Shown piece by piece: positions 1 to 64,000 of a stretch of DNA of 64,000 nt. The stretch lies in the NCBI RefSeq assembly GCF_003115775.1, contig NZ_QEES01000005.1, positions 1 to 64,000 on the forward strand, given 5' to 3'. Source of the DNA: Cellulomonas sp. WB94 (lineage in GTDB: Bacteria; Actinomycetota; Actinomycetes; Actinomycetales; Cellulomonadaceae). The notes beneath the pieces are model-generated. The model saw only the letters and a program-made list of their open reading frames with translations, made no database searches and had not been told where the DNA came from. The position numbers and the translations under genes are program-made. Position 1 is the stretch's first letter; each line of letters opens with the position of its first letter.

Positions 1-57
1 GCGTGGCGCACGCGGACGCATGGCCGTGCAACGTGCTGCGTGCTCAGGCGCTAGCCG

Positions 58-1203
<1,146 letters not shown>

Positions 1204-1309
1204 CTACACGGATGCCGCAGGTGTCGACGGGACCATGGTCCGCTCGCAGCGGGCTCCCGAGGCATGCACGGAACCACCCTCATCGGGTCCCGACCTGCAC
1301 GTCGAGTCG

Positions 1310-2290
1310 TCAGAGATCGAGGTACTCGGGCGACAGTCCGGCCTCGGTGTCCGGGATCCCCAGCTCGGCAGCGCGCTTGTCGGCGGTTGCGAGCAGGCGC
1401 CGGATGCGCCCCGCCACCGCGTCCTTCGTGAGGACCGGGTCGGCGAGCTTGCCCAGCTCCTCGAGCGACGACTCCTTGTGGGCCAGGCGCAGCTCGCCGG
1501 CCTCGCGGAGGTGCTCCGGAAGGTCCGCGCCGAGGATCTCGAACGCACGCTCGACGCGTGCTCCGGCGGCCACCGCAGCGCGCGCGGAGCGACGGAGGTT
1601 CGCGTCGTCGAAGTTCGCCAGCCGGTTCGCGGTGCCGCGCACCTCGCGCCTGACGCGGCGCTCCTCCCACAGCAGCATCGTGTCGTGAGCTCCGAGGCGA
1701 GCGAGCATCGCGCTGATCGCATCGCCGTCCCGGATCACGACCCGGTCGACGCCGCGGACCTCGCGCGCCTTCGCCGCGATGCCCAGCCTGCGTGCTGCGC
1801 CGACGAGCGCGAGCGCGGCCTCCGGGCCGGGGCACGTGATCTCCATCGACGACGACCGACCAGGTTCCGTGAGCGAGCCGTGCGCCAGGAAGGCGCCGCG
1901 CCACGCTGCCTCCGCCTCGCCGATCCCGGCCGAGACGACCTGGGGCGGCAGGCCCCTGACGGGCCGACCCCTGTTGTCCAGCAGGCCGGTCTGCCGCGCG
2001 AGGGACTCGCCCTCCTTGACCACCCGGACCACGTACCGGCTGCCCCGACGCAAGCCGCCGGCCGAGACCACGATGACCTCGCTCGTGTGCCCGTAGACCT
2101 CAGCGATCGCCTGGCGCAGCCGTCGGGCAGCGATGCCCGTGTCCAGCTCGGCCTCGACGACGATCCGCCCCGAGATGATGTGGAGTCCGCCAGCGAACCG
2201 GAGCGTCGCGGAGACCTCGGCCTTGCGGCATGACGTCTTGTCGACCTTGAGCCTCGCGAGCTCGTCCTTCACCTGTGCCGTCAACGCCAT
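1310..2290 (-). CDS. whiA: WhiA sporulation/cell-division regulator
   Basis: WhiA is a DNA-binding protein found throughout Gram-positive bacteria; in Streptomyces it activates sporulation and cell-division genes together with WhiB. The 326-residue length and the start [14 protein letters not shown] are typical. The N-terminal two thirds correspond to the LAGLIDADG-like domain (family knowledge), and the C-terminal part around [19 protein letters not shown] is the helix-turn-helix. It lies 19 bp downstream of yvcK and probably belongs to the uvrC-rapZ-yvcK-whiA transcription unit, an arrangement conserved in actinobacteria and Firmicutes. It is a host gene and is unrelated to the phage WhiB-like gene at 63204. 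Confidence 0.96.
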
Positions 2291-2309
2291 GGCGTCATCC
2301 TGCCATCAC

Positions 2310-3290
2310 CTACCGGTCGCTGGTGCGGGTCCCGACATCCCCGAAGGTCCCTTCGACCACGTCGCGCAGCGCCGCAGCCAGGCGCAGCGGGTCATGACGC
2401 GGCGACCCGTCGCTCACGCCGACCTGCCGGAGCAGCAGCCGCGCACCGAGCTCGTCGGCCCGGGCGACGAGCTCCGCGACGTCCCCGACCGCCGACGGGT
2501 CCGCCACCACGGCGTCGATCCTCAGGTCCGGCGCGTGCCGGTGCAGGACGTCGAGGTGCTGCTCGACCGGCATCCCGGCGGTCTCGCCGGTGCCCGCTGA
2601 CAGGTTGAGCACGACGATCCGTCGGGCCGGCGTTCGGTGCAGGGCGTCCGAGAGCCCGGGCACGAGCAGGTGCGGCAGCACCGACGTGAACCACGAGCCC
2701 GGTCCGAGCACGACCCAGTCGGCCGCATCGATCGCCGCGACGGCCTCGGGGCACGCGGGGGGCGAGTCGGGGACGAGGCGCAGCCGGGTGATCCGCCCGG
2801 TCGTCACGGCGACCGAGCTCTGCCCGCGCACGACGCGGTGGCCGCCGTACGCGTCGTCCACGTCAGCCTCGATGGCGAGCGGGACGGCCGCCATCGGGAG
2901 CACGCGCCCGCGCGCACCGAGCAGCTTGCCCACCCAGTCGAGGCCCTCGACCGTGTCACCCAGCAGCTCCCAGAGCGCGACGATCAGCAGGTTGCCCACC
3001 GCGTGCTGGTCGAGGTCCCCCGACGACGCGAAGCGGTGCTGCATCACGTCGCGCCACAGGCGCCCCCACTCGGAGTCGTCGCACAGCGCGGCCAGCGCCA
3101 TGCGCAGGTCACCGGGCGGCAGGACGCCGAGCTCGTCACGCAGCCGCCCCGACGACCCTCCGTCGTCGGCCACCGTGACGACGGCGGTCAGCTGGTCCGA
3201 CATCAGCCGCAGGGACGACAGCGTCGCCGAGAGCCCGTGACCACCGCCGAGTGCGACGAATGCCGGATCCGGCTGGTGCCCGGCCCTCAT
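2310..3290 (-). CDS. yvcK: Gluconeogenesis factor YvcK/CofD-like protein
   Basis: This 326-residue protein belongs to the YvcK/CofD-like family, which binds UDP-sugars and affects carbon flux and cell-wall synthesis in Bacillus and mycobacteria (CuvA). The N-terminal nucleotide-binding loop ALGGGHGLSATL and the downstream DDGGSSGRLR segment are family signatures. The ATG at 3290 overlaps the rapZ stop codon (ATGA), so the two are translationally coupled. Its place between rapZ and whiA is the conserved order and supports the call. The precise biochemical activity of this family is still unsettled, so the name describes a pathway role rather than an enzyme reaction. Confidence 0.95.
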   Translation of the reverse strand: MRAGHQPDPAFVALGGGHGLSATLSSLRLMSDQLTAVVTVADDGGSSGRLRDELGVLPPGDLRMALAALCDDSEWGRLWRDVMQHRFASSGDLDQHAVGNLLIVALWELLGDTVEGLDWVGKLLGARGRVLPMAAVPLAIEADVDDAYGGHRVVRGQSSVAVTTGRITRLRLVPDSPPACPEAVAAIDAADWVVLGPGSWFTSVLPHLLVPGLSDALHRTPARRIVVLNLSAGTGETAGMPVEQHLDVLHRHAPDLRIDAVVADPSAVGDVAELVARADELGARLLLRQVGVSDGSPRHDPLRLAAALRDVVEGTFGDVGTRTSDR

Positions 3291-4228
3291 TCCTTGCCGA
3301 GGTCGCGGGCGCCGACGGTCACCCGGTGACCCTGGTCCCGCAGCCGGGCCGCGATCGCCTCGCTGATGGCGACCGAACGGTGCTTCCCGCCTGTACAGCC
3401 GACGGCGATCGTGACGTACCGCTTCTCCTCGTGCAGGTAGCCGTTGAGCACCGGCTCGAGCGCCGACACGTAACGGTCGACGAACTCGAGGGCGCCGGGC
3501 AGGCCGAGGACGTAGTCGCGCACGGCGGCGTCACGCCCTGACAGATGGCGCAGCTCGCTGATCCAGTACGGGTTCGTCAGGAACCTGACGTCGACGACAT
3601 GGTCCGCATCGAGCGGGATGCCGTACTTGAACCCGAACGACACGATGTTGACCCGCAGCGGGTCGTCGCCCGTCGCCGTGACCACGGCCCGGACCTGCCG
3701 CCCCAGGTCGTGGACGTTGAGCTCGGAGGTGTCGATGAGGATGTCGGCGCGCTTGCGGACGTCGGCGAGCAGCGCGCGCTCGGCGGCGATCCCGTCGAGG
3801 ACGCGCCCGTCGCCCTGCAACGGGTGCGGACGACGCACCGTCTCGAACCGCCGGACCAGGACCTCGTCCGACGCGTCGAGGAACAGGATGCGGTAGTCGA
3901 TCCCCGACTCGCGCAGACCCGACAGCACCTGCGCGAGGTCGGAGAAGAACTCCCGCGTGCGGACGTCGACGACGGCCGCCAGGCGCTGACCGTCGCCCGC
4001 AGCGCCGTGACGCATCATGCCGATGAGGTGCGTGAGCATCTGCGCGGGGAGGTTGTCGACGACGTACCAGTCGAGGTCCTCAAGCACGGCCGCAGCGCGC
4101 GAGCGGCCCGCTCCGGACATGCCCGTGATGATCAGGACCTGCGGCGCCGGAAGCCGGGGCGCCTCGGTCGCCGCCTCCAGGGCAGGTATGCCGGACGGGA
4201 CGGTGATCGGCGAAACCTCGTCGCTCAT
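3287..4228 (-). CDS. rapZ: RNase adapter protein RapZ (P-loop nucleotide-binding)
   Basis: The 313-residue product is the RapZ/YvcJ family P-loop protein. The Walker A motif GMSGAGRS lies near residue 40, and [11 protein letters not shown] follows, as in the family. In Escherichia coli RapZ guides RNase E to the GlmZ small RNA; in Gram-positive relatives the role is less clear and linked to nucleotide signalling. A short N-terminal extension of about 30 residues precedes the P-loop domain. The start overlaps the end of uvrC by four bases and the stop overlaps the yvcK start, so this is a tightly coupled operon. Confidence 0.95.
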
Positions 4229-6300
4229 GACCCCAGCATGCCAGTGTTCACGCCCACGCCCTCGGCGGCGGATGCCTCGTCGTCGGCACCGCCCGGCGCA
4301 GCGTCAGGTCGGGCGTCGGTCCGTAGCGCCGCCACGACCGTCGCAGCGGTCCGCGCGCCCATGCCCTGGACCGACGCGATCTCCTCGACCGACGCCAGGC
4401 GCAGCCGCTTGAGCGACCCGAAGTGCTTGAGCAGCGCGGCCGACCGCGCCGGCCCGAGCCCCGGCACCGCATCGAGGGCCGAGACCGTCATGCCCTTGCT
4501 GCGCCGCTTGCGGTGCGAGCTGATCGCGAACCGGTGGGCCTCGTCCCGCAGTCGCTGCAGCAGGTACAGCCCCTCCGAGCTGCGTTCGAGGATCACCGGG
4601 TAGTCCTCCCCCGGCAACCAGACCTCCTCGAGACGCTTCGCGAGCCCGCACAGGGCGACGTCGTCGATGCCGAGCTCCGCGAGGGCCGCCGCCGCCGCGG
4701 CCACCTGGGGCTGGCCGCCGTCCACCACGACGAGGTTCGGTGGGTAGGCGAACCTCGTCGGACGTCCGGTGCTCGGGTCGACCGGACCGGAGCGCAAGGG
4801 CGCGTCGTCGTCCGACCCGCCCTCGTCCAGATCGAGCTCGACGTCCCCCGAGGTCGCCCGCTCGGCGAGGTACCGGCGGAACCTGCGCGTGATGACCTCG
4901 TGCATCGCCTCGGTGTCGTCGCGTGCACCCTCGCCCTCGGCACCCCTGATGCTGAAGTGCCGGTACTCGCTCTTGCGGGCGAGGCCGTCCTCGAACACGA
5001 CCATCGATGCCGACTGGAACGTCCCCTGGTTGTGCGACACGTCGTAGCACTCGATCCGCAGCGGTGCGCTCGGCAGGTCGAGAGCCTCCTGGATCTCGCG
5101 CAGCGCCTGGCTCCTCGTGGTCAGGTCACCGGCCCGGCGGGTGCGATGCAGCGCGAGGGCGTGCTCGGCGTTGCGCCGCACCGTCTCGGCGAGCTCACGC
5201 TTCTCGCCACGCTGCGGCACGCGGATGTCGACGCGAGCGCCCCGCAGCCCGGTCAGCCAGGCCTGCACCTGGTCGACGTCGGTCGGCAGCACAGGGACGA
5301 GGACCTCGCGCGGGACCGCGCGGGCATCGCCGGTGACGCCGCGCTGCGTGGTGTCGGCCGACTGCTCGGCGCCGTAGACCTGCTCGAGCAGGCGCTCGAC
5401 GAGGTCGGCATCCGTGGCGTCCTCGACCTTCTCGACGACCCAGCCGCGCTGTCCCCGGATCCGCCCGTCCCGGACGTGGAACACCTGCACGGCGGCCTCG
5501 AGCTCATCGCCGACGAGCGCGAAGATGTCGGCGTCCGTTCCGTCCGCGAGCACCACCGCGTTCCGCTCCATCGCCCGTTCGAGCGCCGCGATGTCGTCGC
5601 GCAGCCGACCCGCCTGCTCGAAGTCGAGCTCGGCGGCGGCATCCCGCATGCGCTGGGTCAGGCGGCGCGTGAACTTCGCGGCGTCCCCCGCCATGAAGTC
5701 GCAGAAGTCCTGCGCCAGTGCGCGGTGGTCCTCGGGGGTGATGCGCCCGACGCACGGAGCGGAGCACTTGTCGATGTAGCCGAGCAGGCACGGGCGGCCC
5801 TGCTGGTGCGCCCGCTTGAACACGCCCGTCGAGCACGTCCGGACCGGGAAGACCCGGAGCAGGAGGTCGACGGTCTCGCGGATCGCCCAGGCGTGCGCGT
5901 ACGGGCCGAAGTACCGGGTGCCGGGACGCTTGGCGCCGCGCATGACCTGAACCCGTGGGAACTCGTCGGCGAGCGTGACCGCAAGGTAGGGGTAGGACTT
6001 GTCGTCGCGGTACTTGATGTTGAACCGCGGGTCGAACTCCTTGATCCAGGAGTACTCGAGCGCGAGCGCCTCGACCTCGGTGCTGACGACCGTCCACTGC
6101 ACCGAAGCCGCCGTGGTGACCATCGTCTGCGTCCGGGGGTGCAGGTTGGCGACGTCCTGGAAGTAGTTCGCGAGACGCGAGCGCAGGCTCTTCGCCTTGC
6201 CGACGTAGATGACGCGGCCGTGCTCGTCCCGGAAGCGGTAGACGCCCGGAGAGTCGGGGATCTCACCGGGTGCGGGGCGATAGGTCGCAGGATCGGCCAT
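4225..6300 (-). CDS. uvrC: UvrABC excinuclease subunit C
   Basis: UvrC makes both incisions in nucleotide excision repair after UvrA and UvrB have located the lesion. The 691-residue protein has an N-terminal GIY-YIG nuclease domain (SPGVYRF, then [14 protein letters not shown]), a cysteine-containing region, a UVR UvrB-binding segment near [16 protein letters not shown], a middle RNase H-like nuclease domain and C-terminal helix-hairpin-helix motifs ([19 protein letters not shown]). The ATG at 6300 gives MADPATYRP, which fits homologues; the ATG at 6339 would add 13 residues. It is the first gene of the run into rapZ. The acidic insert [10 protein letters not shown] in the middle is lineage-specific. 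Confidence 0.96.
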
Positions 6301-6399
6301 GGTTACGAGGGTAGTTCGCGCCACCGACGCCACGCGCACCGCCGGTCATGGCGCTGCCGGGTCAGGGCACCGCAGACCGTTGATCAGGGCATCGCGGGG

Positions 6400-9261
<2,862 letters not shown>

Positions 9262-9354
9262 CGGGACAGTTTACGGTGCGCGACTGACATCCGTACACCT
9301 GTTCGAAGGCTCTGTCGACGTGTCGTGCGCCACTGCACCCCCGATGATGGACGC

Positions 9355-11187
9355 GTGGCCAACGACGAGACCGTCCCGATCGGTGAGTACGCGGTGCTGG
9401 GTGACGGCCGCACCGCGGCGCTCGTCTCCCGACGCGGCTCCGTGGACTGGCTGTGCCTCCCCCGGTTCGACTCGGCCGCGTGCTTCGCCTCGCTGCTGGG
9501 GACGGCGAAGAACGGTCGTTGGCTGCTGACCGTGCCGGACGCGACCCGCGTGGAGCGCAGCTACCTCGACGACTCCTTCGTCCTGCGGACCGTCTACACC
9601 ACCCCCGGCGGCACGGCGGTCGTCGAGGACGCCATGCCGCTCGCCGACGGGCGCGCCGACCTGGTGCGCCGCATCACCTGCACCGAGGGCACAGTTGCCG
9701 TCGAGCACGAGTGGGTCGTGCGGTTCGGGTACGGCGCGATCGTCCCGTGGCTGCACCGCGTCGTCGACGCTGACGGGCGCGAGGCCCTCCGCGCGATCGC
9801 CGGACCCGACTCCCTCGTCCTGCGCGGCGACCGGTTGCCGCACGCCGCCGGCCACCGGCACCACGACGAGTTCGAGCTGCACGCGGGCGAGAGCGTCGAG
9901 CTCGTGTGCACCTGGGTCAGCTCCTGGGAGCCGACCCCCGCGCCGCTGCCCATCCGGGACCGGCTCGCGGAGACCGCGACGGCATGGAGCGCATGGGCTG
10001 ACGGTTGCCCGTACACGGGCTCGTATCGGGACAAGGTCGTGCGGTCGCTGCTCGTGCTCAGCGTGCTCACGAGCTCGGAGACAGGCGGCATCGTCGCCGC
10101 GGCCACGACGTCGCTGCCCGAGGACTTCGGTGGTGAACGGAACTGGGACTACCGCTACTGCTGGCTGCGCGATGCCGCACTGACCATCCACGCGCTCCTC
10201 GAGCACGGGTTCCGCGACGAGTCCACCGCGTGGCGCGACTGGCTGCTGCGCGCCGTCGCGGGTGACCCGCGGGACCTGCAGATCATGTACGGGGTCGACG
10301 GTCGCCGCGACCTGCCCGAGCGCACGCTCGACCACCTGCCCGGCTACGCCGGTTCGCTTCCGGTGCGGCTCGGCAACGCCGCCGTCGGTCAGGTGCAGAA
10401 CGACGTCCTGGGCGAGGTCATGTGCGCCCTGCACGCTGCACGACGGGCCGGCCTGGCGGAGTCCGACGACTCGTGGTCGCTCCAGCGACGCCTGGTCAAC
10501 CACCTCGCGCGCCACTGGCGGACTCCCGATCGGGGGATCTGGGAGGTGCGGGGAGCCCCCCGCCACTTCACGCACTCGAAGATCATGGCGTGGGCCGCGC
10601 TCGACCGCGCGGTGCTCGGCATCGAGGAGCACGGCCTGGACGGGCCGATCGACCTGTGGCGCTCGGAGCGCGACGCGATCCGGGCCGACGTTCTGGCGCA
10701 CGGCTGGGACCCGGAGCAGCGCACGTTCGTCCAGTCCTACGGTGCCAAGCACACCGATGCCGCGCTGCTCCAGCTCGTCCAGGTCGGGTTCCTGCCGCCC
10801 GGCGACGACCGGGTCACGGGCACGATCGCGGCGATCCGGCGCGAGCTCGAGGTCGCCCCGGGGCTCGTGCACCGTTACCTGCCCGAGCGGACCGACGACG
10901 GGGTGGCCGGAACCGAGCACCCCTTCCTCGCGTGCTCGTTCTGGCTCGCCGACGCGCTCAGCCGCCGGGACGAGCTCGAGGAGGCGACCGCCGTCCTCGA
11001 CGTCCTCACCGGGCTCACGAACGATGTCGGCCTGCTCGCGGAGCAGTACGATCCGCGCACCGGCCAGATGGCGGGCAACTTTCCTCAGGCGCTCAGCCAT
11101 CTCGCCCTCGTCCGCGCGGTCCACAGCCACGACGAGGCGGTCGCCCGCAGGCTCTGCGCACAGGCCAGCACGCTCGGGAGGTCATGA
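9355..11187 (+). CDS. Glycoside hydrolase family 15 protein (glucoamylase/trehalase-like)
   Basis: This 610-residue protein is a cytoplasmic GH15-type hydrolase with no signal peptide. The N-terminal domain (IGEYAVLGDGRTAALVSRRG) is followed by the alpha/alpha barrel, where NWDYRYCWLRDA and DRGIWEVRG, carrying the catalytic glutamate, can be read; the C-terminal FPQALSHLAL motif is also typical. In actinobacteria such proteins include trehalases and glucan or dextran hydrolases, and the sequence alone does not settle the substrate. The GTG at 9355 is chosen because it gives MANDETVPIGEY, the usual start; upstream the frame runs antisense to uvrA. It overlaps the next gene by four bases. Confidence 0.88.
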   Translation: MANDETVPIGEYAVLGDGRTAALVSRRGSVDWLCLPRFDSAACFASLLGTAKNGRWLLTVPDATRVERSYLDDSFVLRTVYTTPGGTAVVEDAMPLADGRADLVRRITCTEGTVAVEHEWVVRFGYGAIVPWLHRVVDADGREALRAIAGPDSLVLRGDRLPHAAGHRHHDEFELHAGESVELVCTWVSSWEPTPAPLPIRDRLAETATAWSAWADGCPYTGSYRDKVVRSLLVLSVLTSSETGGIVAAATTSLPEDFGGERNWDYRYCWLRDAALTIHALLEHGFRDESTAWRDWLLRAVAGDPRDLQIMYGVDGRRDLPERTLDHLPGYAGSLPVRLGNAAVGQVQNDVLGEVMCALHAARRAGLAESDDSWSLQRRLVNHLARHWRTPDRGIWEVRGAPRHFTHSKIMAWAALDRAVLGIEEHGLDGPIDLWRSERDAIRADVLAHGWDPEQRTFVQSYGAKHTDAALLQLVQVGFLPPGDDRVTGTIAAIRRELEVAPGLVHRYLPERTDDGVAGTEHPFLACSFWLADALSRRDELEEATAVLDVLTGLTNDVGLLAEQYDPRTGQMAGNFPQALSHLALVRAVHSHDEAVARRLCAQASTLGRS

Positions 11188-11891
11188 TGACGGACACCGA
11201 CCACGTCGCCCCCGGCGGTCCGACCGTTGCACGCACGCTCGACGAGATCGTCATCCGGACGGTCGCGGTGGGCCCGATGGACAACAACGCCTACCTGCTG
11301 AGCTGCCGCCGCAGCGGTGCGCAGCTCCTCGTCGATGCCGCCGACGACCCCGACCGGCTGATCGCGCTCGTCCGGGAGGGGTCCGGCTCGGCGCGACTCG
11401 ACCTGGTCGTCACGACGCACCGGCATGCCGACCACCTGCAGGCGCTGCGCTCCGTCGTCGCCGTGACCGGTGCCCCCGTCGCCGCGGGGGCGGACGACGC
11501 CGACGCCATCGCCCAGGCCACGGAGACCCCGGTGGTCCGGCGCCTGCACGACGGCGACCCGGTGACAGCAGGCCACCTCAACCTGCAGGTCGTCGCGCTC
11601 CGGGGTCACACGCCGGGATCGATCGCGCTGGCGTATCGCGAGCCGGAGCACGTGAGCGCCCCCGGGGCGGTCCCCGGGCGCGTCCACCTGTTCACGGGCG
11701 ACTCGCTGTTCCCGGGCGGCCCTGGCCGGACGACGAGCACGGCGACCTTCACCACCCTGATGGACGATCTCGAGGCCCGAGTGTTCGCGCGGTTCGACGA
11801 CCAGACGCTCGTCTACCCCGGTCACGGCGATCTGACAACCCTCGGCGCGGAGCGCCCGCACGTCCCGGAGTGGCGCGCGCGCGGCTGGTGA
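11184..11891 (+). CDS. Metallo-beta-lactamase-fold hydrolase
   Basis: The 235-residue product has the glyoxalase II-like MBL fold. The metal-binding motif HRHADH is present (THRHADHLQAL), a further histidine lies in LRGHTPGS, the metal-bridging aspartate in FTGDSLF, and the last histidine in YPGHGDLTT. Such enzymes hydrolyse thioesters or related bonds, and the substrate here is unknown. The gene starts inside the end of the GH15 gene after GGGAGGTC, so the two are translationally coupled. A second ATG at 11187 is an equally possible start. The C-terminal end is followed by a short direct repeat of CTGGTGACTGC-like units and no clear terminator. Confidence 0.85.
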   Translation: MMTDTDHVAPGGPTVARTLDEIVIRTVAVGPMDNNAYLLSCRRSGAQLLVDAADDPDRLIALVREGSGSARLDLVVTTHRHADHLQALRSVVAVTGAPVAAGADDADAIAQATETPVVRRLHDGDPVTAGHLNLQVVALRGHTPGSIALAYREPEHVSAPGAVPGRVHLFTGDSLFPGGPGRTTSTATFTTLMDDLEARVFARFDDQTLVYPGHGDLTTLGAERPHVPEWRARGW

Positions 11892-11930
11892 CTGCGCCGC
11901 TGGTGACTGCCCGGCTGGCGACTGCGCAGC

Positions 11931-13094
11931 TCAGTCGCGCTGCACCGGGCCGAGCCAGGCGTTCGCGACGGTCGCGTGCGCCGACTCCCCGTCGGAGGGG
12001 TGGAAGATCCCCGCGAGCACGTCGCGGTAGAGCCTGCCGAGCTCGTTGCCGGCGAAGTACGACGATCCCCCACCGACCCGCAGCGCCTGGTCGACCACGA
12101 ACCGGGCGCTCTCGGTCGCCCGCACCTTGAGCCCCACCAGCCGCGGGAACCACTGGGTCCCGTGGTCGGCGAGCTCGTCGACGTCCCGCGCGAGCCTCGT
12201 GACCTGAGGCAGCATCGCATCCTGCGCGATGGCTGCCTCGGCGACCTTCCAGCGGATGTCGGGATCCTGGGCGTACGACTTGCCGCCGTTCTTCATCGAC
12301 GTCCGCCGGTGCGCCGCGGCGACGGCAAGCTCGAGGGCCCGCTGCCCGATCCCCGTGTACACGGCGGCGAGCAGGATCTCGAAGGTCGCGAACAGCGCGA
12401 AGATGAACGGGTCGGGGCTCGGGCCGACGGGTAGCCGCCGGTAGACGCGGTCCGCCCGCGCGGGCGCAGCGGTGAACCGGGTCGTGCAGCTCTGCGTCGC
12501 ACGCATGCCGAGCGTGTCCCAGTCGTCGCCGACCTCGATCCCACCCGCGTCGCGGTCGACGACGGCGTGCACGAGCAGCGGCGCGGCGGGGTCGGTGTCG
12601 TCCCGACCGAACAGCGCGATCCGCGTCCAGACCGGGGACAGGGACGTGAAGATCTTCGTGCCCGTGAACAGGTAGCCCCCGTCGGGCTGCGGCTCGGCGC
12701 GCGTGCGGGAGTCGAACATGACGAGGTCGTTGCCGCCCTCGGAGTTGCCGAACGCGTAGACCTCGCCGTTGGCCGCGTCGTCGAGCACGAAGGCGAGCGA
12801 CTCGTCGCCGCGCGCGACGAGCGCCGCCGCGATGCCCGTCACGACGAGGTGCATGTTGACGGCGAGCGCCGTGGCGGGCGCGGCGGCGGCGAGCCGCACC
12901 TGCTCGCGCGCGACGAGCTCGAGGCTCAGGCCGAGTCCTCCGCGCGACGCCGGGACGAAGGCCTTGAGGTAGCCGGCTGCAGCGAGGTCAGCGAGGTCCT
13001 CGTGCGGGAAGGCGTTGTCGCGGTCGTAGCCGGCAGCACGACCGGCGATCCGGGCCAGCAGCTCGTCGCTCAGGGCATCGGGAGTTGTCGTCAT
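11931..13094 (-). CDS. Acyl-CoA dehydrogenase-like flavoprotein
   Basis: The 387-residue protein has the three-part acyl-CoA dehydrogenase layout: an N-terminal helical domain (FPHEDLADLAAAGYLKAFVP), a middle beta domain (GYLFTGTKIFTSLSPVW), and a C-terminal four-helix domain where FAD and a dimer partner bind (RVGGGSSYFAGNELGRLYRD). Members closest to DszC and hydroxylases oxidise varied substrates, so the true reaction could be dehydrogenation or flavin-dependent monooxygenation. It converges on the MBL gene across 39 bp and diverges from the YciI gene, with only 58 bp between starts. No partner electron-transfer gene is adjacent. Confidence 0.82.
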   Translation of the reverse strand: MTTTPDALSDELLARIAGRAAGYDRDNAFPHEDLADLAAAGYLKAFVPASRGGLGLSLELVAREQVRLAAAAPATALAVNMHLVVTGIAAALVARGDESLAFVLDDAANGEVYAFGNSEGGNDLVMFDSRTRAEPQPDGGYLFTGTKIFTSLSPVWTRIALFGRDDTDPAAPLLVHAVVDRDAGGIEVGDDWDTLGMRATQSCTTRFTAAPARADRVYRRLPVGPSPDPFIFALFATFEILLAAVYTGIGQRALELAVAAAHRRTSMKNGGKSYAQDPDIRWKVAEAAIAQDAMLPQVTRLARDVDELADHGTQWFPRLVGLKVRATESARFVVDQALRVGGGSSYFAGNELGRLYRDVLAGIFHPSDGESAHATVANAWLGPVQRD

Positions 13095-13152
13095 GGCTGC
13101 ACTCTCTCACCGGGGTGCGCCACGGGCCCACCCGATCCGGCAGGATGACGTC

Positions 13153-13443
13153 ATGTCGATCTTCGCCGTCGAGTACACGTACAACGACCTTCCCGACCTC
13201 CGCACGCAGGAGCTCGCGCGTCACCGCGCCTACCTGGGGTCGCTCGCGGAGGACGGACGCCTGCTCGGTTCGGGTCCCTACACCGACGGGTCTCCCGGCG
13301 CTCTGCTCGTCTTCCGCGTCGACGGGCGCGCGGCTCTCGACACGCTGCTCGCGGCCGACCCGTTCGCGGTCGTCGGCCTCATCGCCGAGGCCAGGGTCCG
13401 GACGTGGGACCTCGTCCTCGGCGGGTGGGCCGACGGGGTCTGA
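13153..13443 (+). CDS. YciI family protein
   Basis: This 96-residue protein has the ferredoxin-like YciI/YCII fold: FAVEYTYNDLPDLRTQELARH near the start carries the conserved His, and SGPYTDGSPGALLVFR is the second half. Family members act as small dehydrochlorinase- or isomerase-like enzymes, or have no known role. The ATG at 13153 follows a weak ribosome site (CAGGATGACGTC). It is divergent from the acyl-CoA dehydrogenase-like gene and may share a control region with it. Confidence 0.85.
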   Translation: MSIFAVEYTYNDLPDLRTQELARHRAYLGSLAEDGRLLGSGPYTDGSPGALLVFRVDGRAALDTLLAADPFAVVGLIAEARVRTWDLVLGGWADGV

Positions 13444-13476
13444 CACCGCCCATCGGCTCCGCCGGCGCCCCACCGG

Positions 13477-14211
13477 TCAGCGCGACCCCGGGAGGGCAAC
13501 CGGCTCGATGCGCTCCTCGACCGCGGTGCCGTCGACTGCCCGGATGATGTAGGCGCCCTTGCCCGCGCGCTCGGAGACGGCTCCGACGAGCTCCGTCCCG
13601 CGGTACACCAGCCCGACACCGTCGTCCGTGCAGTGCGTCGTCGGCAGGGAGCCGTCGGCGACGAGCCGGTGCACGAGCGGACGCCGCCCCGCCTCGGAGT
13701 CGTAGTGCACGCCGTTGCCGAACGGCAGCAGGCCGAGGCCGTTCGTCACGGCGCGCAGGTCGGGGCCGAACGAGTCGGTCGTGCCTCCGACGTACCAGCA
13801 GATCGAGCCGGCGCTGACACCGGCGAGGACGACGCCTGCCTCCCAGACGCGCCGGAAGATCTGGTCGAGGCCGTGCACGCGCCACACCGCCAGGAGGTTC
13901 GCGACGGAGCCTCCCCCGACCCAGACGACGTCCTGGTCGAGCAGGAACCCCTCAATGTCCTCGACGTTCGGCATCGTGAAGAGCCGCAGGTGCGCGAGGT
14001 CGAAGCCAGCGAGCCGAGCGGCCTCGTCGGCCTCGCCGCGGAAGCCCGCCTGGTCACCGCCGGCCGTGCCGAGATGACAGACCCGGGGTCGACCGGTGAC
14101 CCCCGAGAGATCGACGGCATGGCGGACGAGGGGTCCGAACTCGAGGGATGTGCGCACCCCCGCGACATGCCCTCCGGAGGTTGCCAGGATCGTGGGCGCT
14201 GTGGTCGTCAC
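13477..14211 (-). CDS. Peptidase E-like S51 serine peptidase
   Basis: The 244-residue product belongs to the S51 family with dipeptidase E and cyanophycinase. The nucleophile elbow GVSAGSICW carries the catalytic serine, and the upstream WVGGGSVANLL loop and the later histidine in PTTHCTDD are in the expected order. Family members cleave Asp-X dipeptides in the cytoplasm; the length matches peptidase E rather than the longer cyanophycinases. No signal peptide is seen. It is the last gene of a minus-strand run after the two terC genes, but a 50-bp gap leaves operon membership uncertain. Confidence 0.85.
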   Translation of the reverse strand: MTTTAPTILATSGGHVAGVRTSLEFGPLVRHAVDLSGVTGRPRVCHLGTAGGDQAGFRGEADEAARLAGFDLAHLRLFTMPNVEDIEGFLLDQDVVWVGGGSVANLLAVWRVHGLDQIFRRVWEAGVVLAGVSAGSICWYVGGTTDSFGPDLRAVTNGLGLLPFGNGVHYDSEAGRRPLVHRLVADGSLPTTHCTDDGVGLVYRGTELVGAVSERAGKGAYIIRAVDGTAVEERIEPVALPGSR

Positions 14212-14261
14212 GCGCCGAGGCTAGCGCAGGGTCGCCGCCACGCCCCGCCACGCGAGCTGCG

Positions 14262-15266
14262 TCAGACGCTCGGCACGACGCCCTTGGCCTCACGACGGGC
14301 ATCGCGCCGTGACGCCGCCAGGCTCGCGAGCGTGGTGACTCCGAGGATCCCGACGATCGCGCTCAACGACAACCAGATCGGCACCTCAGGCGCCCACCCG
14401 ACCGGCTGGCCACCGTTGATGAACGGCACCTCGTTCTCATGCATCGCATGCAGGACGAGCTTCACCCCGATGAAACCGAGCAGCACGCCGAGCCCGATGT
14501 TCAGGTACACCAGGCGGGTCAGCAGGCCCCCGATCAGGAAGTACAGCTGGCGCAGCCCCATGAGCGCGAACAGGTTGGCCATGAGGACGAGGTACGGCTC
14601 ACGGGTCAACCCGAAGATCGCGGGGATCGAGTCGAACGCGAACAGCAGGTCGGTCGCACCGAGTGCCACCAGCACGATGAGCATGGGGGTCACGAGCCGG
14701 CGTCCACCCTCGACGAGGGTCAGCCGCACGCCCCGGTAGTCGTCGGTCGCCGGGAGTCGCTTCTGGACGATGCGCAGCAGCAGCGGCGGCGTGTAGTCCT
14801 CCTCGTCGGCCTCGCCCTCGCGCGCCACCTTGACGGCGGTCCACACGAGGAACAGGCCGAAGAGGTAGAACACCCAGCCAAAGTTGGCGATGACGGCGGC
14901 GCCCAGGCCGATGAAGATCCCTCGGAACACGAGCGCCAGGATGATGCCCACGAGCAGTGCCGTCTGCTGGTAGGCCCGCGGCACGGCGAACTTGGTCATG
15001 ATCAGCAAGAAGATGAACAGGTTGTCGACCGAGAGCGAGTACTCGGTGAGCCAGCCCGCGTAGAACTCCCCCGCGTACTGCGCTCCCGACACGCCCCAGA
15101 CACCCAGGCCGAACAGCACCGCGAGCCCGATGTAGAGCGCCAGGTGGCGCAGGGACTCACCGGTGCTGGGCACGTGCGGGCGGCGCCCCACGACGGCGAC
15201 GTCCACGACGAGCAGGGCGCCGGAGAGGCCGAGGGAGACGATCCACACGAGAAGGGAGACGTGCAC
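14262..15266 (-). CDS. TerC family integral membrane protein, second copy
   Basis: This 334-residue multi-pass membrane protein is a TerC/Alx family member. TerC proteins export manganese and help metallate exoenzymes. The conserved core SLSVDNLFIFLLIM with acidic residues in a membrane helix is clear, as is FAFDSIPAIFGLT. About eight or nine hydrophobic segments can be counted. It begins 9 bp after the end of the other terC gene and has no riboswitch of its own, so it is probably co-transcribed and controlled by the upstream switch. The cytoplasmic tail (SRRDARREAKG) is positively charged. Confidence 0.9.
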   Translation of the reverse strand: MHVSLLVWIVSLGLSGALLVVDVAVVGRRPHVPSTGESLRHLALYIGLAVLFGLGVWGVSGAQYAGEFYAGWLTEYSLSVDNLFIFLLIMTKFAVPRAYQQTALLVGIILALVFRGIFIGLGAAVIANFGWVFYLFGLFLVWTAVKVAREGEADEEDYTPPLLLRIVQKRLPATDDYRGVRLTLVEGGRRLVTPMLIVLVALGATDLLFAFDSIPAIFGLTREPYLVLMANLFALMGLRQLYFLIGGLLTRLVYLNIGLGVLLGFIGVKLVLHAMHENEVPFINGGQPVGWAPEVPIWLSLSAIVGILGVTTLASLAASRRDARREAKGVVPSV

Positions 15267-15275
15267 GAGGACCTT

Positions 15276-16298
15276 TCAGCTCACCGGGGTTGAGTCCGCG
15301 GAGGCGACGCGCGCGGCGTCGCCCCGGGTCTTGAGGAGACTTGCCACCGTCGCCACCACAAGGGTTCCGACGATGACCGCCAGGGACAGCCAGATCGGGA
15401 TCTCCGGGGCCCAGGCTACGTGACTGCCGCCGTTGACGAACGGCAGCTCGTTGGTGTGCAGCGCCTCGAGCACCAGCTTGACCCCGATGAAGCCGAGGAT
15501 CACGGCCAGGCCCTGGGACAGGTAGACGAGGCGCGTCAGCAGCCCGCCGAGCAGGAAGTACAGCTGGCGCAGGCCGAGCAGGGCGAACGCATTCGTCGTG
15601 AAGACGATGTACGGCTCCTTCGTGAGCCCGTAGATCGCCGGGATGGAGTCGAGTGCGAACAGGAGGTCCGTACTGCCGATCGCGACCATGACGAGGAGCA
15701 TCGGCGTGAGGTAGCGGGTGCCGTCGATCCGCGTCGTCATCCGGTCGCCGTGGTACTCGTCGGTCGTCGGGACGACCCTCTTGAGCAGGCGGACCGCCAG
15801 CCCGTCGCTCCGCTGCGCGGCCCCGTGATCGTCGCCGGTGTCGTGGTCCTGGCGGGCGAGCTTGATGCCGGTGACGACGAGGAAGCCGCCGAACAGGTAG
15901 AACACCCACGAGAACTGCGCGATCACGGCAGCCCCGAGCAGGATGAAGACGGTCCGCAGCACCAGGGCGATCGCCACTCCGACGAGCAGGACCTTCTGCT
16001 GGTAGGCGCGCGGCACCGCGAAGCCGGTCATGATGATGAGGAACACGAAGAGGTTGTCGACCGACAGGCTCTTCTCGGTCACGTAGCCCGCGAAGTACTC
16101 CGAGCCGTGGTCCCAGCCCCAGGCGATGCCGAGGCCGACGCCGAAGACGAGCGCGAACGCGATGTAGAAGAGCGACCACCGGGCGGACTCACGGAAGGTC
16201 GGTTCGTGCGGGGTCCGCACGTGCGCGTAGAAGTCGAACACGATGATCGCGACGACGAGTGCAGCTGTAGCGCCCCACACCCACAGGGGGACAGACAT
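15276..16298 (-). CDS. TerC family integral membrane protein, riboswitch-controlled copy
   Basis: The 340-residue protein is a paralogue of the neighbouring TerC and carries the same motifs (KSLSVDNLFVFLIIM, FALDSIPAIYGLT). The role is inferred from the family: manganese efflux or metal loading of secreted proteins. The ATG at 16298 lies seven bases after GGAGGT, which forms one arm of a 10-bp hairpin at the 3' end of the yybP-ykoY element; translation is therefore expected to be controlled by manganese. An insert of about 15 residues (DTGDDHGAAQRSD) in the central cytoplasmic loop is not in the second copy. Confidence 0.92.
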   Translation of the reverse strand: MSVPLWVWGATAALVVAIIVFDFYAHVRTPHEPTFRESARWSLFYIAFALVFGVGLGIAWGWDHGSEYFAGYVTEKSLSVDNLFVFLIIMTGFAVPRAYQQKVLLVGVAIALVLRTVFILLGAAVIAQFSWVFYLFGGFLVVTGIKLARQDHDTGDDHGAAQRSDGLAVRLLKRVVPTTDEYHGDRMTTRIDGTRYLTPMLLVMVAIGSTDLLFALDSIPAIYGLTKEPYIVFTTNAFALLGLRQLYFLLGGLLTRLVYLSQGLAVILGFIGVKLVLEALHTNELPFVNGGSHVAWAPEIPIWLSLAVIVGTLVVATVASLLKTRGDAARVASADSTPVS

Positions 16299-16303
16299 GG
16301 TTA

Positions 16304-16432
16304 CCTCCGGTACGGAACTGGGTACCGGAGGTCTCTCCCACTCGGGCGCTCACGCGACCGAGCCGGCGCTACCGGGCCGACCACTGAGTCGACCGTGATG
16401 ACGAGAGCGCCGTGGCGGGATACTCCCCTCCA
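16304..16432 (-). ncRNA. yybP-ykoY manganese riboswitch
   Basis: The leader of the first terC gene contains the hallmark loop sequences of the yybP-ykoY class: GGGGAGTATCCC at its 5' end (16417-16428) and GTGGGAGAGACCTCC near its 3' end. The closing helix is followed by a perfect 10-bp hairpin, CCTCCGGTAC pairing with GTACCGGAGG (16304-16313 and 16322-16331), which contains the ribosome site of terC. That layout suggests translational control, with manganese binding freeing or hiding the ribosome site. This class is well known upstream of terC/alx genes. The exact 5' boundary is approximate. Confidence 0.9.
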
Positions 16433-16479
16433 ACGCGTGCAAGCATACGGCACGGCCCGGCGCGACCCCCGGTCGACTC

Positions 16480-18576
16480 CTAGGCGGTCGCGGTCTGCAT
16501 GCCGCGCAGCTCCCGCTTGAGACCCGAGATCTCGTCACGCAGCCGTGCCGCGACCTCGAACTGCAGCTCGGCGGCCGCCGCGTGCATCTGGTCCGTGAGC
16601 TCCTGGATGAGTCCAGCGAGGTCGCCTGCCGCCACGCCGGCGAGCCTGCTCCGCTCGGTCGGCTTCGGGCCCGACCCGGGCACGGGTGCCTTGCCTCGAC
16701 CCGCCTGCCGGTACCCGCCTGCGAGCAGCTCCTGGGTGTCGACGTCCTCGCGAGCGAGCATGTCGGTGATGTCGCCGATCCGCTTGCGCAGCGGCGTCGG
16801 GTCGATGCCGTTCGCGGTGTTGTAGGCAACCTGCTTCTCGCGACGACGGTTCGTCTCGTCGATCGCCTGGGCCATGGCCGGGGTGATCTGGTCGGCGTAC
16901 ATGTGCACCTGGCCCGACACGTTGCGCGCCGCACGGCCGATGGTCTGGATCAGCGACGTCGCCGAGCGCAGGAAGCCCTGCTTGTCGGCGTCGAGGATGG
17001 CCACGAGCGAGACCTCGGGCAGGTCGAGCCCCTCACGCAGCAGGTTGATCCCGACCAGCACGTCGTACTCGCCCAGCCGCAGCTCGCGCAGCAGCTCGAC
17101 CCGGCGCAGCGTGTCGACCTCGGAGTGCAGGTACCGGACGCGCACGCCCTTCTCGAGCAGGTAGTCGGTGAGGTCCTCCGACATCTTCTTGGTCAGCGTC
17201 GTGACGAGCACCCGCTCGTTCTTCGCGACCCGGAGGTGGATCTCCTCGAGGAGGTCGTCGATCTGGCCCTTCGTGGGCTTGACCACGACCTCGGGGTCGA
17301 TGAGACCCGTGGGCCGGATGATCTGCTCGACGAAGCCGTCAGACATCGACAGCTCGTAGCTCCCGGGCGTCGCGGAGAGGTAGACGGTCTGGCCGATGCG
17401 CTCCACGAACTCGTCCCACCGCAGCGGCCGGTTGTCCATCGCGCTCGGCAGGCGGAACCCGTGGTCCACGAGGTTGCGCTTGCGTGACATGTCGCCCTCG
17501 TACATCGCGCCGATCTGGGGCACCGTCACGTGCGACTCGTCGATGACGAGAAGGAAGTCCTCGGGGAAGTAGTCGAGCAGGGTGTTGGGTGCCGTGCCCG
17601 GGTCGCGGCCGTCGATGTGTCGCGAGTAGTTCTCGATGCCGGAGCACGAGCCGATCTGGCGCATCATCTCGATGTCGTACGTCGTGCGCATGCGCAGGCG
17701 CTGAGCCTCGAGCAGCTTGCCCTGCCGCTCGAACTCCTCGAGCCGGCCCGCGAGCTCGGTCTCGATCGAGCCGATCGCCCGCTCCATCCGCTCGGGCCCG
17801 GCGACGTAGTGAGTCGCCGGGAAGACGTGGATCTCCTTCTCGGTGCGGATCACGTCACCGGTGAGCGGGTGCAGCGTCTGGATCGACTCGATCTCGTCGC
17901 CGAAGAACTCGAAGCGGATCGCGAGCTCCTCGTAGACCGGGATGATCTCGACGGTGTCGCCGCGCACCCGGAACGTCCCGCGCGTGAACGCCATATCGTT
18001 GCGCGTGTACTGCATCCCGACGAACTTCCGCAGGAGCTGGTCCCGCTCGACCTGGTCGCCGACGGCCAGGTGCACCATCCGGTCGACGTACTCCTGCGGG
18101 GTGCCCAGGCCGTAGATGCACGACACGGAGGCGACGACGATGACGTCGCGGCGGGTCAGCAGCGAGGACGTCGCGGAGTGGCGCAGCCGCTCGACCTCGT
18201 CGTTGATCGACGAGTCCTTCTCGATGTAGGTGTCCGTCTGCGCGATGTACGCCTCGGGCTGGTAGTAGTCGTAGTACGAGACGAAGTACTCGACCGCGTT
18301 GTTCGGCAGCAGCTCGCGGAACTCCGTCGCCAGCTGCGCTGCGAGCGTCTTGTTCGGTGCCATCACCAGGGTCGGGCGCTGCAGCTTCTCGATGAGCCAC
18401 GCCGTGGTGGCGGACTTGCCCGTCCCGGTCGCGCCCAGCAGCGTGACGTCCTTCTCGCCGGCGCGGATCCGTGCGGTCAGGTCGGCGATCGCCGTCGGCT
18501 GGTCGCCCGAGGGTGTGTAGTCCGACACGACCTCGAACGGGGCCATGGTCCGCTGCAGATCAGTGACAGGACGCAT
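16480..18576 (-). CDS. uvrB: UvrABC excinuclease subunit B
   Basis: UvrB is the helicase-like damage verification subunit of nucleotide excision repair. The 698-residue protein shows Walker [12 protein letters not shown], the beta-hairpin region [20 protein letters not shown], the DESH Walker B box, and helicase motifs V/VI ([23 protein letters not shown]). The C-terminal UVR domain that binds UvrC is intact ([20 protein letters not shown]). The ATG at 18576 gives MRPVTDLQR, common in actinobacteria; MAPFEV at 18546 is an alternative. It lies downstream of coaE with an 83-bp gap, and uvrA and uvrC lie elsewhere in the window. Confidence 0.96.
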
Positions 18577-18659
18577 GGCTCAACCGTACGTCGCACGTCT
18601 GACACGGACGCCCTGCAGGTGACCGCGGGACGCCGAGCGGCCCGTCGACGGCAGGTCGC

Positions 18660-19289
18660 TCACGGACGCTCCGCAGCGGCCTCCGCGGCACGCTCGGCCG
18701 CCAGCCGGGCCCACAGGTCGTCGATCTGGGAGCGCAGGTTGGCGTCACTGCCCGTGCCGTCGAGCACGACGTCCGCGACCTCGAGGCGCTCGGCGTCCGA
18801 CGCCTGCGCCGAGACCCGGGCCTCGGCCTCGTCGCGAGACATCTCCCGTGTCCCGACGAGGCGCTCGACGCGCAGGACCGCAGGAGCGTCCACCACCACG
18901 ACCAGGTGGAACGTGCCCGTCTGCCCGGACTCGACAAGCAGCGGGATGTCATGCACCACGACGGCATCCGGGTCGAGCGTCGCAGCGGCGGCCTCCAGCT
19001 CGGCCGCGAGCCGCCGGACGATCGGATGCACGATCGCGTTGAGTCGATCGAGCGCTGCGCGGTCCCCGAAGACGATGCTCGCGAGCCCCGGCCGGTCGAG
19101 CTCGCCGTCGCTCGTCAGGATGGACGGCCCGAACTCGGCGACCACGTCCTCGAGGCCCTGGGAGCCTGGCGCGAGTGCTCGGCGCGCCAGCTGGTCGGCG
19201 TCGATCACCACCGCACCCAGCTCCGTGAGCCGCTGCGCCGCCACCGACTTGCCTGCTGCGATCCCGCCGGTCAGTCCGATCCGCTGCAT
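18660..19289 (-). CDS. coaE: Dephospho-CoA kinase
   Basis: CoaE phosphorylates the ribose 3' position of dephospho-CoA, the last step of coenzyme A synthesis. The 209-residue product starts MQRIGLTGGIAAGKS, where the P-loop is immediate, and then shows VIDADQLARRAL, VHDIPLLVESG and VRVERLVGTREMSRDEAEAR (lid and substrate-binding segments). In some actinobacteria a GrpB-like domain is fused to the C-terminus; here it is absent. An ATG nine bases upstream is a possible start but gives three extra residues. It follows rpsA on the same strand after a clear terminator-like hairpin. Confidence 0.94.
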   Translation of the reverse strand: MQRIGLTGGIAAGKSVAAQRLTELGAVVIDADQLARRALAPGSQGLEDVVAEFGPSILTSDGELDRPGLASIVFGDRAALDRLNAIVHPIVRRLAAELEAAAATLDPDAVVVHDIPLLVESGQTGTFHLVVVVDAPAVLRVERLVGTREMSRDEAEARVSAQASDAERLEVADVVLDGTGSDANLRSQIDDLWARLAAERAAEAAAERP

Positions 19290-19367
19290 GAACCTCATCC
19301 TGCCCGATCCCGCCGAGAGCCGCCCCCGGCCGCTCCTCCCCTGGATCGCAGCCGGCCCGGACGCACC

Positions 19368-19400
19368 GCGGGCCGGCCACCCGAAGGTGACCGGCCCGCC
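19368..19400 (-). terminator. Hairpin downstream of rpsA
   Basis: A stem of GGGCCGG (19370-19376) and CCGGCCC (19391-19397) with a 14-nt loop follows the rpsA stop codon. The minus-strand tail has no T-run, as is common for terminators in high-GC actinobacteria. It probably ends or attenuates rpsA transcription before coaE. Confidence 0.6.
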
Positions 19401-19434
19401 TGCGACCGTCAGGGCAGCACGTGCCCCGGCTGAG

Positions 19435-20910
19435 TCAGTTGCCCGTGAGCTTCTCGCGCAGAGCCGCCAGCGCCTCGTCCGACGCAAGGGTTCCGGTGGC
19501 CTCCTCGACCGGGGCCGAGGAGTACGAGGACGCGGTCGCGACAGCGCCGCCGCCGTCGCCGCTCGCTGCCTCGGCGTCCGCCTTGGCGGCCTCCGCGACC
19601 TGCTTGCGGTGGGCTTCCCAGCGCTCGTGGGCCTTGGCGTACTGCGCCTCCCACACCTCGCGCTGAGCCTCGTAGCCCTCGAGCCACTCGTTCGTGGCCG
19701 GGTCGAAGCCCTCGGGGTACTTGTAGTTCCCGGCCTCGTCGTACTCCGCCGCCATGCCGTACAGCGCGGGGTCGAAGTCGTCGCTCGTCGGGTCGAAGCC
19801 CTCGTTCGCCTGCTTGAGCGACAGCGAGATCCGGCGACGCTCCAGGTCGATGTCGATGACCTTGACGAAGACGTCGTCGCCGACCTGGACGACCTGCTCC
19901 GGGATCTCGACGTGGCGCACGGCCAGCTCCGAGATGTGCACGAGGCCCTCGATGCCGTCCTCGACGCGCACGAACGCGCCGAAGGGGACGAGCTTCGTGA
20001 CCTTGCCGGGGACGACCTGGCCGATGGCGTGCGTCCGGGCGAAGGCCTGCCACGGGTCTTCCTGCGTCGCCTTGAGCGACAGGGAGACACGCTCGCGGTC
20101 GAAGTCGACGTCGAGAACCTCGACGGTGACCTCCTGACCGACCTCGACGACCTCGGAGGGGTGGTCGATGTGCTTCCAGGACAGCTCGGAGACGTGCACG
20201 AGCCCGTCGACGCCGCCGAGGTCCACGAACGCACCGAAGTTGACGATCGAGGAGACGACGCCCGGACGGACCTGGCCCTTCTGCAGCGTCTGCAGGAAGG
20301 TCGAGCGCACCTCGGACTGCGTCTGCTCGAGCCAGGCACGGCGCGACAGGACGACGTTGTTGCGGTTCTTGTCGAGCTCGATGATCTTGGCCTCGATCTC
20401 CTTGCCGACGTACGGCTGGAGGTCGCGCACCCGACGCATCTCGACCAGCGACGCGGGCAGGAAGCCGCGCAGGCCGATGTCGAGGATGAGGCCGCCCTTG
20501 ACGACCTCGATGACGGTGCCGGTGACGACGCCGTCCTCTTCCTTGATCTTCTCGATCGTGCCCCAGGCGCGCTCGTACTGTGCGCGCTTCTTGGACAGGA
20601 TCAGCCGACCCTCCTTGTCCTCCTTCTGGAGGACGAGCGCCTCGACCTCGTCACCGACCTTGACGACCTCGCCGGGGTCCACGTCGTGCTTGATGGACAG
20701 CTCGCGGGAGGGGATGACGCCTTCGGTCTTGTAACCGATGTCGAGGAGGACCTCATCGCGGTCGACCTTGACGATGGTGCCGGAGACGATGTCGCCATCA
20801 TTGAAGTACTTGATGGTGGCGTCGATCGCAGCAAGGAAGTCCTCGGCCGTGCCGATGTCGTTGATGGCGACCTGCGGCGTGGCGGACTTCGCTGGGGTGG
20901 AAATGCTCAT
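19435..20910 (-). CDS. rpsA: Ribosomal protein S1
   Basis: The 491-residue protein has four S1 RNA-binding repeats, visible from DGDIVSGTIVKVDRDEVLLDIG, then GLILDIGLRGFLPASL, VNFGAFVDLGGVDGLVHVSEL and VPFGAFVRVEDGIEGLVHISEL. It helps mRNA bind the 30S subunit. Actinobacterial S1 has four or so repeats rather than the six of Escherichia coli, so the length is normal. The C-terminal tail, roughly from residue 390, is alanine/glutamate-rich and disordered. The long leader from 20911 to 21149, shared with the divergent methyltransferase, probably holds the promoter. Confidence 0.97.
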   Translation of the reverse strand: MSISTPAKSATPQVAINDIGTAEDFLAAIDATIKYFNDGDIVSGTIVKVDRDEVLLDIGYKTEGVIPSRELSIKHDVDPGEVVKVGDEVEALVLQKEDKEGRLILSKKRAQYERAWGTIEKIKEEDGVVTGTVIEVVKGGLILDIGLRGFLPASLVEMRRVRDLQPYVGKEIEAKIIELDKNRNNVVLSRRAWLEQTQSEVRSTFLQTLQKGQVRPGVVSSIVNFGAFVDLGGVDGLVHVSELSWKHIDHPSEVVEVGQEVTVEVLDVDFDRERVSLSLKATQEDPWQAFARTHAIGQVVPGKVTKLVPFGAFVRVEDGIEGLVHISELAVRHVEIPEQVVQVGDDVFVKVIDIDLERRRISLSLKQANEGFDPTSDDFDPALYGMAAEYDEAGNYKYPEGFDPATNEWLEGYEAQREVWEAQYAKAHERWEAHRKQVAEAAKADAEAASGDGGGAVATASSYSSAPVEEATGTLASDEALAALREKLTGN

Positions 20911-21149
20911 GTAGGGGTGGGCTCCGTTGCGGACAGGATCTAGTGCGGACAGGGATCATGCTGGATTGACGGTGCCGACCACCGCGGACGCAGCCGCTGG
21001 CGGGGTCGGGATCGACCCCACGAGCAGAGCGCTTCTCAGTCGCGCGGCACCGCCGTCCACCCTATCTTCCGTGCGTAGGAAGGGTCAAAGCACGTACGGT
21101 CCACGCACACGTCCACGCACCACGTCACGCACCTCCGAGGAGCGGCCGC

Positions 21150-21974
21150 ATGAGCGAGCCCACGCACGGCCAGCCCGTCGACCCGCTGGCCGACGCCGGC
21201 TACCGCGAGGTCCCGGCGGCCGAGGGCGGCCGTGTCGGCCGGTCCTGGTGGGACGCCAACGCCCGCGAGTACCTCGACGAGCACGGCGACTTCCTCGGCC
21301 CCGCGGACTTCTGCTGGTGCCCGGAGGGACTGCGAGAGACGGACGCCCACCTGCTCGGCGAGCTCGACGGCGCACGCGTGCTCGAGATCGGTGCAGGCGC
21401 CGCCCAGTGCTCGCGCTGGCTCGCGCGGCGCGGCGTGCAGGTCGTCGCGACCGACGTGTCAGGCGGGATGCTGGCCGCCGGCGCGCGCTATGACACCCAG
21501 GTCGGGGCGCACACACCGCTCGTCCACGCCGACGCGCGTGCCCTGCCGTTCGCCGACGCGTCGTTCGACGTCGCGTTCACGGCGTTCGGCGCCATCCCGT
21601 TCGTGCCCGACGCCGACCGCGTGCACGGTGAGGTCGCCCGCGTGCTCCGGCCCGGTGGGCGCTGGGTCTTCGCCGTCACCCACCCTGTGCGCTGGGCGTT
21701 CCCCGACGACCCCGGGGAGGGCGGCCTGACCGCGACCCGCTCGTACTTCGACCGTCGGCCCTACGTGGAGATCGGCGCGTCCGGCCGGGTGCTGTACGCC
21801 GAGTACCACCGCACGCTCGGCGACCACATCGCCGAGCTGGCGGCGGCGGGCTTCGTCCTCGACCGCCTGGTCGAGCCCGAGTGGCCCAGCGACAACGACC
21901 GCACCTGGGGTGGCTGGGGGCCGGTGCGAGGTGCCCGGCTGCCCGGGACGGCCATCTTCGTCACGCACCGCTGA
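21150..21974 (+). CDS. Class I SAM-dependent methyltransferase
   Basis: The 274-residue protein is a Rossmann-fold methyltransferase of the Methyltransf_11 type. Motif I is ARVLEIGAGAAQCSRW, and the acidic end of strand 2 is VVATDVSGGML; FDVAFTAFGAIPFVPDADRV is motif II/III. The substrate is unknown; an N-terminal segment with WWDANAREYLDEHGDFLG is common in a conserved actinobacterial group next to polA and rpsA. The ATG at 21150 is preceded by GAGGAGCGGCCGC, a good ribosome site. It diverges from rpsA and converges on polA. Confidence 0.88.
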   Translation: MSEPTHGQPVDPLADAGYREVPAAEGGRVGRSWWDANAREYLDEHGDFLGPADFCWCPEGLRETDAHLLGELDGARVLEIGAGAAQCSRWLARRGVQVVATDVSGGMLAAGARYDTQVGAHTPLVHADARALPFADASFDVAFTAFGAIPFVPDADRVHGEVARVLRPGGRWVFAVTHPVRWAFPDDPGEGGLTATRSYFDRRPYVEIGASGRVLYAEYHRTLGDHIAELAAAGFVLDRLVEPEWPSDNDRTWGGWGPVRGARLPGTAIFVTHR

Positions 21975-22001
21975 CGACCGCCGACGGGGCGCGACGAGCC
22001 G

Positions 22002-24731
22002 TCAGTGCCCGGCGTCGTGCCAGTTCGCGCCGGAGCCGACCGAGACGTCGAGCGGCACGGACAGGTCGGCGGCCGAGCCCATCTGCTCGCGCAGGACCGC
22101 CTCGACCTCGTCCCGCTCCCCCGGCGCGACCTCGACGACGAGCTCGTCGTGGACCTGCAGCAGCATGCGGGAGGCCAGACCGCGCGTCGTGAGCTCGCGC
22201 TCGACCCCCAGCATCGCGACCTTGATGAGGTCCGCCGCGCTGCCCTGGATGGGCGCGTTGAGCGCCATCCGCTCGGCCATCTCGCGGCGCTGACGGTTGT
22301 CGCTCGTGAGGTCCGGCAGGTAGCGCCGACGTCCGAGGATCGTCGCGGTGTACCCCGTCGCCCGGGCCTCGTCGACGACCCCGGTGAGGTACGTGCGCAC
22401 GCCGCCGAACCGTGAGAAGTAGTCGTCCATGAGCGCGGCCGCCTCGCCGACCTCGATCTTCAGCTGCTTCGACAGGCCGAACGACGACAGCCCGTAGGCC
22501 AGCCCGTAGCTCATCGCCTTGATCTTCGACCGCATCGCCGGCGTGACCTCGGTCGTCGGGACCGAGAAGACCCGCGACGCGACATAGCTGTGCAGGTCCT
22601 CCCCCGACCGGAACGCCTCGATGAGCCCGGCATCCCCCGACAGGTGCGCCATGATGCGCATCTCGATCTGGGAGTAGTCGGCCGTCAGGAGCGTCTCGTA
22701 ACCCTTCCCGACGATGAACGCTCGCCGGATCTGGCGGCCCGCCTCGGTCCGGATGGGGATGTTCTGCAGGTTCGGGTCCGTGGACGACAGCCGGCCGGTC
22801 GCCGCGATGGTCTGCTGGAAGGTCGTGTGGATGCGCGCGTCGTCGGCGACCGAGCGCAGCAGGCCCTCGACCGTCTGCCGCAGCCGGATGGCGTCCCGGT
22901 GCGCGAGGAGGTGCGCAAGGAACGGGTGCTCGGTGCGCTCGTACAGCTCGGCCAGCGAGGCGGCGTCGGTCGTGTAGCCGGTCTTGATCTTCTTCGTCTT
23001 CGGCATGCCGAGCTGGTCGAAGAGCACCTCTTGGAGCTGCTTGGGAGAGCCGAGGTTCACGTCCCGGCCGATGACGTCGTAGGCGTCGAGCGCCGCGGTC
23101 TGCACCTGCGCGTCGAACGACGACTCGAGCTCGGTGAGGTAGTCGACGTCTGCGGCGATCCCGCGCTGCTCCATGCGTGCCAGCACGTCCTCGAGGGGCA
23201 GCTCGAGGTCGCCGAGCAGTCGGTCCGCGCCGCGGTCCGCGAGCTCGCCCGCCAGGACCTCGGTCAGCTCGATGACGCCGGCCGCGCGACCCGCCGCGCG
23301 CTGCGCCTCGTCCGAGCCGTCGAGCTCCAGGTCGAACGCCCCCTGCGTGCCCGCCTCCTCGGTGCCCGCGGCGGAGCCGAGCTCACGGTGCAGGTAGCGG
23401 GTGACGAGGTTCGGCAGGTCGTAGGCGCGCTGGTCCGGGTGGCACAGGTACGCCGCGAGCTCGGTGTCGAAGACCACCCCCGCGAGGGAGAGGCCGCGCC
23501 CGGCGAGCGCGTGCCACGCACCCTTGGCTGCGTGCACCGACTTCGGGGCGGCCGGGTCGGCGAGCCAGGCCGCGAGCGCCAGCTCGTTGTCCGGGCCGAT
23601 CGAGGTGAGGTCGAGCGCGACGGCAACACCCGCGTCGTCCGCGATCGCGATCGCCCAGGCTTCGCCGCAGGCCGGACGGACGCTGCCCCGCACGTCGAGG
23701 CCGAGCGTGCGACCGGCCCGGGCGGTCAACCACGGGCCCAGGTCGTCCGCGCCGAGCTGCTCGAGCCGCACGTCGGTCCCCTCGACGAGCGGCGCGGTCT
23801 CGTCGGGGAACGCCGCGAAGAGCCGCTCGCGCAGGGTCGTGAACTGCAGCGAGTCGAAGACGCGGTGCATGGCCTCCCGGTCCCAGGGCTGCAGCGCGAG
23901 GTCGGCCGGACCGAGCGGCAGCTCCAGGTCGGTCAGGAGGTGGTTGATCCGCCGGTTGAGGATGACCTGGTCGAGGTGGGCTCGCAGCGACTCCCCGGCC
24001 TTGCCGGGGATCTGGTCGACGGCCGCGACGATCCCGGCGAGCCCGCCGTAGGTCGCGATCCACTTGGCCGCGGTCTTGGGCCCGACCCCGGGCACGCCCG
24101 GCAGGTTGTCGCTCGTCTCCCCGACGAGCGCGGCGATGTCCGGGTACTGCCAGGGTTCGACGCTGTACTTCGCTCGGACGGCCTCGGGAGTCATCCGGGT
24201 GAGCTCCGAGACCCCCCGGACCGGGTACAGGACCGTGACCGACTCGTTGACGAGCTGGAGCGTGTCCCGGTCGCCCGAGCAGACGAGCACCTCCATGCCG
24301 CGGGCGTGCGCCTGGGTCGTCAGGGTCGCGAGGATGTCGTCGGCCTCGTAGTTCTCCTTCTCGAGGACCGGCACCCGCATCGTGGCGAGGATCTCCTTGA
24401 TGAGCGGCACCTGCCCGCGGAACGGCAGCGGCGACTCGTCGCGGGTCGCCTTGTACGCGGGGAACTGCTCGGTGCGGAACGTCGTCCGCCCGACGTCGAA
24501 GGCGACCGCGAGGTGGGTCGGCGCCTCGTCGGCGAGGATCTTCGCGAGCATCGACGTGAAGCCGTACACCGCGTTGGTGGGCTGACCGGTCGAGGTCGAG
24601 AAGTTCTCCACGGGCAGGGCGAAGAACGCCCGGTACGCCATCGAGTGGCCGTCGATGATCAGCAGCCGACCACCGGCCCCACGCGGTGCGCCGGCGGTGG
24701 AGGGGGTGTCGGTTGGCAGTTCGTCGCTCAC
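22002..24731 (-). CDS. polA: DNA polymerase I
   Basis: PolA fills gaps in repair and removes Okazaki primers. The 909-residue protein has an N-terminal 5'-3' exonuclease domain (LLIIDGHSMAYRAFFALP, YEADDILATL), a middle 3'-5' exonuclease-like domain and a C-terminal polymerase with motif A LLTADYSQIEMRI, motif B KAMSYGLAYG and motif C QVHDELVVEV. The metal-binding DxE of the proofreading site appears replaced (GLDVRGSV), as in other actinobacterial PolA, so proofreading is probably absent. I chose GTG at 24731, giving MSDELPTDTPS; the ORF continues upstream to 24884, but those 51 residues look non-coding. The prophage begins just upstream of this start, which may have cut the gene off from its native promoter. 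Confidence 0.96.
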   Translation of the reverse strand: MSDELPTDTPSTAGAPRGAGGRLLIIDGHSMAYRAFFALPVENFSTSTGQPTNAVYGFTSMLAKILADEAPTHLAVAFDVGRTTFRTEQFPAYKATRDESPLPFRGQVPLIKEILATMRVPVLEKENYEADDILATLTTQAHARGMEVLVCSGDRDTLQLVNESVTVLYPVRGVSELTRMTPEAVRAKYSVEPWQYPDIAALVGETSDNLPGVPGVGPKTAAKWIATYGGLAGIVAAVDQIPGKAGESLRAHLDQVILNRRINHLLTDLELPLGPADLALQPWDREAMHRVFDSLQFTTLRERLFAAFPDETAPLVEGTDVRLEQLGADDLGPWLTARAGRTLGLDVRGSVRPACGEAWAIAIADDAGVAVALDLTSIGPDNELALAAWLADPAAPKSVHAAKGAWHALAGRGLSLAGVVFDTELAAYLCHPDQRAYDLPNLVTRYLHRELGSAAGTEEAGTQGAFDLELDGSDEAQRAAGRAAGVIELTEVLAGELADRGADRLLGDLELPLEDVLARMEQRGIAADVDYLTELESSFDAQVQTAALDAYDVIGRDVNLGSPKQLQEVLFDQLGMPKTKKIKTGYTTDAASLAELYERTEHPFLAHLLAHRDAIRLRQTVEGLLRSVADDARIHTTFQQTIAATGRLSSTDPNLQNIPIRTEAGRQIRRAFIVGKGYETLLTADYSQIEMRIMAHLSGDAGLIEAFRSGEDLHSYVASRVFSVPTTEVTPAMRSKIKAMSYGLAYGLSSFGLSKQLKIEVGEAAALMDDYFSRFGGVRTYLTGVVDEARATGYTATILGRRRYLPDLTSDNRQRREMAERMALNAPIQGSAADLIKVAMLGVERELTTRGLASRMLLQVHDELVVEVAPGERDEVEAVLREQMGSAADLSVPLDVSVGSGANWHDAGH

Positions 24732-25034
24732 GGGTGCCAACCTACTGGCCTTGGCTGGCGTGGTGCGGCGCACCGCTGTAACACGCGCTGATCCACGCCG
24801 GGTGGCGCGGTAGGTCGTCACGGAGAATCTTGGAGCGTCCGGCAGGTGGTTGCGCTGCGGACCGACACACAGCGAAGGCGGCAAAGTGAAGGTCGCACAG
24901 CACGGGGGCCTGCGTCGCTGCAGGTCAGCCCCCGAACCGGACTACTGGGCTTGGCTGTCCCGAAGCGTTGCGCCGCTACAACACCAGGAGTACCGTGACG
25001 CATGACAACATAGGTACGAACGGAGGGCAGCACG
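24732..25034. other. Presumed attL region between polA and integrase
   Basis: This 303-bp gap joins chromosome and prophage. It contains an imperfect 16-bp direct repeat, CTACTGGCCTTGGCTG at 24742-24757 and CTACTGGGCTTGGCTG at 24942-24957, one mismatch apart. A hairpin GGGGGC/GCCCCC with an inner CCTG/CAGG lies at 24904-24933. The right part holds the putative integrase promoter and a TTGYAGCG-type half-site. I cannot fix the core att site without the right end. Confidence 0.6.
24960..24996 (+). promoter_or_regulatory. Putative integrase promoter with overlapping dyad operator
   Basis: TTGCGC (24968-24973) and TACCGT (24991-24996) are spaced by 17 bp and resemble -35 and -10 boxes. The half-site CGCTACAA (24974-24981) lies inside the spacer, and a weak partner, CCGAAGCG, sits six bases before it, the same geometry as the clearer dyads at 26308 and 55004. 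Binding there would block the polymerase. The promoter call is by eye only. Confidence 0.45.
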
Positions 25035-26066
25035 ATGGCGAACATGCTGAGTGACGTGATCGACGAGTACCTGGTGGCCCGGCGGAGCGCCGGCTACCGG
25101 CCCAACACGGTCCGCAACGACGACTTCAACCTGCACCAGCTGCTCGAGGTGGTGGGCAACATCCAGGTGAAGAACGTCACGTACCGGCACATCGACTCGT
25201 TCATGTCGGAGGGCGCCGGGCGGGGCCTGTCCGCATCAACACTGAACCTGCGGCTGGCCGCGGTGTCCGGCTTCTTCCGGTTCTGCGTGCAGCGCCGGTA
25301 CGTGGCGGCGGCCAACGACCCGACCGCCAACCGCCGCCCGTACAAGTCCGCGAAGCGCACCCGGATGCGGGTGCCGGTGGTCGACTTCGCCCGCCTCCTG
25401 GACGCCGCCCCGGACCCGCGGGACCGCATCGTGGTGGCTTTGGGCCTGTACCTGCTGCTGCGCGAGTCGGAGATCCGGCTGCTGCGCATCCGGGACGTCA
25501 ACCTGGCGGCGGGCAGCATGGACGTGCTGGTGGTCAAGTCGGCCAAGGCGGACACCATGCCGATCTGCACCGAGCTGGACACGGAGCTGCGCCGGTGGAT
25601 GACGTACTACGCGGAGCACACGCCTCGCAGCCTGCGGCCCAACGACGCCCTGGTGCCCGCCTGGGAGAGGTCGAAGATCCAGCGGCAGCCGGACGGCCTG
25701 TACCGGGTGGCGCCCTCGGTCAGGTTCATGCCGGACCGGCCGTACTCAACGCCGCACCGCTCCGTACAGGCCGCCCTGGTGGGGGCCGGGTTCGTCACCC
25801 ACGACGCTGACGGCAAGTCGTTGCGTGAAGGCGTACACACCCTGCGCCGATCAGCGGCGCGCGCTAGGTTTGACGCGCTGTCGGAGATGGGTGTGGACCG
25901 AGCGCTACGGCACGTGCAGGCGATGCTGCACCACTCGCAGATCTCCACCACCGAGCTGTACATCGGTTTGGACGCTGACAGGACCGCCCGCGACACTATG
26001 CTGCGCGGGGAGGTCATGTTCCCGGCCGCGGTGAAGGCGGCCGCAATACGAAAGGTCGCTGGCTGA
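25035..26066 (+). CDS. int: Tyrosine recombinase (phage integrase)
   Basis: This 343-residue tyrosine recombinase catalyses integration between attP and attB. The N-terminal SAM-like core-binding domain covers about residues 1-90. The catalytic residues are in order: Arg143 (LLRESEI), a lysine near 168-171, His268 and Arg271 (HTLRR), His299 or His300 (MLHHSQIS) and the nucleophile Tyr309 (TTELYIG). No obvious arm-binding domain is present before the core-binding domain. The ATG follows CGGAGGGCAGCACG, a strong ribosome site. It is the first prophage gene and reads away from polA; no excisionase is adjacent. Confidence 0.95.
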   Translation: MANMLSDVIDEYLVARRSAGYRPNTVRNDDFNLHQLLEVVGNIQVKNVTYRHIDSFMSEGAGRGLSASTLNLRLAAVSGFFRFCVQRRYVAAANDPTANRRPYKSAKRTRMRVPVVDFARLLDAAPDPRDRIVVALGLYLLLRESEIRLLRIRDVNLAAGSMDVLVVKSAKADTMPICTELDTELRRWMTYYAEHTPRSLRPNDALVPAWERSKIQRQPDGLYRVAPSVRFMPDRPYSTPHRSVQAALVGAGFVTHDADGKSLREGVHTLRRSAARARFDALSEMGVDRALRHVQAMLHHSQISTTELYIGLDADRTARDTMLRGEVMFPAAVKAAAIRKVAG

Positions 26067-26067
26067 A

Positions 26068-26301
26068 ATGGGTGTTCGTCGACTAACCGTCACAGTTTGT
26101 GATAGTTGCGGAAAAGACCGACCGGTCACCCAGTGGCGAATAACGCACGCCGGAGTGTCCCGGAGCCTGGACCTGTGCAACGAGTGCGCCACGCCAGTGG
26201 CCCGGCTGCACCAGGCCGGCGAGCACCACGACATGTTCACGCCGGTGCCCGACGACCAGATCGCGGAGGCTCGTCGCAGACGCGCCGCGTTGGAACAGTA
26301 G
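26068..26301 (+). CDS. Small zinc-finger protein next to the integrase
   Basis: The 77-residue product has two CxxC pairs, CDSCGK near residue 11 and CNECAT near residue 37, which would bind one zinc ion. The segment between them (PVTQWRITHAGVSRSLDL) looks like a small beta-rich core. The ATG comes one base after the integrase stop codon and the ribosome site GAAAGG is inside the integrase gene, so the two are co-translated. Its function is unknown. A role as a directionality or regulatory factor would be a guess from position alone. Confidence 0.75.
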   Translation: MGVRRLTVTVCDSCGKDRPVTQWRITHAGVSRSLDLCNECATPVARLHQAGEHHDMFTPVPDDQIAEARRRRAALEQ

Positions 26302-26307
26302 GCCCAC

Positions 26308-26355
26308 TTGTAGCGGCACGACGCTGCAACTCGCTCACCGGGCAACGTCGCAAGC
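26308..26355. promoter_or_regulatory. Dyad operator-like element plus a 15-bp repeat
   Basis: TTGTAGCG (26308-26315) and CGCTGCAA (26322-26329) form an inverted repeat with a 6-bp spacer, beginning seven bases after the stop codon of the zinc-finger gene. Immediately downstream is GGCAACGTCGCAAGC (26341-26355), which recurs exactly at 56918-56932. As RNA the dyad would form an 8-bp hairpin with one wobble. It could be a repressor operator for the downstream membrane-protein gene or an RNA element. Confidence 0.6.
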
Positions 26356-26397
26356 CGTGGAGGGTCATCCGAGGGTGAGCGTCGGGGAGGTAGGGGC

Positions 26398-26646
26398 GTG
26401 GAGGAGCAACAGAGCCGTTCCGACCGGTTCGCGCGGTGGTGGAGAGGCGACGGGGCCCGCGTCACGGTGCTGTCGCTGTTCGCCGGCTGGGTAGTAAACG
26501 CGACAATGGCCGGGCCTAACCAATTCGATTTCGTCGCATTTGTCCTGGGCGCGCTCGCCCTGCACGGACTGGCCGCCCTCACCATGCCGCTGGTGGAGCG
26601 CCGGCGGCGGCGCCTCCTGCAGCGCACCGACTACCGGCTCCGGTAA
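26398..26646 (+). CDS. Small two-helix membrane protein
   Basis: The 82-residue product has two likely membrane helices, VTVLSLFAGWVVNATMAG and FVAFVLGALALHGLAALTMP, flanked by basic residues, with a very basic C-terminal tail (ERRRRRLLQR). The GTG at 26398 lies seven bases after GGGGAGG. It could be a holin or superinfection-exclusion protein; holin is less likely because an r1t-like holin is already at 26719. It is the last plus-strand gene before the bidirectional terminator. Confidence 0.7.
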   Translation: MEEQQSRSDRFARWWRGDGARVTVLSLFAGWVVNATMAGPNQFDFVAFVLGALALHGLAALTMPLVERRRRRLLQRTDYRLR

Positions 26647-26654
26647 AGGGCGCG

Positions 26655-26709
26655 CAAGAAAAGCCCCCCACTCCCGGCGGAATCCCGCTAGGAATGAGGG
26701 GCTTTCTTG
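26655..26709. terminator. Bidirectional terminator between convergent genes
   Basis: AAGAAAAGCCCC (26656-26667) pairs with GGGGCTTTCTT (26698-26708), giving a GC stem flanked by A and T runs on both sides. It lies between the plus-strand membrane gene and the minus-strand holin gene, so it can terminate transcription from both directions. This is one of the few AT-tailed terminators in the window. Confidence 0.8.
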
Positions 26710-26718
26710 TGTGAGATG

Positions 26719-26970
26719 TCAGGCTTCGTGCTTGCCCGAGTCCGACCCGATGGCCGCCGAGTCGGCATCACCGACCCGCCTCGCCGCCAGCACCTTGATG
26801 GCGGTGAACAGGGCCATGCCGGCGGGCACAGCCACGCCAGTCAGGAACGCCTGCAGACCGGACACCGTGGTGAACGCCGCAGCGCCCCACCCGGCCAAAG
26901 CGCCCGTGCAGGCACCCTCCGCCGTCGACCATGCGATCCGCTCGAGCGCGTCACGCCAGAACTTGCTCAT
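26719..26970 (-). CDS. Holin, r1t-like
   Basis: The 83-residue protein starts MSKFWRDALERIAWSTAEGA and has two hydrophobic segments, around residues 17-35 and 38-62, then a charged tail. The pattern FWRDALERxAW followed by two helices is typical of the r1t holin family of phages of Gram-positive bacteria. Holins make pores that let the endolysin reach the wall. It is the last late gene, overlapping the peptidoglycan-binding gene by four bases, and is more than 4 kb from the endolysin. Confidence 0.8.
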   Translation of the reverse strand: MSKFWRDALERIAWSTAEGACTGALAGWGAAAFTTVSGLQAFLTGVAVPAGMALFTAIKVLAARRVGDADSAAIGSDSGKHEA

Positions 26971-27368
26971 GTTCCCTCCGCCTTGTCACCCAGCTTGCGT
27001 GCGGTCAGCTCGTCCACCACGCCGGTCACGGGCAGACCGCTGTTGCCCTGGAACCGCTTCACTGCGTCGCGCACGTCGTCCGGCGACGTCACCCCCAGCA
27101 GGTCCGCTACAACACCAGGGCCTTGATCGGTGCCGTACCAGTCAGGGATCCGGCCGTACCCGGCCTCCTCCCCCAACGCCGCGGCGGTGTCCTCGTCCAC
27201 CTGTCCGGTAGCGGACCGTCCACGCGTAGCCTGGAAGCCGCGCACCACAGCCGCCAGGCCCGACGTGAACACGCCGTCCGGGACGGCGCCCAGCTTCCGC
27301 TGCACCACCGCCACATCCGGGCCGACGTCGCCCGCCGCCAGCGGGCGCGTGAACCAGTGCGGGGTCAC
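26967..27368 (-). CDS. Peptidoglycan-binding domain protein
   Basis: The 133-residue product contains two PG_binding_1-like domains: DVGPDVAVVQRKLGAVPDG in the N-terminal half and DDVRDAVKRFQGNSGLPVTG in the C-terminal half. No catalytic motif or signal peptide is visible. Being between the tail protein and the holin, it may be a wall-binding tail component or a lysis accessory. The start overlaps the end of the preceding tail gene. The segment at 27104-27119 is identical to 16 bp in the integrase promoter region. Confidence 0.75.
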   Translation of the reverse strand: MTPHWFTRPLAAGDVGPDVAVVQRKLGAVPDGVFTSGLAAVVRGFQATRGRSATGQVDEDTAAALGEEAGYGRIPDWYGTDQGPGVVADLLGVTSPDDVRDAVKRFQGNSGLPVTGVVDELTARKLGDKAEGT

Positions 27369-29272
27369 AGCTTGCGCACCGTCACCAGCCCCACCCCGCC
27401 GAACCCGGACTGGCTGCGGTCAGGTGGTGCCGCCGACGAGAAGGTGGTCGACTCGATGATCCCCACGAACGCATCCCCCGACGCCAGGTGGCGCACCGAC
27501 ACGGGTGTGGCCGAGTCCTCCAACGCCTCGAGCGCCAGCATCCGCGCCAACGCCCCGCCCTCCACGCCGTACCTCTGCCCGGCGCGGCCCACCTCGAAGT
27601 CGAACAGGGACACCGGGAACTGGACCAGACGCATCCTGGTGGCCGCCGGGACCGCCTTCACGGCGAACCCGGTCACGTGCGGCGACAGGGACGGCTGGCC
27701 GACCGGCAGCTTCGCGGTCAGCGTGATCCTGAACGCGAGGTGCTGGTTCGTCGGCCGCCCGGGGATCTGGATGCCCACGTCGGACGTGGTGGCGTCCTGC
27801 GTGTTGTACGAGTACACCCGGTGCTCCGAGCCGTCGGCGGCGATCGTGGTCAACGTGATCGACCCGTCGTTCACCTCCGAGTTGAGGCGGGCGAATCGGA
27901 ACGCCTTCATCTCCGCGGTGCGGAACCGGATGTTGCCACCCAGCACCCACCCGCTCGCCACCGGGACGTTCGTCGTCTGCACGTACCAGTAGTCCCCGGC
28001 GGACATGACCACCCGGTCCTTGTTGCCGTACAGGCAGATCGACGTCGCGTCGTCGGTGCCGCCCGTGGTCGCATCCCACGCCCACGCGTACCGGCCGGTC
28101 GAACCGACCGGCGCCGACAGGTCCACGCGAGCGCACCCCGTGGTGCCGTCCGGCTGGCAGCGGGACGCCAGCGCGTACACGAACCGGTCCCGGAACGCCA
28201 AGGACACCACCGGGTTGGTGGTGGTGAACGTCAGCGGGCCGTACTGCACGTCGCCAGCCGCGTTGATCGCGCCCACCCGCAGACCCGACGTGGTGCCCAA
28301 CACGATGTACGCACCCAGGTAGGTGCGCATCGTGTGCACCTGCTCACCGGGCGGCATCTTCGCCACCTGGCTGGCGCCGGTCAGCTTCGGCTGACCCGTC
28401 GTGTCGTTCTCCACCGAGAACCGGAAGATGGCCGACTCGGCTGCGCCGCGACCCGCGGCCAACACCGCGCCAGGGGCCTCGTCCACGTCCGACCACACCC
28501 ACGCCGCGTCCTGGTGCGTGTACAGCAGCGTGCCGACCGTCTGCAACACGCCGGTCGCCGTCGGAGACACCTCGTACAGGGCAGGACCCGCAGCCACGAT
28601 CAGCCGCGACTTCACCCACCACGCCCGGCAGGGCACAGCGGATGTCAGCGGGAACGTGGTGACGTTCGTCTCCACGTCGTACCGGTTGACGCCGCCGCTG
28701 AACCCCAGCCACGCCTTGCCGACGCTGATGGCCGGCTGGGTGACACCCGAGCCGCCCGTGCCCGCGTACGGGCCGAGCACACCGTCAGCCCGGAAGCCGA
28801 CGTTGTTGTTGTACGTGTGCAGGTAGCCGTCCACGCCCGCCTTGCGCATGGTCGACATGTAGTTGGGCCCGGTGAACGGCCCGAGCTTCACGCAGGAACG
28901 CAGAAGCGCCAGCTGGCCGACCGTCCACACGTCCACACCGCACGAGTCCGCGAACCGGTCCTTCGTGTCCGGCTCCGACCCTGGCTCGTACCACCGGATG
29001 CCGGCGCCCATGTGCCAGCTGGACTGCGACCGCAGCCACCAGCTCGAGAGCGACTGTTCGCCAGCCTCGTCGGAGGTGTCGAACTGCTGCTTCTGCACCT
29101 GGTCGGTCTCCCGGCGGTACGGGGTGTCCTTGGTGGCGTGCAGCCGGAACCCGAGCTGACCGAACGTCACATCCCAGCCGGCGTCCTCCGGGTAGGCGGA
29201 CACCGCGATGCCGCCGATGGGGAACGGGAGCCGTTCGGTGACGTCCGGGGTCGCGGACACGTACAGCGTCAT
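27365..29272 (-). CDS. Large tail protein, probable short-tail nozzle/hub
   Basis: The 635-residue protein is rich in short beta segments, aromatic and glycine residues, with many repeated VG/LG turns (VGKAWLGFSGGVNRYDVET, AWVWSDVDEAPGAVLAAG), which suggests a beta-propeller-like body. Its position after the adaptor-like and fibre-like genes, and the lack of a tape measure gene, fit the nozzle protein of a podovirus tail; this is inference from context and composition. It could instead be a receptor-binding tail protein. No enzymatic motif is seen. It starts 15 bp after the fibre gene. Confidence 0.6.
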   Translation of the reverse strand: MTLYVSATPDVTERLPFPIGGIAVSAYPEDAGWDVTFGQLGFRLHATKDTPYRRETDQVQKQQFDTSDEAGEQSLSSWWLRSQSSWHMGAGIRWYEPGSEPDTKDRFADSCGVDVWTVGQLALLRSCVKLGPFTGPNYMSTMRKAGVDGYLHTYNNNVGFRADGVLGPYAGTGGSGVTQPAISVGKAWLGFSGGVNRYDVETNVTTFPLTSAVPCRAWWVKSRLIVAAGPALYEVSPTATGVLQTVGTLLYTHQDAAWVWSDVDEAPGAVLAAGRGAAESAIFRFSVENDTTGQPKLTGASQVAKMPPGEQVHTMRTYLGAYIVLGTTSGLRVGAINAAGDVQYGPLTFTTTNPVVSLAFRDRFVYALASRCQPDGTTGCARVDLSAPVGSTGRYAWAWDATTGGTDDATSICLYGNKDRVVMSAGDYWYVQTTNVPVASGWVLGGNIRFRTAEMKAFRFARLNSEVNDGSITLTTIAADGSEHRVYSYNTQDATTSDVGIQIPGRPTNQHLAFRITLTAKLPVGQPSLSPHVTGFAVKAVPAATRMRLVQFPVSLFDFEVGRAGQRYGVEGGALARMLALEALEDSATPVSVRHLASGDAFVGIIESTTFSSAAPPDRSQSGFGGVGLVTVRKL

Positions 29273-29287
29273 GTCAGCCCCCTACCC

Positions 29288-30421
29288 TCACGCAACCTCA
29301 ATGCGGCCAGAGACCGCGAGCGTGTCCCCGTTGCCCCAGGCAAACGGGCTCCCACCGCCGATCGACACGGTGAAGCCGGCGTTGTTCGCGATGTAGAACG
29401 CGCCGCCGGAGAACCGGGCAACGCCGATGTAGTCGAACCCGTTCGCCACGTGGAACATCCAGACAGGCGCCGTCTGCGCGCGCGCAACCGTGAGCCCGGC
29501 CGGCAGGCCGATCGTCAGCGAACCGATCGTGCCTGTCGTGGTCGACCCGAAGGTGAGCGTGACCGAGAAGTCCAACGTCTTGCCGACGAGCTGGTACGCC
29601 CCGACGACCGCCCCATTGCCGAGCGTGATGGACCCCAACGCCGGTGTGTACGGGGTCCACGCCCCGCCCGTGCGGGCGATCACCACCCAGCCGGACCCCA
29701 CGTTGCGCTGCAGCGTGTTGTCGTACAGGCAGTCCGCGTACGTCGGCTTCGTCGCCGTGCCCGCCGGCAGCGCGTCACGCGCCGCCTGGGTCGTCACCGG
29801 GAAGATGGGCACCGCCACCGGATCCCAGTTGGCCACGTTGAACGTGCCGTCGCAGATGAAGTAGACCTTCGCCTTCCACAGGGTGCCGTCCGGCCGCACG
29901 ATCACGTCGCCGGCGTTGTAGGAAGTGGCCCGCAGCGTGTTGCCCGCCAGCTTCGTGTACCCGTACAGGTTGCCGAGGTCGGTGAGCAGGTTGATCACCG
30001 ACGCCTGGTCGATCTCGTCGATGGTGTTCTGGTCGCCGTGGATCGTCTTGTTCGACAGGGCCTGGATGGCGTTGGTGCCCACCACGTCGGACATGTAGTC
30101 CAGGCCGTGCACCTCCGCGCTGCGATCCATGTGCTCCTGCGGTTCCCGCAGATCCCGGGCGGTCACCATGTGCCGGACCGTGGCGCCCACGCTGTGCGAC
30201 ACCCCGGCGGACCCGTCCTGCGCGCGAACCACCGTCAGCGTGGTGCCTGCCACGGCGGTCACCGTGACGATCTCCTCCGACAGGGTGCTGTCGTCCACCA
30301 CCACGGTGAACGGGCAGGTGAGCGGCCAGCCGGCCACAGTGGACACGATCATGGTGGTGGCCGAGGAGTCCACGGCCGTCGTCAGCGCCGCCAGCTGGGC
30401 GATGCTCGAGTAGTAGCGCAC
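29288..30421 (-). CDS. Tail fibre-like protein
   Basis: The 377-residue product has an N-terminal virion-attachment-like part (GTTLTVVRAQDGSAGVSHSVG, a motif often seen in phage tail proteins), a helical linker around EHMDRSAEVHGLDYMSDVVG and SNKTIHGDQNTIDEIDQAS, and a C-terminal beta-rich domain of glycine, threonine and serine repeats ending near the tip. This order is typical of tail fibres. The receptor is unknown. Four bases separate it from the gene upstream. Confidence 0.65.
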   Translation of the reverse strand: MRYYSSIAQLAALTTAVDSSATTMIVSTVAGWPLTCPFTVVVDDSTLSEEIVTVTAVAGTTLTVVRAQDGSAGVSHSVGATVRHMVTARDLREPQEHMDRSAEVHGLDYMSDVVGTNAIQALSNKTIHGDQNTIDEIDQASVINLLTDLGNLYGYTKLAGNTLRATSYNAGDVIVRPDGTLWKAKVYFICDGTFNVANWDPVAVPIFPVTTQAARDALPAGTATKPTYADCLYDNTLQRNVGSGWVVIARTGGAWTPYTPALGSITLGNGAVVGAYQLVGKTLDFSVTLTFGSTTTGTIGSLTIGLPAGLTVARAQTAPVWMFHVANGFDYIGVARFSGGAFYIANNAGFTVSIGGGSPFAWGNGDTLAVSGRIEVA

Positions 30422-30424
30422 CGC

Positions 30425-31324
30425 TTACCTCCCCGTCCTGTGAACCCTGATCGGGTGCTCCTTCACCAGCACCGACTGCTCCGCCTGCACGCGCGCCCTG
30501 AACTCCGAGTACAGGAGCTTGCTGGCGTCGGCACCCGACCCGACCGGCTTCGACTGCGGGTCGGACCGAACCTCAGCGCCCGCCACCTGCAGCCGCCCCA
30601 CGTCGATGAACGGGGCCAGCCGGTACGCCACACCCAGAGCCAGCACGTCCGCCACCCGTTCGTTCAGGCCGGTGACCGTCGTGAAGTCCTGGGCGAGCGG
30701 GTTGGTCGCCGCCAGGTTGAACGTGCCCGGCCGGGCCGCGTACAGCACCCGCACGCCCTGACCCAGCCCGCCGTACCGGAGGCGCAGCGTGCGCCCCGCG
30801 TCGTGCGAGTCCGGGTCAAAGTCCCAGTGGTCGGTGGGCACCCACGTGCCCGCCACCTCGTCGGACGCCAGCCACACGGCGATCACACCCACCGCGTCGG
30901 TGGGCAACGTGACCGGTCCCGCGTCCAAGGGGACGCTGGTGGTGGCGGTGCGCACCGCGTACAGGTCCGGGTACAGCTCGAACAGGACGCCGTTGATCGC
31001 CCCAGCCACCGTCGACTTCGGCCACATCGGGTTAAACGTGACCTCCGCGCCCTGCGCGTGTGCCGTCGCCGTCGAGCCCTTGTAGCCGCGGCCGTACGAC
31101 GGCAGCGTGATCAGACGGGCGCCCACGTCCACCGCTCGCACCCGAACCAGCTCGAAGTCAACCTCCGCCACGCCGCGGGAGAACCCGTTGGCGTCGTCCA
31201 CCGACATGGTGGTGGCGTCGATCGGCATCGGGATCCGCAGCTCAGTGGACGTGTCCTCCACGGCGCCCAGCCCGGACAGCTTGAACCGGATGCCACCCAC
31301 CAGCTGACCCAGCGTCACGGCCAT
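30425..31324 (-). CDS. Putative head-tail adaptor or tail tubular protein
   Basis: The 299-residue product has an N-terminal helix (MAVTLGQLVGGIRFKLSG), a beta-rich centre and a C-terminal helical part with LNERVADVLALGVAYRLAPFID and LLYSEFRARVQAEQSVL, a pattern found in gatekeeper/adaptor proteins of short-tailed phages. There is no diagnostic motif, so the call rests on size, fold pattern and position. Its ATG overlaps the stop codon of the 81-residue gene (TGATG). Confidence 0.5.
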   Translation of the reverse strand: MAVTLGQLVGGIRFKLSGLGAVEDTSTELRIPMPIDATTMSVDDANGFSRGVAEVDFELVRVRAVDVGARLITLPSYGRGYKGSTATAHAQGAEVTFNPMWPKSTVAGAINGVLFELYPDLYAVRTATTSVPLDAGPVTLPTDAVGVIAVWLASDEVAGTWVPTDHWDFDPDSHDAGRTLRLRYGGLGQGVRVLYAARPGTFNLAATNPLAQDFTTVTGLNERVADVLALGVAYRLAPFIDVGRLQVAGAEVRSDPQSKPVGSGADASKLLYSEFRARVQAEQSVLVKEHPIRVHRTGR

Positions 31325-31569
31325 CAGGAACCCCCAGATGCTTGCTCGTAGGCGGCGTGGATGGCACGGTCAGACACGGAGGTCGGGTTGAGCCCGTCCT
31401 TCACCGCCTGCCGGAACTCCTGGTTGGTGCGGTCGAACCGCTTCTGGTCGGTGGCGGACGGCTGCTCGCCGCCCAGCCACATGGCGTTCACGCGCTTCGA
31501 CCGGACGCACTCACCGAACGACTCGTGGTCGCGGGTGCGGCAGCTGGACGTGCAGTGCTCGCCGGCCAT
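31324..31569 (-). CDS. Small cysteine-containing phage protein
   Basis: The 81-residue product has cysteines in CTSSCRTRDHESFGECVRSK near the N-terminus, which together with the histidine could bind zinc. Proteins with this pattern recur in actinobacteriophages next to lysis and tail genes; the function is unknown to me. The gene overlaps the endolysin stop codon and the adaptor start codon by TGATG, so all three are coupled. Confidence 0.7.
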   Translation of the reverse strand: MAGEHCTSSCRTRDHESFGECVRSKRVNAMWLGGEQPSATDQKRFDRTNQEFRQAVKDGLNPTSVSDRAIHAAYEQASGGS

Positions 31570-32486
31570 CAGAACGACCCCGCGTTCAGGCGGTCCTGCA
31601 GGGCCTTGACCGTGATCGGTCCCCAGATCCCGTCCGCCGTCACACCCAGGTGACGCTGCAGCGCCTTGTGCGTGATCGGACCCCAGATGCCGTCCGCGGT
31701 GACGCCGATGCGCCGCTGCAGGGCCTTCCGGGTGATCGGGCCGATGATGCCGTCGTCGGTCACACCCAGCGCCCGCTGCAGGGCCTTCGTGGTCAGGTCG
31801 CCCCAGATGCCGTCCACCACCAGGCCGGTGGGAGCGGGAGGCGCCGGCGGCTCCGGCGGCGGCGGCGGAGGTGTCACAGGGTTGGACACGACGGTCACCG
31901 AACCGGCCGCCAGCTCGAGCAGCCTGCCGATGTTCAGCGAGCCTGGGTCACCGTGCGTGTTGCCGGGCACGTGCTGGTGTCCCAGCACCCCGACGTACGC
32001 CTCCCACTGCGCCCGGCTCAGCCGCACACCGTTGGCACCGTATGACTCCGGGTACGGTCGCCAGTCGACGGACGTCACCAGCGGGATGCCGGCGGCGTCG
32101 GAGATGACCCGCAGCAGCCCGGCCAGGTAGCCGAGGTCGCCGTCGTCCAGGGTGAGCACCGACGGGAGGACGCCGTTGCGAGGGTCGCACGTGCCGACGA
32201 TCTCGAGCTGGATGGCACCGCCCGTGTTCGTGTGCGTGCCGTCAGCTGGGGCGACCAGCGCCCACGCGGCCTGCGTCAGCGGGTAGTGCTGCCGCGCCTG
32301 ACGAGCCCGCGGGTGCACCGTGAAGTGGGGTGCCCGGCGGCCGTTGCCGTACGTGGCAGGCGACGGGAAGCCGGCGCCCTCCGTGGAGTGCAGGACCATG
32401 ATCGACGGGGCCCGCTTCCACGCGAGCACGTCCGGGTTGAAAAACTGCTGCATGGACAGGCCGTCGTAGGTGAGCCAGTCGAGCAT
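31569..32486 (-). CDS. Endolysin: N-acetylmuramoyl-L-alanine amidase with wall-binding repeats
   Basis: The 305-residue protein starts with an amidase_2/PGRP domain; the zinc ligands can be read in IMVLHSTEGAG and GHQHVPGNTHGDPG, and AIQLEIVG is a conserved strand. After a proline-rich linker (PPPPPPEPPAPPAP) come four copies of a 20-22-residue unit built on DGIxGPxTxKALQ, a wall-binding repeat. It cleaves the bond between muramic acid and L-alanine. The ATG at 32486 follows GGAGGCGCACCCTC; the longer frame to 32639 is not used because its 51 extra residues look non-coding. Confidence 0.9.
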   Translation of the reverse strand: MLDWLTYDGLSMQQFFNPDVLAWKRAPSIMVLHSTEGAGFPSPATYGNGRRAPHFTVHPRARQARQHYPLTQAAWALVAPADGTHTNTGGAIQLEIVGTCDPRNGVLPSVLTLDDGDLGYLAGLLRVISDAAGIPLVTSVDWRPYPESYGANGVRLSRAQWEAYVGVLGHQHVPGNTHGDPGSLNIGRLLELAAGSVTVVSNPVTPPPPPPEPPAPPAPTGLVVDGIWGDLTTKALQRALGVTDDGIIGPITRKALQRRIGVTADGIWGPITHKALQRHLGVTADGIWGPITVKALQDRLNAGSF

Positions 32487-32553
32487 GAGGGTGCGCCTCC
32501 GGGCATGGGTGAGACCCCGCCGCCGTTTGGCGCGGGGTGAGGTTGTTGGGGGG

Positions 32554-32883
32554 TTAGGCGGTGCCCGCCTGGTCGATGTGGTCGGTGAGCCGGTCGTCCA
32601 GGTCAGTGACCCGCTGGTTGACGCGCACGCTGTCCTCATGGGCGGCGGTGGCGAACTTGTCGAACCGCCGGGTCAACGCCTGCTGGCCTTTCAGCACCCG
32701 GTCCACATTGGCGGCCATCGCGTCGTGGTCTTCACGCAGGTTGGTGGTGTGCGTGTTCTGCACCTGCCACTTCACGTCCGACGTGTCCCGCCGGATCCGA
32801 CCCAGCGCACGGCCTTGGGCGATCAGTGCGGCGGTGACCGCTGCCAGCGCCCCGATGATGGCGATGATGATGTCGTCGCTCAT
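32554..32883 (-). CDS. Single-span membrane protein with coiled coil (DUF2746-like)
   Basis: The 109-residue product has one N-terminal membrane helix (IIIAIIGALAAVTAALIAQG) followed by a long helical, coiled-coil-like region with regular leucine and valine spacing (VDRVLKGQQALTRRFDKFA, VNQRVTDLDDRLTDHID). This pattern is common in actinobacteriophages beside the endolysin. It could be a holin partner or spanin-like protein. It lies 67 bp upstream of the endolysin ATG and overlaps the repeat-protein gene by four bases. Confidence 0.7.
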   Translation of the reverse strand: MSDDIIIAIIGALAAVTAALIAQGRALGRIRRDTSDVKWQVQNTHTTNLREDHDAMAANVDRVLKGQQALTRRFDKFATAAHEDSVRVNQRVTDLDDRLTDHIDQAGTA

Positions 32884-34418
32884 GCGTCCCCCGCCTCAGC
32901 GACCCACGCCCCGTACCCAGCCGCGGTCAGCTCTGCGCCCTCCGCGCGGGTCACCGTGTACGTGCGCCCACCCAGGTAGGCGATGTCCGCGGCCGCCAGC
33001 TCCTCGTCGGTGGGGCCCTCCACCTGCCGGTACGTGCCGTTCGTCTTCAACACCGTCACGCCGTGAGGCCGGGCCAGCCGGTCGAACAGGTGATGGACGC
33101 CGTGCGAGGTGAGGTCCCGGACGAGGAACATGTCCTGGTGGGGCGGTGGCGTGAACATGAGCCCCCGTTCGATGTGGACGTCCCATCCCGACGTCGCGGT
33201 TCCGGTCACCCGCCCACCGGCCGACCATGCGGTCGACTTCGTGGCGGTCAGCAGCACCCGCAGCACCCAGGACGCTGCCCGGGTGGAAGTCAGCGGGACC
33301 TTCACGTTCCATGCGACTGGACGAGTGCTCGAGAGCCGAGCACGGATCGACCAGGCCGTCGACACCGTGTCGGTGATCGCCGCCCGTACCGACCAGGCCG
33401 CAGCCTTGGTCGACGTCACCGGGACGCTGGACGCCAGCACGTTCCACGCCGCAGCCTTCGACTGCGCGACTTGCGCTCGAGCGGACCAGGCGGACGTCTT
33501 GCTCGAGGTGACGGAGATGGCCGACGACAGGATGTTCCAGGCGGCCGCCTTTGACTGCTGCACCCGCGAACGCAGAGACCAGGCCGAAGCCTTCGTCTGC
33601 TGCACAACCGTGCGCACCGACCACGCGGCAGACGCCGTGGCGGTCAGTGGCGTGCGAACCGTCCATGCCACATCCTTCGTCTGCGTGACAGCGGCACGCA
33701 CAGACCAGGACGACGCGGCAGTGTCGGTGATCAGGGAGCGCGTCGACCACGCGGAGGCGACCGTGGATGTGACCGGGGTGGTGCCGGACGCGGCTGGCCG
33801 CAACGCCACCTGGTACGCCCACCCGGCTAGGGCGGTGCTCGAGATGGTGAACGCCGACGCGGTACCGGTGGCCCCAGCCACGGCCTGCGTGCCCTTGTAG
33901 GCGATGGTGCCGATGCGCCCGGTCGCTTTGGTGGCAAGCGTCCACCCGGTAGGGATGGTGACGGTGCGGGAACCGGACGGTACGGTCAGCCCGCCCGCGA
34001 CCATGGTGCCATTGGTGACGGTGGTGATCGACGGCGGGGTCCATGTGGTCGCTGAGGTTGTGCCGGACGCAGGGGCGTAGCCGCCCGCGACATCCACGGG
34101 GGTCGTGTTGTCTACACCGGTGAACCGCGCCCACGCGATCGACCCGACGGCGGTGGCGCTGATCGTCCAGTCCAACGTGGCAGGCGGGCTGCTGGGCACC
34201 ACGTACGTGTACGCATACCCAGCCGCGGAGCCCCCAGTTGCGGAGTGCAACAGGGACACTGCACCAGGCGCTGCCGTGACGGTCGAAGTGGAGGCGCCGG
34301 TGGTGACATGAATGAGCAGCACGTCACCGGGGGCTGCCGTGCCCGGCATGGCGAGGGACCATGCGGCGGTGGCGGTGACAACCTCGGTGAAGCCCGCGTC
34401 ACCGAACGCGACGGTCAT
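32880..34418 (-). CDS. Structural protein with fourteen 14-residue repeats
   Basis: The 512-residue product has an N-terminal beta-sandwich-like domain (about 1-205; SLLHSATGGSAAGYAYTYV, VALRPAASG), then around 14 tandem units of mostly 14 residues with consensus TxTKxxAWSVRxxV (for example TSTKAAAWSVRAAI), and a C-terminal domain with QDMFLVRDLTSHGVHHLFD. The alternating Thr-Thr-Lys/Trp/Arg pattern suggests a regular beta structure on the virion surface. No enzyme motif is seen. It follows the decoration-type protein, so a capsid decoration or tail-spike role is likely. Confidence 0.7.
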   Translation of the reverse strand: MTVAFGDAGFTEVVTATAAWSLAMPGTAAPGDVLLIHVTTGASTSTVTAAPGAVSLLHSATGGSAAGYAYTYVVPSSPPATLDWTISATAVGSIAWARFTGVDNTTPVDVAGGYAPASGTTSATTWTPPSITTVTNGTMVAGGLTVPSGSRTVTIPTGWTLATKATGRIGTIAYKGTQAVAGATGTASAFTISSTALAGWAYQVALRPAASGTTPVTSTVASAWSTRSLITDTAASSWSVRAAVTQTKDVAWTVRTPLTATASAAWSVRTVVQQTKASAWSLRSRVQQSKAAAWNILSSAISVTSSKTSAWSARAQVAQSKAAAWNVLASSVPVTSTKAAAWSVRAAITDTVSTAWSIRARLSSTRPVAWNVKVPLTSTRAASWVLRVLLTATKSTAWSAGGRVTGTATSGWDVHIERGLMFTPPPHQDMFLVRDLTSHGVHHLFDRLARPHGVTVLKTNGTYRQVEGPTDEELAAADIAYLGGRTYTVTRAEGAELTAAGYGAWVAEAGDA

Positions 34419-34421
34419 CGG

Positions 34422-34976
34422 TCAGGCGGCGGTGTCGCCGGTGACAGCGAACGTGACCGTCTCCGCGGTCACGGCGGCAGTGTTGGCGGCGGCACGCTTC
34501 ACCCAGAACGCCTTGCACTGCCCGGCCCCGATGGTGCCCAGCGCCAGGCCGGTGCCCGACGTGGTGGGCGCCGAATATGCCAGGCCTGTCACCCCTGCAC
34601 CGGGTGCCGTCTCCGTGGTGGCGGTGAGCGCCTGTGCTGTGGCCGAACCGATCGCGGACGCAGCCGTGCTGTCGACGGCGACGGTCACCACGGCGCCGCC
34701 CGCCGGGTCACCACCGGACAGCCATAGGACCGCGTTGGTGAGCGGGAGGGTGGCGTGCGCGTTGTGCACGAACACGCAGCGGTACTCGACGACGCTGTTC
34801 GCGTTGTCAGCGCCGGAGATGTCGTCGAACAGGTTGTTCAGGGCTGTGGCCGACAGCTGCGTGGTGGAGATGTAGGTGCCCAGGGACGCGTTCGGGTCAG
34901 CCTGCGCCGAGGCGTTCCCCGCCGCACCCGTCTTGATGGACAGCTTGAACAGGATGTCGGTGGCGACGATAGCCAT
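34422..34976 (-). CDS. Putative capsid decoration/head protein
   Basis: The 184-residue product is mostly beta-rich, with alanine/threonine-rich strands in the second half (TATTETAPGAGVTGLAYSAP, AFWVKRAAANTAAVTAETV). It lies directly downstream of the major capsid gene, the usual place for a decoration or minor head protein. The start MAIVATDILFKLSIKTG follows a good ribosome site (GGAGTACCC). Function rests on position and composition only. Confidence 0.6.
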   Translation of the reverse strand: MAIVATDILFKLSIKTGAAGNASAQADPNASLGTYISTTQLSATALNNLFDDISGADNANSVVEYRCVFVHNAHATLPLTNAVLWLSGGDPAGGAVVTVAVDSTAASAIGSATAQALTATTETAPGAGVTGLAYSAPTTSGTGLALGTIGAGQCKAFWVKRAAANTAAVTAETVTFAVTGDTAA

Positions 34977-35217
34977 GGGTACTCCTCCGGCGAACGGTAG
35001 TGCGGGGCGGCTGCAAACGGGAGCGTGGAAGGGTCAGCGGTCGGTCACGGGGTGCTCGCGTCACAGGGACGGGTTGTCTGACGGGTGGCCGTGTCGACGT
35101 GCTGCGGCGCTCACGCTCGCGCCGGCACCAGGTGAAGCGCGCGTCCCTCCGGGTGCGGGGGTGGGGACGTGCAGATACGGTTCACACTCCTTTCAGCGAC
35201 CACGTGAAAGGTCGTGC

Positions 35218-35256
35218 GCCCCAGGGGCGCCAGCCGAAGCCAGCGCCCCCAGGGGT
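35218..35256 (-). terminator. Strong hairpin with TTCG loop after the capsid gene
   Basis: On the minus strand GGGGCGCTGGC (35249-35239), a TTCG tetraloop (35238-35235) and GCTGGCGCCCC (35234-35224) form an 11-bp stem with two G-U pairs; UUCG loops are very stable in RNA. It lies six bases after the capsid stop codon. There is no T-run. It may end part of late transcription or protect the capsid mRNA 3' end. Another 7-bp stem, CCTTTCA/TGAAAGG, follows at 35189-35212. I see no gene in the rest of the 285-bp gap (34977-35261). Confidence 0.7.
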
Positions 35257-35261
35257 CATGC

Positions 35262-36242
35262 TCACACCAGGTCGGTGTTCAGGGACACCGCGTGCGAGAC
35301 GCGACGGAACGACTTCTGCTCGTAGACGTTCCAGTCCAGGTCGCCGTACCAGCCGAGCGTGGCGAAACGCTGCAGCTTGTCGACGACCGGGCCGACCACG
35401 ACGGACGGCTCCTCGTACACCTGCTCGACGATCGCGCCGTCGCCCAGGAAGTACGTCTGGACGGAGCGGATCTGCGCGCCACCGGTGCCGGAACCGTCGA
35501 GAGCCCAGCGGACCAGCGGGTTCTCGACGAACCGCACGCCCTCGAACTCACCGAACTCGCCGGCCCAGATCTTGCTCTGGTCGGTGCCGTACTCGTTGGG
35601 CACCCGCCACGCACCGGAACCGGTCTCCTCGCGGAGGTCCAGCACCGTGTACGGGTGTGCGACCGCGGCGTAGAACCCGCCGTAGTAGGTGGGCACAGCC
35701 TGCGCGCGGAACCGCGCCACGGCCCGGCGGACGATCGCCGCCGTCATCTTGTCGCCGGCCGCCAGGGTGGCGTTCGACGTGGCCGCGCCGCCCCACGACA
35801 CGTTGGTGCCGTTGGCGATCAGGATGTCCTGGATGAGGGAGTCCAGAACCCGGTTCTGGTGATCCGCGATCGCGCGGGCCTTGAACGGGTCGAACGGTGC
35901 GAACACCCGGTTGGCCAGCTTGCGAGTGCTGGTGACGGCGAAGCCGTACTCCTTCGGGGTGACCGTCACCTTGGACGGCTGAGGCATCTTCGTCGAGTCG
36001 ACGTCGAGTTCCTCAGTGAGCGGGGTCTTCGCGGCCGTGACCGCTGCCTCGCTGAACCACTCGAACTTCTCGAGTGTCGTGCTGGAACCACGCATCGCCG
36101 GGTTGCCGGGGGTCTTGTGCACGAACGCGCGCATCGTCGGCAGAGCGTGCAGAGCCTCGCCAACGGCGACGTCATACACGGGCTGAACGAGCTCGGTTGC
36201 GAGACCCGGGACTGTGGCGACGGAGGTGAACTGGTTAGCCAC
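35262..36242 (-). CDS. Major capsid protein, N4-gp56 family
   Basis: The 326-residue product matches the N4-gp56 family pattern: an N-terminal helix with LVQPVYDVAVGEALHALP, then TEELDVDSTKMPQPSKVTVT, the central YYGGFYAAVAHPYTVLDLRE followed by WAGEFGEFEGVRFVEN, and a C-terminal YFLGDGAIVEQVYEEP. This family is known as the coat of N4-like podoviruses and is also seen in other phages. The scaffold gene lies immediately upstream, as usual. It is the best single clue that the virion is not a standard siphovirus. Confidence 0.88.
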   Translation of the reverse strand: MANQFTSVATVPGLATELVQPVYDVAVGEALHALPTMRAFVHKTPGNPAMRGSSTTLEKFEWFSEAAVTAAKTPLTEELDVDSTKMPQPSKVTVTPKEYGFAVTSTRKLANRVFAPFDPFKARAIADHQNRVLDSLIQDILIANGTNVSWGGAATSNATLAAGDKMTAAIVRRAVARFRAQAVPTYYGGFYAAVAHPYTVLDLREETGSGAWRVPNEYGTDQSKIWAGEFGEFEGVRFVENPLVRWALDGSGTGGAQIRSVQTYFLGDGAIVEQVYEEPSVVVGPVVDKLQRFATLGWYGDLDWNVYEQKSFRRVSHAVSLNTDLV

Positions 36243-36281
36243 CTGTCAGCCTTTCGTTTGATGTGGCGGCCGCACCATCGG

Positions 36282-36812
36282 TTAGTGCGTCCGCATGTAC
36301 TCCTGGACCGCCTCGAACCCCTTGCCCCGCAGGGCCTCGAGTTCCTGGATCGTGCGGTCCAGCCCCACGGGGGCGATCACCTGGGCCTGCTGCTCGGCCG
36401 CCTGAACGGCCGACCACTGGGCCTGAACGTCCGACGGGATGAGCGTCGGCTGCCCGGGAACCGCGGGTGCCTGCTCGGTGCCGGCAGCGGGCGTCTCCCC
36501 CGTCGGGGTCGCCTGCTTCTGGATGCCGAACACGTCCCCGAACTCGCCCAGCCACGCGTCGATGCCACCCTTGGTGGCCTCCACGTCGGCGGGGATGAGC
36601 TTGGCGACCTTCGCCGCGTTGGTGATCTTGTGTTCGTCGAGGAGCTGCGTGATCGTCGTGGTGCGGCCCGCCGTCTTGAGCTGGTCCCGTTCGGCCTTCG
36701 TCTGGTGAAGTTCGGTGCCGAGGGACTTGATCTGGTGGCGGAGCTGCTTCACCAGGTCGGTGTCACCTTCCTGGTCGACGCCAAGCTGCTCGTCGTCGAT
36801 GTACTCGCCCAT
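36282..36812 (-). CDS. Capsid scaffolding protein
   Basis: The 176-residue product is acidic and helical: a coiled-coil segment from DLVKQLRHQIKSLGTELHQ to AERDQLKT, a central globular-looking piece, a proline/glutamine/threonine-rich linker and a C-terminal helix (LDRTIQELEALRGKGFEAVQ). That layout and the position immediately upstream of the capsid gene are typical of phage scaffolds. The ATG at 36812 is preceded by AGGGAGACACCCAC, so it is preferred to the longer frame starting at 36854. Confidence 0.8.
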   Translation of the reverse strand: MGEYIDDEQLGVDQEGDTDLVKQLRHQIKSLGTELHQTKAERDQLKTAGRTTTITQLLDEHKITNAAKVAKLIPADVEATKGGIDAWLGEFGDVFGIQKQATPTGETPAAGTEQAPAVPGQPTLIPSDVQAQWSAVQAAEQQAQVIAPVGLDRTIQELEALRGKGFEAVQEYMRTH

Positions 36813-36931
36813 GTGGGTGTCTCCCTGTTCTGTGTTTTCGCAGGCCGCACTCACAACCAGGGGAGGAAGTGGGTGGCTCCTACTACCGGGGTCTCATACG
36901 CACGCTCGGGGCCGGTCGATCCGAGGTGGAG

Positions 36932-37002
36932 CGCCATCGCCAGGAGTCGAACCTGGGCCGAACGGGTTGGAGCCGTCCGTGCTGCCGTAACACTTCGATG
37001 AC
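36932..37002 (-). tRNA. tRNA-Trp (anticodon CCA)
   Basis: Read on the minus strand, the 71-nt cloverleaf has acceptor GTCATCG pairing with CGATGGC (one T-G pair), a 3-bp D stem (GTG/CAC), anticodon stem GACGG/CCGTT with loop CTCCAAC (anticodon CCA), a 4-nt variable loop, and T arm CCAGG-TTCGACT-CCTGG. The CCA end is not encoded. It sits in the late region between the 279-residue gene and scaffold. A phage Trp tRNA could supply tryptophan for the Trp-rich repeat protein, though this is speculation. Confidence 0.92.
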
Positions 37003-37067
37003 AGGCGGCGGTGGGTCGCCACCCTGTGTGCGGCACTTACCTGGCTGCCGCGACCTTTCCGTGATCG

Positions 37068-37140
37068 CTGACGTGGCAGGAGTCGAACCTGCAACGACCC
37101 GGGTAACAGCCGGGCGCTCTGCCAGTTGAGCTACACGCCA
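37068..37140 (-). tRNA. tRNA-Asn (anticodon GTT)
   Basis: Read on the minus strand, the 73-nt cloverleaf has acceptor TGGCGTG pairing with CACGTCA (one G-T pair), D stem GCTC/GAGC, anticodon stem CCCGG/CCGGG with loop CTGTTAC (anticodon GTT), variable loop TCGTT, and T arm GCAGG-TTCGACT-CCTGC. CCA is not encoded. It is 65 bp upstream of the Trp tRNA on the same strand, so the two are probably one transcript, starting after the hairpin at 37144-37171. Confidence 0.93.
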
Positions 37141-37171
37141 AAGCCCCGCCAGTCCCATGGGGAGGGCGGGG
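37141..37171 (-). terminator. Terminator-like hairpin before the tRNA pair
   Basis: CCCCGCC (37144-37150) pairs with GGCGGGG (37165-37171); on the minus strand the second arm is followed by CTTT, just before the Asn tRNA. It would stop read-through from the ejection-protein genes. The rest of the gap up to 37270 has no gene; a second weak inverted repeat (CGCCC/GGGCG) lies near 37228-37258. Confidence 0.55.
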
Positions 37172-37270
37172 AGCAATGCTGTGCGCACTTAGTAGCCTTC
37201 TCGGCCGACTATGTGCGGGATCGCGCGCCCGTCGACAATCTGGTTGCCGGCGGGGCGACATTCTGGATGG

Positions 37271-38110
37271 TCAGCGCTGCCCGGACACCTGCCGGGACAG
37301 CGACTTCTCGGTCACGCCGGAGCCGCCGGCGAACGCGGCCCGCTCCTGCGACGCCAGCTTGCGGCGCTTCTCCGTGGCCGTGGCATCACCCATGAACGTC
37401 TCGGAGAGCGCGTCCTGCTGGGTGTACGTGCCGCCGTAGATCCCGGACAGCTTCGCGCCGGACGACGCCAGCGCCGACGCCGTGGCCATGCCCTGCCGCA
37501 GCTCCGACTCGGAGGCGCCCGTGGCGGCCACCTGCTCCGCCTGGCCGACCGTCAAGCTCAGCCCCTGCGCCTTCCCGAATGCGCCAGCCTCCGCCGCGCG
37601 GTACTGGCGCTCGAGCACCGGCCGGGCCCGTGTCGGGTCCAGCGCGTACGCCACGATGTCGCCGTTCGTGTACCACTGGTTCCACTGCGCCCGCACGCCA
37701 GGGTCGATGCTGTTCACCAGCTCCCCCGCCACCGTCACCCGCTGCTGCACCTCCGACGGGGACACGTCGTTGGCGATCAGGTTCTGGAAGTCGGACGTCT
37801 GGTCGTAGTAGCCGACCGGCAGCCCGGCCGACGACATGATCTGCCGGTACGACTGCTCCACCGACAGGTACTCGGACGGCGACAGCACCGGCAGACCCTT
37901 CTGCCGGCGCACCTCGTTGGCCGCGAACCGCTGCTTGTAGGCGTCCGTGTTCTGCAGAAGCACGGTCACCGTGTCCTGCGAGTAGCCCTGCTGGATGAAG
38001 CTGAGGACGGTGCCGGCCAACGACTCGAGGCCGTACGTCTTCAACATGTTCGTCAACGCCGCGTAGGCGTCCCGGTTCGCACCGGTCAGCCCACCGAACT
38101 GGTCTGCCAT
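37271..38110 (-). CDS. Putative internal virion/ejection protein (279 residues)
   Basis: The product is almost entirely helical, with repeats of Gln, Ala and Ser residues (SFIQQGYSQDTVTVLLQNTD, QRFAANEVRRQKGLPVLSP). No enzyme motif or membrane span is visible. It ends a run of five consecutive genes from 45469 that sit between portal/terminase and scaffold and have a similar helical make-up, with the PG-binding and NlpC/P60 proteins. I infer a role in the internal core or ejection apparatus. It starts one base after the preceding stop codon. Confidence 0.6.
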   Translation of the reverse strand: MADQFGGLTGANRDAYAALTNMLKTYGLESLAGTVLSFIQQGYSQDTVTVLLQNTDAYKQRFAANEVRRQKGLPVLSPSEYLSVEQSYRQIMSSAGLPVGYYDQTSDFQNLIANDVSPSEVQQRVTVAGELVNSIDPGVRAQWNQWYTNGDIVAYALDPTRARPVLERQYRAAEAGAFGKAQGLSLTVGQAEQVAATGASESELRQGMATASALASSGAKLSGIYGGTYTQQDALSETFMGDATATEKRRKLASQERAAFAGGSGVTEKSLSRQVSGQR

Positions 38111-38111
38111 G

Positions 38112-39185
38112 TCAACCCACCAGCCCGAAGTCGGAGAGGATCTTGCGCGTAGTGGCCATGGCCGCGTCCTGCGCGTTCTGCGTCTTCAACCAGCGGGTGT
38201 CCTTGCGGAGGTCCGTCTGGAAGTCGTACAGGGTGCGCAGCACCGGCCGGCCCGTGGAGTCCATGGACGACAGTGCCCGCTGGATGGTCGGGTCGGCCAC
38301 CGTCAGCGACTGCGGGTTCAGCTCGAGCGTGGACGCCATCGCCTGCTCGTACGGCGACGCGATGTCCTGCAGCGTCTCCCCCGCCCGCAGGCGGTCAGCC
38401 AGGTGCGGGAAGGCGGACACCGCCATCTCGCGGATCTTCGTCTTCTGGTCGTCGATGGTGGATGTCCCCGACGACGCGGCCCGCACGTAGTTCAGGTACG
38501 TGTCGTCCGCCAGGGTGATGCCCATGTTCCGCGCGTACTCGCGCAGCATCGTGTTCCACTGCCCGGCCTGACCGAGCATCCGGCCGTCCGTGTACTGGAC
38601 GTACGTCGCCATGTTCTGCTCGAGCTGGTTGTCGTCCCAGCCGAGCGTGTACGACGTCTCCGCCATCTGCCCGACCTGGCCGTCGTTCATCACGGCGCCC
38701 ATCTGGGCGGCCATGATGGACAGGCGGGCCTTCACCTGCGCCACGTTGTTGGCGTACGTGGTCGGGTCGGTCGCCTTCAAGATGGCGGCGTTGCGCGCCG
38801 TCTCCGAACGCGACTGGTACCAGTTGGTCGCCCGCAGCTCCGCGGTGAACCGCTCCTGGGTGTACGTCTGCGACACGGCCCGCTGGAACAGGGCGTACAG
38901 CTCGCCGTCGGACCGCAGGACCGCCATGGCGAACCCGTAGCGTGCTGCCAGGGTCGCCTCGTCCACCGGCTGAGGAGCCGGCGCGGCCGGGGCGGGGGCC
39001 GCGGCCGGGGCGCCGCCGCGGAGGGCCGCGGTAGTGATGGGGCCGACGATCCCATCGACCTCGAGGCCGCGGGACCGCTGGAACGCCTTGATGGCCGCGA
39101 TGGTCCGGGGGCCCTTGATTCCGTCGATGGGGCCCGGGTCGAACCCAGCCGCTTTCAGAGCCTGCTGATACTGCCTGACCGACAC
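38112..39185 (-). CDS. Peptidoglycan-binding ejection-type protein
   Basis: The 357-residue product has an N-terminal PG_binding_1 domain (QYQQALKAAGFDPGPIDGIK, AIKAFQRSRGLEVDGIVG), an Ala/Pro-rich linker (APAAAPAPAAPAPQP) and a long helical part with internal similarity to the 279-residue neighbour. The domain would anchor the protein to the wall while DNA is delivered. It could be part of a virion-associated lysin made of several chains. The ATG lies 10 bp after the NlpC/P60 gene. Confidence 0.65.
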   Translation of the reverse strand: MSVRQYQQALKAAGFDPGPIDGIKGPRTIAAIKAFQRSRGLEVDGIVGPITTAALRGGAPAAAPAPAAPAPQPVDEATLAARYGFAMAVLRSDGELYALFQRAVSQTYTQERFTAELRATNWYQSRSETARNAAILKATDPTTYANNVAQVKARLSIMAAQMGAVMNDGQVGQMAETSYTLGWDDNQLEQNMATYVQYTDGRMLGQAGQWNTMLREYARNMGITLADDTYLNYVRAASSGTSTIDDQKTKIREMAVSAFPHLADRLRAGETLQDIASPYEQAMASTLELNPQSLTVADPTIQRALSSMDSTGRPVLRTLYDFQTDLRKDTRWLKTQNAQDAAMATTRKILSDFGLVG

Positions 39186-39195
39186 GTCCCACCCC

Positions 39196-39732
39196 TCACA
39201 GGTTCATTGCCACGCCCCAGGCGTGGGCGGTGTCGAACAGCCCCTGGATCTTCACGCGGTCACCCGGCTTGGGCGCCGCGATGATCTGGCCGTTGCCGAT
39301 GTAGATGGCGATGTGGTCGGCGCCCGCGTTGCGCGGGCTGTTGTCCCACGCCACCAGGTCCCCCGGGCGCAGCTTGTCGAGGCTGATCCGCTTCCCGTAG
39401 TTGGCCTGCTGGTACGACACCCGCGGCAGGTCGATACCCACCGACTTGAACACGTACTGCACCAGGCCGGAGCAGTCGAAGCCGAGCGGGCTGGACCCGC
39501 CCCACTTGTACGGGGTGCCGATGTACTTCTTGGCGTAGGCGATCAGCTTGTCCGCGTTGCTGGACGGGCCGGCGTTGCTGGTGCCGGCCGCTCGAGCTGC
39601 GTCGTACTCCTCCTGGGTGACGTCAGGCAGGCTGAACGGGTCCTTCGCGTACGGGTTCTCCACCCGCACCGCACCCTCGCCTGCCTGCTTCACCGACTTC
39701 GGGTCGTACGTGCGCTCCGACGTCAGGGTCAT
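39196..39732 (-). CDS. Virion-associated NlpC/P60 peptidase
   Basis: The 178-residue protein is a NlpC/P60 cysteine peptidase after a 60-residue N-terminal extension. The catalytic cysteine is Cys87 (GFDCSGLVQY) and the histidine His140 (ADHIAIYIGNG). The third residue of the triad, usually His, Asn, Gln or Glu about twelve positions later, is Ala152 (QIIAAPKPGD), so the triad looks incomplete. These enzymes cut stem-peptide bonds in peptidoglycan. Its place among internal virion proteins, far from the endolysin, points to local wall digestion during entry. Confidence 0.85.
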   Translation of the reverse strand: MTLTSERTYDPKSVKQAGEGAVRVENPYAKDPFSLPDVTQEEYDAARAAGTSNAGPSSNADKLIAYAKKYIGTPYKWGGSSPLGFDCSGLVQYVFKSVGIDLPRVSYQQANYGKRISLDKLRPGDLVAWDNSPRNAGADHIAIYIGNGQIIAAPKPGDRVKIQGLFDTAHAWGVAMNL

Positions 39733-39740
39733 CGCTCACC

Positions 39741-40625
39741 TCACACTGGCGCCGCGATGGCCTGGCCCAACCAGCCCAGCACCATGCGCGCCGCCTGATA
39801 GGCGCCGTACTCCGGTGTCTTCTTCGCCTCATCCAGCAGCACCTGCTGCTTGCCGGCCGAATCCAGCCCGCCCGAGCGCGTAGACGACTGCGACACCTGG
39901 TCGCCGTCCTTGTACGTGCCCGTCGTCGTCGTGGTCACCGGGTTCGCCTTCTCCGCCGCGTTCAGCGTCTGCCGGAACGTGGCCAGCTCCTCCGGCAACG
40001 CCGCCCTACCCAGAGCGTTGGACAGGATGTCGTTCACCATGGCCTTCGCCGTCTCAGGGTCGGTCAGGTCGACCGACTTCGAGGTGGCCGACTTGGTGCC
40101 GGTGTAGCCGCCGGCACTGCCCGAGCCGGAGCTGTCCGACCCGCGGGCCATCAGCTTCGCCACGTCCTTCGGGGTCAGGAACTTCCCGGCCGCCGTGAAC
40201 GCCGCACCCTGCTCGATCACGTCGTTCCATGCGGTGCGCAGCGAGTTGTAGTCGTGCGCCTTCGACGCCGGCAGGTACCCGACCGACACCAGGTAGTCGC
40301 CCCACTTGTCCCGCTGCGCGGGCGACCACTGGTAGAACTCGAGCATCGCTTCCGACTGCGTTTTCACCGTCGCCGTGCCGGGGATGGCAGGGGACGGCAC
40401 CTTCCGGCCTTGGGCCGGGTGCAGGATGTCGATGATGGGGTTCCCGGTCGACGACCCCGGCCGGCTCGGGTTGAGCCGGTCCAGGACCGGGTTCGCGTTG
40501 CCGGCCACGACCCCGCCCATGTAGACGGGCGGGTCGTTGGCCTTCGACGTGTTGGTCGACCCAGTGGCCGACGTCTGCCGCAGGGCGGCGCCCAAGTCGT
40601 CGATCGGCTTCCGGCTGAACGCCAT
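39741..40625 (-). CDS. Putative internal virion protein (294 residues)
   Basis: The product begins MAFSRKPIDDLGAALRQTSA and contains low-complexity serine/glycine segments (GSDSSGSGSAGGYTG), helical parts and a Thr-rich run near its C-terminal third. I recognise no domain. Its ATG overlaps the stop codon of the 1614-residue gene (TAATG), so translation is coupled; the longer ORF to 40676 is probably not used. By position it belongs to the ejection-protein run. Confidence 0.6.
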   Translation of the reverse strand: MAFSRKPIDDLGAALRQTSATGSTNTSKANDPPVYMGGVVAGNANPVLDRLNPSRPGSSTGNPIIDILHPAQGRKVPSPAIPGTATVKTQSEAMLEFYQWSPAQRDKWGDYLVSVGYLPASKAHDYNSLRTAWNDVIEQGAAFTAAGKFLTPKDVAKLMARGSDSSGSGSAGGYTGTKSATSKSVDLTDPETAKAMVNDILSNALGRAALPEELATFRQTLNAAEKANPVTTTTTGTYKDGDQVSQSSTRSGGLDSAGKQQVLLDEAKKTPEYGAYQAARMVLGWLGQAIAAPV

Positions 40626-43600
40626 TAGTACGCCTCCCCCGTCAGGTTGTCGTTCTCGAGCCGACCCCGGCTCCACATCTGCTCGAACCCCAGGTCAGAG
40701 TCGACCAGGGTGGACGTGAACGTGTCCCACGCCTCCGTCAGTCCGGCGTCTTGCGCCGCCTGCGACGTGATCGACTTCACCCCGAGCTTCGCCAGCTGCT
40801 CCTGCATCATCTGGCGACCCTGCATGTACTGAGCGAGCGCCTGGAAGTCGGGCCGGTCGCCCAGCTCCGGGTACTCCTTCACCTGCTCGACCGCCCACGA
40901 CATGAACCGCACCGCCGTGTTGCCGGACAGGCCCGAGTTGTAGGCCGCCCCCCAGTCCTTGTTGCGGCCCGCCAGGTCGGCCACGTACTTCTCCTTCAAC
41001 GCCTTGAACTGGTCGGCGCCGGCGGAGTTGACCGACTTGAACCCGGCGGCCTTCGCCGCGGAGTCGATCATGCTGGTGGCCTTCGCGTACTCGCGCCACC
41101 CGCTCTGGACGGCGTTCTGGGTGATCGCCTCCTGCGGGTCACGGCTGGACCGGAACGTCTTCGTGGTGCCCGGGCCGATCTGGCTGCCGCGCTCCATCGT
41201 GTAGACGTTGGGGTCGAACTGGCCGATCAGGTTGTTCGCCCCAGCGAACGCCCAGCCGAACTCCGGCTCCCGGGCCATCGCCTTCCGGTACGGCTGCACC
41301 GACTCCCACGCCGGCACGGTCGCGTTCACACCCGTCTCGTTCGCGGACAGGCTGATTGCCAGCTCCGTGTACTCCGGGTAGTCGGTGGCGAACCGCTCGT
41401 ACGCGTCCATCCCGTACTTCGACTGGTAGTCCCGGTAGGTGTCCAGGTAGAACTGCATCCGGCCACCCGTGCGTGTCGACACCGGCACGCCCCACGACCC
41501 GAAGAACTGCATGATGAACTTGTTCCGGGTGCGGGTGGCGGTCAGGTCCATCAGCTCGTCCGGGCTCATCGGGCCACGAACACCCGACTCCACCTCAGCC
41601 AGCAGCGTCTGGTACTCGAGCACGTACGCCTGCGCGAACCGCGGGTCCGACGCGTTGCCGGACACCGCCAGGTACAGGTTCTTCGCCCACTGCGGGAGCG
41701 TCTGCACCATCGGGTTCTCGTCGGTCAGGCCGAAGCCGGACGTCAGGTACTGCCCGATCGCGGTCCCCGCGAACTCAGGGCCCGCCTCCGGGAACACCTT
41801 GGTCAGCACCTGGTTGACCGGGATCTCCACCAGGGGGCCCGGGCTGGGAAGCCAGAACGGGTTGCCCTGGAAGATGACGTTCAGCGTGCCCTTCGAGATG
41901 AGCGCGTCCGACTGCCCGGTGCCGTCCTTCAACACGCTGAGCGGGCCCATCGGGAAGTGGGTGCCTTTCAGCGCCGGGATCCCGTTCTCGAACCAGTCCG
42001 GCATCGGCACCACGATGGTGCCGTCGTTGAACACGTTCGCGTGACCCACCACTTCACCGTCGCCCACCAGGTTGCCCTGGTCGTCGCGGCGCAGATCCAC
42101 GATGTCACCGTTCGACCGGATCAGCCGGCCGTCCTTGTCGACGACCAGACCGGCCGCGTTGGGTGCGGCGAACACCTTCAAGGCGACCGGGGCCACCTCG
42201 AAGTGGGTGCCCATGATGCCGCCCCACTTGGACATCGTGTCGTACCAGGCCGCGTAGAACGGCGACAGGAACCGCATGTGGTAGCCGAGGTTGGTCTGCC
42301 GGGACGTGTCGAACATGACCTTGCCCACGTCACGACGCGCCTGGATCGCGGCCTCCTTGCGGAGAGCGTTCACCTGGCGGACCGACAGCGCATCCTTGCC
42401 GACCCCCGTGTTGTTGATCAGCTGCTGCATGTGACCGCGGTACGCCGCCTGGTAGAACGGGTGCCGGGCCATCATCTGCTCGGGCATGTCGTTGGCGAAC
42501 TTGAACCACGTCTCACTGGTGGCACGCGCCATGTTGCCCACGTTCATGCCGCCGGTGGGCGCCAGGATCTCCCCCGGCACCACCGGTCGCGCGGACGGGA
42601 CCGGCCACATCTTCTCCAAGGCGCCCCTGTCCAGGGACGACTGCAGCACCATCTGCTTCGTCGCCTCGTCCGGCACCAGGGTGTTCACGTGCCGACGCGT
42701 GGCGGACAGCCACGCCTCGCGCCCCAATGTCCCGTACTCGGCGGCGTTCAGAGCGGACGGCTCGTGCGACCAGGTGGGCGCCAGCGAGCGCCAGTAGGAA
42801 CGGCCCTCGTCGGTGGAGTCCAGCCACGTCAGGATCTCGTCGTCGCTGCGACCCTCGAGGATCATCCGCCCGGCCGGGTCGTTGCGGACCTGCTGGTTCA
42901 CAGCTCGCAGGTACGACTGCGCCCACTCGGGACGGTCACCCGTGATCTGGTCCCAGTTGCCGGTGCCGCGCATCTGCGACACCCGCCGGCCCTCACCGTC
43001 GGTCATCAGGCCGATGATGTTGTTGCGGGCGTCCATCATCTCGTGGACCGCCAGGAACTCGCCCGTGTTCCGGTACGCGTCCGTGACGTCGCCGCCGAGG
43101 CGACCCGTCTTCACGTCCAGCCGGCGCTTCCCCAGCAGCCGTTCCATGTCGGTGCCACGCACCCGCACCTTGTTGCCGGTCAGCTTGATCTCCGACGGCG
43201 TGTCCAGCAGGGTCCGCAGCTTGTCCTGCTGCGACAGCAACGCCTCACGGCGCACGTCCTGCGCACCCCACGACGCCAGGTTGCGTTCCACGTCGTCCAG
43301 CTGCTCCGCCCACCGGGTGCGCTGCGTGAAGTCGCGCAGCACCCCGACGTCGACCTTGGTCAGGTCGTTGTAGAGCATGTTCCGGGTGCCCTTGGCGGCC
43401 GTCGCCATGTACTGCAACGGGCCCAGGTACGACATGAGGCGAGCCTGCGAGTCGATCTGCACGCGGGCCGGGTACGCGAGCCGGAACAGGGCCGCGAACT
43501 TCCACAGGTGGTTGGCCGCGGTCAAGGCCGTCTCCGACAGGTGCCACGCCTTGTCGGCGCCCCGCTCGAAGTGACCCTCCCAGCCGCCGGCCGACAGCTT

Positions 43601-45469
43601 GCCGATGTACCGGTCGATCGCCTTGGGGTCCAGCAGGGACACCCAGTCCTCCATCTGGGTTGCCAGCACAGGCTTGTGAATGTCCAGCACGCCGCCGGTC
43701 TTCCGCAGCTCCGCTGCCATGGCGTCGTCGAACGCGAACGAGGCGTCACCCGTGTTGAACGTGACCCGCTCGCCCGGCTGCGCCTGGTAGACGCGCGACA
43801 CCAGGGCCTTCAACTCCGAGTTGCGACGCTGCCCCGCCTCACGCATGAGCGCCGCGATCTGCTCCGGGTCCTTGCCGTACTTCGCGGCCAGGCCCTTCTC
43901 GACCTCAGTGTTGAAGTCGCGCAGAATCGCCGCCCGGTCCACCTTCGTGGACGGGCCGTGGGCGATCGTCGTGTAGAACCGGTCGCGCAGCTGCGCCAGG
44001 GTGGCCTTGTCGACCACGCCGGACGCGCGCCGAAGCGCGGCGTCGAACACCTCAGGGGCATCGTCGGCGGACAGCCGGAACGTCTGCGGGACGTGGATGC
44101 CGGTCATGATGTGCACCGGGTCCAGGAACCGGCCCGCCTGCACGTAGTTCACCTGGCGCACCAGGTCGCGGCGGGTCGCTCGAGCGCCGCCGGTCACCAT
44201 GCGGATCCCGCCCACGCCCTGCACGCCCGTGTCGGCCACGTCGCCCACGCCGACGACGCGGCGCAGCGCCTCGTACTCCTTCTCGATGTCGGCCTTGTGA
44301 GCTTCCATCTGGCGGAGCCACGACGGGTCCGAGTGCATGTCCGCGAACAGCGAGTCCATGTCGACGCCCGGCTTGGACAGCTGGTTCGCCCACCGGGCCC
44401 CAGACACGTCCTCACCCATCGCGTACAGCTCCGCCTGCAGCACCTTCGACCGCTCACCCACGCGGGTCAGCGACGCCTGGTCGCCCATACCCGCCTGGAT
44501 CAGGTCGCGCTTGAAGTTGACCCGGGCCACCGCGTCGTCCGCGAACTCGGGCAGGCCGTTGGCCCGGCCCATCAGGTACGCGAACTGGCCGGCGTCCGTG
44601 GTCTGCGACAGAGCCTGCGACCGGGCCAGGGCGGACACGGTGCCGTCGGTCATCCGACCCGGCTCCGTCGCCTCCACCAGCTCGTCGATCATGCTGCGGG
44701 CCTTCGCCTGCCGGCCCGACAGCTGGGTGATGGTGCGGTCCGACGCCTTCACGACGTCGGTAGCGGTGAGCAGCTTGTTGGCCGCTCGAGCTGACGACAG
44801 CCCCTTGCCCACCAGGATGGTGGGGTCCATGGTCATGTTCAGCGCGAAGTCGAACACGCCCGTGGTGAACCGCATCTTCGCGGAGTCGTAGTAGGCGACC
44901 TTCTCGGCGGCCTTCGCCGGGTCGTCCAGCAGGGAGAAGTCGCCGTTCGCGTTCACGGCGCGCTCGATCGTCTGCCCGACGGAACCGTTGGAGCCCTCCG
45001 GCGAGCGCATGATCGCCCGGAACTCCGGGTCGGCCATGCCCACGCCCGGGATGTAGTACAGGGTGGACGACAGGTACTGCTTCCACCACGCGCCCGGCTT
45101 GTCCTCCGTCTGGGCCGCCTGGTAGCGGGTGTTCTCCTTGTAGTAGTTCATCAGGGTGCGGAACGGCCACGCTGCCGCGTCCATCACCTTCGAGACGCCG
45201 GCGCCCACAGCCTCCGACACGCCGTTCGACGGCGCGACCGAGGCGCCCGTGTTTCCCGTCCCCGGGCCGGACGTGACCGCCTGACCGGGGCTGGTGGCGG
45301 TGCCCATGCCCGGGCCCGACGTGTACGTCTGGTTGGCCAGGCCGAACGCCTTACCCGCCGTCGTCGCCTGCTTCGAGCTGGTGGCGGTCTGCCCGATGTT
45401 CACCGACGCACCCGCCGGGGCACCCTGGGCGAACGCAAGCCCCGCCCTGTCCCACACGGTCGACGGCAT
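40625..45469 (-). CDS. Very large virion protein, 1614 residues
   Basis: This is the largest gene in the window. The N-terminal 90 residues are Ala/Gly/Thr/Gln-rich and probably disordered; the rest is a long helical region with scattered aromatic pairs (FYAAWYDTMSKWGGIM, IMQFFGSWGVPVSTRTGG). I see no Walker motif, RNA polymerase motif or peptidase motif. It lies between two small genes after the portal and the ejection-type proteins. In short-tailed phages such large internal proteins leave the head before the DNA, and that is my preferred call; a tape measure role is less likely because there are no tail-tube genes and the gene precedes the capsid gene. Confidence 0.6.
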   Translation of the reverse strand: MPSTVWDRAGLAFAQGAPAGASVNIGQTATSSKQATTAGKAFGLANQTYTSGPGMGTATSPGQAVTSGPGTGNTGASVAPSNGVSEAVGAGVSKVMDAAAWPFRTLMNYYKENTRYQAAQTEDKPGAWWKQYLSSTLYYIPGVGMADPEFRAIMRSPEGSNGSVGQTIERAVNANGDFSLLDDPAKAAEKVAYYDSAKMRFTTGVFDFALNMTMDPTILVGKGLSSARAANKLLTATDVVKASDRTITQLSGRQAKARSMIDELVEATEPGRMTDGTVSALARSQALSQTTDAGQFAYLMGRANGLPEFADDAVARVNFKRDLIQAGMGDQASLTRVGERSKVLQAELYAMGEDVSGARWANQLSKPGVDMDSLFADMHSDPSWLRQMEAHKADIEKEYEALRRVVGVGDVADTGVQGVGGIRMVTGGARATRRDLVRQVNYVQAGRFLDPVHIMTGIHVPQTFRLSADDAPEVFDAALRRASGVVDKATLAQLRDRFYTTIAHGPSTKVDRAAILRDFNTEVEKGLAAKYGKDPEQIAALMREAGQRRNSELKALVSRVYQAQPGERVTFNTGDASFAFDDAMAAELRKTGGVLDIHKPVLATQMEDWVSLLDPKAIDRYIGKLSAGGWEGHFERGADKAWHLSETALTAANHLWKFAALFRLAYPARVQIDSQARLMSYLGPLQYMATAAKGTRNMLYNDLTKVDVGVLRDFTQRTRWAEQLDDVERNLASWGAQDVRREALLSQQDKLRTLLDTPSEIKLTGNKVRVRGTDMERLLGKRRLDVKTGRLGGDVTDAYRNTGEFLAVHEMMDARNNIIGLMTDGEGRRVSQMRGTGNWDQITGDRPEWAQSYLRAVNQQVRNDPAGRMILEGRSDDEILTWLDSTDEGRSYWRSLAPTWSHEPSALNAAEYGTLGREAWLSATRRHVNTLVPDEATKQMVLQSSLDRGALEKMWPVPSARPVVPGEILAPTGGMNVGNMARATSETWFKFANDMPEQMMARHPFYQAAYRGHMQQLINNTGVGKDALSVRQVNALRKEAAIQARRDVGKVMFDTSRQTNLGYHMRFLSPFYAAWYDTMSKWGGIMGTHFEVAPVALKVFAAPNAAGLVVDKDGRLIRSNGDIVDLRRDDQGNLVGDGEVVGHANVFNDGTIVVPMPDWFENGIPALKGTHFPMGPLSVLKDGTGQSDALISKGTLNVIFQGNPFWLPSPGPLVEIPVNQVLTKVFPEAGPEFAGTAIGQYLTSGFGLTDENPMVQTLPQWAKNLYLAVSGNASDPRFAQAYVLEYQTLLAEVESGVRGPMSPDELMDLTATRTRNKFIMQFFGSWGVPVSTRTGGRMQFYLDTYRDYQSKYGMDAYERFATDYPEYTELAISLSANETGVNATVPAWESVQPYRKAMAREPEFGWAFAGANNLIGQFDPNVYTMERGSQIGPGTTKTFRSSRDPQEAITQNAVQSGWREYAKATSMIDSAAKAAGFKSVNSAGADQFKALKEKYVADLAGRNKDWGAAYNSGLSGNTAVRFMSWAVEQVKEYPELGDRPDFQALAQYMQGRQMMQEQLAKLGVKSITSQAAQDAGLTEAWDTFTSTLVDSDLGFEQMWSRGRLENDNLTGEAY

Positions 45470-45481
45470 CGGGCCCTCCTG

Positions 45482-45961
45482 TCATCTGAGGTTCTGCAGG
45501 ACCGTCCGCACCAGGTTCCGGTAGGACGGTGTGGCGTTCGGGGACGACGCCGCGGCGACCATCGCCTCGAGCATGGGCCGCAAGCTCTCGGCGTCGGCCA
45601 GGTCAAGCTCGGCCGGGTTCGATGGCAGGCCCAGCACTTCCGCCCCGGCGCCCGGGCCCAGCGCGGCACCGTCCGTCACCGGGACGCCCGGCTGGGTGGT
45701 GGGCGCGTTCAGTCCCACCAGGGACTGCAACATGCCGGCCACGTCCGGCGCACCGCCGGCGGCGTCCGGGATCCCCGGGGCGCCCGCAACGGGGGCCCCC
45801 GCCTGGATCGACTGGTAGGCCGCGTTCTCGCCGTAGCCGGCGTTGGGCAGGTCCACCTGTGGCTGCCCGTCGGTGCGGCGTGCGAACCGGCCGGGGCCGG
45901 ACGTCTGCGCCGGGTTGGTCGGCTGGCGGTACCCGCCGTGCTGGCCGTTACCCTGCGTCAT
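45482..45961 (-). CDS. Small structural-region protein, Pro/Gly-rich
   Basis: The 159-residue product has a basic, Gly/Gln/Pro-rich N-terminal half and ends in a helical segment (LRPMLEAMVAAASSPNATPS, then VLQNLR). No domain is recognised. It overlaps the 82-residue gene by 14 bases and ends 12 bp before the 1614-residue gene starts, so it is part of the same late operon. Confidence 0.6.
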   Translation of the reverse strand: MTQGNGQHGGYRQPTNPAQTSGPGRFARRTDGQPQVDLPNAGYGENAAYQSIQAGAPVAGAPGIPDAAGGAPDVAGMLQSLVGLNAPTTQPGVPVTDGAALGPGAGAEVLGLPSNPAELDLADAESLRPMLEAMVAAASSPNATPSYRNLVRTVLQNLR

Positions 45962-46196
45962 CGGTGCGACCCTTCGTCAGCTCGTCGATGTCCCGGTCGA
46001 CGGCGGCACGAAACCGCCTCCGCTCGAGCCGCCAGTTGCCGTGCATCGCCAGGATCATCTGCGCACGCACGGCCGCCGTGTTGAACGCTTCCAGGATGTC
46101 CGCCACCAGGCCCAAGACGATGAGCGGACCGTCCACCCAGTCCATGCGGACCGCGGCGGCCACCGTTACCTGCTGCTCGTCCTCGTCGTCGTCCAT
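45948..46196 (-). CDS. Small acidic protein of the head region
   Basis: The 82-residue product starts with an acidic tail (MDDDEDEQQ), then a hydrophobic segment (WVDGPLIVLGLVADILEAF) and a C-terminal basic helix (WRLERRRFRAAVDRDIDEL). The hydrophobic part could be a membrane segment or a buried helix. It lies 16 bp after the portal gene. Its function is unknown to me. Confidence 0.6.
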   Translation of the reverse strand: MDDDEDEQQVTVAAAVRMDWVDGPLIVLGLVADILEAFNTAAVRAQMILAMHGNWRLERRRFRAAVDRDIDELTKGRTDDAG

Positions 46197-46212
46197 CGCG
46201 GACCTCCCTGAG

Positions 46213-48039
46213 TCAGGCGGCCGGGATCATCCTCGAGACCCCGGCCGACATGTTCGGGTTCCCGGCACCGCTCAACCCCGCGAACAGGGTCTGCAGGTCG
46301 GGCCGGCCACCAGGACCGGCTGTTGCGGGTGCGCCGGCGACCGGCGCGAACATGTCGCCTGCACCAGGTGCGCCGCCGCCGGCCGCGGCCAGGGCCGGGT
46401 CACCGGGGGCACCCGGGATGGCACCCGGTGCGGGTGCCGGTGCGGGCGGCGGGAACACCTTCTCCAAGATGTCCTCGAACGACTGACCCTTCTGCAGACC
46501 GCGGGTCACCTGCACGATGCGAGACACGATCTCCGACGGGTCCTGGCCCTGCTGCACCAGCGCCGGCATCGACTGCCCGTACGCACTCATGGCCTGCGCC
46601 AGGGTGTCACGCATCTGCTCGAGCTGGATCTTCGACTCCTCCTCGGAGGGGTTGATGTCCGCGTCCGCGTTGCGCCGCACGTAGTCCTTCGACACGATGC
46701 CGCCACCCAGGTTCTGCAGCAGCCACACCAGGCCACGGTTCGGGTCCAAGCCCTTCACCCCGCCGTAGATGGCGTCCACCGTGTAGTCCCCGGCGATGTC
46801 CTTCGACGGCGTGTACGTGATCTGGTACTGGGCGCCGGACAGGCGGCCCCGGATCGACTTGACGGCCTCCGGCCAGAACTTCTCGTCCATCTCGAAGCAC
46901 AGAGCCAGCACCTGCTCGTCGTGCCGGGCGATCGTGCCCTGGCACATGGCGATCTGCTGCGAGTACCCGGCCATCAGCTCCTGCACGCCGCGGCCTGTGA
47001 CCACGGACGCGTCGATGGAACCACCCAGAGCCTCCGGGGCGATCGCCCCGTACTGCATCTCCTGCTTCAAGTGGTCGATGGACGCCCACACCTGCGCCGG
47101 CACGTCCAGGCGGACCCGGCCCACGCCGCCAGGGGTGGCGGTGCGGATGATCGCGTTCGCACCCACGGGGACGTCCACGACGTCGTTGGGCACCACGATG
47201 GGAGCCTCAACCGCCTCAGCGGCCGCCTCGACGGCCAGCATCTGCATGAAGTGCCGGGCGATCTGCACCCAGATCAGGTCGTCGAACGTGCCCTGCTGTT
47301 CCTCGTCCAGGTTCGGCTTCTTGGTGCACACGTACGGGCACCGGCCCAGCGGGTTGGCCATGTCCGTGAACACCAGGCCGCCCATGTCCGGGGCGTACAT
47401 GACGATCCGGTCCTTGTCGACGTACTTGACCACCCGGATGGTGGCGGCCACGTCTCGGCCGTTCACCCCGATGATCTTCTTGTTCAGCGTCGGCGCCAGG
47501 TGCGGGTACTCGACGGCCAGCTCCACGACGCGCCGGGTGAACTCGCGCACCACCTTCACGGTGCGCCCGCGGCGGTCCCACACGGGGTAGAACCCGATCG
47601 GGTTCTCGTAGATGACCGCAGGACCCTGCTCGTCCCAGTCCGGCTCCACCGACGCCACCATCAGGCCGTACGTGAAGAACTGGTCGCAGCTGGTCTGCCG
47701 CTGCAGCTCCACGCCGGACGCCTTGTAGTAGCCGTTGGCGATCTTCGTGCGCCGGTCCGCCCGGGTTCGGGCCGCGTCCGACGTCATGCTGGGGCTCGAG
47801 CACGTGATGGTGGGCAACGGCGACAGGGCTGCGGCCGCGTGCTGGGCAATCGTGTTGATCATGTTGGCGACGATGGGGCGCGGCCAGTCCTCGTTGAACG
47901 CGCCCGGGGCCACCTTGTCGAAGTCGCCCTTGCGTACCGCGCGCACCTCAGCCATGTGACGGTCCCGGTCGACGAACCCGGACTTGATGGCGTCCACGTG
48001 CTGCGACAGCTCGGGGTTGACGTAGGTCACCAGGTCCAC
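46213..48039 (-). CDS. Portal protein
   Basis: The 608-residue product is a portal protein: a ring through which DNA enters and leaves the head. The N-terminal part (RHMAEVRAVRKGDFDKVAPG, PRPIVANMINTIAQHAAAAL) and the stem-like middle region with IDHLKQEMQYGAIAPEALGG are characteristic; the C-terminal ~80 residues are Pro/Ala/Gly-rich and probably disordered. Its position directly after terminase is the standard order. It starts 3 bp after the terminase stop codon. Confidence 0.85.
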   Translation of the reverse strand: MDLVTYVNPELSQHVDAIKSGFVDRDRHMAEVRAVRKGDFDKVAPGAFNEDWPRPIVANMINTIAQHAAAALSPLPTITCSSPSMTSDAARTRADRRTKIANGYYKASGVELQRQTSCDQFFTYGLMVASVEPDWDEQGPAVIYENPIGFYPVWDRRGRTVKVVREFTRRVVELAVEYPHLAPTLNKKIIGVNGRDVAATIRVVKYVDKDRIVMYAPDMGGLVFTDMANPLGRCPYVCTKKPNLDEEQQGTFDDLIWVQIARHFMQMLAVEAAAEAVEAPIVVPNDVVDVPVGANAIIRTATPGGVGRVRLDVPAQVWASIDHLKQEMQYGAIAPEALGGSIDASVVTGRGVQELMAGYSQQIAMCQGTIARHDEQVLALCFEMDEKFWPEAVKSIRGRLSGAQYQITYTPSKDIAGDYTVDAIYGGVKGLDPNRGLVWLLQNLGGGIVSKDYVRRNADADINPSEEESKIQLEQMRDTLAQAMSAYGQSMPALVQQGQDPSEIVSRIVQVTRGLQKGQSFEDILEKVFPPPAPAPAPGAIPGAPGDPALAAAGGGAPGAGDMFAPVAGAPATAGPGGRPDLQTLFAGLSGAGNPNMSAGVSRMIPAA

Positions 48040-48042
48040 GGT

Positions 48043-49983
48043 TCACTCCTCCCGGGAGTCGTAGTCGGCCGCGGGCACCACCATCCGGCGTGCTGCGCGC
48101 GCCCTGGACGTGAACCGTGACCGCATGAACTGCTGCGTCTGACCGCTCTGGCCGAACCCGAGGATCCGGCGTGCGGCGATCTCGAAGAACCACAAGGCCA
48201 TCGGCCCGTCCTGCCGCAGATCCTTGCCGCGCACCCCCGGCCGCCACACCAACAGCTCGTCGATGAGCAGCTTGACGCCCTGCGAGTAGTCCGGGTCGGG
48301 CAGGGACAGCAGGTTGTCGCCGTTGTGCACCGACCGACCGGCACCCTCGTGGATGCGTCGGGCGCTGCCGAACACGGTCGCCACGGAGGCCACCCCGAAG
48401 TCGGGGTCGGTCTTGTTCTTGGACGTGTAGTGCGGCATGAGCCGCACCCCGCGCGCCGCCAGGTACGACGTGATCTCAGGGTCCTGGGTGAGGAACAGCT
48501 GGAACGCGTTCGACTCGATCACCCACTCCTGCACCCCGTACTCCTCCGTCACCCGCTTGATGGTCTCCCGGATGTACTGGGGGGTCGGGTGGGTCTGCAC
48601 CCAGGCGTTCTCGAGGTACTGCTTCTTGTCGGCCCGGTTCACGCTGCCCACCACCGTGAACGTGTCCCCGGCCATCGCCGGGTCCATGGTGGCGATCGTG
48701 TACATGCCCTCCTTGCCGTTGCGGGGGTGACCCCACGCCCCGGCGGTCAACGGGCCCGGCTTCCGCCGACGGTCCACCGCCCCTTGCACGCACACCGGCT
48801 GGAACGTGGCGTCGTCCGCCACCTGCTGCTGCTGGTACACCAGCGCCCACACGGCCGCCGGCTTCGCGTTGCGGATCTTCTCGCACCGCGCACCAGGGAA
48901 CATCTCGAACAGGCCCGTCGTCGGGTCCGGCTCCTGGCCGGGCTCGTACGCGGTGGACGACCACGGCCACAGGGTCACCCAGTCGTCCGCAGTGTCCCCG
49001 AACGCCAGCACCATCGGCTGCCGTAGGTACGACCACGGGGACCGACCCGACAGGTACCGGTCCTCAGCCCGCAGCTCCGAGTACAGGTCGGTGGACGCCA
49101 GGCGGGTGCCGATAACCAGGATCTTCCCGTCGTGAACCCGGGACTCCACCTCAGAGTCGATCCAGCGCAGCTGCTGCTCGTACTGGGCGGCGTTGTCCAA
49201 CGTCACCACGTCGTCCAGGATGATCAGGTCGGCGCGGTGCCCGTAGATGGTGGACCCCAGACCCAGGGCCTCCACGGTCGGGTCGTTCTGGTCCCGGTCG
49301 ATGCCGGCCACGTAGATCCGGTTCGCACCGAACGACCCACGGCCAGCCTCCGGCTTGAACCCGCCGTCCGGCGCGTACGTGGCCTGCAGCTTGGCGAACA
49401 GGTTCGAGGTGAGCCGCTGCTTGATCTGGTACAGGAACGAGGCCGCGAACTCCTGCTTCTTGGAGATGATCAGGATGCGGACGTTCGGGTTCATGCAGAT
49501 CCGGTACGTCGCGTAGTCGACGGTGATCGTCTGCGACTTGGAATGCCCAGGGGGGACGTTCACGATCAGCCGGTTCGGGTTCCGCTTGTCCCAGCTGCAC
49601 CCTTCAATGGGTGTCGGGTCGCGGCCTTCCAGAACGTCAACCCACTGCTGCTGGTGCTCGTATGTGTCGTACCCCAGGAACTCTTTCCGCCACGCTGCGA
49701 AATCCAGGGCGTACGCATCGGAGTCCAGCCCGCGGTTCTTCGCGGACGCCCGGTCCGCGCGCACCTTGTTCACCTGGCCGGCGAACTCTTTGTCGTTCCG
49801 CCGCCATTCCTCGTAGGTGCGGGTTGTGCGCCCCACCGCAGCCATGGCGTCCTCCACCAGGACCCCGTGTGCGATCGCGTCCACCACGCGCTTCTTCGCC
49901 TCACCGATCGACACCTGACCGGGCACCGGCACAGAGCACCCCCAAGGTGTTTCATGCGCCGCAGGGCAGACGCGCAGGTTCAT
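48043..49983 (-). CDS. Terminase large subunit with an N-terminal HTH-like extension
   Basis: The 646-residue protein packages DNA into the head. The ATPase part shows a Walker A variant VNVPPGHSKSQT near residue 140 and Walker B LIILDDVV; the nuclease part has TIATMDPAMAGDTFTVVG with metal-binding aspartates and WVIESNAFQLFL. The first ~90 residues (IGEAKKRVVDAIAHGVLVED, then AAVGRTTRTYEEWR) look like a helix-turn-helix resembling a small-terminase DNA-binding domain, and no separate small terminase is seen. The ATG at 49983 lacks a good ribosome site, so a downstream GTG start is possible. Confidence 0.9.
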   Translation of the reverse strand: MNLRVCPAAHETPWGCSVPVPGQVSIGEAKKRVVDAIAHGVLVEDAMAAVGRTTRTYEEWRRNDKEFAGQVNKVRADRASAKNRGLDSDAYALDFAAWRKEFLGYDTYEHQQQWVDVLEGRDPTPIEGCSWDKRNPNRLIVNVPPGHSKSQTITVDYATYRICMNPNVRILIISKKQEFAASFLYQIKQRLTSNLFAKLQATYAPDGGFKPEAGRGSFGANRIYVAGIDRDQNDPTVEALGLGSTIYGHRADLIILDDVVTLDNAAQYEQQLRWIDSEVESRVHDGKILVIGTRLASTDLYSELRAEDRYLSGRSPWSYLRQPMVLAFGDTADDWVTLWPWSSTAYEPGQEPDPTTGLFEMFPGARCEKIRNAKPAAVWALVYQQQQVADDATFQPVCVQGAVDRRRKPGPLTAGAWGHPRNGKEGMYTIATMDPAMAGDTFTVVGSVNRADKKQYLENAWVQTHPTPQYIRETIKRVTEEYGVQEWVIESNAFQLFLTQDPEITSYLAARGVRLMPHYTSKNKTDPDFGVASVATVFGSARRIHEGAGRSVHNGDNLLSLPDPDYSQGVKLLIDELLVWRPGVRGKDLRQDGPMALWFFEIAARRILGFGQSGQTQQFMRSRFTSRARAARRMVVPAADYDSREE

Positions 49984-50255
49984 GTTTCAACGACACGCCG
50001 CACGGCAACACGGGGGCGTATGCAAACCGCTATGCACGGTGGTGGGGTGGGGGGCCACCTGTGGGGGCGAGCTGTCCAGACCTCGCCGCACACCACACGA
50101 ACCCCGCCGGCCAGTCCCAGGGTGCACACAGGACCCAGCCGGGGTGCCAGCTCGAGCCCAGCGGCGTTGCCGCGCCAGCCCAGGGCGAACCGTTCGCACC
50201 CACCCGCAACGACACGCGCCTCGCGCGCGTGCGCGTCATACAAGCCTGTTCTCAA

Positions 50256-50293
50256 GCCGCACGCACCACAGCGTGCGGCACTGAGCAGTGCCG
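50256..50293 (-). promoter_or_regulatory. Two mutually exclusive hairpins in the terminase leader
   Basis: GCCGCACGC/GCGTGCGGC (50256-50264, 50271-50279) and CGGCACTG/CAGTGCCG (50276-50283, 50286-50293) share four bases, so only one can form. Overlapping perfect stems in a leader are what an attenuator would look like, but no T-run is present and a cos-proximal packaging signal is an alternative. Confidence 0.4.
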
Positions 50294-50294
50294 G

Positions 50295-50343
50295 GTCGCT
50301 CCATCATCGGGTGCCTACGGCACCCTCGATGTCGCTCCATTAT
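50295..50343 (-). promoter_or_regulatory. Putative late promoter with repeat-flanked operator
   Basis: On the minus strand a perfect -10 box TATAAT (50343-50338) stands out in GC-rich DNA; a -35 box is not evident. Immediately downstream are two copies of a 13-bp repeat, GTCGCTCCATCAT (50295-50307) and GTCGCTCCATTAT (50331-50343), flanking a 17-bp perfect palindrome GGGTGCC-TAC-GGCACCC (50309-50325). It would drive the terminase operon across a 350-nt leader. Confidence 0.5.
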
Positions 50344-50858
50344 ATAGAATCCGTCGGACCACAGATCCCTGTCCTGACCTGCGACGACACGCCGAAGAAC
50401 CGGTCCAAGTTGCAACGCATCCGGGCGTGCCCCCCACACGGAGCGGGATGTAGACGGGGACAGTACCCCCCACACAGACGAGCCGCGCTTAGCATCCCCC
50501 GGGTCAAGTGCGGCCACGCGAGGGGGCCCCACCCTCCCCCCTCCCCTGCCCTGCTGACGGGCCCATGAGTGCCTGTCACCAGGGGTAGTCAGGCACGGAG
50601 GGCAGGGATCAGCTCAGGTTGCCCTTACTTGTCCAGGTCAGGGCCCTATTACGTGGCTTTGTACCAACATCGTGGCACAAAGAGCCCGAATCGCACGACT
50701 GTCCATCCGTATGTGTCACGTGTGCGTCACACGTTGTGCATCCGAGACGTCGACACGCGTCGATGCGTCCATCCGATGTGCAACCAGCAGGTTGCATGTG
50801 GGCGTAGCTGCGTGCTGCCTGCTGGCGCGTGCCTGGGTGTTGTGTGCGCGTGCAGCTT

Positions 50859-50913
50859 TCACCCGTTCGGGTGATGTGCGCGTGTTGTGCACGCGTCCCG
50901 CTGCGCCCATACT
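50859..50913 (+). promoter_or_regulatory. Putative rightward early promoter with palindromic operator
   Basis: TTGTGC (50885-50890) and CATACT (50908-50913) are spaced by 17 bp. Just upstream is a perfect palindrome TCACCCG-TT-CGGGTGA (50859-50874), and another, TGCAACC-AGCA-GGTTGCA, is at 50779-50796. These would be good repressor-binding sites. The start point would be about 50920, some 30 bp before the first gene. Confidence 0.55.
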
Positions 50914-50950
50914 GGGGGAACAACAGGGACTAGCGGAACGGGTGAGCATC

Positions 50951-51097
50951 ATGGCTGCGCGCACGTACATCGTCGAATTCGCTGACGGCTACAACATTCC
51001 GGTCACTGCGCTGAGCGCCCGCGACGCGCGAAACCTGGCGATCGAACGCGTCGAGACCGACCCCGAAGACCACGGCTCTATCGCGTACGTCGACTAG
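50951..51097 (+). CDS. First gene of the early operon, 48-residue unknown protein
   Basis: The product MAARTYIVEFADGYNIPVTAL... continues with a helical ARDARNLAIERVETD segment. No domain is recognised. The GTG nine bases upstream (50942) is an alternative start; ACGGGTGAG would be the ribosome site for the ATG. A small protein with a beta-hairpin and one helix is possible. It is the first rightward gene after the putative promoter and is followed nine bases later by a tRNA-like element. Confidence 0.65.
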   Translation: MAARTYIVEFADGYNIPVTALSARDARNLAIERVETDPEDHGSIAYVD

Positions 51098-51106
51098 GCA
51101 CAAACG

Positions 51107-51151
51107 GCCCGCCATGGTGGCGGTTCGGCGGTTCGATTCCGCCGGCGGGCA
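51107..51151 (+). ncRNA. tRNA-like minihelix 1
   Basis: GCCCGCC (51107-51113) pairs perfectly with GGCGGGC (51144-51150). Directly inside lies a T-arm: GGCGG (51127-51131), loop TTCGATT (51132-51138), CCGCC (51139-51143), with no gap before the acceptor strand. The acceptor and T-arm give the same 7+5 bp stack as a real tRNA; the D and anticodon arms are replaced by a 13-nt linker, ATGGTGGCGGTTC. A competing hairpin CCGCC/GGCGG is possible. It lies between the first and second gene of the operon. Confidence 0.65.
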
Positions 51152-51180
51152 CTGGGAAGTCAACGTCAAGGGGAGGAATC

Positions 51181-51531
51181 ATGTTCCGGAACAGCATGCA
51201 CGAGACGTCTGGTGGTCACCTGTCGGTGCACCTGACACCGGTGCCGCTCGAGCTGACCACGGGTGAGCCGTTGCCGGGTGAGGACCCGTGCGACGCGCGG
51301 TCGTGGGTGCAGCGCTTGTCGGACAGGATCGCCCCGGTGCAGTCGGGTGACCTGTCGCGGCTGGACCTGGCGGACGGTCGGTCGGACCTGTCGGGCGCGG
51401 TGGACGCGGTGCGTGCTGACATGGCGGAGGACGGGGCGACGGACCCGGGCCCGTACCTGGACCCGATGGCGCTTGCCGACTTCGGCGTGACCCGTGCGCA
51501 GGTTCTGGCGGCGTTCGGTCGACGCGACTAG
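51181..51531 (+). CDS. Unknown early protein, 116 residues
   Basis: The ATG follows GGGGAGGAATC, an excellent ribosome site. The product has an N-terminal beta-like stretch (HLSVHLTPVPLELTTGEPLP), then helical acidic parts (LSDRIAPVQSGDLSRLDLAD) and ends GVTRAQVLAAFGRRD. No cysteine, metal or nucleotide motif is seen. It is acidic and could be a host-takeover protein; nothing in the sequence proves it. Confidence 0.65.
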   Translation: MFRNSMHETSGGHLSVHLTPVPLELTTGEPLPGEDPCDARSWVQRLSDRIAPVQSGDLSRLDLADGRSDLSGAVDAVRADMAEDGATDPGPYLDPMALADFGVTRAQVLAAFGRRD

Positions 51532-51539
51532 GCACGGCA

Positions 51540-51573
51540 GCCCGTGCGTGCGCTCACGGATCGGCGCACGGGC
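51540..51573 (+). ncRNA. Intergenic hairpin resembling a minihelix without T-loop
   Basis: GCCCGTGCG (51540-51548) pairs perfectly with CGCACGGGC (51565-51573). An alternative pairing gives GCCCG/CGGGC stacked on TGCGC/GCGCA with a 10-nt loop, the size of the minihelices elsewhere in this operon, but the loop TCACGGATCG is not T-loop-like. A second hairpin, CGCGACG/CGTCGCG, follows at 51580-51596. Confidence 0.45.
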
Positions 51574-51624
51574 ACGAGACGCGACGCAACGTCGCGCGAG
51601 GCAGAGCACGAGAGGGGAGCTGGC

Positions 51625-51942
51625 ATGTCGATTCTGACGCGTGACGCGTTGACGGTTGCCGAGGCGCAGCGGATCCGCGCGGAGCTGGTGGCAAGGTTCA
51701 GCCACGCGCCGCGGGTGGCGCACGCGACGCAGCTCGAGGCGGACCCGGCCGGGTGGTCGTTCCGGCTCGAGCACGCTTCCGACCTGTGGGACGTGGTGCA
51801 GATCCCCCGCGCGACCGCGCCCGCATTCGGGCTGCGTGACCGTGCGTACGGTCCCACGTTCGGCCCGGACGATCGGTGCACAGTGTGCGCCGAACACATC
51901 GCGGACCCTCACGCGCCTTTCTGCGTGTGGTCGGATCGCTGA
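51625..51942 (+). CDS. Unknown early protein with C-terminal CxxC-type motif
   Basis: The 105-residue product has a helical N-terminal half (VAEAQRIRAELVARFSHAPR) and a C-terminal segment CTVCAEHIADPHAPFC, whose cysteines and histidines could bind one zinc. The ATG follows GAGGGGAGCTGGC, a good ribosome site. No family is recognised. It is followed by a promoter-like sequence, so the ArdA gene may also be transcribed separately. Confidence 0.65.
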   Translation: MSILTRDALTVAEAQRIRAELVARFSHAPRVAHATQLEADPAGWSFRLEHASDLWDVVQIPRATAPAFGLRDRAYGPTFGPDDRCTVCAEHIADPHAPFCVWSDR

Positions 51943-51947
51943 CAATG

Positions 51948-51976
51948 TTGTAGCGGCGTGCTGAACGCGGTACGCT
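51948..51976 (+). promoter_or_regulatory. Putative ardA promoter overlapping a TTGTAGCG half-site
   Basis: TTGTAG (51948-51953) and TACGCT (51971-51976) are spaced by 17 bp, 34 bp before the ArdA start codon. The half-site TTGTAGCG (51948-51955) overlaps the -35 box, so the proposed operator would block this promoter. No partner half-site is seen here. Confidence 0.5.
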
Positions 51977-52009
51977 GACAGTATCGACGGAACGGAAGGC
52001 GGAAACACA

Positions 52010-52567
52010 ATGGCTGACAACGACGCACCTACCGTCTGGGTCGGGTGCCTGGGCTGCTACAACGGTGGCGCACTGGTGGGCGCGTGGTTCGACGCGACCG
52101 ACGCCCCGCAGGACATGGCGGAATTCGCGGCCGCCGGAGTGAAGGTGCCCGGGGCGCACGCGCTCGAGGCTCACGAGGAGTTGTGGTGCTTCGACTTCGA
52201 GGACACATCCGGCCTGTTCACGGGTGAGTGCTCCCCCGCGGAAGCGCGGCGGCTGGGCGAACTGCACGCCGCGATCGTCGCGGACGCCTACCCCGTGAGT
52301 GCCGTGGTCGCGTGGCACGACTGGTGCGGCGCGGACCTCGAGGAGTGGGACAAGCCGACGCGTGAAGCGTTCGAGGACGCGTACGCCGGCGAGTGGCACT
52401 CCGAGGAGGAGTACGCGCAGGACTTGGCGGAGTCCATCGGCGCCATCTCATCTGACGCGACGTGGCCGTGTACGTGCATCGACTGGGAGCAAGCGGCGCG
52501 TGAGCTGTTCACGGACTACGTGTCTGTTCAGTCACCCTTCGGCGTCTACGTCTTCCGCAACGTGTAG
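52010..52567 (+). CDS. ardA: ArdA-family antirestriction protein
   Basis: ArdA proteins mimic DNA and inhibit type I restriction enzymes. The 185-residue product matches: WVGCLGCYNGGALVGAWFDA at the start, the middle DLEEWDKPTREAFEDAYAGE, and EEYAQDLAES with CIDWEQAARELFTDY and YVFRNV at the end. It is strongly acidic, as expected of a DNA mimic. The ATG follows CGGAAGGCGGAAACACA. It is early in the operon, where an incoming phage genome would need it, and its stop codon overlaps a dyad motif. Confidence 0.92.
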   Translation: MADNDAPTVWVGCLGCYNGGALVGAWFDATDAPQDMAEFAAAGVKVPGAHALEAHEELWCFDFEDTSGLFTGECSPAEARRLGELHAAIVADAYPVSAVVAWHDWCGADLEEWDKPTREAFEDAYAGEWHSEEEYAQDLAESIGAISSDATWPCTCIDWEQAARELFTDYVSVQSPFGVYVFRNV

Positions 52568-52585
52568 CAGCGTCGCGCGCTGCAA
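52565..52585. promoter_or_regulatory. Dyad element at the ardA stop codon
   Basis: TAGCAGCG (52565-52572) and CGCTGCAA (52578-52585) form an inverted repeat with a 5-bp spacer and one mismatch; the first three bases are the ardA stop codon. It resembles the dyads at 26308 and 55004, which have 6-bp spacers. As RNA it would be a 7-bp hairpin. Confidence 0.5.
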
Positions 52586-52589
52586 CATC

Positions 52590-52635
52590 GCCCCGAATCT
52601 AGCGGCACTGGGGAGTGCGAGCCTCCCCCGGGGCA
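52590..52635 (+). ncRNA. tRNA-like minihelix 3
   Basis: GCCCCG (52590-52595) pairs with CGGGGC (52629-52634), and directly inside GGGGAG (52610-52615), loop TGCGAGC (52616-52622), CTCCCC (52623-52628). The 6+6 bp stack has the 12-bp length of a tRNA acceptor plus T-arm. The loop differs from TTCRANY only at its second base. The linker is 14 nt. A GC hairpin, CGGGCC/GGCCCG, follows at 52640-52660. Confidence 0.55.
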
Positions 52636-52678
52636 CGAACGGGCCGGAACCGCTGGCCCGCTGTTCGGAAGGATCGCC

Positions 52679-53887
52679 ATGACTGCCACACTCGAGGCGC
52701 CCGCCGTCACCACGACGGCCCGGGTGTCCCTGCTGGACCTGGACCGCGCGGCAAAGCTGCTGCGCGTCACCCTCCCGTCTCGCCCGATCGCGCGGGAGAC
52801 GGGCGGCATCCGTGTGACCGGCCGCGCCGGCGTGGTGTCGCTCGAGTCGTTCGACTACGCGACGGGCGGCCGGGTGCTGTCGCGCATGGACGGCGACGAC
52901 TTCGGGCCCGTCGTGCTCGAGGGTCGCGCACTGCTGGACGCGTTCAAGGCGGCCGGTCTGGGTGTGCGCGCGGTGGCGCGCGTCACCGCGGACGTCACCC
53001 TGACCGTGCCTGCGGACGGCCCGGTGCAGGTGCACGGCCCGAACGGTGCGCAGCCGACCGTGGCGCGCATGCACATCGACCCTGACAACCTGCCGGACCT
53101 GCCCGCCGTGGTGGGCCCGTCCGTGACGGTGGACGGCGACAAGCTGACCCGGGCGGCCGGTGCGGTGGCGGCCGGGGCGTCGCGCGACGTGACGCTGCCC
53201 CTCCTGTCCGGTGCGCGTGTCACGTTCACCGCGGACACGGTGCAGATGGTCACCACCGACCGCTACCGGTTGCACGAGGCGACCGTGCCGGCGTCCCCCA
53301 TGTCGACGGCCGACCTGCCGGCGGACGTGCTGCTGCCGGCGGTCCTGCTGCACAAGCTGGTCAAGCTGGTGCCGGCCGGGGAGGACGTCACCGTCGTCGT
53401 GTCGGTGCGGGACACCCGGGACGTGTGGGCCCGCCTGTCGTGGCCGGGTGCGGACGTCCTGCTGCTGTCGATCGACGGGGACTACCCGGCGGTGGATCGT
53501 CTGTGGCCGGACAACCCGCCGCACACCGCGGTGGTGGACCGGGCGGCACTGCTGGCCGCCGTGAAGACGGTGCAGCCGTTCTGCGAGCGCAACATGCCGG
53601 TGCGTCTCGACTTCGGCATCGACTGCCTGACGGTGCACAACGGGGACACGGAGGCGCCCATGTCGGCGGCACCCGTCCAGGCCGGTGTGCAGGTGGACGG
53701 CATGGACGGCGTGGCGTTCAACCCGTCGTTCCTGGTGGACGCGCTCGAGGCCCTGGACGGGCCCACGGTCACCCTGCACATGTCCGACCAGGTGCGTCAG
53801 GGTGCCGCGTTCGTCCTCAAGCCGGTCGAGTTCACGGACGGCGGGCCGGCCCGCGTGCTGCTGGTGCCCATCCGGTTCGGCGGCTAG
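52679..53887 (+). CDS. Phage DNA polymerase sliding clamp (DnaN-like)
   Basis: The 402-residue protein has the beta-clamp fold in three domains. TDRYRLHEATVPASP in the middle domain matches the family YRL segment, DYPAVDRLWPDNPP a second clamp motif, and the last domain ends FVLKPVEFTDGGPARVLLVPIRFGG. Clamps encircle DNA and tether the replicative polymerase; this one would act in phage replication or recruit the host polymerase. The ATG follows CGGAAGGATCGCC. No phage DNA polymerase is visible in the window. It has an N-terminal extension rich in Ala/Thr. Confidence 0.88.
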   Translation: MTATLEAPAVTTTARVSLLDLDRAAKLLRVTLPSRPIARETGGIRVTGRAGVVSLESFDYATGGRVLSRMDGDDFGPVVLEGRALLDAFKAAGLGVRAVARVTADVTLTVPADGPVQVHGPNGAQPTVARMHIDPDNLPDLPAVVGPSVTVDGDKLTRAAGAVAAGASRDVTLPLLSGARVTFTADTVQMVTTDRYRLHEATVPASPMSTADLPADVLLPAVLLHKLVKLVPAGEDVTVVVSVRDTRDVWARLSWPGADVLLLSIDGDYPAVDRLWPDNPPHTAVVDRAALLAAVKTVQPFCERNMPVRLDFGIDCLTVHNGDTEAPMSAAPVQAGVQVDGMDGVAFNPSFLVDALEALDGPTVTLHMSDQVRQGAAFVLKPVEFTDGGPARVLLVPIRFGG

Positions 53888-53902
53888 GCCGCGCAAGCGG
53901 TG

Positions 53903-53951
53903 GCCGGGTGACGGTATGGCCGTCCCGGGGGTCCGAGTCCCCCACCCGGCG
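53903..53951 (+). ncRNA. tRNA-like minihelix 2, the best-formed copy
   Basis: GCCGGGT (53903-53909) pairs perfectly with ACCCGGC (53944-53950). The T-arm is GGGGG (53927-53931), loop TCCGAGT (53932-53938), CCCCC (53939-53943), joined directly to the acceptor strand, then a discriminator-like G at 53951. Between acceptor and T-arm is one hairpin, GACGG-TATGG-CCGTC (53910-53924). It looks like a tRNA in which the D and anticodon arms are replaced by a single 5-bp arm. It lies between the sliding clamp gene and the 337-residue gene. Confidence 0.7.
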
Positions 53952-53986
53952 CTCGAGCATCACCCAACCTGACGAAAGGCAGACCG

Positions 53987-55000
53987 ATGAGCATCACAAC
54001 CGAGTCAGCACCGGCGGTCGACATCACCCAGCTGGAGCCGCTTCCGTGGCTGCACCTGGTGGACACCACGTGCACACCCTTGACGCTCGGGGCCGAGTTC
54101 CTGGTGACCGGCGCGTACTCGCGGACCGACGACATCGGCCGAGTGATGACGCTCGAGTCGACCGATGGGGTTAGTGCGCACCCGCTGATGGCGCAGCCCG
54201 ACCCGGACCGGGTTCAGTACTTCTGCTACACGGGCGTGGCGATCAATCCGCCGGTGTCGCGCGGTGACGTGATCGGGATCGTCCGCGACACCCCGCTCGA
54301 CTGGCACTACCCGTCCCGCCGCGGTGACGTCCTGACGGTCGACTCTGGCAGTGGCCGACTGGGGTCGCCCGGCGGGGTGATCGGCTACAACTCGATGTCC
54401 GATCACCACGTGTGGGCGGGGGCCTACGTGAAGCTGACCGGCCGTCCCGGGACTCCGGCGGGGCCCGCCGACGCGCCGCACATCGCGTACACGGACACCA
54501 CCACGATCCCGTACGACGTCATGGTGACGGCGATCCGCAAGGCGGCCACGGTGCACGGTCTCGAGCGGGACGGCGAGCGGTTCATCGTCGCACTCGGCGC
54601 CCGGTACCAGCTCGGCATGGACGCCGACGCCGACCTGCAGTACATCGTCCGCGACCACTGGGGCGACCTGATCGCCCGGTTCGTGTACCAGGCGGACGCG
54701 GCCGCGTTCCTGGACGGCAAGACGTCCTCCACCCACCGCACCTACACGGTGGCCGACCTGCGCGACCGGGTGACCGGGGCCGCTGCGTTCTTCGGGTGGT
54801 GCGGGGAGGCGCTGCGTGAGTTCAACAGCGCGTTCGGGCCCACGGCCGGCACCTGGCGGGTGGAGGTGGACCCGGACGAGGACGACGAGGTGGACGAGAG
54901 CCTGCCGTTCGACGTGCGCGACCCCGACGGGCAGCTGGTGGCGTCGTTCCACACGCGTGCGGAGGCGGACGCGTACGTGGACGTGCGCAAGTCGGCGTAG
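53987..55000 (+). CDS. Unknown early protein, 337 residues
   Basis: The ATG follows GAAAGGCAGACCG. The N-terminal third is beta-rich with many aromatic residues (PLPWLHLVDTTC, VQYFCYTGVAI); a middle part is helical (DVMVTAIRKAATVHGLERDG), and the end is acidic (VDPDEDDEVDESLPFDVRDP), followed by a C-terminal domain with SFHTRAEADAYVDVRKS. I recognise no family. It is the largest unknown in the operon and its stop codon is three bases before the dyad at 55004. Confidence 0.65.
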   Translation: MSITTESAPAVDITQLEPLPWLHLVDTTCTPLTLGAEFLVTGAYSRTDDIGRVMTLESTDGVSAHPLMAQPDPDRVQYFCYTGVAINPPVSRGDVIGIVRDTPLDWHYPSRRGDVLTVDSGSGRLGSPGGVIGYNSMSDHHVWAGAYVKLTGRPGTPAGPADAPHIAYTDTTTIPYDVMVTAIRKAATVHGLERDGERFIVALGARYQLGMDADADLQYIVRDHWGDLIARFVYQADAAAFLDGKTSSTHRTYTVADLRDRVTGAAAFFGWCGEALREFNSAFGPTAGTWRVEVDPDEDDEVDESLPFDVRDPDGQLVASFHTRAEADAYVDVRKSA

Positions 55001-55003
55001 GTG

Positions 55004-55025
55004 TTGCAGCGTCACGCCGCTACGA
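55004..55025. promoter_or_regulatory. Dyad element after the 337-residue gene
   Basis: TTGCAGCG (55004-55011), a 6-bp spacer and CGCTACGA (55018-55025) form the same geometry as 26308-26329. It starts three bases after the stop codon. The first half-site is in the context GTGTTGCAGCGTCA, close to GTGTGTCAGCGTCA at 56954, another candidate half-site. Confidence 0.55.
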
Positions 55026-55035
55026 CGTGACGGGC

Positions 55036-55076
55036 GCCCGGCTGGCAGGCATCCACGTTCGAGCCGTGGACGGGCA
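55036..55076 (+). ncRNA. tRNA-like minihelix 4
   Basis: GCCCG (55036-55040) pairs with CGGGC (55071-55075), directly stacked on TCCACG (55052-55057), loop TTCGAGC (55058-55064), CGTGGA (55065-55070). The loop is a perfect T-loop consensus. The stack is 5+6 bp, one pair short of a tRNA. The linker is 11 nt. A GCCCC/GGGGC hairpin follows at about 55091-55110, before the ribosome site of the next gene. Confidence 0.6.
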
Positions 55077-55121
55077 CGAGGAGCCCCGCGCGAGGTGGGG
55101 CCCGACGGGAAGGAGCTGACC

Positions 55122-55376
55122 ATGCTGCGCCTGACGCGTCGCCGGCCGGATCCGGCACCCCTCCCCTGGTCCCCCCATGAGCAGGACCGTGTGGTGATCA
55201 AGGGTGCCGCGGCCGTGCACACGGTGGTCTGGGTGGATGGGGACGCCGTGCAGTGCGTCAACCTGGATCACCCGGACACGCGGACAACCGTCCCGGCGTC
55301 CTGGCTGCGCCCGGTTGACCCGGAGCTGCGCCCACGCCCCGCGAACCGCACCCGTCGAGGGTGGTGGTCCAGGTGA
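55122..55376 (+). CDS. Unknown early protein, 84 residues
   Basis: The ATG at 55122 follows GGGAAGGAGCTGACC. The product is basic at both ends (MLRLTRRRPDP, RPRPANRTRRGWWSR), with a beta-rich middle (VVWVDGDAVQCVNLDHPDTR). It could be an RNA- or DNA-binding protein with a small beta domain. The stop codon overlaps the next gene's GTG. Confidence 0.6.
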   Translation: MLRLTRRRPDPAPLPWSPHEQDRVVIKGAAAVHTVVWVDGDAVQCVNLDHPDTRTTVPASWLRPVDPELRPRPANRTRRGWWSR

Positions 55377-55561
55377 GGCACAAGAACGGTCCGGGCCCCA
55401 AGTCGGTGGCCGAGTTGTCGTACGAGTTCGCCGTGACCATGGCGGAGATCCGCGACTACCTGGACGACCTGGCGGTACGTGTGGGCCGCTGGAACGTGTA
55501 CACGATCGACGAACGTGTGCGCCCGGAGGTCATCGACGGGCTGCGGAGGCGAGTCGCATGA
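55373..55561 (+). CDS. Small HTH-like protein, 62 residues
   Basis: The GTG at 55373 overlaps the upstream stop codon (GTGA). The product has a probable helix-turn-helix (SVAELSYEFAVTMAEIRDYL), then a beta-like segment (DDLAVRVGRWNVYTID). It may bind DNA; a role in regulation or excision is possible but not shown. The stop codon overlaps the next ATG (ATGA). Confidence 0.6.
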   Translation: MRHKNGPGPKSVAELSYEFAVTMAEIRDYLDDLAVRVGRWNVYTIDERVRPEVIDGLRRRVA

Positions 55562-55947
55562 GCGACAACCGGAAGCGTCGTACGTTGCCCCGCTGCACCG
55601 TGTACAGGGTGGAGAACGAGTACGGGGTGGGCCCGTACAAGGAGAGCGTCAGGCTGCGGGGCACGCGGATCAACGACGCCCACGCGGACGACGCACACCC
55701 GGGCCCGTACACGGACGGGATCGGGTGGGACTTCGAGGCGTCGTACGTGTGCGGGCTGCCGACCCTGCCAGCACTGCGCACCTGGTTCGCCGGGTGGGGT
55801 GCGGCCCTGGACCACCGCGGGTTCCGTGTGGTCGCGTACCGGGTGCCCAAGTGCCGGGTACTGCATGGCAAAGTCCAGGTGATGTTCGACCGCGGTAGGT
55901 GTAAGCCGTTGTGGTCGAAGTCTCCGTCGGAAGCTCGGGTGTGGTGA
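55558..55947 (+). CDS. Unknown early protein, 129 residues
   Basis: The ATG overlaps the upstream stop codon. The product has a basic start (MSDNRKRRTLPRC), a beta-rich middle (VYRVENEYGVGPYKESVRLR), and an Asp/His-rich stretch (RINDAHADDAHPGPYTDG) that might bind metal. The C-terminal half has VYGV-like aromatic strands and ends KSPSEARVW. I recognise no family. Confidence 0.6.
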   Translation: MSDNRKRRTLPRCTVYRVENEYGVGPYKESVRLRGTRINDAHADDAHPGPYTDGIGWDFEASYVCGLPTLPALRTWFAGWGAALDHRGFRVVAYRVPKCRVLHGKVQVMFDRGRCKPLWSKSPSEARVW

Positions 55948-56114
55948 CCGTGACCGCCGCGTTCATTGCCTTGTCCCTCATGTTCGGCGGGATGGCCGGC
56001 CTGGTCACGTACGGCCTGCTCACCATCCTGCTGGCCCGGTGGCTGCCGGCGCCCCCTCCGAAGCGCGAGGTGGACGACGAGACGGTCATCCTGCTGATCG
56101 GCGGTGGCCGGTGA
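55944..56114 (+). CDS. Small single-span membrane protein, 56 residues
   Basis: The GTG at 55944 overlaps the upstream stop codon. The product is dominated by one hydrophobic segment of over 30 residues (FIALSLMFGGMAGLVTYGLL and on into the TILLARWLP end), followed by a charged tail (PKREVDDETVILLIGGGR). It would insert in the membrane. It could be a superinfection or lysis factor. Confidence 0.55.
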   Translation: MTVTAAFIALSLMFGGMAGLVTYGLLTILLARWLPAPPPKREVDDETVILLIGGGR

Positions 56115-56473
56115 ACATCACCCCGCGCAAGAGCGAGACGGACCCGATCGTGCAGCTGCTCGAGTCGGACGCCTACCCGGACGCGCAGAAGCTGGCGGAG
56201 GCCATCGTCAAGACGGCGTTCGACGCGCTGCTGCGCCGCGAGTGGTGGCTGACCGTGGTGGACGTGGACGGGCTGACGATCGCGTACGGCCTGTCCCCCA
56301 CCGAACGTCAAGCGGAGCTGGCAGAGCTGGGCGGCGGGTTCCGTCGCATGGTCCTGCCCGTGGCATCCGCCCAGGGCACCCTGCAGCGTCAGGCAACGCT
56401 CGAGGCGCCCCCCAAGAGTTCCAACACCGGGCCCGAACCGCGGGCCCGCAAACCGAGAGGATCAGCACGATGA
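56111..56473 (+). CDS. Unknown early protein, 120 residues
   Basis: The GTG overlaps the preceding stop codon. The product is mostly helical at first (DPIVQLLESDAYPDAQKLAEA, then LLRREWWLTVVDVDG) and ends in a basic proline-rich tail that overlaps a perfect hairpin in the DNA, CGGGCCCG-AACCG-CGGGCCCG (about 56431-56451). No domain is recognised. Confidence 0.6.
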   Translation: MNITPRKSETDPIVQLLESDAYPDAQKLAEAIVKTAFDALLRREWWLTVVDVDGLTIAYGLSPTERQAELAELGGGFRRMVLPVASAQGTLQRQATLEAPPKSSNTGPEPRARKPRGSAR

Positions 56474-56865
56474 GCACTGACAGCAGCACCGACCGCACCA
56501 ACGTGTACGCGTTCATCAACGGCGGCACCCCGCTCGAGAACCTGTGGGTGGCGATCGCGGAGGACGGCGACGTCCTGGCCGTCGGGTACGTCCTGGACCC
56601 GGAGCTGGCCGCCATCTTCGGTGCCGGCGAAGCGACGGACGGGCCGACCCACGTGGGGCCGACCGGGCCGGGCCGCGACCGGTACATCGAGAAGTTCGGG
56701 GACGACCCGGAGTCCGCCATCAACTACGTGGTGGTGCCGGAGGGCAAGCTGCCGCCGGAGGTCGTGCTCGAGCGCAACCACGCGCAGACCGACCCGGAGC
56801 TGGTGCAGATGGCCGACGTGTTCAACGCGACGGTCGTCGGCCAGGACGACTCGCAGGCGGCCTGA
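56470..56865 (+). CDS. Unknown early protein, 131 residues
   Basis: The ATG overlaps the upstream stop codon (ATGA). The product has a beta-rich core with YAFINGGTPLENLWVAIA and YVLDPELAAIFGAGEATDGP, and a long acidic C-terminal part (DPELVQMADVFNATVVGQDD). Its stop codon lies in a small hairpin (GGCCTG-AGAAA-CAGGCC, 56859-56875). The function is unknown. Confidence 0.6.
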   Translation: MSTDSSTDRTNVYAFINGGTPLENLWVAIAEDGDVLAVGYVLDPELAAIFGAGEATDGPTHVGPTGPGRDRYIEKFGDDPESAINYVVVPEGKLPPEVVLERNHAQTDPELVQMADVFNATVVGQDDSQAA

Positions 56866-56880
56866 GAAACAGGCCCCAAG

Positions 56881-56964
56881 GCTGACACACCGGGCCCGGC
56901 ATGTTGTCCCGCCACGCGGCAACGTCGCAAGCGAGACGGGCATGTTTGGGCCTGGTGTGTCAGC
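56881..56964 (+). ncRNA. Intergenic element with a 17-bp stem
   Basis: GCTGACACACCGGGCCC (56881-56897) and GGGCCTGGTGTGTCAGC (56948-56964) pair over 17 bp with a single G-U, closing a 50-nt loop. The loop contains the 15-bp repeat GGCAACGTCGCAAGC (56918-56932), also present at 26341-26355. The 3' arm ends in TGTCAGCGTCAC, similar to the dyad half-site at 55004. It lies between a stop codon and the next ribosome site. It may be a structured RNA, a terminator or a replication origin element. Confidence 0.6.
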
Positions 56965-56994
56965 GTCACACCGCATGACACAGGAGGAAGGAAC

Positions 56995-57165
56995 ATGAGA
57001 GGCATCAAGTGGGCGGTGTGGCGCTGCTGCGTCGGGCATCACGGCCCGAACACCCGCACCGCGGCATGGCACGCATCGACGACGGCCACGTCGTCCGTTC
57101 GGACGTTCGACACGTGGCGGGAGGCGTACGACTACGCGCACGGCCGGGCTGGCGGTGCGCTGTGA
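56995..57165 (+). CDS. Unknown small protein, 56 residues
   Basis: The ATG follows AGGAGGAAGGAAC, the strongest ribosome site in this part of the operon. The product starts MRGIKWAVWRCCVGHHGPN with paired cysteines and histidines, then Thr/Ala-rich sequence. The C-terminal TWREAYDYAHG is a helix typical of small phage proteins. It is too small for a firm call. The stop codon overlaps the next GTG. Confidence 0.6.
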   Translation: MRGIKWAVWRCCVGHHGPNTRTAAWHASTTATSSVRTFDTWREAYDYAHGRAGGAL

Positions 57166-57377
57166 GCCTCATCACCAACCGCTCCGTGCTGGCCCGGTAC
57201 GTGGTGTGCCAGTGCGGGAAACGCGGCTACGAACAGAAGCAGTTCGCCAAGGCCGCCCGGCAGTCGCTGGGCGGGCACGGCCTGCACGTGTACCGGTGCC
57301 CGGTCTCCGGCGCCTGGCACGTGGGGCACCAGCGGACCGGCATCACCCGGGACTACTACCGGCAACGGGCGGCATGA
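57162..57377 (+). CDS. Small cysteine-rich phage protein, 71 residues
   Basis: The GTG at 57162 overlaps the upstream stop codon. The product has VVCQCGKRGYEQKQFAKA and, later, YRCPVSGAWHVGH, so three cysteines with two histidines could bind zinc. Proteins of this kind (cysteine pair, helix, CP..GWH-like end) are frequent in phage genomes next to HNH genes; the role is unknown. The stop codon overlaps the HNH start. Confidence 0.7.
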   Translation: MSLITNRSVLARYVVCQCGKRGYEQKQFAKAARQSLGGHGLHVYRCPVSGAWHVGHQRTGITRDYYRQRAA

Positions 57378-57664
57378 TGTGCCGCCGCGGAACGACCAAC
57401 CGGAACGCTCGAGGCTCAGCTGAGGGCCGCCGACGACGCAAGATGTGGATGCTAGTGGTGTTCGGGGACGGCACCACCGCACCCTGCTACCGGTGCGGCA
57501 TCCGGCTCACGTTCACCACCATGACCGTCGACCGGATCATCCCCGGCGCGGAAGGCGGTCGGTACGTGCGCGGCAACATCCGGCCGGCGTGCGGCCCATG
57601 CAACAGTGAGACCGGGGGCATGTTGGGCGCGGCACGTCGTGGACTCACAACGGTCGCAGCATGA
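57374..57664 (+). CDS. HNH endonuclease
   Basis: The 96-residue product has an HNH core: CYRCGIRLTFTTMTVDRIIP, then NIRPACGPCNSE, where the first Asp/His, Asn and Cys pairs make the metal site. An Arg-rich N-terminus (RNARGSAEGRRRRK) would bind DNA. Phage HNH proteins near the early operon can act in packaging, degradation or homing; its distance from terminase makes packaging less likely. It overlaps the gene before it by four bases. Confidence 0.85.
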   Translation: MMCRRGTTNRNARGSAEGRRRRKMWMLVVFGDGTTAPCYRCGIRLTFTTMTVDRIIPGAEGGRYVRGNIRPACGPCNSETGGMLGAARRGLTTVAA

Positions 57665-57726
57665 CCCGCACAGCGTTGCCCTTCCCCCGCGCCGCACCTG
57701 TGGCGTAGCGTCGCAGGATGACCGCG

Positions 57727-57921
57727 ATGTCATCCCTCGCAACCGTCGTCGACTCAACGCTGAACGCCATGGCGGACAGCTACAGGGCCCTTCCCCCCGC
57801 GCTCTGCGCGTGTGACGGGAGGGCCCTTCGTTTCGCCCTGCACAGTGCGGACGGCGACTGCCACCGGATCACCGCTGAGGACGACGGGTCCATCATCGTG
57901 TGGAACCGGCCCGTCTGGTAG
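57727..57921 (+). CDS. Possible small protein at the end of the early operon
   Basis: The 64-residue frame (MSSLATVVDSTLNAMADSYR...) ends DDGSIIVWNRPVW; the ribosome site GTCGCAGGA is only moderate. The frame is crossed by a strong hairpin, AGGGCCC/GGGCCCT (57784-57827), followed by TTCGTTT, which looks like a terminator for the upstream genes. Either the gene is real and contains the hairpin, or the ORF is spurious. The C-terminal HSADGDCHRITAEDDG is protein-like, which favours a real gene slightly. Confidence 0.45.
   Translation: MSSLATVVDSTLNAMADSYRALPPALCACDGRALRFALHSADGDCHRITAEDDGSIIVWNRPVW
57784..57833 (+). terminator. Hairpin with T-rich tail near the end of the early operon
   Basis: AGGGCCCTTCCC (57784-57795) and GGGAGGGCCCT (57817-57827) form a long stem with one bulge, followed by TCGTTTCG. 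It may end the early operon. It overlaps the small putative gene at 57727. Confidence 0.5.
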
Positions 57922-57923
57922 AC

Positions 57924-57967
57924 ACACAAGAACGCCCCCGGCCGAAGCCGAGGGGCGACTTGTTGTG
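57924..57967. terminator. Bidirectional terminator between the two early blocks
   Basis: CACAAGAACGCCCC (57925-57938) pairs with GGGGCGACTTGTTGTG (57952-57967) around a CGGCCGAAGCC loop, giving a stem with AT-rich ends. It lies between the convergent genes at 57921 and 57982 and can stop transcription in both directions. Confidence 0.75.
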
Positions 57968-57981
57968 CGCGGGGCGGCCGC

Positions 57982-58386
57982 TTACGAGGCCCCGCCGTCT
58001 GGTGCGGCCGGCCGCTCCCAGAGCGGCACGCCAGCGTCGTTGCCCCAGAACTCGAGGTCAACGTCGGGGTCGTCGATGTGCGAGCCGAGGACGAACCACC
58101 CGGACGGCGGCGACGCGAGCATGGCCATCAGCTCCCGGCGAGCGGTGCGCGCGACGTCGAGCTGGCGGTTGGCGTCCACCAGCGCCTCCCGGTACTGGTC
58201 CCGCTCGTCGGCTACTCGCTCGAGTTCACGGACCGCGCGGTCACGCTCACGGGTTGTGGCCGTCGCTCCGAACTCGTCGCACTCCTCGATGCGCACACCG
58301 CCGATCTCGACCGCGGACTCGGTGCCCCGGATGGCATCAACAGCCCGACCGATGGCGGCGTGGGTCAGCACGTCACCGTCACGCAT
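57982..58386 (-). CDS. Unknown protein with a central coiled coil, 134 residues
   Basis: The product has a helical, charged middle (TTRERDRAVRELERVADERD, then YREALVDANRQLDVARTARR) with heptad spacing, an N-terminal GRAVDAIRGTESAVEIGG part and a C-terminal GSHIDDPDVDLEFWG. It is the last gene of the leftward block. It may be a structural or DNA-binding accessory protein; I do not recognise it. It overlaps its neighbour by eight bases. Confidence 0.6.
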   Translation of the reverse strand: MRDGDVLTHAAIGRAVDAIRGTESAVEIGGVRIEECDEFGATATTRERDRAVRELERVADERDQYREALVDANRQLDVARTARRELMAMLASPPSGWFVLGSHIDDPDVDLEFWGNDAGVPLWERPAAPDGGAS

Positions 58387-58858
58387 CGGGCATCACCACT
58401 TCAATCGTCAGCACCGGCGTGGTGACGTGCGCCACCACCCCGTCCGCCAGCTCGAACACCGCAGACTCACCCAGCGCCACCGTGTAGGTGCCCACCACGT
58501 CCGCCCACTCCCCGTTGCCGCGGCGGATCCACGCGTTCATCGGGCCCGACTCGCGCATCAGGGACGCGTGCGTGCCATCGTCCCGCAGCAGGTAGGTGGC
58601 ACCCGACTGGGTGGTGAACCGGATCGTGGCCTCCGGCACGTACGGGTGACGGTCGTGGTCGTTGCCAGCCGCACCCTCATCCGCCTCCCGCTCCATGTCG
58701 CGTGCGTCCCGGGCGTCCAGCTCGAGCGCCAGGTCAAGGTTCCTGATCGCCATGTCGACGCTCCGCTCAGCCATCTGGGCCGCCCACCTCCACGCCACCT
58801 CCGCGGAGCGCCGCCACATGTCTCGCTCGTCGATCGCCAGGCGCAGTCGGGTCCTCAT
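58379..58858 (-). CDS. Unknown protein, 159 residues
   Basis: The ATG at 58858 follows GAAGGGAAGACCAAAG. The N-terminal 90 residues are a long helix with many Arg/Glu (RTRLRLAIDERDMWRRSAEV, then LALELDARDARDMEREADEG), and the C-terminal 70 are beta-rich (ATIRFTTQSGATYLLRDDG, GTYTVALGESAVFELADG). The C-terminal part resembles a small beta-barrel. The longer frame to 59032 is rejected because its start overlaps the neighbouring gene in another frame. Confidence 0.6.
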   Translation of the reverse strand: MRTRLRLAIDERDMWRRSAEVAWRWAAQMAERSVDMAIRNLDLALELDARDARDMEREADEGAAGNDHDRHPYVPEATIRFTTQSGATYLLRDDGTHASLMRESGPMNAWIRRGNGEWADVVGTYTVALGESAVFELADGVVAHVTTPVLTIEVVMPDA

Positions 58859-58875
58859 GCTTTGGTCTTCCCTTC

Positions 58876-59145
58876 TCAGATCGGAACGACGGTGAACGCA
58901 TCCGCCCACCAGTGGGTGTGGCCGCACAGCTCGCAGCCCGACATCGACGACTGCTTGCGCAACCGCCCCGGCTCGCACAGCAGGAAGTCGACGCGGTGGT
59001 GGCAGCCCGGGCACCACCCGAACGCCCGCCACGCCGCCGGCAGGTTCCCGGCGTCAAGCTGGTCGTGGGACCGCAGCTCGCACGGCAGTGTCGGCTGGAA
59101 GTCCAGGTCCGTCAGCACGTCCACGTCCACAGCCACGGCGGTCAC
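58876..59145 (-). CDS. Zinc-ribbon-like protein, 89 residues
   Basis: The GTG at 59145 overlaps the upstream stop codon. The product has two CxxC pairs, GWCPGCHHRVDFLLC and SGCELCGHTHWWADAF, with a histidine-rich second knuckle, so it probably binds zinc. The N-terminal part (VDVDVLTDLDFQPTLPC) contains a further cysteine. The role in the phage is unknown; a DNA-binding function is possible. Confidence 0.7.
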   Translation of the reverse strand: MTAVAVDVDVLTDLDFQPTLPCELRSHDQLDAGNLPAAWRAFGWCPGCHHRVDFLLCEPGRLRKQSSMSGCELCGHTHWWADAFTVVPI

Positions 59146-59363
59146 CTGTGCCGCCTCAACGCCTCGAGCAGGTCCGGCTGGTGCCCCGTCCACGACTGCA
59201 CGTGCTCCGCGTACGGGGTCGACCAGGACGCCTCCACCACCGGGGTGACCTTCACGTCCGGGTCGGCCTCCACCTGCACGTACGGGATGTGCGCTCGGCG
59301 CAACATCCCCGCCGTGTCCCGGGTGGCCCTGTCGTCGTCGTGGCCGTGGACGGTCACCTTCAC
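59142..59363 (-). CDS. NrdH/glutaredoxin-like protein without the CxxC
   Basis: The 73-residue product aligns with the N-terminal redoxin domain of the next gene: VKVTVHGHDDDRATRD lines up with NVVVYSQPGCTRCTAT, and the later TPVVE is the cis-proline motif. The two catalytic cysteines (positions 11 and 14) are Asp and Thr here, so it cannot be a thiol-disulphide reductase. The GTG at 59363 overlaps the upstream stop codon. It may be a regulatory or scaffold copy; it could also be a decayed gene, although the frame is intact. Confidence 0.75.
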   Translation of the reverse strand: MKVTVHGHDDDRATRDTAGMLRRAHIPYVQVEADPDVKVTPVVEASWSTPYAEHVQSWTGHQPDLLEALRRHR

Positions 59364-59791
59364 GCCGCGTCCAGCCACTCGTCGATGTCCGCCGCCAGGC
59401 CGGGCAGGGTGGGGCGCACCGCGTCCGCGTACACGCGCATCGCAGCCGCGGCGTGCTCGTCATGCTGCGGGTCCAGGACGAAATACCGGCAGTCGTCATG
59501 CTTCCCAGGGGTGCCACCGATCCGCTCCACCCGGTACTTCCCGTGCAGCTTCCCGCGGCCGGCCGCCGTGCCGGCCAGCTCCTTGATCGCGTCAGGTCGG
59601 AACCCCGACCAGGACACGTCGCCCACCTCCACGACGGGCGTCTCGAGGTACCCCATGGCACGCAGGCGGTCCGCCGCCGCGTGGTCCTGCCGGATGTCCA
59701 CCACGTCGAACGGGACGCCCAGCTTGGTCATCATCCGCATGGTTGCCGTGCAGCGGGTGCAGCCCGGCTGGCTGTACACGACGACGTTCAC
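59360..59791 (-). CDS. NrdH-like redoxin with C-terminal extension
   Basis: The 143-residue protein has an NrdH-type glutaredoxin fold: VYSQPGCTRCTA with Cys11 and Cys14, the cis-proline TPVVEV, and a helix after it. NrdH reduces ribonucleotide reductase, so the phage could support nucleotide supply; no ribonucleotide reductase gene is in the window. The C-terminal extension (GKYRVERIGGTPGKHDDC, then HAAAAMRVYADAVR) is a separate helical domain found in some phage and actinobacterial redoxins. The GTG at 59791 overlaps the sigma-like gene's stop codon. Confidence 0.85.
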   Translation of the reverse strand: MNVVVYSQPGCTRCTATMRMMTKLGVPFDVVDIRQDHAAADRLRAMGYLETPVVEVGDVSWSGFRPDAIKELAGTAAGRGKLHGKYRVERIGGTPGKHDDCRYFVLDPQHDEHAAAAMRVYADAVRPTLPGLAADIDEWLDAA

Positions 59792-60477
59792 TCCCCACCC
59801 CAATCGCTCGAGGTACGCGCCATCGCGGACGCGTTCGACTCCACCCGCCGGGTGCCCACATACTTCGGCTCCCCCAGGTCGTCCGGGATCCCGTTCAGGG
59901 CGTCCACCAGGGACGCCACCGCCTCCCGGCCAATGTCGTTGGCCGCCGTCTTCGACATGCCCAACGCGACCGCAGCCTCACGCCACCCCGCGCCCCCGGC
60001 GTGCCCGTAGTAGGCGAACAGGACCCGGCGCTGCGACAACGGCAAGTCGTCCACCGCCCGGCGCACGTCCGCCACCATCGCCTCCCAGTTGCCGGACACG
60101 GCAGGGTCCGCCACCGACCGGGTGCGCGCCTCCACCGCCGGCGGCCGGTAGTCTCCGTCCCACACAGCCGGCAGCACCAGCTCCACCACCCCGGCGTTGT
60201 ACTGGTACTGGTCGCCTGACACGTCGCCCTGCACCACGGCCCGCTCATGCTTCGCCAGCTTGGTGAGGTGCCGGATCAGATCAGACACGGCACCAGCCCG
60301 GTACAGGGTGCCGTCCTCCAACCGGTAGTGCTCCAAGCGGGCCCGGTTGCTCAGCGCCCACTCCCACCCGTCCTGCCGCATGTCGTCCACCGTGGTCACC
60401 GACCCGTACCGGCGGGCCACCGCCGACGCGGCACGGTCCACGATCGCGCCCACCTCAACCAGCCAGGTGTCGTCCAC
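59788..60477 (-). CDS. Sigma-factor-like DNA-binding protein
   Basis: The 229-residue product looks like a group-4/ECF-type sigma factor or a similar regulator: a helical N-terminal part (VGAIVDRAASAVARRYGSVT, then MRQDGWEWALSNRARLEHY) and a C-terminal HTH like sigma region 4 (DDLPLSQRRVLFAYYGHAG, WREAAVALGMSKTAAND). It could redirect host RNA polymerase to late promoters, which would fit the odd -10 boxes, but no direct proof exists. The GTG at 60477 follows GGAGGTGAGGTAGCA. Confidence 0.7.
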   Translation of the reverse strand: MDDTWLVEVGAIVDRAASAVARRYGSVTTVDDMRQDGWEWALSNRARLEHYRLEDGTLYRAGAVSDLIRHLTKLAKHERAVVQGDVSGDQYQYNAGVVELVLPAVWDGDYRPPAVEARTRSVADPAVSGNWEAMVADVRRAVDDLPLSQRRVLFAYYGHAGGAGWREAAVALGMSKTAANDIGREAVASLVDALNGIPDDLGEPKYVGTRRVESNASAMARTSSDWGGE

Positions 60478-60479
60478 TG

Positions 60480-61226
60480 CTACCTCACCTCCACCAGGGA
60501 CACACCGGCCAGGCGGTGCGTCGACCTGGACCACGCGCCACAGCCAGGCTCCGTGCACTGGTACCGCTGGAACTTGCCCTGCGTGGTGTATGCGAACCCG
60601 CGGCGGTGCAGGCTGGTGGAACCGCACACCCGGCACCGGTCCTCCGTGCCGTCGTCGTACAGGTTGACGTTGGGAAGCGACGTCATCCACGGCAGCATCT
60701 CGTTGTAGACGGGCATCATCACGTCCACGTCCTGCAGGTTGTACTTGCGCATGAGTCGCCACGCCTTCGGGTCGCCGGCCATGCACCGCACCCACAACCC
60801 GAACCCGCCCGTCGACTCCTTGCCGCCTGCCGGGATCAGCCGGGTGGACACGTACTCGAGCTTGTGGCTGGGCAGGTAGAACCGCTTCGACTGCTGGTAC
60901 AGGTCCACCGACCGGTACGGGGACGGCGGCCGCAGGCCCGCCTGCAGGATCTCCGTGCGCGCCCACGGTTCGTCGAAGCTCTTGCCGTTGAAATGCACCA
61001 CCACGTCCGCCTCATCCAGGACGCGGTGCAGTTCGTTGACCATCGCCAGGTGCCCGTTGTGAAACTCCGAGTAGAACTCGGTGCGCTTCTTGTCCAGGAA
61101 CCGGGCGGCGAAGCACAGCATGCGCGGCGGTTCGATCACCTGTTCGGGCCGGATGTACTGCTTGAAAAACCCGAACGTGTACACGACCGCCGGGGCGGTC
61201 TCCACGTCCAAAAAGAGAACCCGCAT
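60480..61226 (-). CDS. DEDD-type 3'-5' exonuclease with C-terminal zinc ribbon
   Basis: The 248-residue protein has an RNase H-like fold. Motif I is Asp7-Val-Glu9 (LFLDVETAP), motif II is VVHFNGKSFDE, and motif III is YNLQDVDVM. The C-terminal 55 residues form a zinc ribbon with CRVCGSTSLHRRG and YQCTEPGCGAW. It would act in replication, recombination or degradation of host DNA. It starts at ATG 61226, overlapping the HNH stop codon (TGATG), and its stop codon is two bases from the sigma-like start. Confidence 0.85.
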   Translation of the reverse strand: MRVLFLDVETAPAVVYTFGFFKQYIRPEQVIEPPRMLCFAARFLDKKRTEFYSEFHNGHLAMVNELHRVLDEADVVVHFNGKSFDEPWARTEILQAGLRPPSPYRSVDLYQQSKRFYLPSHKLEYVSTRLIPAGGKESTGGFGLWVRCMAGDPKAWRLMRKYNLQDVDVMMPVYNEMLPWMTSLPNVNLYDDGTEDRCRVCGSTSLHRRGFAYTTQGKFQRYQCTEPGCGAWSRSTHRLAGVSLVEVR

Positions 61227-61654
61227 CAGCGGTACGTCCTTCCCTGAACGATCTGATAGATCGCGTTCACGTCGACACCGAAGTCGCGCGACAGCGCGAC
61301 GACCCCGTTGTCCTTGTCCCGCCTCGGGTTGTAGCGCTGCCGGATCTCGGCGGCCTGCTGGTCGGTCAACTTTCGGCGCAGCGGCTGCACCCGGGCGCTG
61401 CGCCCCTTGGCTGCACGGTCCTTGTTGTTCATGTCACGGGTGCCGCCCACCAGGTGACGGATGTTGACGCATCGCGGGTTGTCGCACGTGTGCATGACGG
61501 CCTCGGGCCAGTAGCCGTAGAACATGTAGAACACGACGCGGTGCGCCCCTCGGCGCACGGTCCCCAACTCGGTGAGGATGTACGCGGTCCCGTACCCCTC
61601 GGTGTTTCCGACCTGGCCATGGTCGATGCAGTCGTCGATGAACAGGACCCTCAT
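61226..61654 (-). CDS. HNH homing-type endonuclease, copy A
   Basis: The 142-residue product has an HNH_3-type core (EAVMHTCDNPRCVNIRHLVG, GTRDMNNKDRAAKGRSA) and a C-terminal DNA-binding tail similar to NUMOD repeats (LTDQQAAEIRQRYN, VALSRDFGVDVNAIYQIVQG). The tail resembles that of copy B at 62325. Such proteins cut DNA at intron or gene boundaries and copy themselves. It lies between the TOPRIM gene and the exonuclease gene, with starts overlapping on both sides. Confidence 0.88.
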   Translation of the reverse strand: MRVLFIDDCIDHGQVGNTEGYGTAYILTELGTVRRGAHRVVFYMFYGYWPEAVMHTCDNPRCVNIRHLVGGTRDMNNKDRAAKGRSARVQPLRRKLTDQQAAEIRQRYNPRRDKDNGVVALSRDFGVDVNAIYQIVQGRTYR

Positions 61655-62328
61655 CACGCCGCCCTCATCTCGTCGTGCACACCAAGCGCCAGCGACACCA
61701 GCTCCGGGCCGTGGCCGGACAGGAACGAGTCGGTGACGTCGCCCTTCTCCCCCACCCCGGGCGGCACGTAGCTCACCAACGGCAGGTCGTATCTGCGGAT
61801 CTCCTTCTCGAGCACCAGCCCCGGGTCGTCGTTGTCCCGGAACAGGACCAGCCGCGGGAACCCTTCGAGCAGCCGCCAGTAGTGCGCCTTCCACGCCGTG
61901 TTGCCGGGCACGCCGATGGCGTGCAGGCCCAGCTGCTCGAGGATCACGGCGTCCAGCTCGCCCTCCGTGATGCACAGCACCTCGTCCGCTTCGTCGATCG
62001 CCCGGGCGTTAAACATGCGGGTCGGCTGGGACGGCTGGTCGTACTTCTTGCCTTCCTCGTCCGGCAGGCGCCGGAACTTGATGCCCACCACGTGCGGGCG
62101 GTCGCCGCCGCAGATGTTGGGGATGGCCACCATGCCCATGAACCGCTCAAAACCCGGGACCGGTTCGGTGACGAACCCCAGCTGGAACCGCTCGGCGGTA
62201 TCGCGGGAGATACCCCTTCCCGCCAGGTACTCCACCGCCGGCGCGCTCCCCGGAAGGGCCGCCTGGAAGGTCCGGGTCGCCGTCTCCAACGATTTCTGCG
62301 ACTCGACGTCGAGCGGCTTGCTCGTCAT
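61654..62328 (-). CDS. Primase TOPRIM domain protein
   Basis: The 224-residue protein has the TOPRIM half of a DnaG-like primase: EYLAGRGISRDTAERFQLGF is the pre-TOPRIM helical part; TEGELDAVI carries the acidic residue, LFRDNDDPG the DxD pair, and KGDVTDSFLSG closes the domain. It catalyses primer synthesis when joined by a zinc-binding subunit. The ATG at 62328 is chosen because it overlaps the upstream HNH stop codon (ATGA); the longer frame to 62445 lies inside the HNH gene and is not used. The helicase-binding domain of DnaG is absent. Confidence 0.88.
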   Translation of the reverse strand: MTSKPLDVESQKSLETATRTFQAALPGSAPAVEYLAGRGISRDTAERFQLGFVTEPVPGFERFMGMVAIPNICGGDRPHVVGIKFRRLPDEEGKKYDQPSQPTRMFNARAIDEADEVLCITEGELDAVILEQLGLHAIGVPGNTAWKAHYWRLLEGFPRLVLFRDNDDPGLVLEKEIRRYDLPLVSYVPPGVGEKGDVTDSFLSGHGPELVSLALGVHDEMRAA

Positions 62329-62843
62329 GCCGACACCCAGGTCTTGTGGCGGACGATCTTGTAGACGCACGGGGCGCTCACGCCGAAGAGCTCCGCGAGC
62401 TGCTTGTACGTCCAGACGCCTTTCGCGTACTCCGCGCGCATCCACCGGACGTCTTCGGCTGTCAACCGGACGTTCGGGTTGCGCTCACCCACCTGATCCG
62501 TGCCGTGTCCCGTGCGGTGCGACTGGTTCTCCGCCGCCGTACCCCACACCAGGTTGCTCAGCCGGTTGTCGGAGCGGTCACCGTTCAGGTGGCACGCCTC
62601 CCAGTCGTCGTCGGGCGGCGGGCCCGCGAAGGCGAACAGGACAAGCCGGTGCACCCGCCAGTACGTCCTCTGCCCGGCAACCGAGAGGACGACCGAGCGA
62701 TAGCCGTCGTATGTGGGCGCGGTCGCCAACCGCCGCACCTGCGTGTCATCGACGCTCACGATCAGGCCCCAGTCGCTGACCCAGTGCGTCTCGTCGGACG
62801 GCACGGGGCGCCAGTGGGGGTCGCTAGCGAACTGTGCGCGCAT
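62325..62843 (-). CDS. HNH homing-type endonuclease, copy B
   Basis: The 172-residue product has an N-terminal NUMOD4-like part (DETHWVSDWGLIVSVDDTQVRR), an HNH core (WEACHLNGDRSDNRLSNLVW, GTAAENQSHRTGHG) and a C-terminal HTH tail (LTAEDVRWMRAEYAKG, QLAELFGVSAPCVYKIVRHK). It sits between the two primase genes. The ATG at 62843 follows GGGAGGGGGAACCC. Its 5' end overlaps the last bases of the zinc-finger gene by 20 bp. Confidence 0.88.
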   Translation of the reverse strand: MRAQFASDPHWRPVPSDETHWVSDWGLIVSVDDTQVRRLATAPTYDGYRSVVLSVAGQRTYWRVHRLVLFAFAGPPPDDDWEACHLNGDRSDNRLSNLVWGTAAENQSHRTGHGTDQVGERNPNVRLTAEDVRWMRAEYAKGVWTYKQLAELFGVSAPCVYKIVRHKTWVSA

Positions 62844-63207
62844 GGGTTCCCCCTCCCGAACGTCGGTAGCGGGGCAGATAGCCGGGGCCGCTAATCGCGG
62901 CACCGGCGGGCGTCGTAGCGGCGGTCTCCCCTGTGATCGCGGCGACACGCTGCTGGGCCTCGCGGAAGTCACAGCTCTCCTTCAACATCACCAGGTCCCA
63001 CACGTCTCCGTGGGCCGGGCACGCATGGCAGGTGAAGTAGCAGTCGTCCAGGTTGACCGTGCAGGACGGCCTGGACTCGTCGTGGATAGGGCAGAGGATC
63101 GGCTGCCAGCCGGCGTGGTTGGGCACGTAGTGCACGCCGTACAGGTCCAGGACGGGCCCGATGGGCGGCTTGGCACCGTCCCTGTGTCGCAGTGCGTCGC
63201 GCCTCAT
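62824..63207 (-). CDS. Primase zinc-binding (CHC2) domain protein
   Basis: The 127-residue product is the N-terminal CHC2 zinc-finger half of a DnaG-like primase: CPIHDESRPSC and later YFTCHACPAHGDVWDLVM give the Cys/His ligands. It binds single-stranded DNA for primer start. It lacks the TOPRIM domain, which is a separate gene 496 bp downstream. The C-terminal GYLPRYRRSGG is a likely natural end. The ATG at 63207 overlaps the WhiB-like stop codon. The half-site CGCTACAA (63213-63220) is just upstream. Confidence 0.88.
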   Translation of the reverse strand: MRRDALRHRDGAKPPIGPVLDLYGVHYVPNHAGWQPILCPIHDESRPSCTVNLDDCYFTCHACPAHGDVWDLVMLKESCDFREAQQRVAAITGETAATTPAGAAISGPGYLPRYRRSGGGTHARTVR

Positions 63208-63509
63208 CGTGACGCTACAACACGTTCCAGAAGAAACGGGCCCTGGTTGTACCGCGCCCGGGGGCCGAACCCGCCGCGCACGCCCTGCCGTTCGTCGCGG
63301 GGCACGCCCTCCTCCTCGTTCAGGGCGGAGGCCAGGCACTCGTACTGGACGGGGCACGACTCGCAGAACACCCGGGCCCGGTCGTAGTGAGCCTTGAGCG
63401 CCGACGACGACATGTTGTCCGGCGTGTCGAACGGCTCCGGTCCGATCGACCGGCACACGGCCAGCTCGCGCCAGTCGGCGCCCGTCGACATGTCCACCTG
63501 CACGCTCAC
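63204..63509 (-). CDS. WhiB-family transcription factor
   Basis: The 101-residue protein has the four cysteines of the WhiB iron-sulphur cluster: Cys19 (LAVCRSI), Cys49, Cys52 and Cys58 (FCESCPVQYEC). The turn after the cluster, GVRGGFG, replaces the usual G-[VI]-W-G-G. WhiB proteins bind sigma factor region 4, and mycobacteriophages carry versions that block host WhiB. It is probably a host-takeover or phage-transcription factor. The GTG at 63509 overlaps the stop codon of the nuclease gene. Confidence 0.92.
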   Translation of the reverse strand: MSVQVDMSTGADWRELAVCRSIGPEPFDTPDNMSSSALKAHYDRARVFCESCPVQYECLASALNEEEGVPRDERQGVRGGFGPRARYNQGPFLLERVVASR

Positions 63510-63976
63510 GCGCCCACCTCCGTGCCGTACCCGGCGCGACGCAGCATCATCACGGCGTCGGCCAGGTGCATCCGGATGGGTGCGTCGGACAGCCAGGTGG
63601 GCAGGCGGTTGGACTTGCCTCGGCCCATCACCAGCTCAACCACCGTGCCGATCGTCATGTGCGCCCACCACAGCCCGGCGAAGCGGGCACCGATCGCCTT
63701 CCGCTTGGTCACCAGGATCCCCACGTCCGCCCCGGCGTTGACCCGCTCCGTCTCCGTCTCCCCCAGCAGCCACGCGGCGACCTGCCCGTCGGACGCCTGC
63801 TCCGCAGCGTGCCCGCCCTTGCACTCCCAGCAGACTCCGATGCACCCGATGATGTCGCCCTTGTCGCGCACGCCGGCCTGGTTGCGCAGCTCCGCACCGG
63901 GGAACCCGTTGGCCCTCAGATACCGAATGGTGTCGCTCGTGAAACGAGTGCCCACGTCCTTGCTGCGGTTGGTCAT
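63506..63976 (-). CDS. Holliday-junction-resolvase-like PD-(D/E)xK nuclease
   Basis: The 156-residue product starts MTNRSKDVGTRFTSDTIRYL and shows the PD-(D/E)xK pattern in GDIIGCIGVCWECKGG, where Asp is followed by Glu-x-Lys; AELRNQAGVRDKGDI is the preceding strand. It would cut branched DNA during phage recombination or packaging, or degrade host DNA. The ATG overlaps the previous stop codon (TGATG). Confidence 0.8.
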   Translation of the reverse strand: MTNRSKDVGTRFTSDTIRYLRANGFPGAELRNQAGVRDKGDIIGCIGVCWECKGGHAAEQASDGQVAAWLLGETETERVNAGADVGILVTKRKAIGARFAGLWWAHMTIGTVVELVMGRGKSNRLPTWLSDAPIRMHLADAVMMLRRAGYGTEVGA

Positions 63977-64000
63977 CAGGCCACATCCTTCCGGTAGGCG
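63975..64000 (-). CDS. C-terminus of a further leftward gene, cut by window edge
   Basis: Only the last residues (YRKDVA, stop) are in the window. The stop codon overlaps the nuclease start codon by TGATG, so a gene in the same operon continues beyond 64000. Its identity cannot be read. Confidence 0.6.

Follow-up and report, generated by a model that had tools for sequence, protein, structure and literature searches.

A family of short elements, built like one half of a tRNA, lies in sense orientation in the gaps between viral genes, with stems that pair across the family and an elbow whose two sides covary. Judged from sequence comparison, each element has the acceptor stem, T-arm and elbow of a tRNA but lacks the anticodon arm. 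The best explanation overall, which we consider probable, is that these minihelices punctuate polycistronic viral mRNA through the host enzymes of tRNA maturation; what we infer here is that RNase P and RNase Z recognise them, where they are cut, and to what end. Whether bacterial and archaeal viruses share an unannotated operon punctuation code, written in anticodon-less half-tRNAs with about one in each long intergenic gap, is an evenly balanced matter.

Four minihelices in the Cellulomonas window

The window, which is the whole 64-kb stretch of Cellulomonas sp. WB94 DNA that was analysed, contains four such elements (E1 to E4). They and the neighboring genes are as follows.

50951-51097, + strand: early gene of 48 aa ahead of E1, without PHROG match
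51107-51150, + strand: E1; acceptor stem 51107-51113/51144-51150 (7 bp), spacer 51114-51126, including GG 51116-51117, T stem 51127-51131/51139-51143, loop TTCGATT 51132-51138, then AC 51151-51152; the stop of 50951-51097 lies 9 nt upstream and the start at 51181 lies 30 nt downstream
51181-51531, + strand: gene downstream of E1, without PHROG match
52010-52567, + strand: ArdA-like antirestriction gene upstream of E2 (phrog_2059, E 1.1e-19)
52590-52634, + strand: E2; acceptor stem 52590-52595/52629-52634 (6 bp), spacer 52596-52609 with AG at 52601-52602 (A18/G55 type), T stem 52610-52615/52623-52628, loop TGCGAGC 52616-52622, then AC
52679-53887, + strand: phage DNA polymerase sliding clamp, between E2 and E3 (phrog_947, E 1.4e-43)
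53903-53950, + strand: E3; acceptor stem 53903-53909/53944-53950 (7 bp), spacer 53910-53926, in which a small hairpin resembling a D arm may form at 53910-53924 (GACGG-TATGG-CCGTC), T stem 53927-53931/53939-53943, loop TCCGAGT 53932-53938, then GC
53987-55000, + strand: gene of unknown function, between E3 and E4
55036-55075, + strand: E4; acceptor stem 55036-55040/55071-55075 (5 bp), spacer 55041-55051, including GG 55044-55045, T stem 55052-55057/55065-55070 (6 bp), loop TTCGAGC 55058-55064, then AC

An exact recheck agrees with the sequence-only reading on the stems, 7-nt loops and gap-free junction of all four objects, and the observation of four minihelices is confirmed. Its figures also stand: a helix of 12 bp in three elements and 11 bp in one (12, 12, 12 and 11 bp for E1 to E4), and spacers of 11-17 nt (13, 14, 17 and 11 nt). 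Of the borders that it gave, the starts were right, whereas the ends were one base too long and took in the base after the helix. E4 has the geometry of the commonest class of the family.

With a descriptor of loop TNC(A/G)ANY, T stem 5-6 bp, acceptor 5-7 bp and spacer 6-22 nt, E1 to E4 are the sole matches on both strands of the 64 kb, all on the + strand and all in gaps. Chance matches numbered 0.2 per window on average (maximum 2 in 100 Markov-2 simulations) and 0.01 on the + strand of 50900-57200 (maximum 1 in 1000 simulations). The four elements drew no tRNA call from ARAGORN and no match from Rfam; true tRNA genes are present elsewhere in the window. In the minimum-free-energy fold of the isolated strand, the T-arm forms as listed in E3 and E4 but is replaced by other inner pairing in E1 and E2, so the proposed fold rests on comparison and not on energy. 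A nucleotide search of phages gave no match to the early region of the window. The nearest relative found (locus L039, terminase 84% identical) carries an element in an early-region gap, with other stem sequences. Homologues of the sliding clamp occur in Arthrobacter phages and host chromosomes and are of no help on the elements.

Spread and placement in viral operons

The family occurs in Streptomyces, Mycobacterium and Gordonia phages, in Bacteroidota prophages and in haloarchaeal tailed viruses, and the descriptor collection comprises 347 distinct matches. Equal numbers in shuffled sequence, which the sequence-only reading had named as a refutation, were not seen: 64 loci, selected because each has at least three descriptor matches, gave 349 observed matches against 2 in simulated sequence. 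One locus of 14.5 kb (L179) holds up to 13 descriptor matches, and in the Streptomyces phages Joe and Lika, with 7-8 elements, most of the long gaps of one operon have one. Matches are confined to a single strand in 60 of the 64 loci with at least three. In eight annotated loci, 34 of 40 descriptor matches lie in gaps between co-directional genes; for 33 of those 34, the median distance is 11 nt from the stop to the element and 43 nt (range 29-58) from the element to the next start, and the upstream stop is at most 18 nt away in 24. A descriptor element is present in 45 of 102 pattern-matched stretches, the remainder matching the pattern only, and in 24 of 31 genome stretches.

The minihelix family had no Rfam or ARAGORN match in the loci tested, and the elements are absent from the annotation of 56 of the 60 phage records listed. 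No description of them was found in the literature searched with limited terms, a search that left preprints and most subscription journals outside; they may have been described earlier. The spread outside actinophages, the D-loop motif and the A73-C74 signature described below go beyond the sequence-only reading. A widespread RNA family is added to well-collected phages, namely R4-like Streptomyces phages, Predator-type mycobacteriophages and HF2-type haloviruses.

A covariance model (R1) scored 52.3 bits on E4 (E 7.5e-11) and missed E1 to E3; because it catches E4 alone of the four, a single model does not cover all geometries. R1 was positive in 2 of 61 family genomes, the window's own included. 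Among 198 phylum genomes the window's own was the single positive, which is a weak negative with only 33 candidates scored per genome.

The Streptomyces phage phiC31, picked for its early stem-loops, holds no minihelix; an unannotated tRNA-like stretch was all that turned up. The early stem-loop terminators of phiC31 are plain hairpins. The stoperators of R4-like Streptomyces phages are repressor-binding DNA sites, according to PMC10276819. Both are repeated intergenic elements of Streptomyces phages, but they have no T-loop or elbow.

Pairing of the stems and the elbow

When the search pattern left the acceptor free, all five acceptor pairs were formed in 203 of 214 matches, against 32 when the strands were re-dealt. 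The 203 fully paired matches include 35 distinct acceptor strands. In 49 non-redundant elements the covariation score was 0.906 against 0.188 in shuffles, but these were chosen for pairing, so that their pairing percentage is built in by selection and the count with the acceptor free is the fair test. By that count the covariation of stems in homologues, which the sequence-only reading had made its touchstone, is strong.

Tested against tRNA (RF00005), with tRNA numbering for 18/55, G53-C61, G1-C72 and A73, the elements share the gap-free stacking of a T-arm with canonical 7-nt loop on the acceptor stem, the T-loop TTCRANY, G53-C61, G1-C72, A73 and a D-loop G18-G19 opposite U55-C56. They differ in having no anticodon arm, in mostly lacking the D stem and in their length of 40-48 nt.

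Positions 18 and 55 were G/T in 43 of the 49 elements, A/G in 6 and mixed in none, but in 23 of these elements G18 and T55 were dictated by the seed pattern; after these 23 were removed, 20 G/T, 6 A/G and no mixed elements remained (Fisher 4e-6), and G19 was present in all 26. An AGC spacer accompanies the TGC loop in 20 of 21 TGC elements, E2 among them. In other geometries, again with seeds removed, AGC was found in the spacers of 14 of 15 TGC loops against 6 of 53 TTC loops. T54, C56 and A58 are set by the descriptor and have no evidential value; the contact of G18-G19 with T-loop positions 55-56 is accordingly seen by covariation only, C56 being fixed. By these patterns the spacer is a D-loop remnant. 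The earlier view that D and anticodon arms are missing holds for the anticodon arm, whereas a spacer that is mere filler does not agree with a D-loop-like motif covarying with the T-loop. The reading of the objects as tRNA minihelices is strengthened by this elbow covariation, which also documents a natural swap of G18-U55 to A18-G55 in a tRNA elbow.

A D stem of at least 3 bp could be formed in 25 of 38 long-spacer elements against 17.2 in shuffled spacers, an enrichment that is only suggestive; the 11-nt-spacer class is too short for one. No anticodon arm with a 7-nt loop was found, in scans that accept spacers of 6-22 nt only and with 11 nt in the commonest class.

Probable punctuation of viral mRNA, and competing explanations

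Under the punctuation hypothesis, the element would be a cis-acting RNA within a polycistronic viral transcript, folded as the upper half of a tRNA. Acceptor and T-arm would form a coaxial stack of 11-12 bp, and the T-loop would dock on the D-loop remnant through G18-U55 or A18-G55, plus G19-C56, to build the elbow. Host enzymes that recognise the upper half of tRNA would cut at the borders, RNase P before base 1 and perhaps RNase Z, or else 3' exonucleases, after A73/C74. The operon mRNA would fall into messages that are translated and decay independently of each other, and a mini-tRNA would be released. The placement in gaps, the single orientation, the pairing of the free acceptor, the elbow covariation and the 3' tail speak for this reading. 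If cut as predicted, the elements would allow phages with few promoters to set the level of each early gene, and would provide RNase P and RNase Z with natural minimal substrates in two domains of life.

In mitochondrial transcripts, tRNAs act as punctuation, and excision of the tRNA-shaped RNAs between genes frees the mRNAs. Those are real, functional tRNAs, whereas the elements, placed in viral operons, are dedicated tRNA halves that have nothing to decode with; if our reading is true, the mitochondrial principle has been rebuilt with purpose-made tRNA halves. The tRNA-like domain of tmRNA and the mascRNA of MALAT1 have a reduced D arm, as the elements do, and tRNA-like end processing. Each is tied to one large RNA, whereas the elements are free-standing and multi-copy, and would make a new class of self-standing tRNA-elbow RNAs. 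Among minimal or non-tRNA substrates of RNase P, titles cited in PMC11143913 name the C4 RNA of phages P1/P7, the TYMV tRNA-like structure and polycistronic operon mRNAs. These are tRNA-like and one is found in phage, but they are single cases of other architectures, whereas the elements, for which a role of RNase P is only proposed, are a repeated family in many operon gaps.

The 3' tail agrees in part with such processing. A73 is present in 39 of the 49 elements, a purine (R73) in 48, C74 in 47 and C75 in 1; G1-C72 is found in 42, and A stands just before G1 in 39. Non-pairing of bases -1 and 73 is no valid test, since the scan itself ends where pairing first fails. Conserved A73, C74 and G1-C72 fit the RCCA contact of RNase P RNA as given in PMC11143913, but with C75 in a single element the full contact is missing. 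According to PMC4919913, the elbow is the point from which RNase P gauges the T-arm/acceptor stack and the part that RNase Z clamps, and this stack is also what CCA enzymes and RNase Z measure. The same review describes the D-loop as apparently dispensable for RNase P, so RNase P alone cannot explain the kept D-loop contact. An RNase P substrate would combine an elbow with a 12-bp stack: the elbow is supported, and the stack has 12 bp in E1 to E3; E4 and the commonest class have 11 bp, one below tRNA, and RNase P cutting might be shifted or weakened there.

A mapped 5' end of halovirus HF2, T-4384, is a transcription start in its authors' reading. If record and paper share their numbering, it falls inside the HF2 element 4375-4414, 9 nt from the predicted cut and off the border; HF2 has another element at 2906-2944. 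This position, the 11-bp stack, the rarity of C75 and the absence of elements from phiC31 speak against punctuation, as does the bare 3' end, only about 10 nt long, that would remain on the upstream mRNA if the cut came directly behind the stop.

An unlikely alternative, though one with some merit, is that the element stays on the upstream mRNA as a 3'-end cap after a cut behind A73/C74. The A-C might then be extended to ACCA by a CCA-adding enzyme, and 3' exonucleases would be blocked by the tRNA-like end. The closeness of the element to the upstream stop (no more than 18 nt in 24 of 33), the conserved A73-C74 as a substrate that a CCA enzyme could extend, and the stack measured by CCA enzymes and RNase Z alike (PMC4919913) are in its favor. 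Against it, a cap requires a one-sided cut, and conservation extends to G1 and to the preceding base (A in 39 of 49), for which their place at the helix end could be explanation enough.

Control of transcription by antitermination, pausing, a terminator RNA or a promoter-linked motif is quite improbable. The early-operon location and the HF2 5' end within an element would suit it, but 50900-57300 contains no U-tract and 0 terminator-like sites (GC hairpin plus U-tract), Joe and Lika have the element in most long gaps of a single operon, and a terminator is not expected to conserve an elbow contact. Slightly less probable still is a decoy, in which the copies, by their number, would act in trans to soak up a host factor that binds tRNA or a defence nuclease that cuts it. 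The crowding in L179 and the faithful upper half of tRNA agree with a decoy; against it, a single array would be enough, and neither one-per-gap spacing nor steady stop and start distances are needed.

The T-arm half of a tRNA gene often serves as an attachment core, and a short sequence repeated at gene borders could be a DNA-level element, such as a mobile repeat, an attachment site or a recombination hot spot at module boundaries. We regard this as very improbable: copies within a genome differ in both stems with pairing kept, orientation follows transcription in 34 of 40 annotated cases, and an attachment site of tRNA type does not agree with several divergent copies per genome. A mobile repeat, with near-identical copies in any direction, was rejected on the 35 acceptor strands among 203 and the 60 of 64 single-stranded loci. 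Decayed tRNA genes or chance, for which the true tRNA genes of the window might speak, are regarded as refuted by the 349 against 2 matches, the compensated stems and the same reduced form in unrelated viruses.

Viral intergenic hammerhead ribozymes, whose placement is in line with punctuation, resemble the elements in gap location and in the expected mRNA cut, and in HF1/HF2 a hammerhead lies 13 nt ahead of an early gene (both from PMC3088659); they are self-cleaving, with an unrelated fold. In locus L122, on rough ORF calls, a self-cleaving hammerhead and a minihelix share one long gap.

Minihelices in the early operon of the window

The sequence-only reading had described four tRNA-like minihelices (an acceptor stem and a T-arm with no anticodon arm) in gaps of the phage early operon, and all four (E1-E4) were recovered as described. 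Our descriptor, the structural search rule for minihelices, comprised a 7-nt loop TNC(A/G)ANY, a T stem of 5-6 bp, an acceptor stem of 5-7 bp, few G-T pairs, a spacer of 6-22 nt and 3' strands joined without a gap. E1-E4 were its sole matches on both strands of the 64 kb, against an average of 0.2 in 100 Markov-2 simulations, which bears out the predicted excess over random sequence. For the + strand of 50900-57200, the average was 0.01 per simulation (1000 simulations). E3 and E4, folded as single strands, formed the described T-arm; E1 and E2 adopted a different inner pairing, so that the minihelix fold is unproven by energy alone. Neither ARAGORN nor Rfam called E1-E4, and both called only two ordinary tRNA genes in the window. 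The source genome is 3.87 Mb long, and three phage proteins of the window are 100% identical to those of a 47,495-base IMG/VR viral contig.

Features of the window
36931-37140 (-), tRNA genes Trp (cca) and Asn (gtt), called by ARAGORN and Rfam
51107-51150, paired part of E1
52010-52567, ArdA-like antirestriction gene inside the putatively punctuated operon
52590-52634, paired part of E2
52679-53887, phage-encoded sliding clamp inside the putatively punctuated operon, 34% identical to the host-chromosome clamp
53903-53950, paired part of E3
55036-55075, paired part of E4

Two further structures were seen on the + strand. A strong hairpin at 51540-51573, in gap 51532-51624 (GCCCGTGCG...CGCACGGGC, then AC), shares the outer sequence and tail of the minihelices without the T-loop; it may be a decayed minihelix or a punctuation element of another sort. 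A long hairpin at 56881-56964 lies between early genes, in a gap (56866-56994) that folds at -64.1 kcal/mol, and had no Rfam match.

Covariation of the stems and the elbow

In the commonest geometry (5 bp + 11 nt + 6 bp), 49 non-redundant elements align gap-free. Their covariation score is 0.906; shuffling lowers it to 0.188, and sliding to 0.172 or less. Double-sided changes occur in 10 of 11 pairs, a number that 64 of 500 shuffles also reach. Since these elements were picked for pairing, a fair test was made with the pattern GGCANACNNCNNGGTTCGANTCCNNG, which puts no constraint on the acceptor or on three of the T-stem pairs and has 214 distinct matches in 118 loci. All five acceptor pairs were present in 203 of them, with 35 different acceptor sequences, versus 32 when the 3' strands were re-dealt, and all three free T-stem pairs in 208. 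At least 3 of the 11 acceptor misses (L179, L195 and L284) have shifted or longer pairing. The covariation by which the minihelices were to be checked is therefore present.

The spacer and the loop also change together. At spacer base 9 and loop base 24, 43 of the 49 elements have G/T, 6 have A/G and none is mixed; in 23 elements G and T are already dictated by the seed pattern, and without these the counts are 20, 6 and 0 (Fisher 4e-6), with G at spacer base 10 in 26/26. Among 74 distinct, partly redundant elements of the same geometry outside the seed, 65 were G/T, 8 A/G (from eight loci) and 1 G/C. In other geometries, seeds removed, AGC occurs in the spacer of 14/15 TGC loops versus 6/53 TTC loops. 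Loop bases 54, 56 and 58 are set by the descriptor and have no evidential value. We take the covarying pair to be 18-55 in tRNA numbering, beside G19-C56 (the D-loop/T-loop elbow contacts), and the spacer TGGCAGACA resembles the tRNA D-loop plus the 3' half of the D stem. Judged from sequence, this covariation and the D-loop-like spacer argue that the element RNA corresponds to a tRNA's upper half, elbow included, and is more than a hairpin. Both spacer types occur in the window (TAGCGG with TGC in E2; GG in E1, E3 and E4). Longer spacers, E3 among them, may keep a small D-arm hairpin (25/38 versus 17.2 expected, a weak excess). Past the helix, A73 is found in 39/49 and C74 in 47/49; G1-C72 is present in 42/49, and G1 is preceded by A in 39/49.

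Spread among viruses and placement between genes

Terminase relatives in viral contigs comprise 20 loci, including L039 at 84% identity. The L039 element (GCCCGT/ACGGGC + GCGCGG/CCGCGC around TTCGATC, then AC) has stem sequences unlike those of the window and lies 6 nt past the end of ORF 416-787 (- strand), ahead of ORF 83-331 and upstream of a divergent terminase, the same arrangement as in the window. Scanning viral contigs with a pattern yielded 102 stretches, 45 with a descriptor element and some with 2-4 matches; a 26-position pattern in named genomes gave 31, 24 with an element. BLAST with one 61-base element matched 162 phage records at 371 places (Streptomyces 112, Mycobacterium 24, Halorubrum 10, Gordonia 10, Haloarcula 5, Arthrobacter 1), and 56 of the 60 listed matches have no annotated feature beneath them. 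The descriptor census covered, out of 288 sequences, the window and loci L039 onward (2.45 Mb) and yielded 463 matches, 347 distinct, a few surely due to chance. The 64 loci with at least three matches hold 349 in 0.66 Mb, versus 2 in one Markov-2 simulation of those loci, and in 60 of them the matches are confined to one strand.

R1, a covariance model built from the 49 elements (one identical to a Bacteroidota element, many from contigs with unknown host), scored Bacteroidota elements at 44.7-57.6 bits. The haloviruses HCTV-7 and HF2, absent from the building set, have two elements each in the stretches seen, scoring 40.1 and 30.8 bits and 36.6 and 24.7 bits, respectively. In four Bacteroidota loci (L308, L310, L315 and L302) from the named-genome scan, elements lie near genes matching PHROG transposase, DNA transposition protein and ATPase, and other neighbours match PHROG families of unknown function; because of the transposition genes, these loci are probably Mu-like prophages. 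L305, from a Gemmatimonadota genome bin, has four descriptor matches in 2 kb, two of them with strong R1 scores and one with a weak score, near a gene matching phage exonucleases. Rfam families matched none of the elements in the loci searched.

Eight annotated loci (Joe, Lika, Predator, Aleemily, Send513, Pitbull, HCTV-7 and the window) have 40 descriptor matches, of which 34 lie in gaps between same-strand genes and are oriented likewise. Five of the remaining six overlap a called gene and one is at a locus edge. The Joe match at 21166, inside a tail gene, looks like chance, and one Predator match overlaps a gene end by 12 nt.

Called genes with a minihelix inside
L163 4169-4627, Predator gp49, minihelix close to the called start
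L169 41449-41817, HCTV-7 gp111, minihelix close to the called start
L167 1914-2060, Pitbull gp39 (48 aa)

The starts of Predator gp49 and HCTV-7 gp111 may be wrongly called, and for all three genes, Pitbull gp39 included, either the start or the call itself could be mistaken. For 33 of the 34 gap matches (the atypical Predator match 18507 excluded), the median distance from the upstream stop is 11 nt (at most 18 nt in 24) and that to the next start 43 nt (range 29-58). The Joe early operon has an element in 8/9 gaps of at least 75 nt and in 0/15 shorter gaps. The eighth of these elements (47635-47675) was detected by R1, in a gap drawn without gp78, a weak gene call on the opposite strand; with gp78 retained the figure is 7/8. 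The corresponding figures are 7/10 and 0/15 in Lika, where a variant with loop TGCAAGG, outside the descriptor, lies in one of the three gaps counted as empty, and 6/13 and 0/21 in Predator (matches 4208, 5385 and 18507 left out).

Possible processing of viral RNA and related objects

The review PMC4919913 describes RNase P as binding the T-arm/acceptor stack, measuring from the elbow and pairing with the 3' end of the tRNA, RNase Z as clamping the elbow, and CCA enzymes as measuring the same stack. Compared with tRNA, the elements keep most features used by these enzymes, and the decoding features are all gone. Since these features are kept, and given the sense orientation, the gap placement and a distance to the next start that varies little, we somewhat favour, as the best explanation on sequence grounds, that RNase P (and RNase Z) would cut polycistronic viral RNA at the elements. 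It is made slightly less likely by the apparent dispensability of the D-loop for RNase P, stated in the same review (PMC4919913). The 11-bp stack of the commonest geometry and the lack of C75 depart from a standard RNase P substrate. A protective 3' cap left on the upstream mRNA would explain just as well why the elements sit so near the upstream stop. A published HF2 RNA 5' end obtained by primer extension, T-4384, is the tenth base of the element at 4375-4414, where a cut would be expected from neither RNase P nor RNase Z; its authors treat it as a transcription start, and it could be either a start site or a processed end.

Some context supports cutting by RNase P and RNase Z. In L122, a phage contig, a type II hammerhead ribozyme (6754-6819, -; Rfam RF02276, 53 bits) occupies the same long gap as a minihelix, by rough ORF calls, and a hammerhead ahead of an early gene is described for HF1/HF2 in PMC3088659. 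For HF2, PMC8707807 sets long RT-PCR transcripts (35 kb, from the late module, away from the elements) against Northern bands of 0.5-9 kb, and its authors suggest that processing reconciles the sizes.

Full-text searches, each with limited terms and covering published papers but few from subscription journals, found no description of the elements. Both tRNA-like structures and the action of RNase P on mRNAs are of known kinds; a categorically new operon code would be the bold reading.

Other tRNA-like objects were seen in two phages. Joe carries a larger one at 48107-48163 (-), without RNA annotation, with a 30-nt spacer, a GGTTCAA T-loop and possibly an anticodon-like arm. In phiC31, a tRNA-like sequence that lacks annotation and has an unusual middle lies at about 31424-31509 (+), in gap 31410-31550 of the early region.
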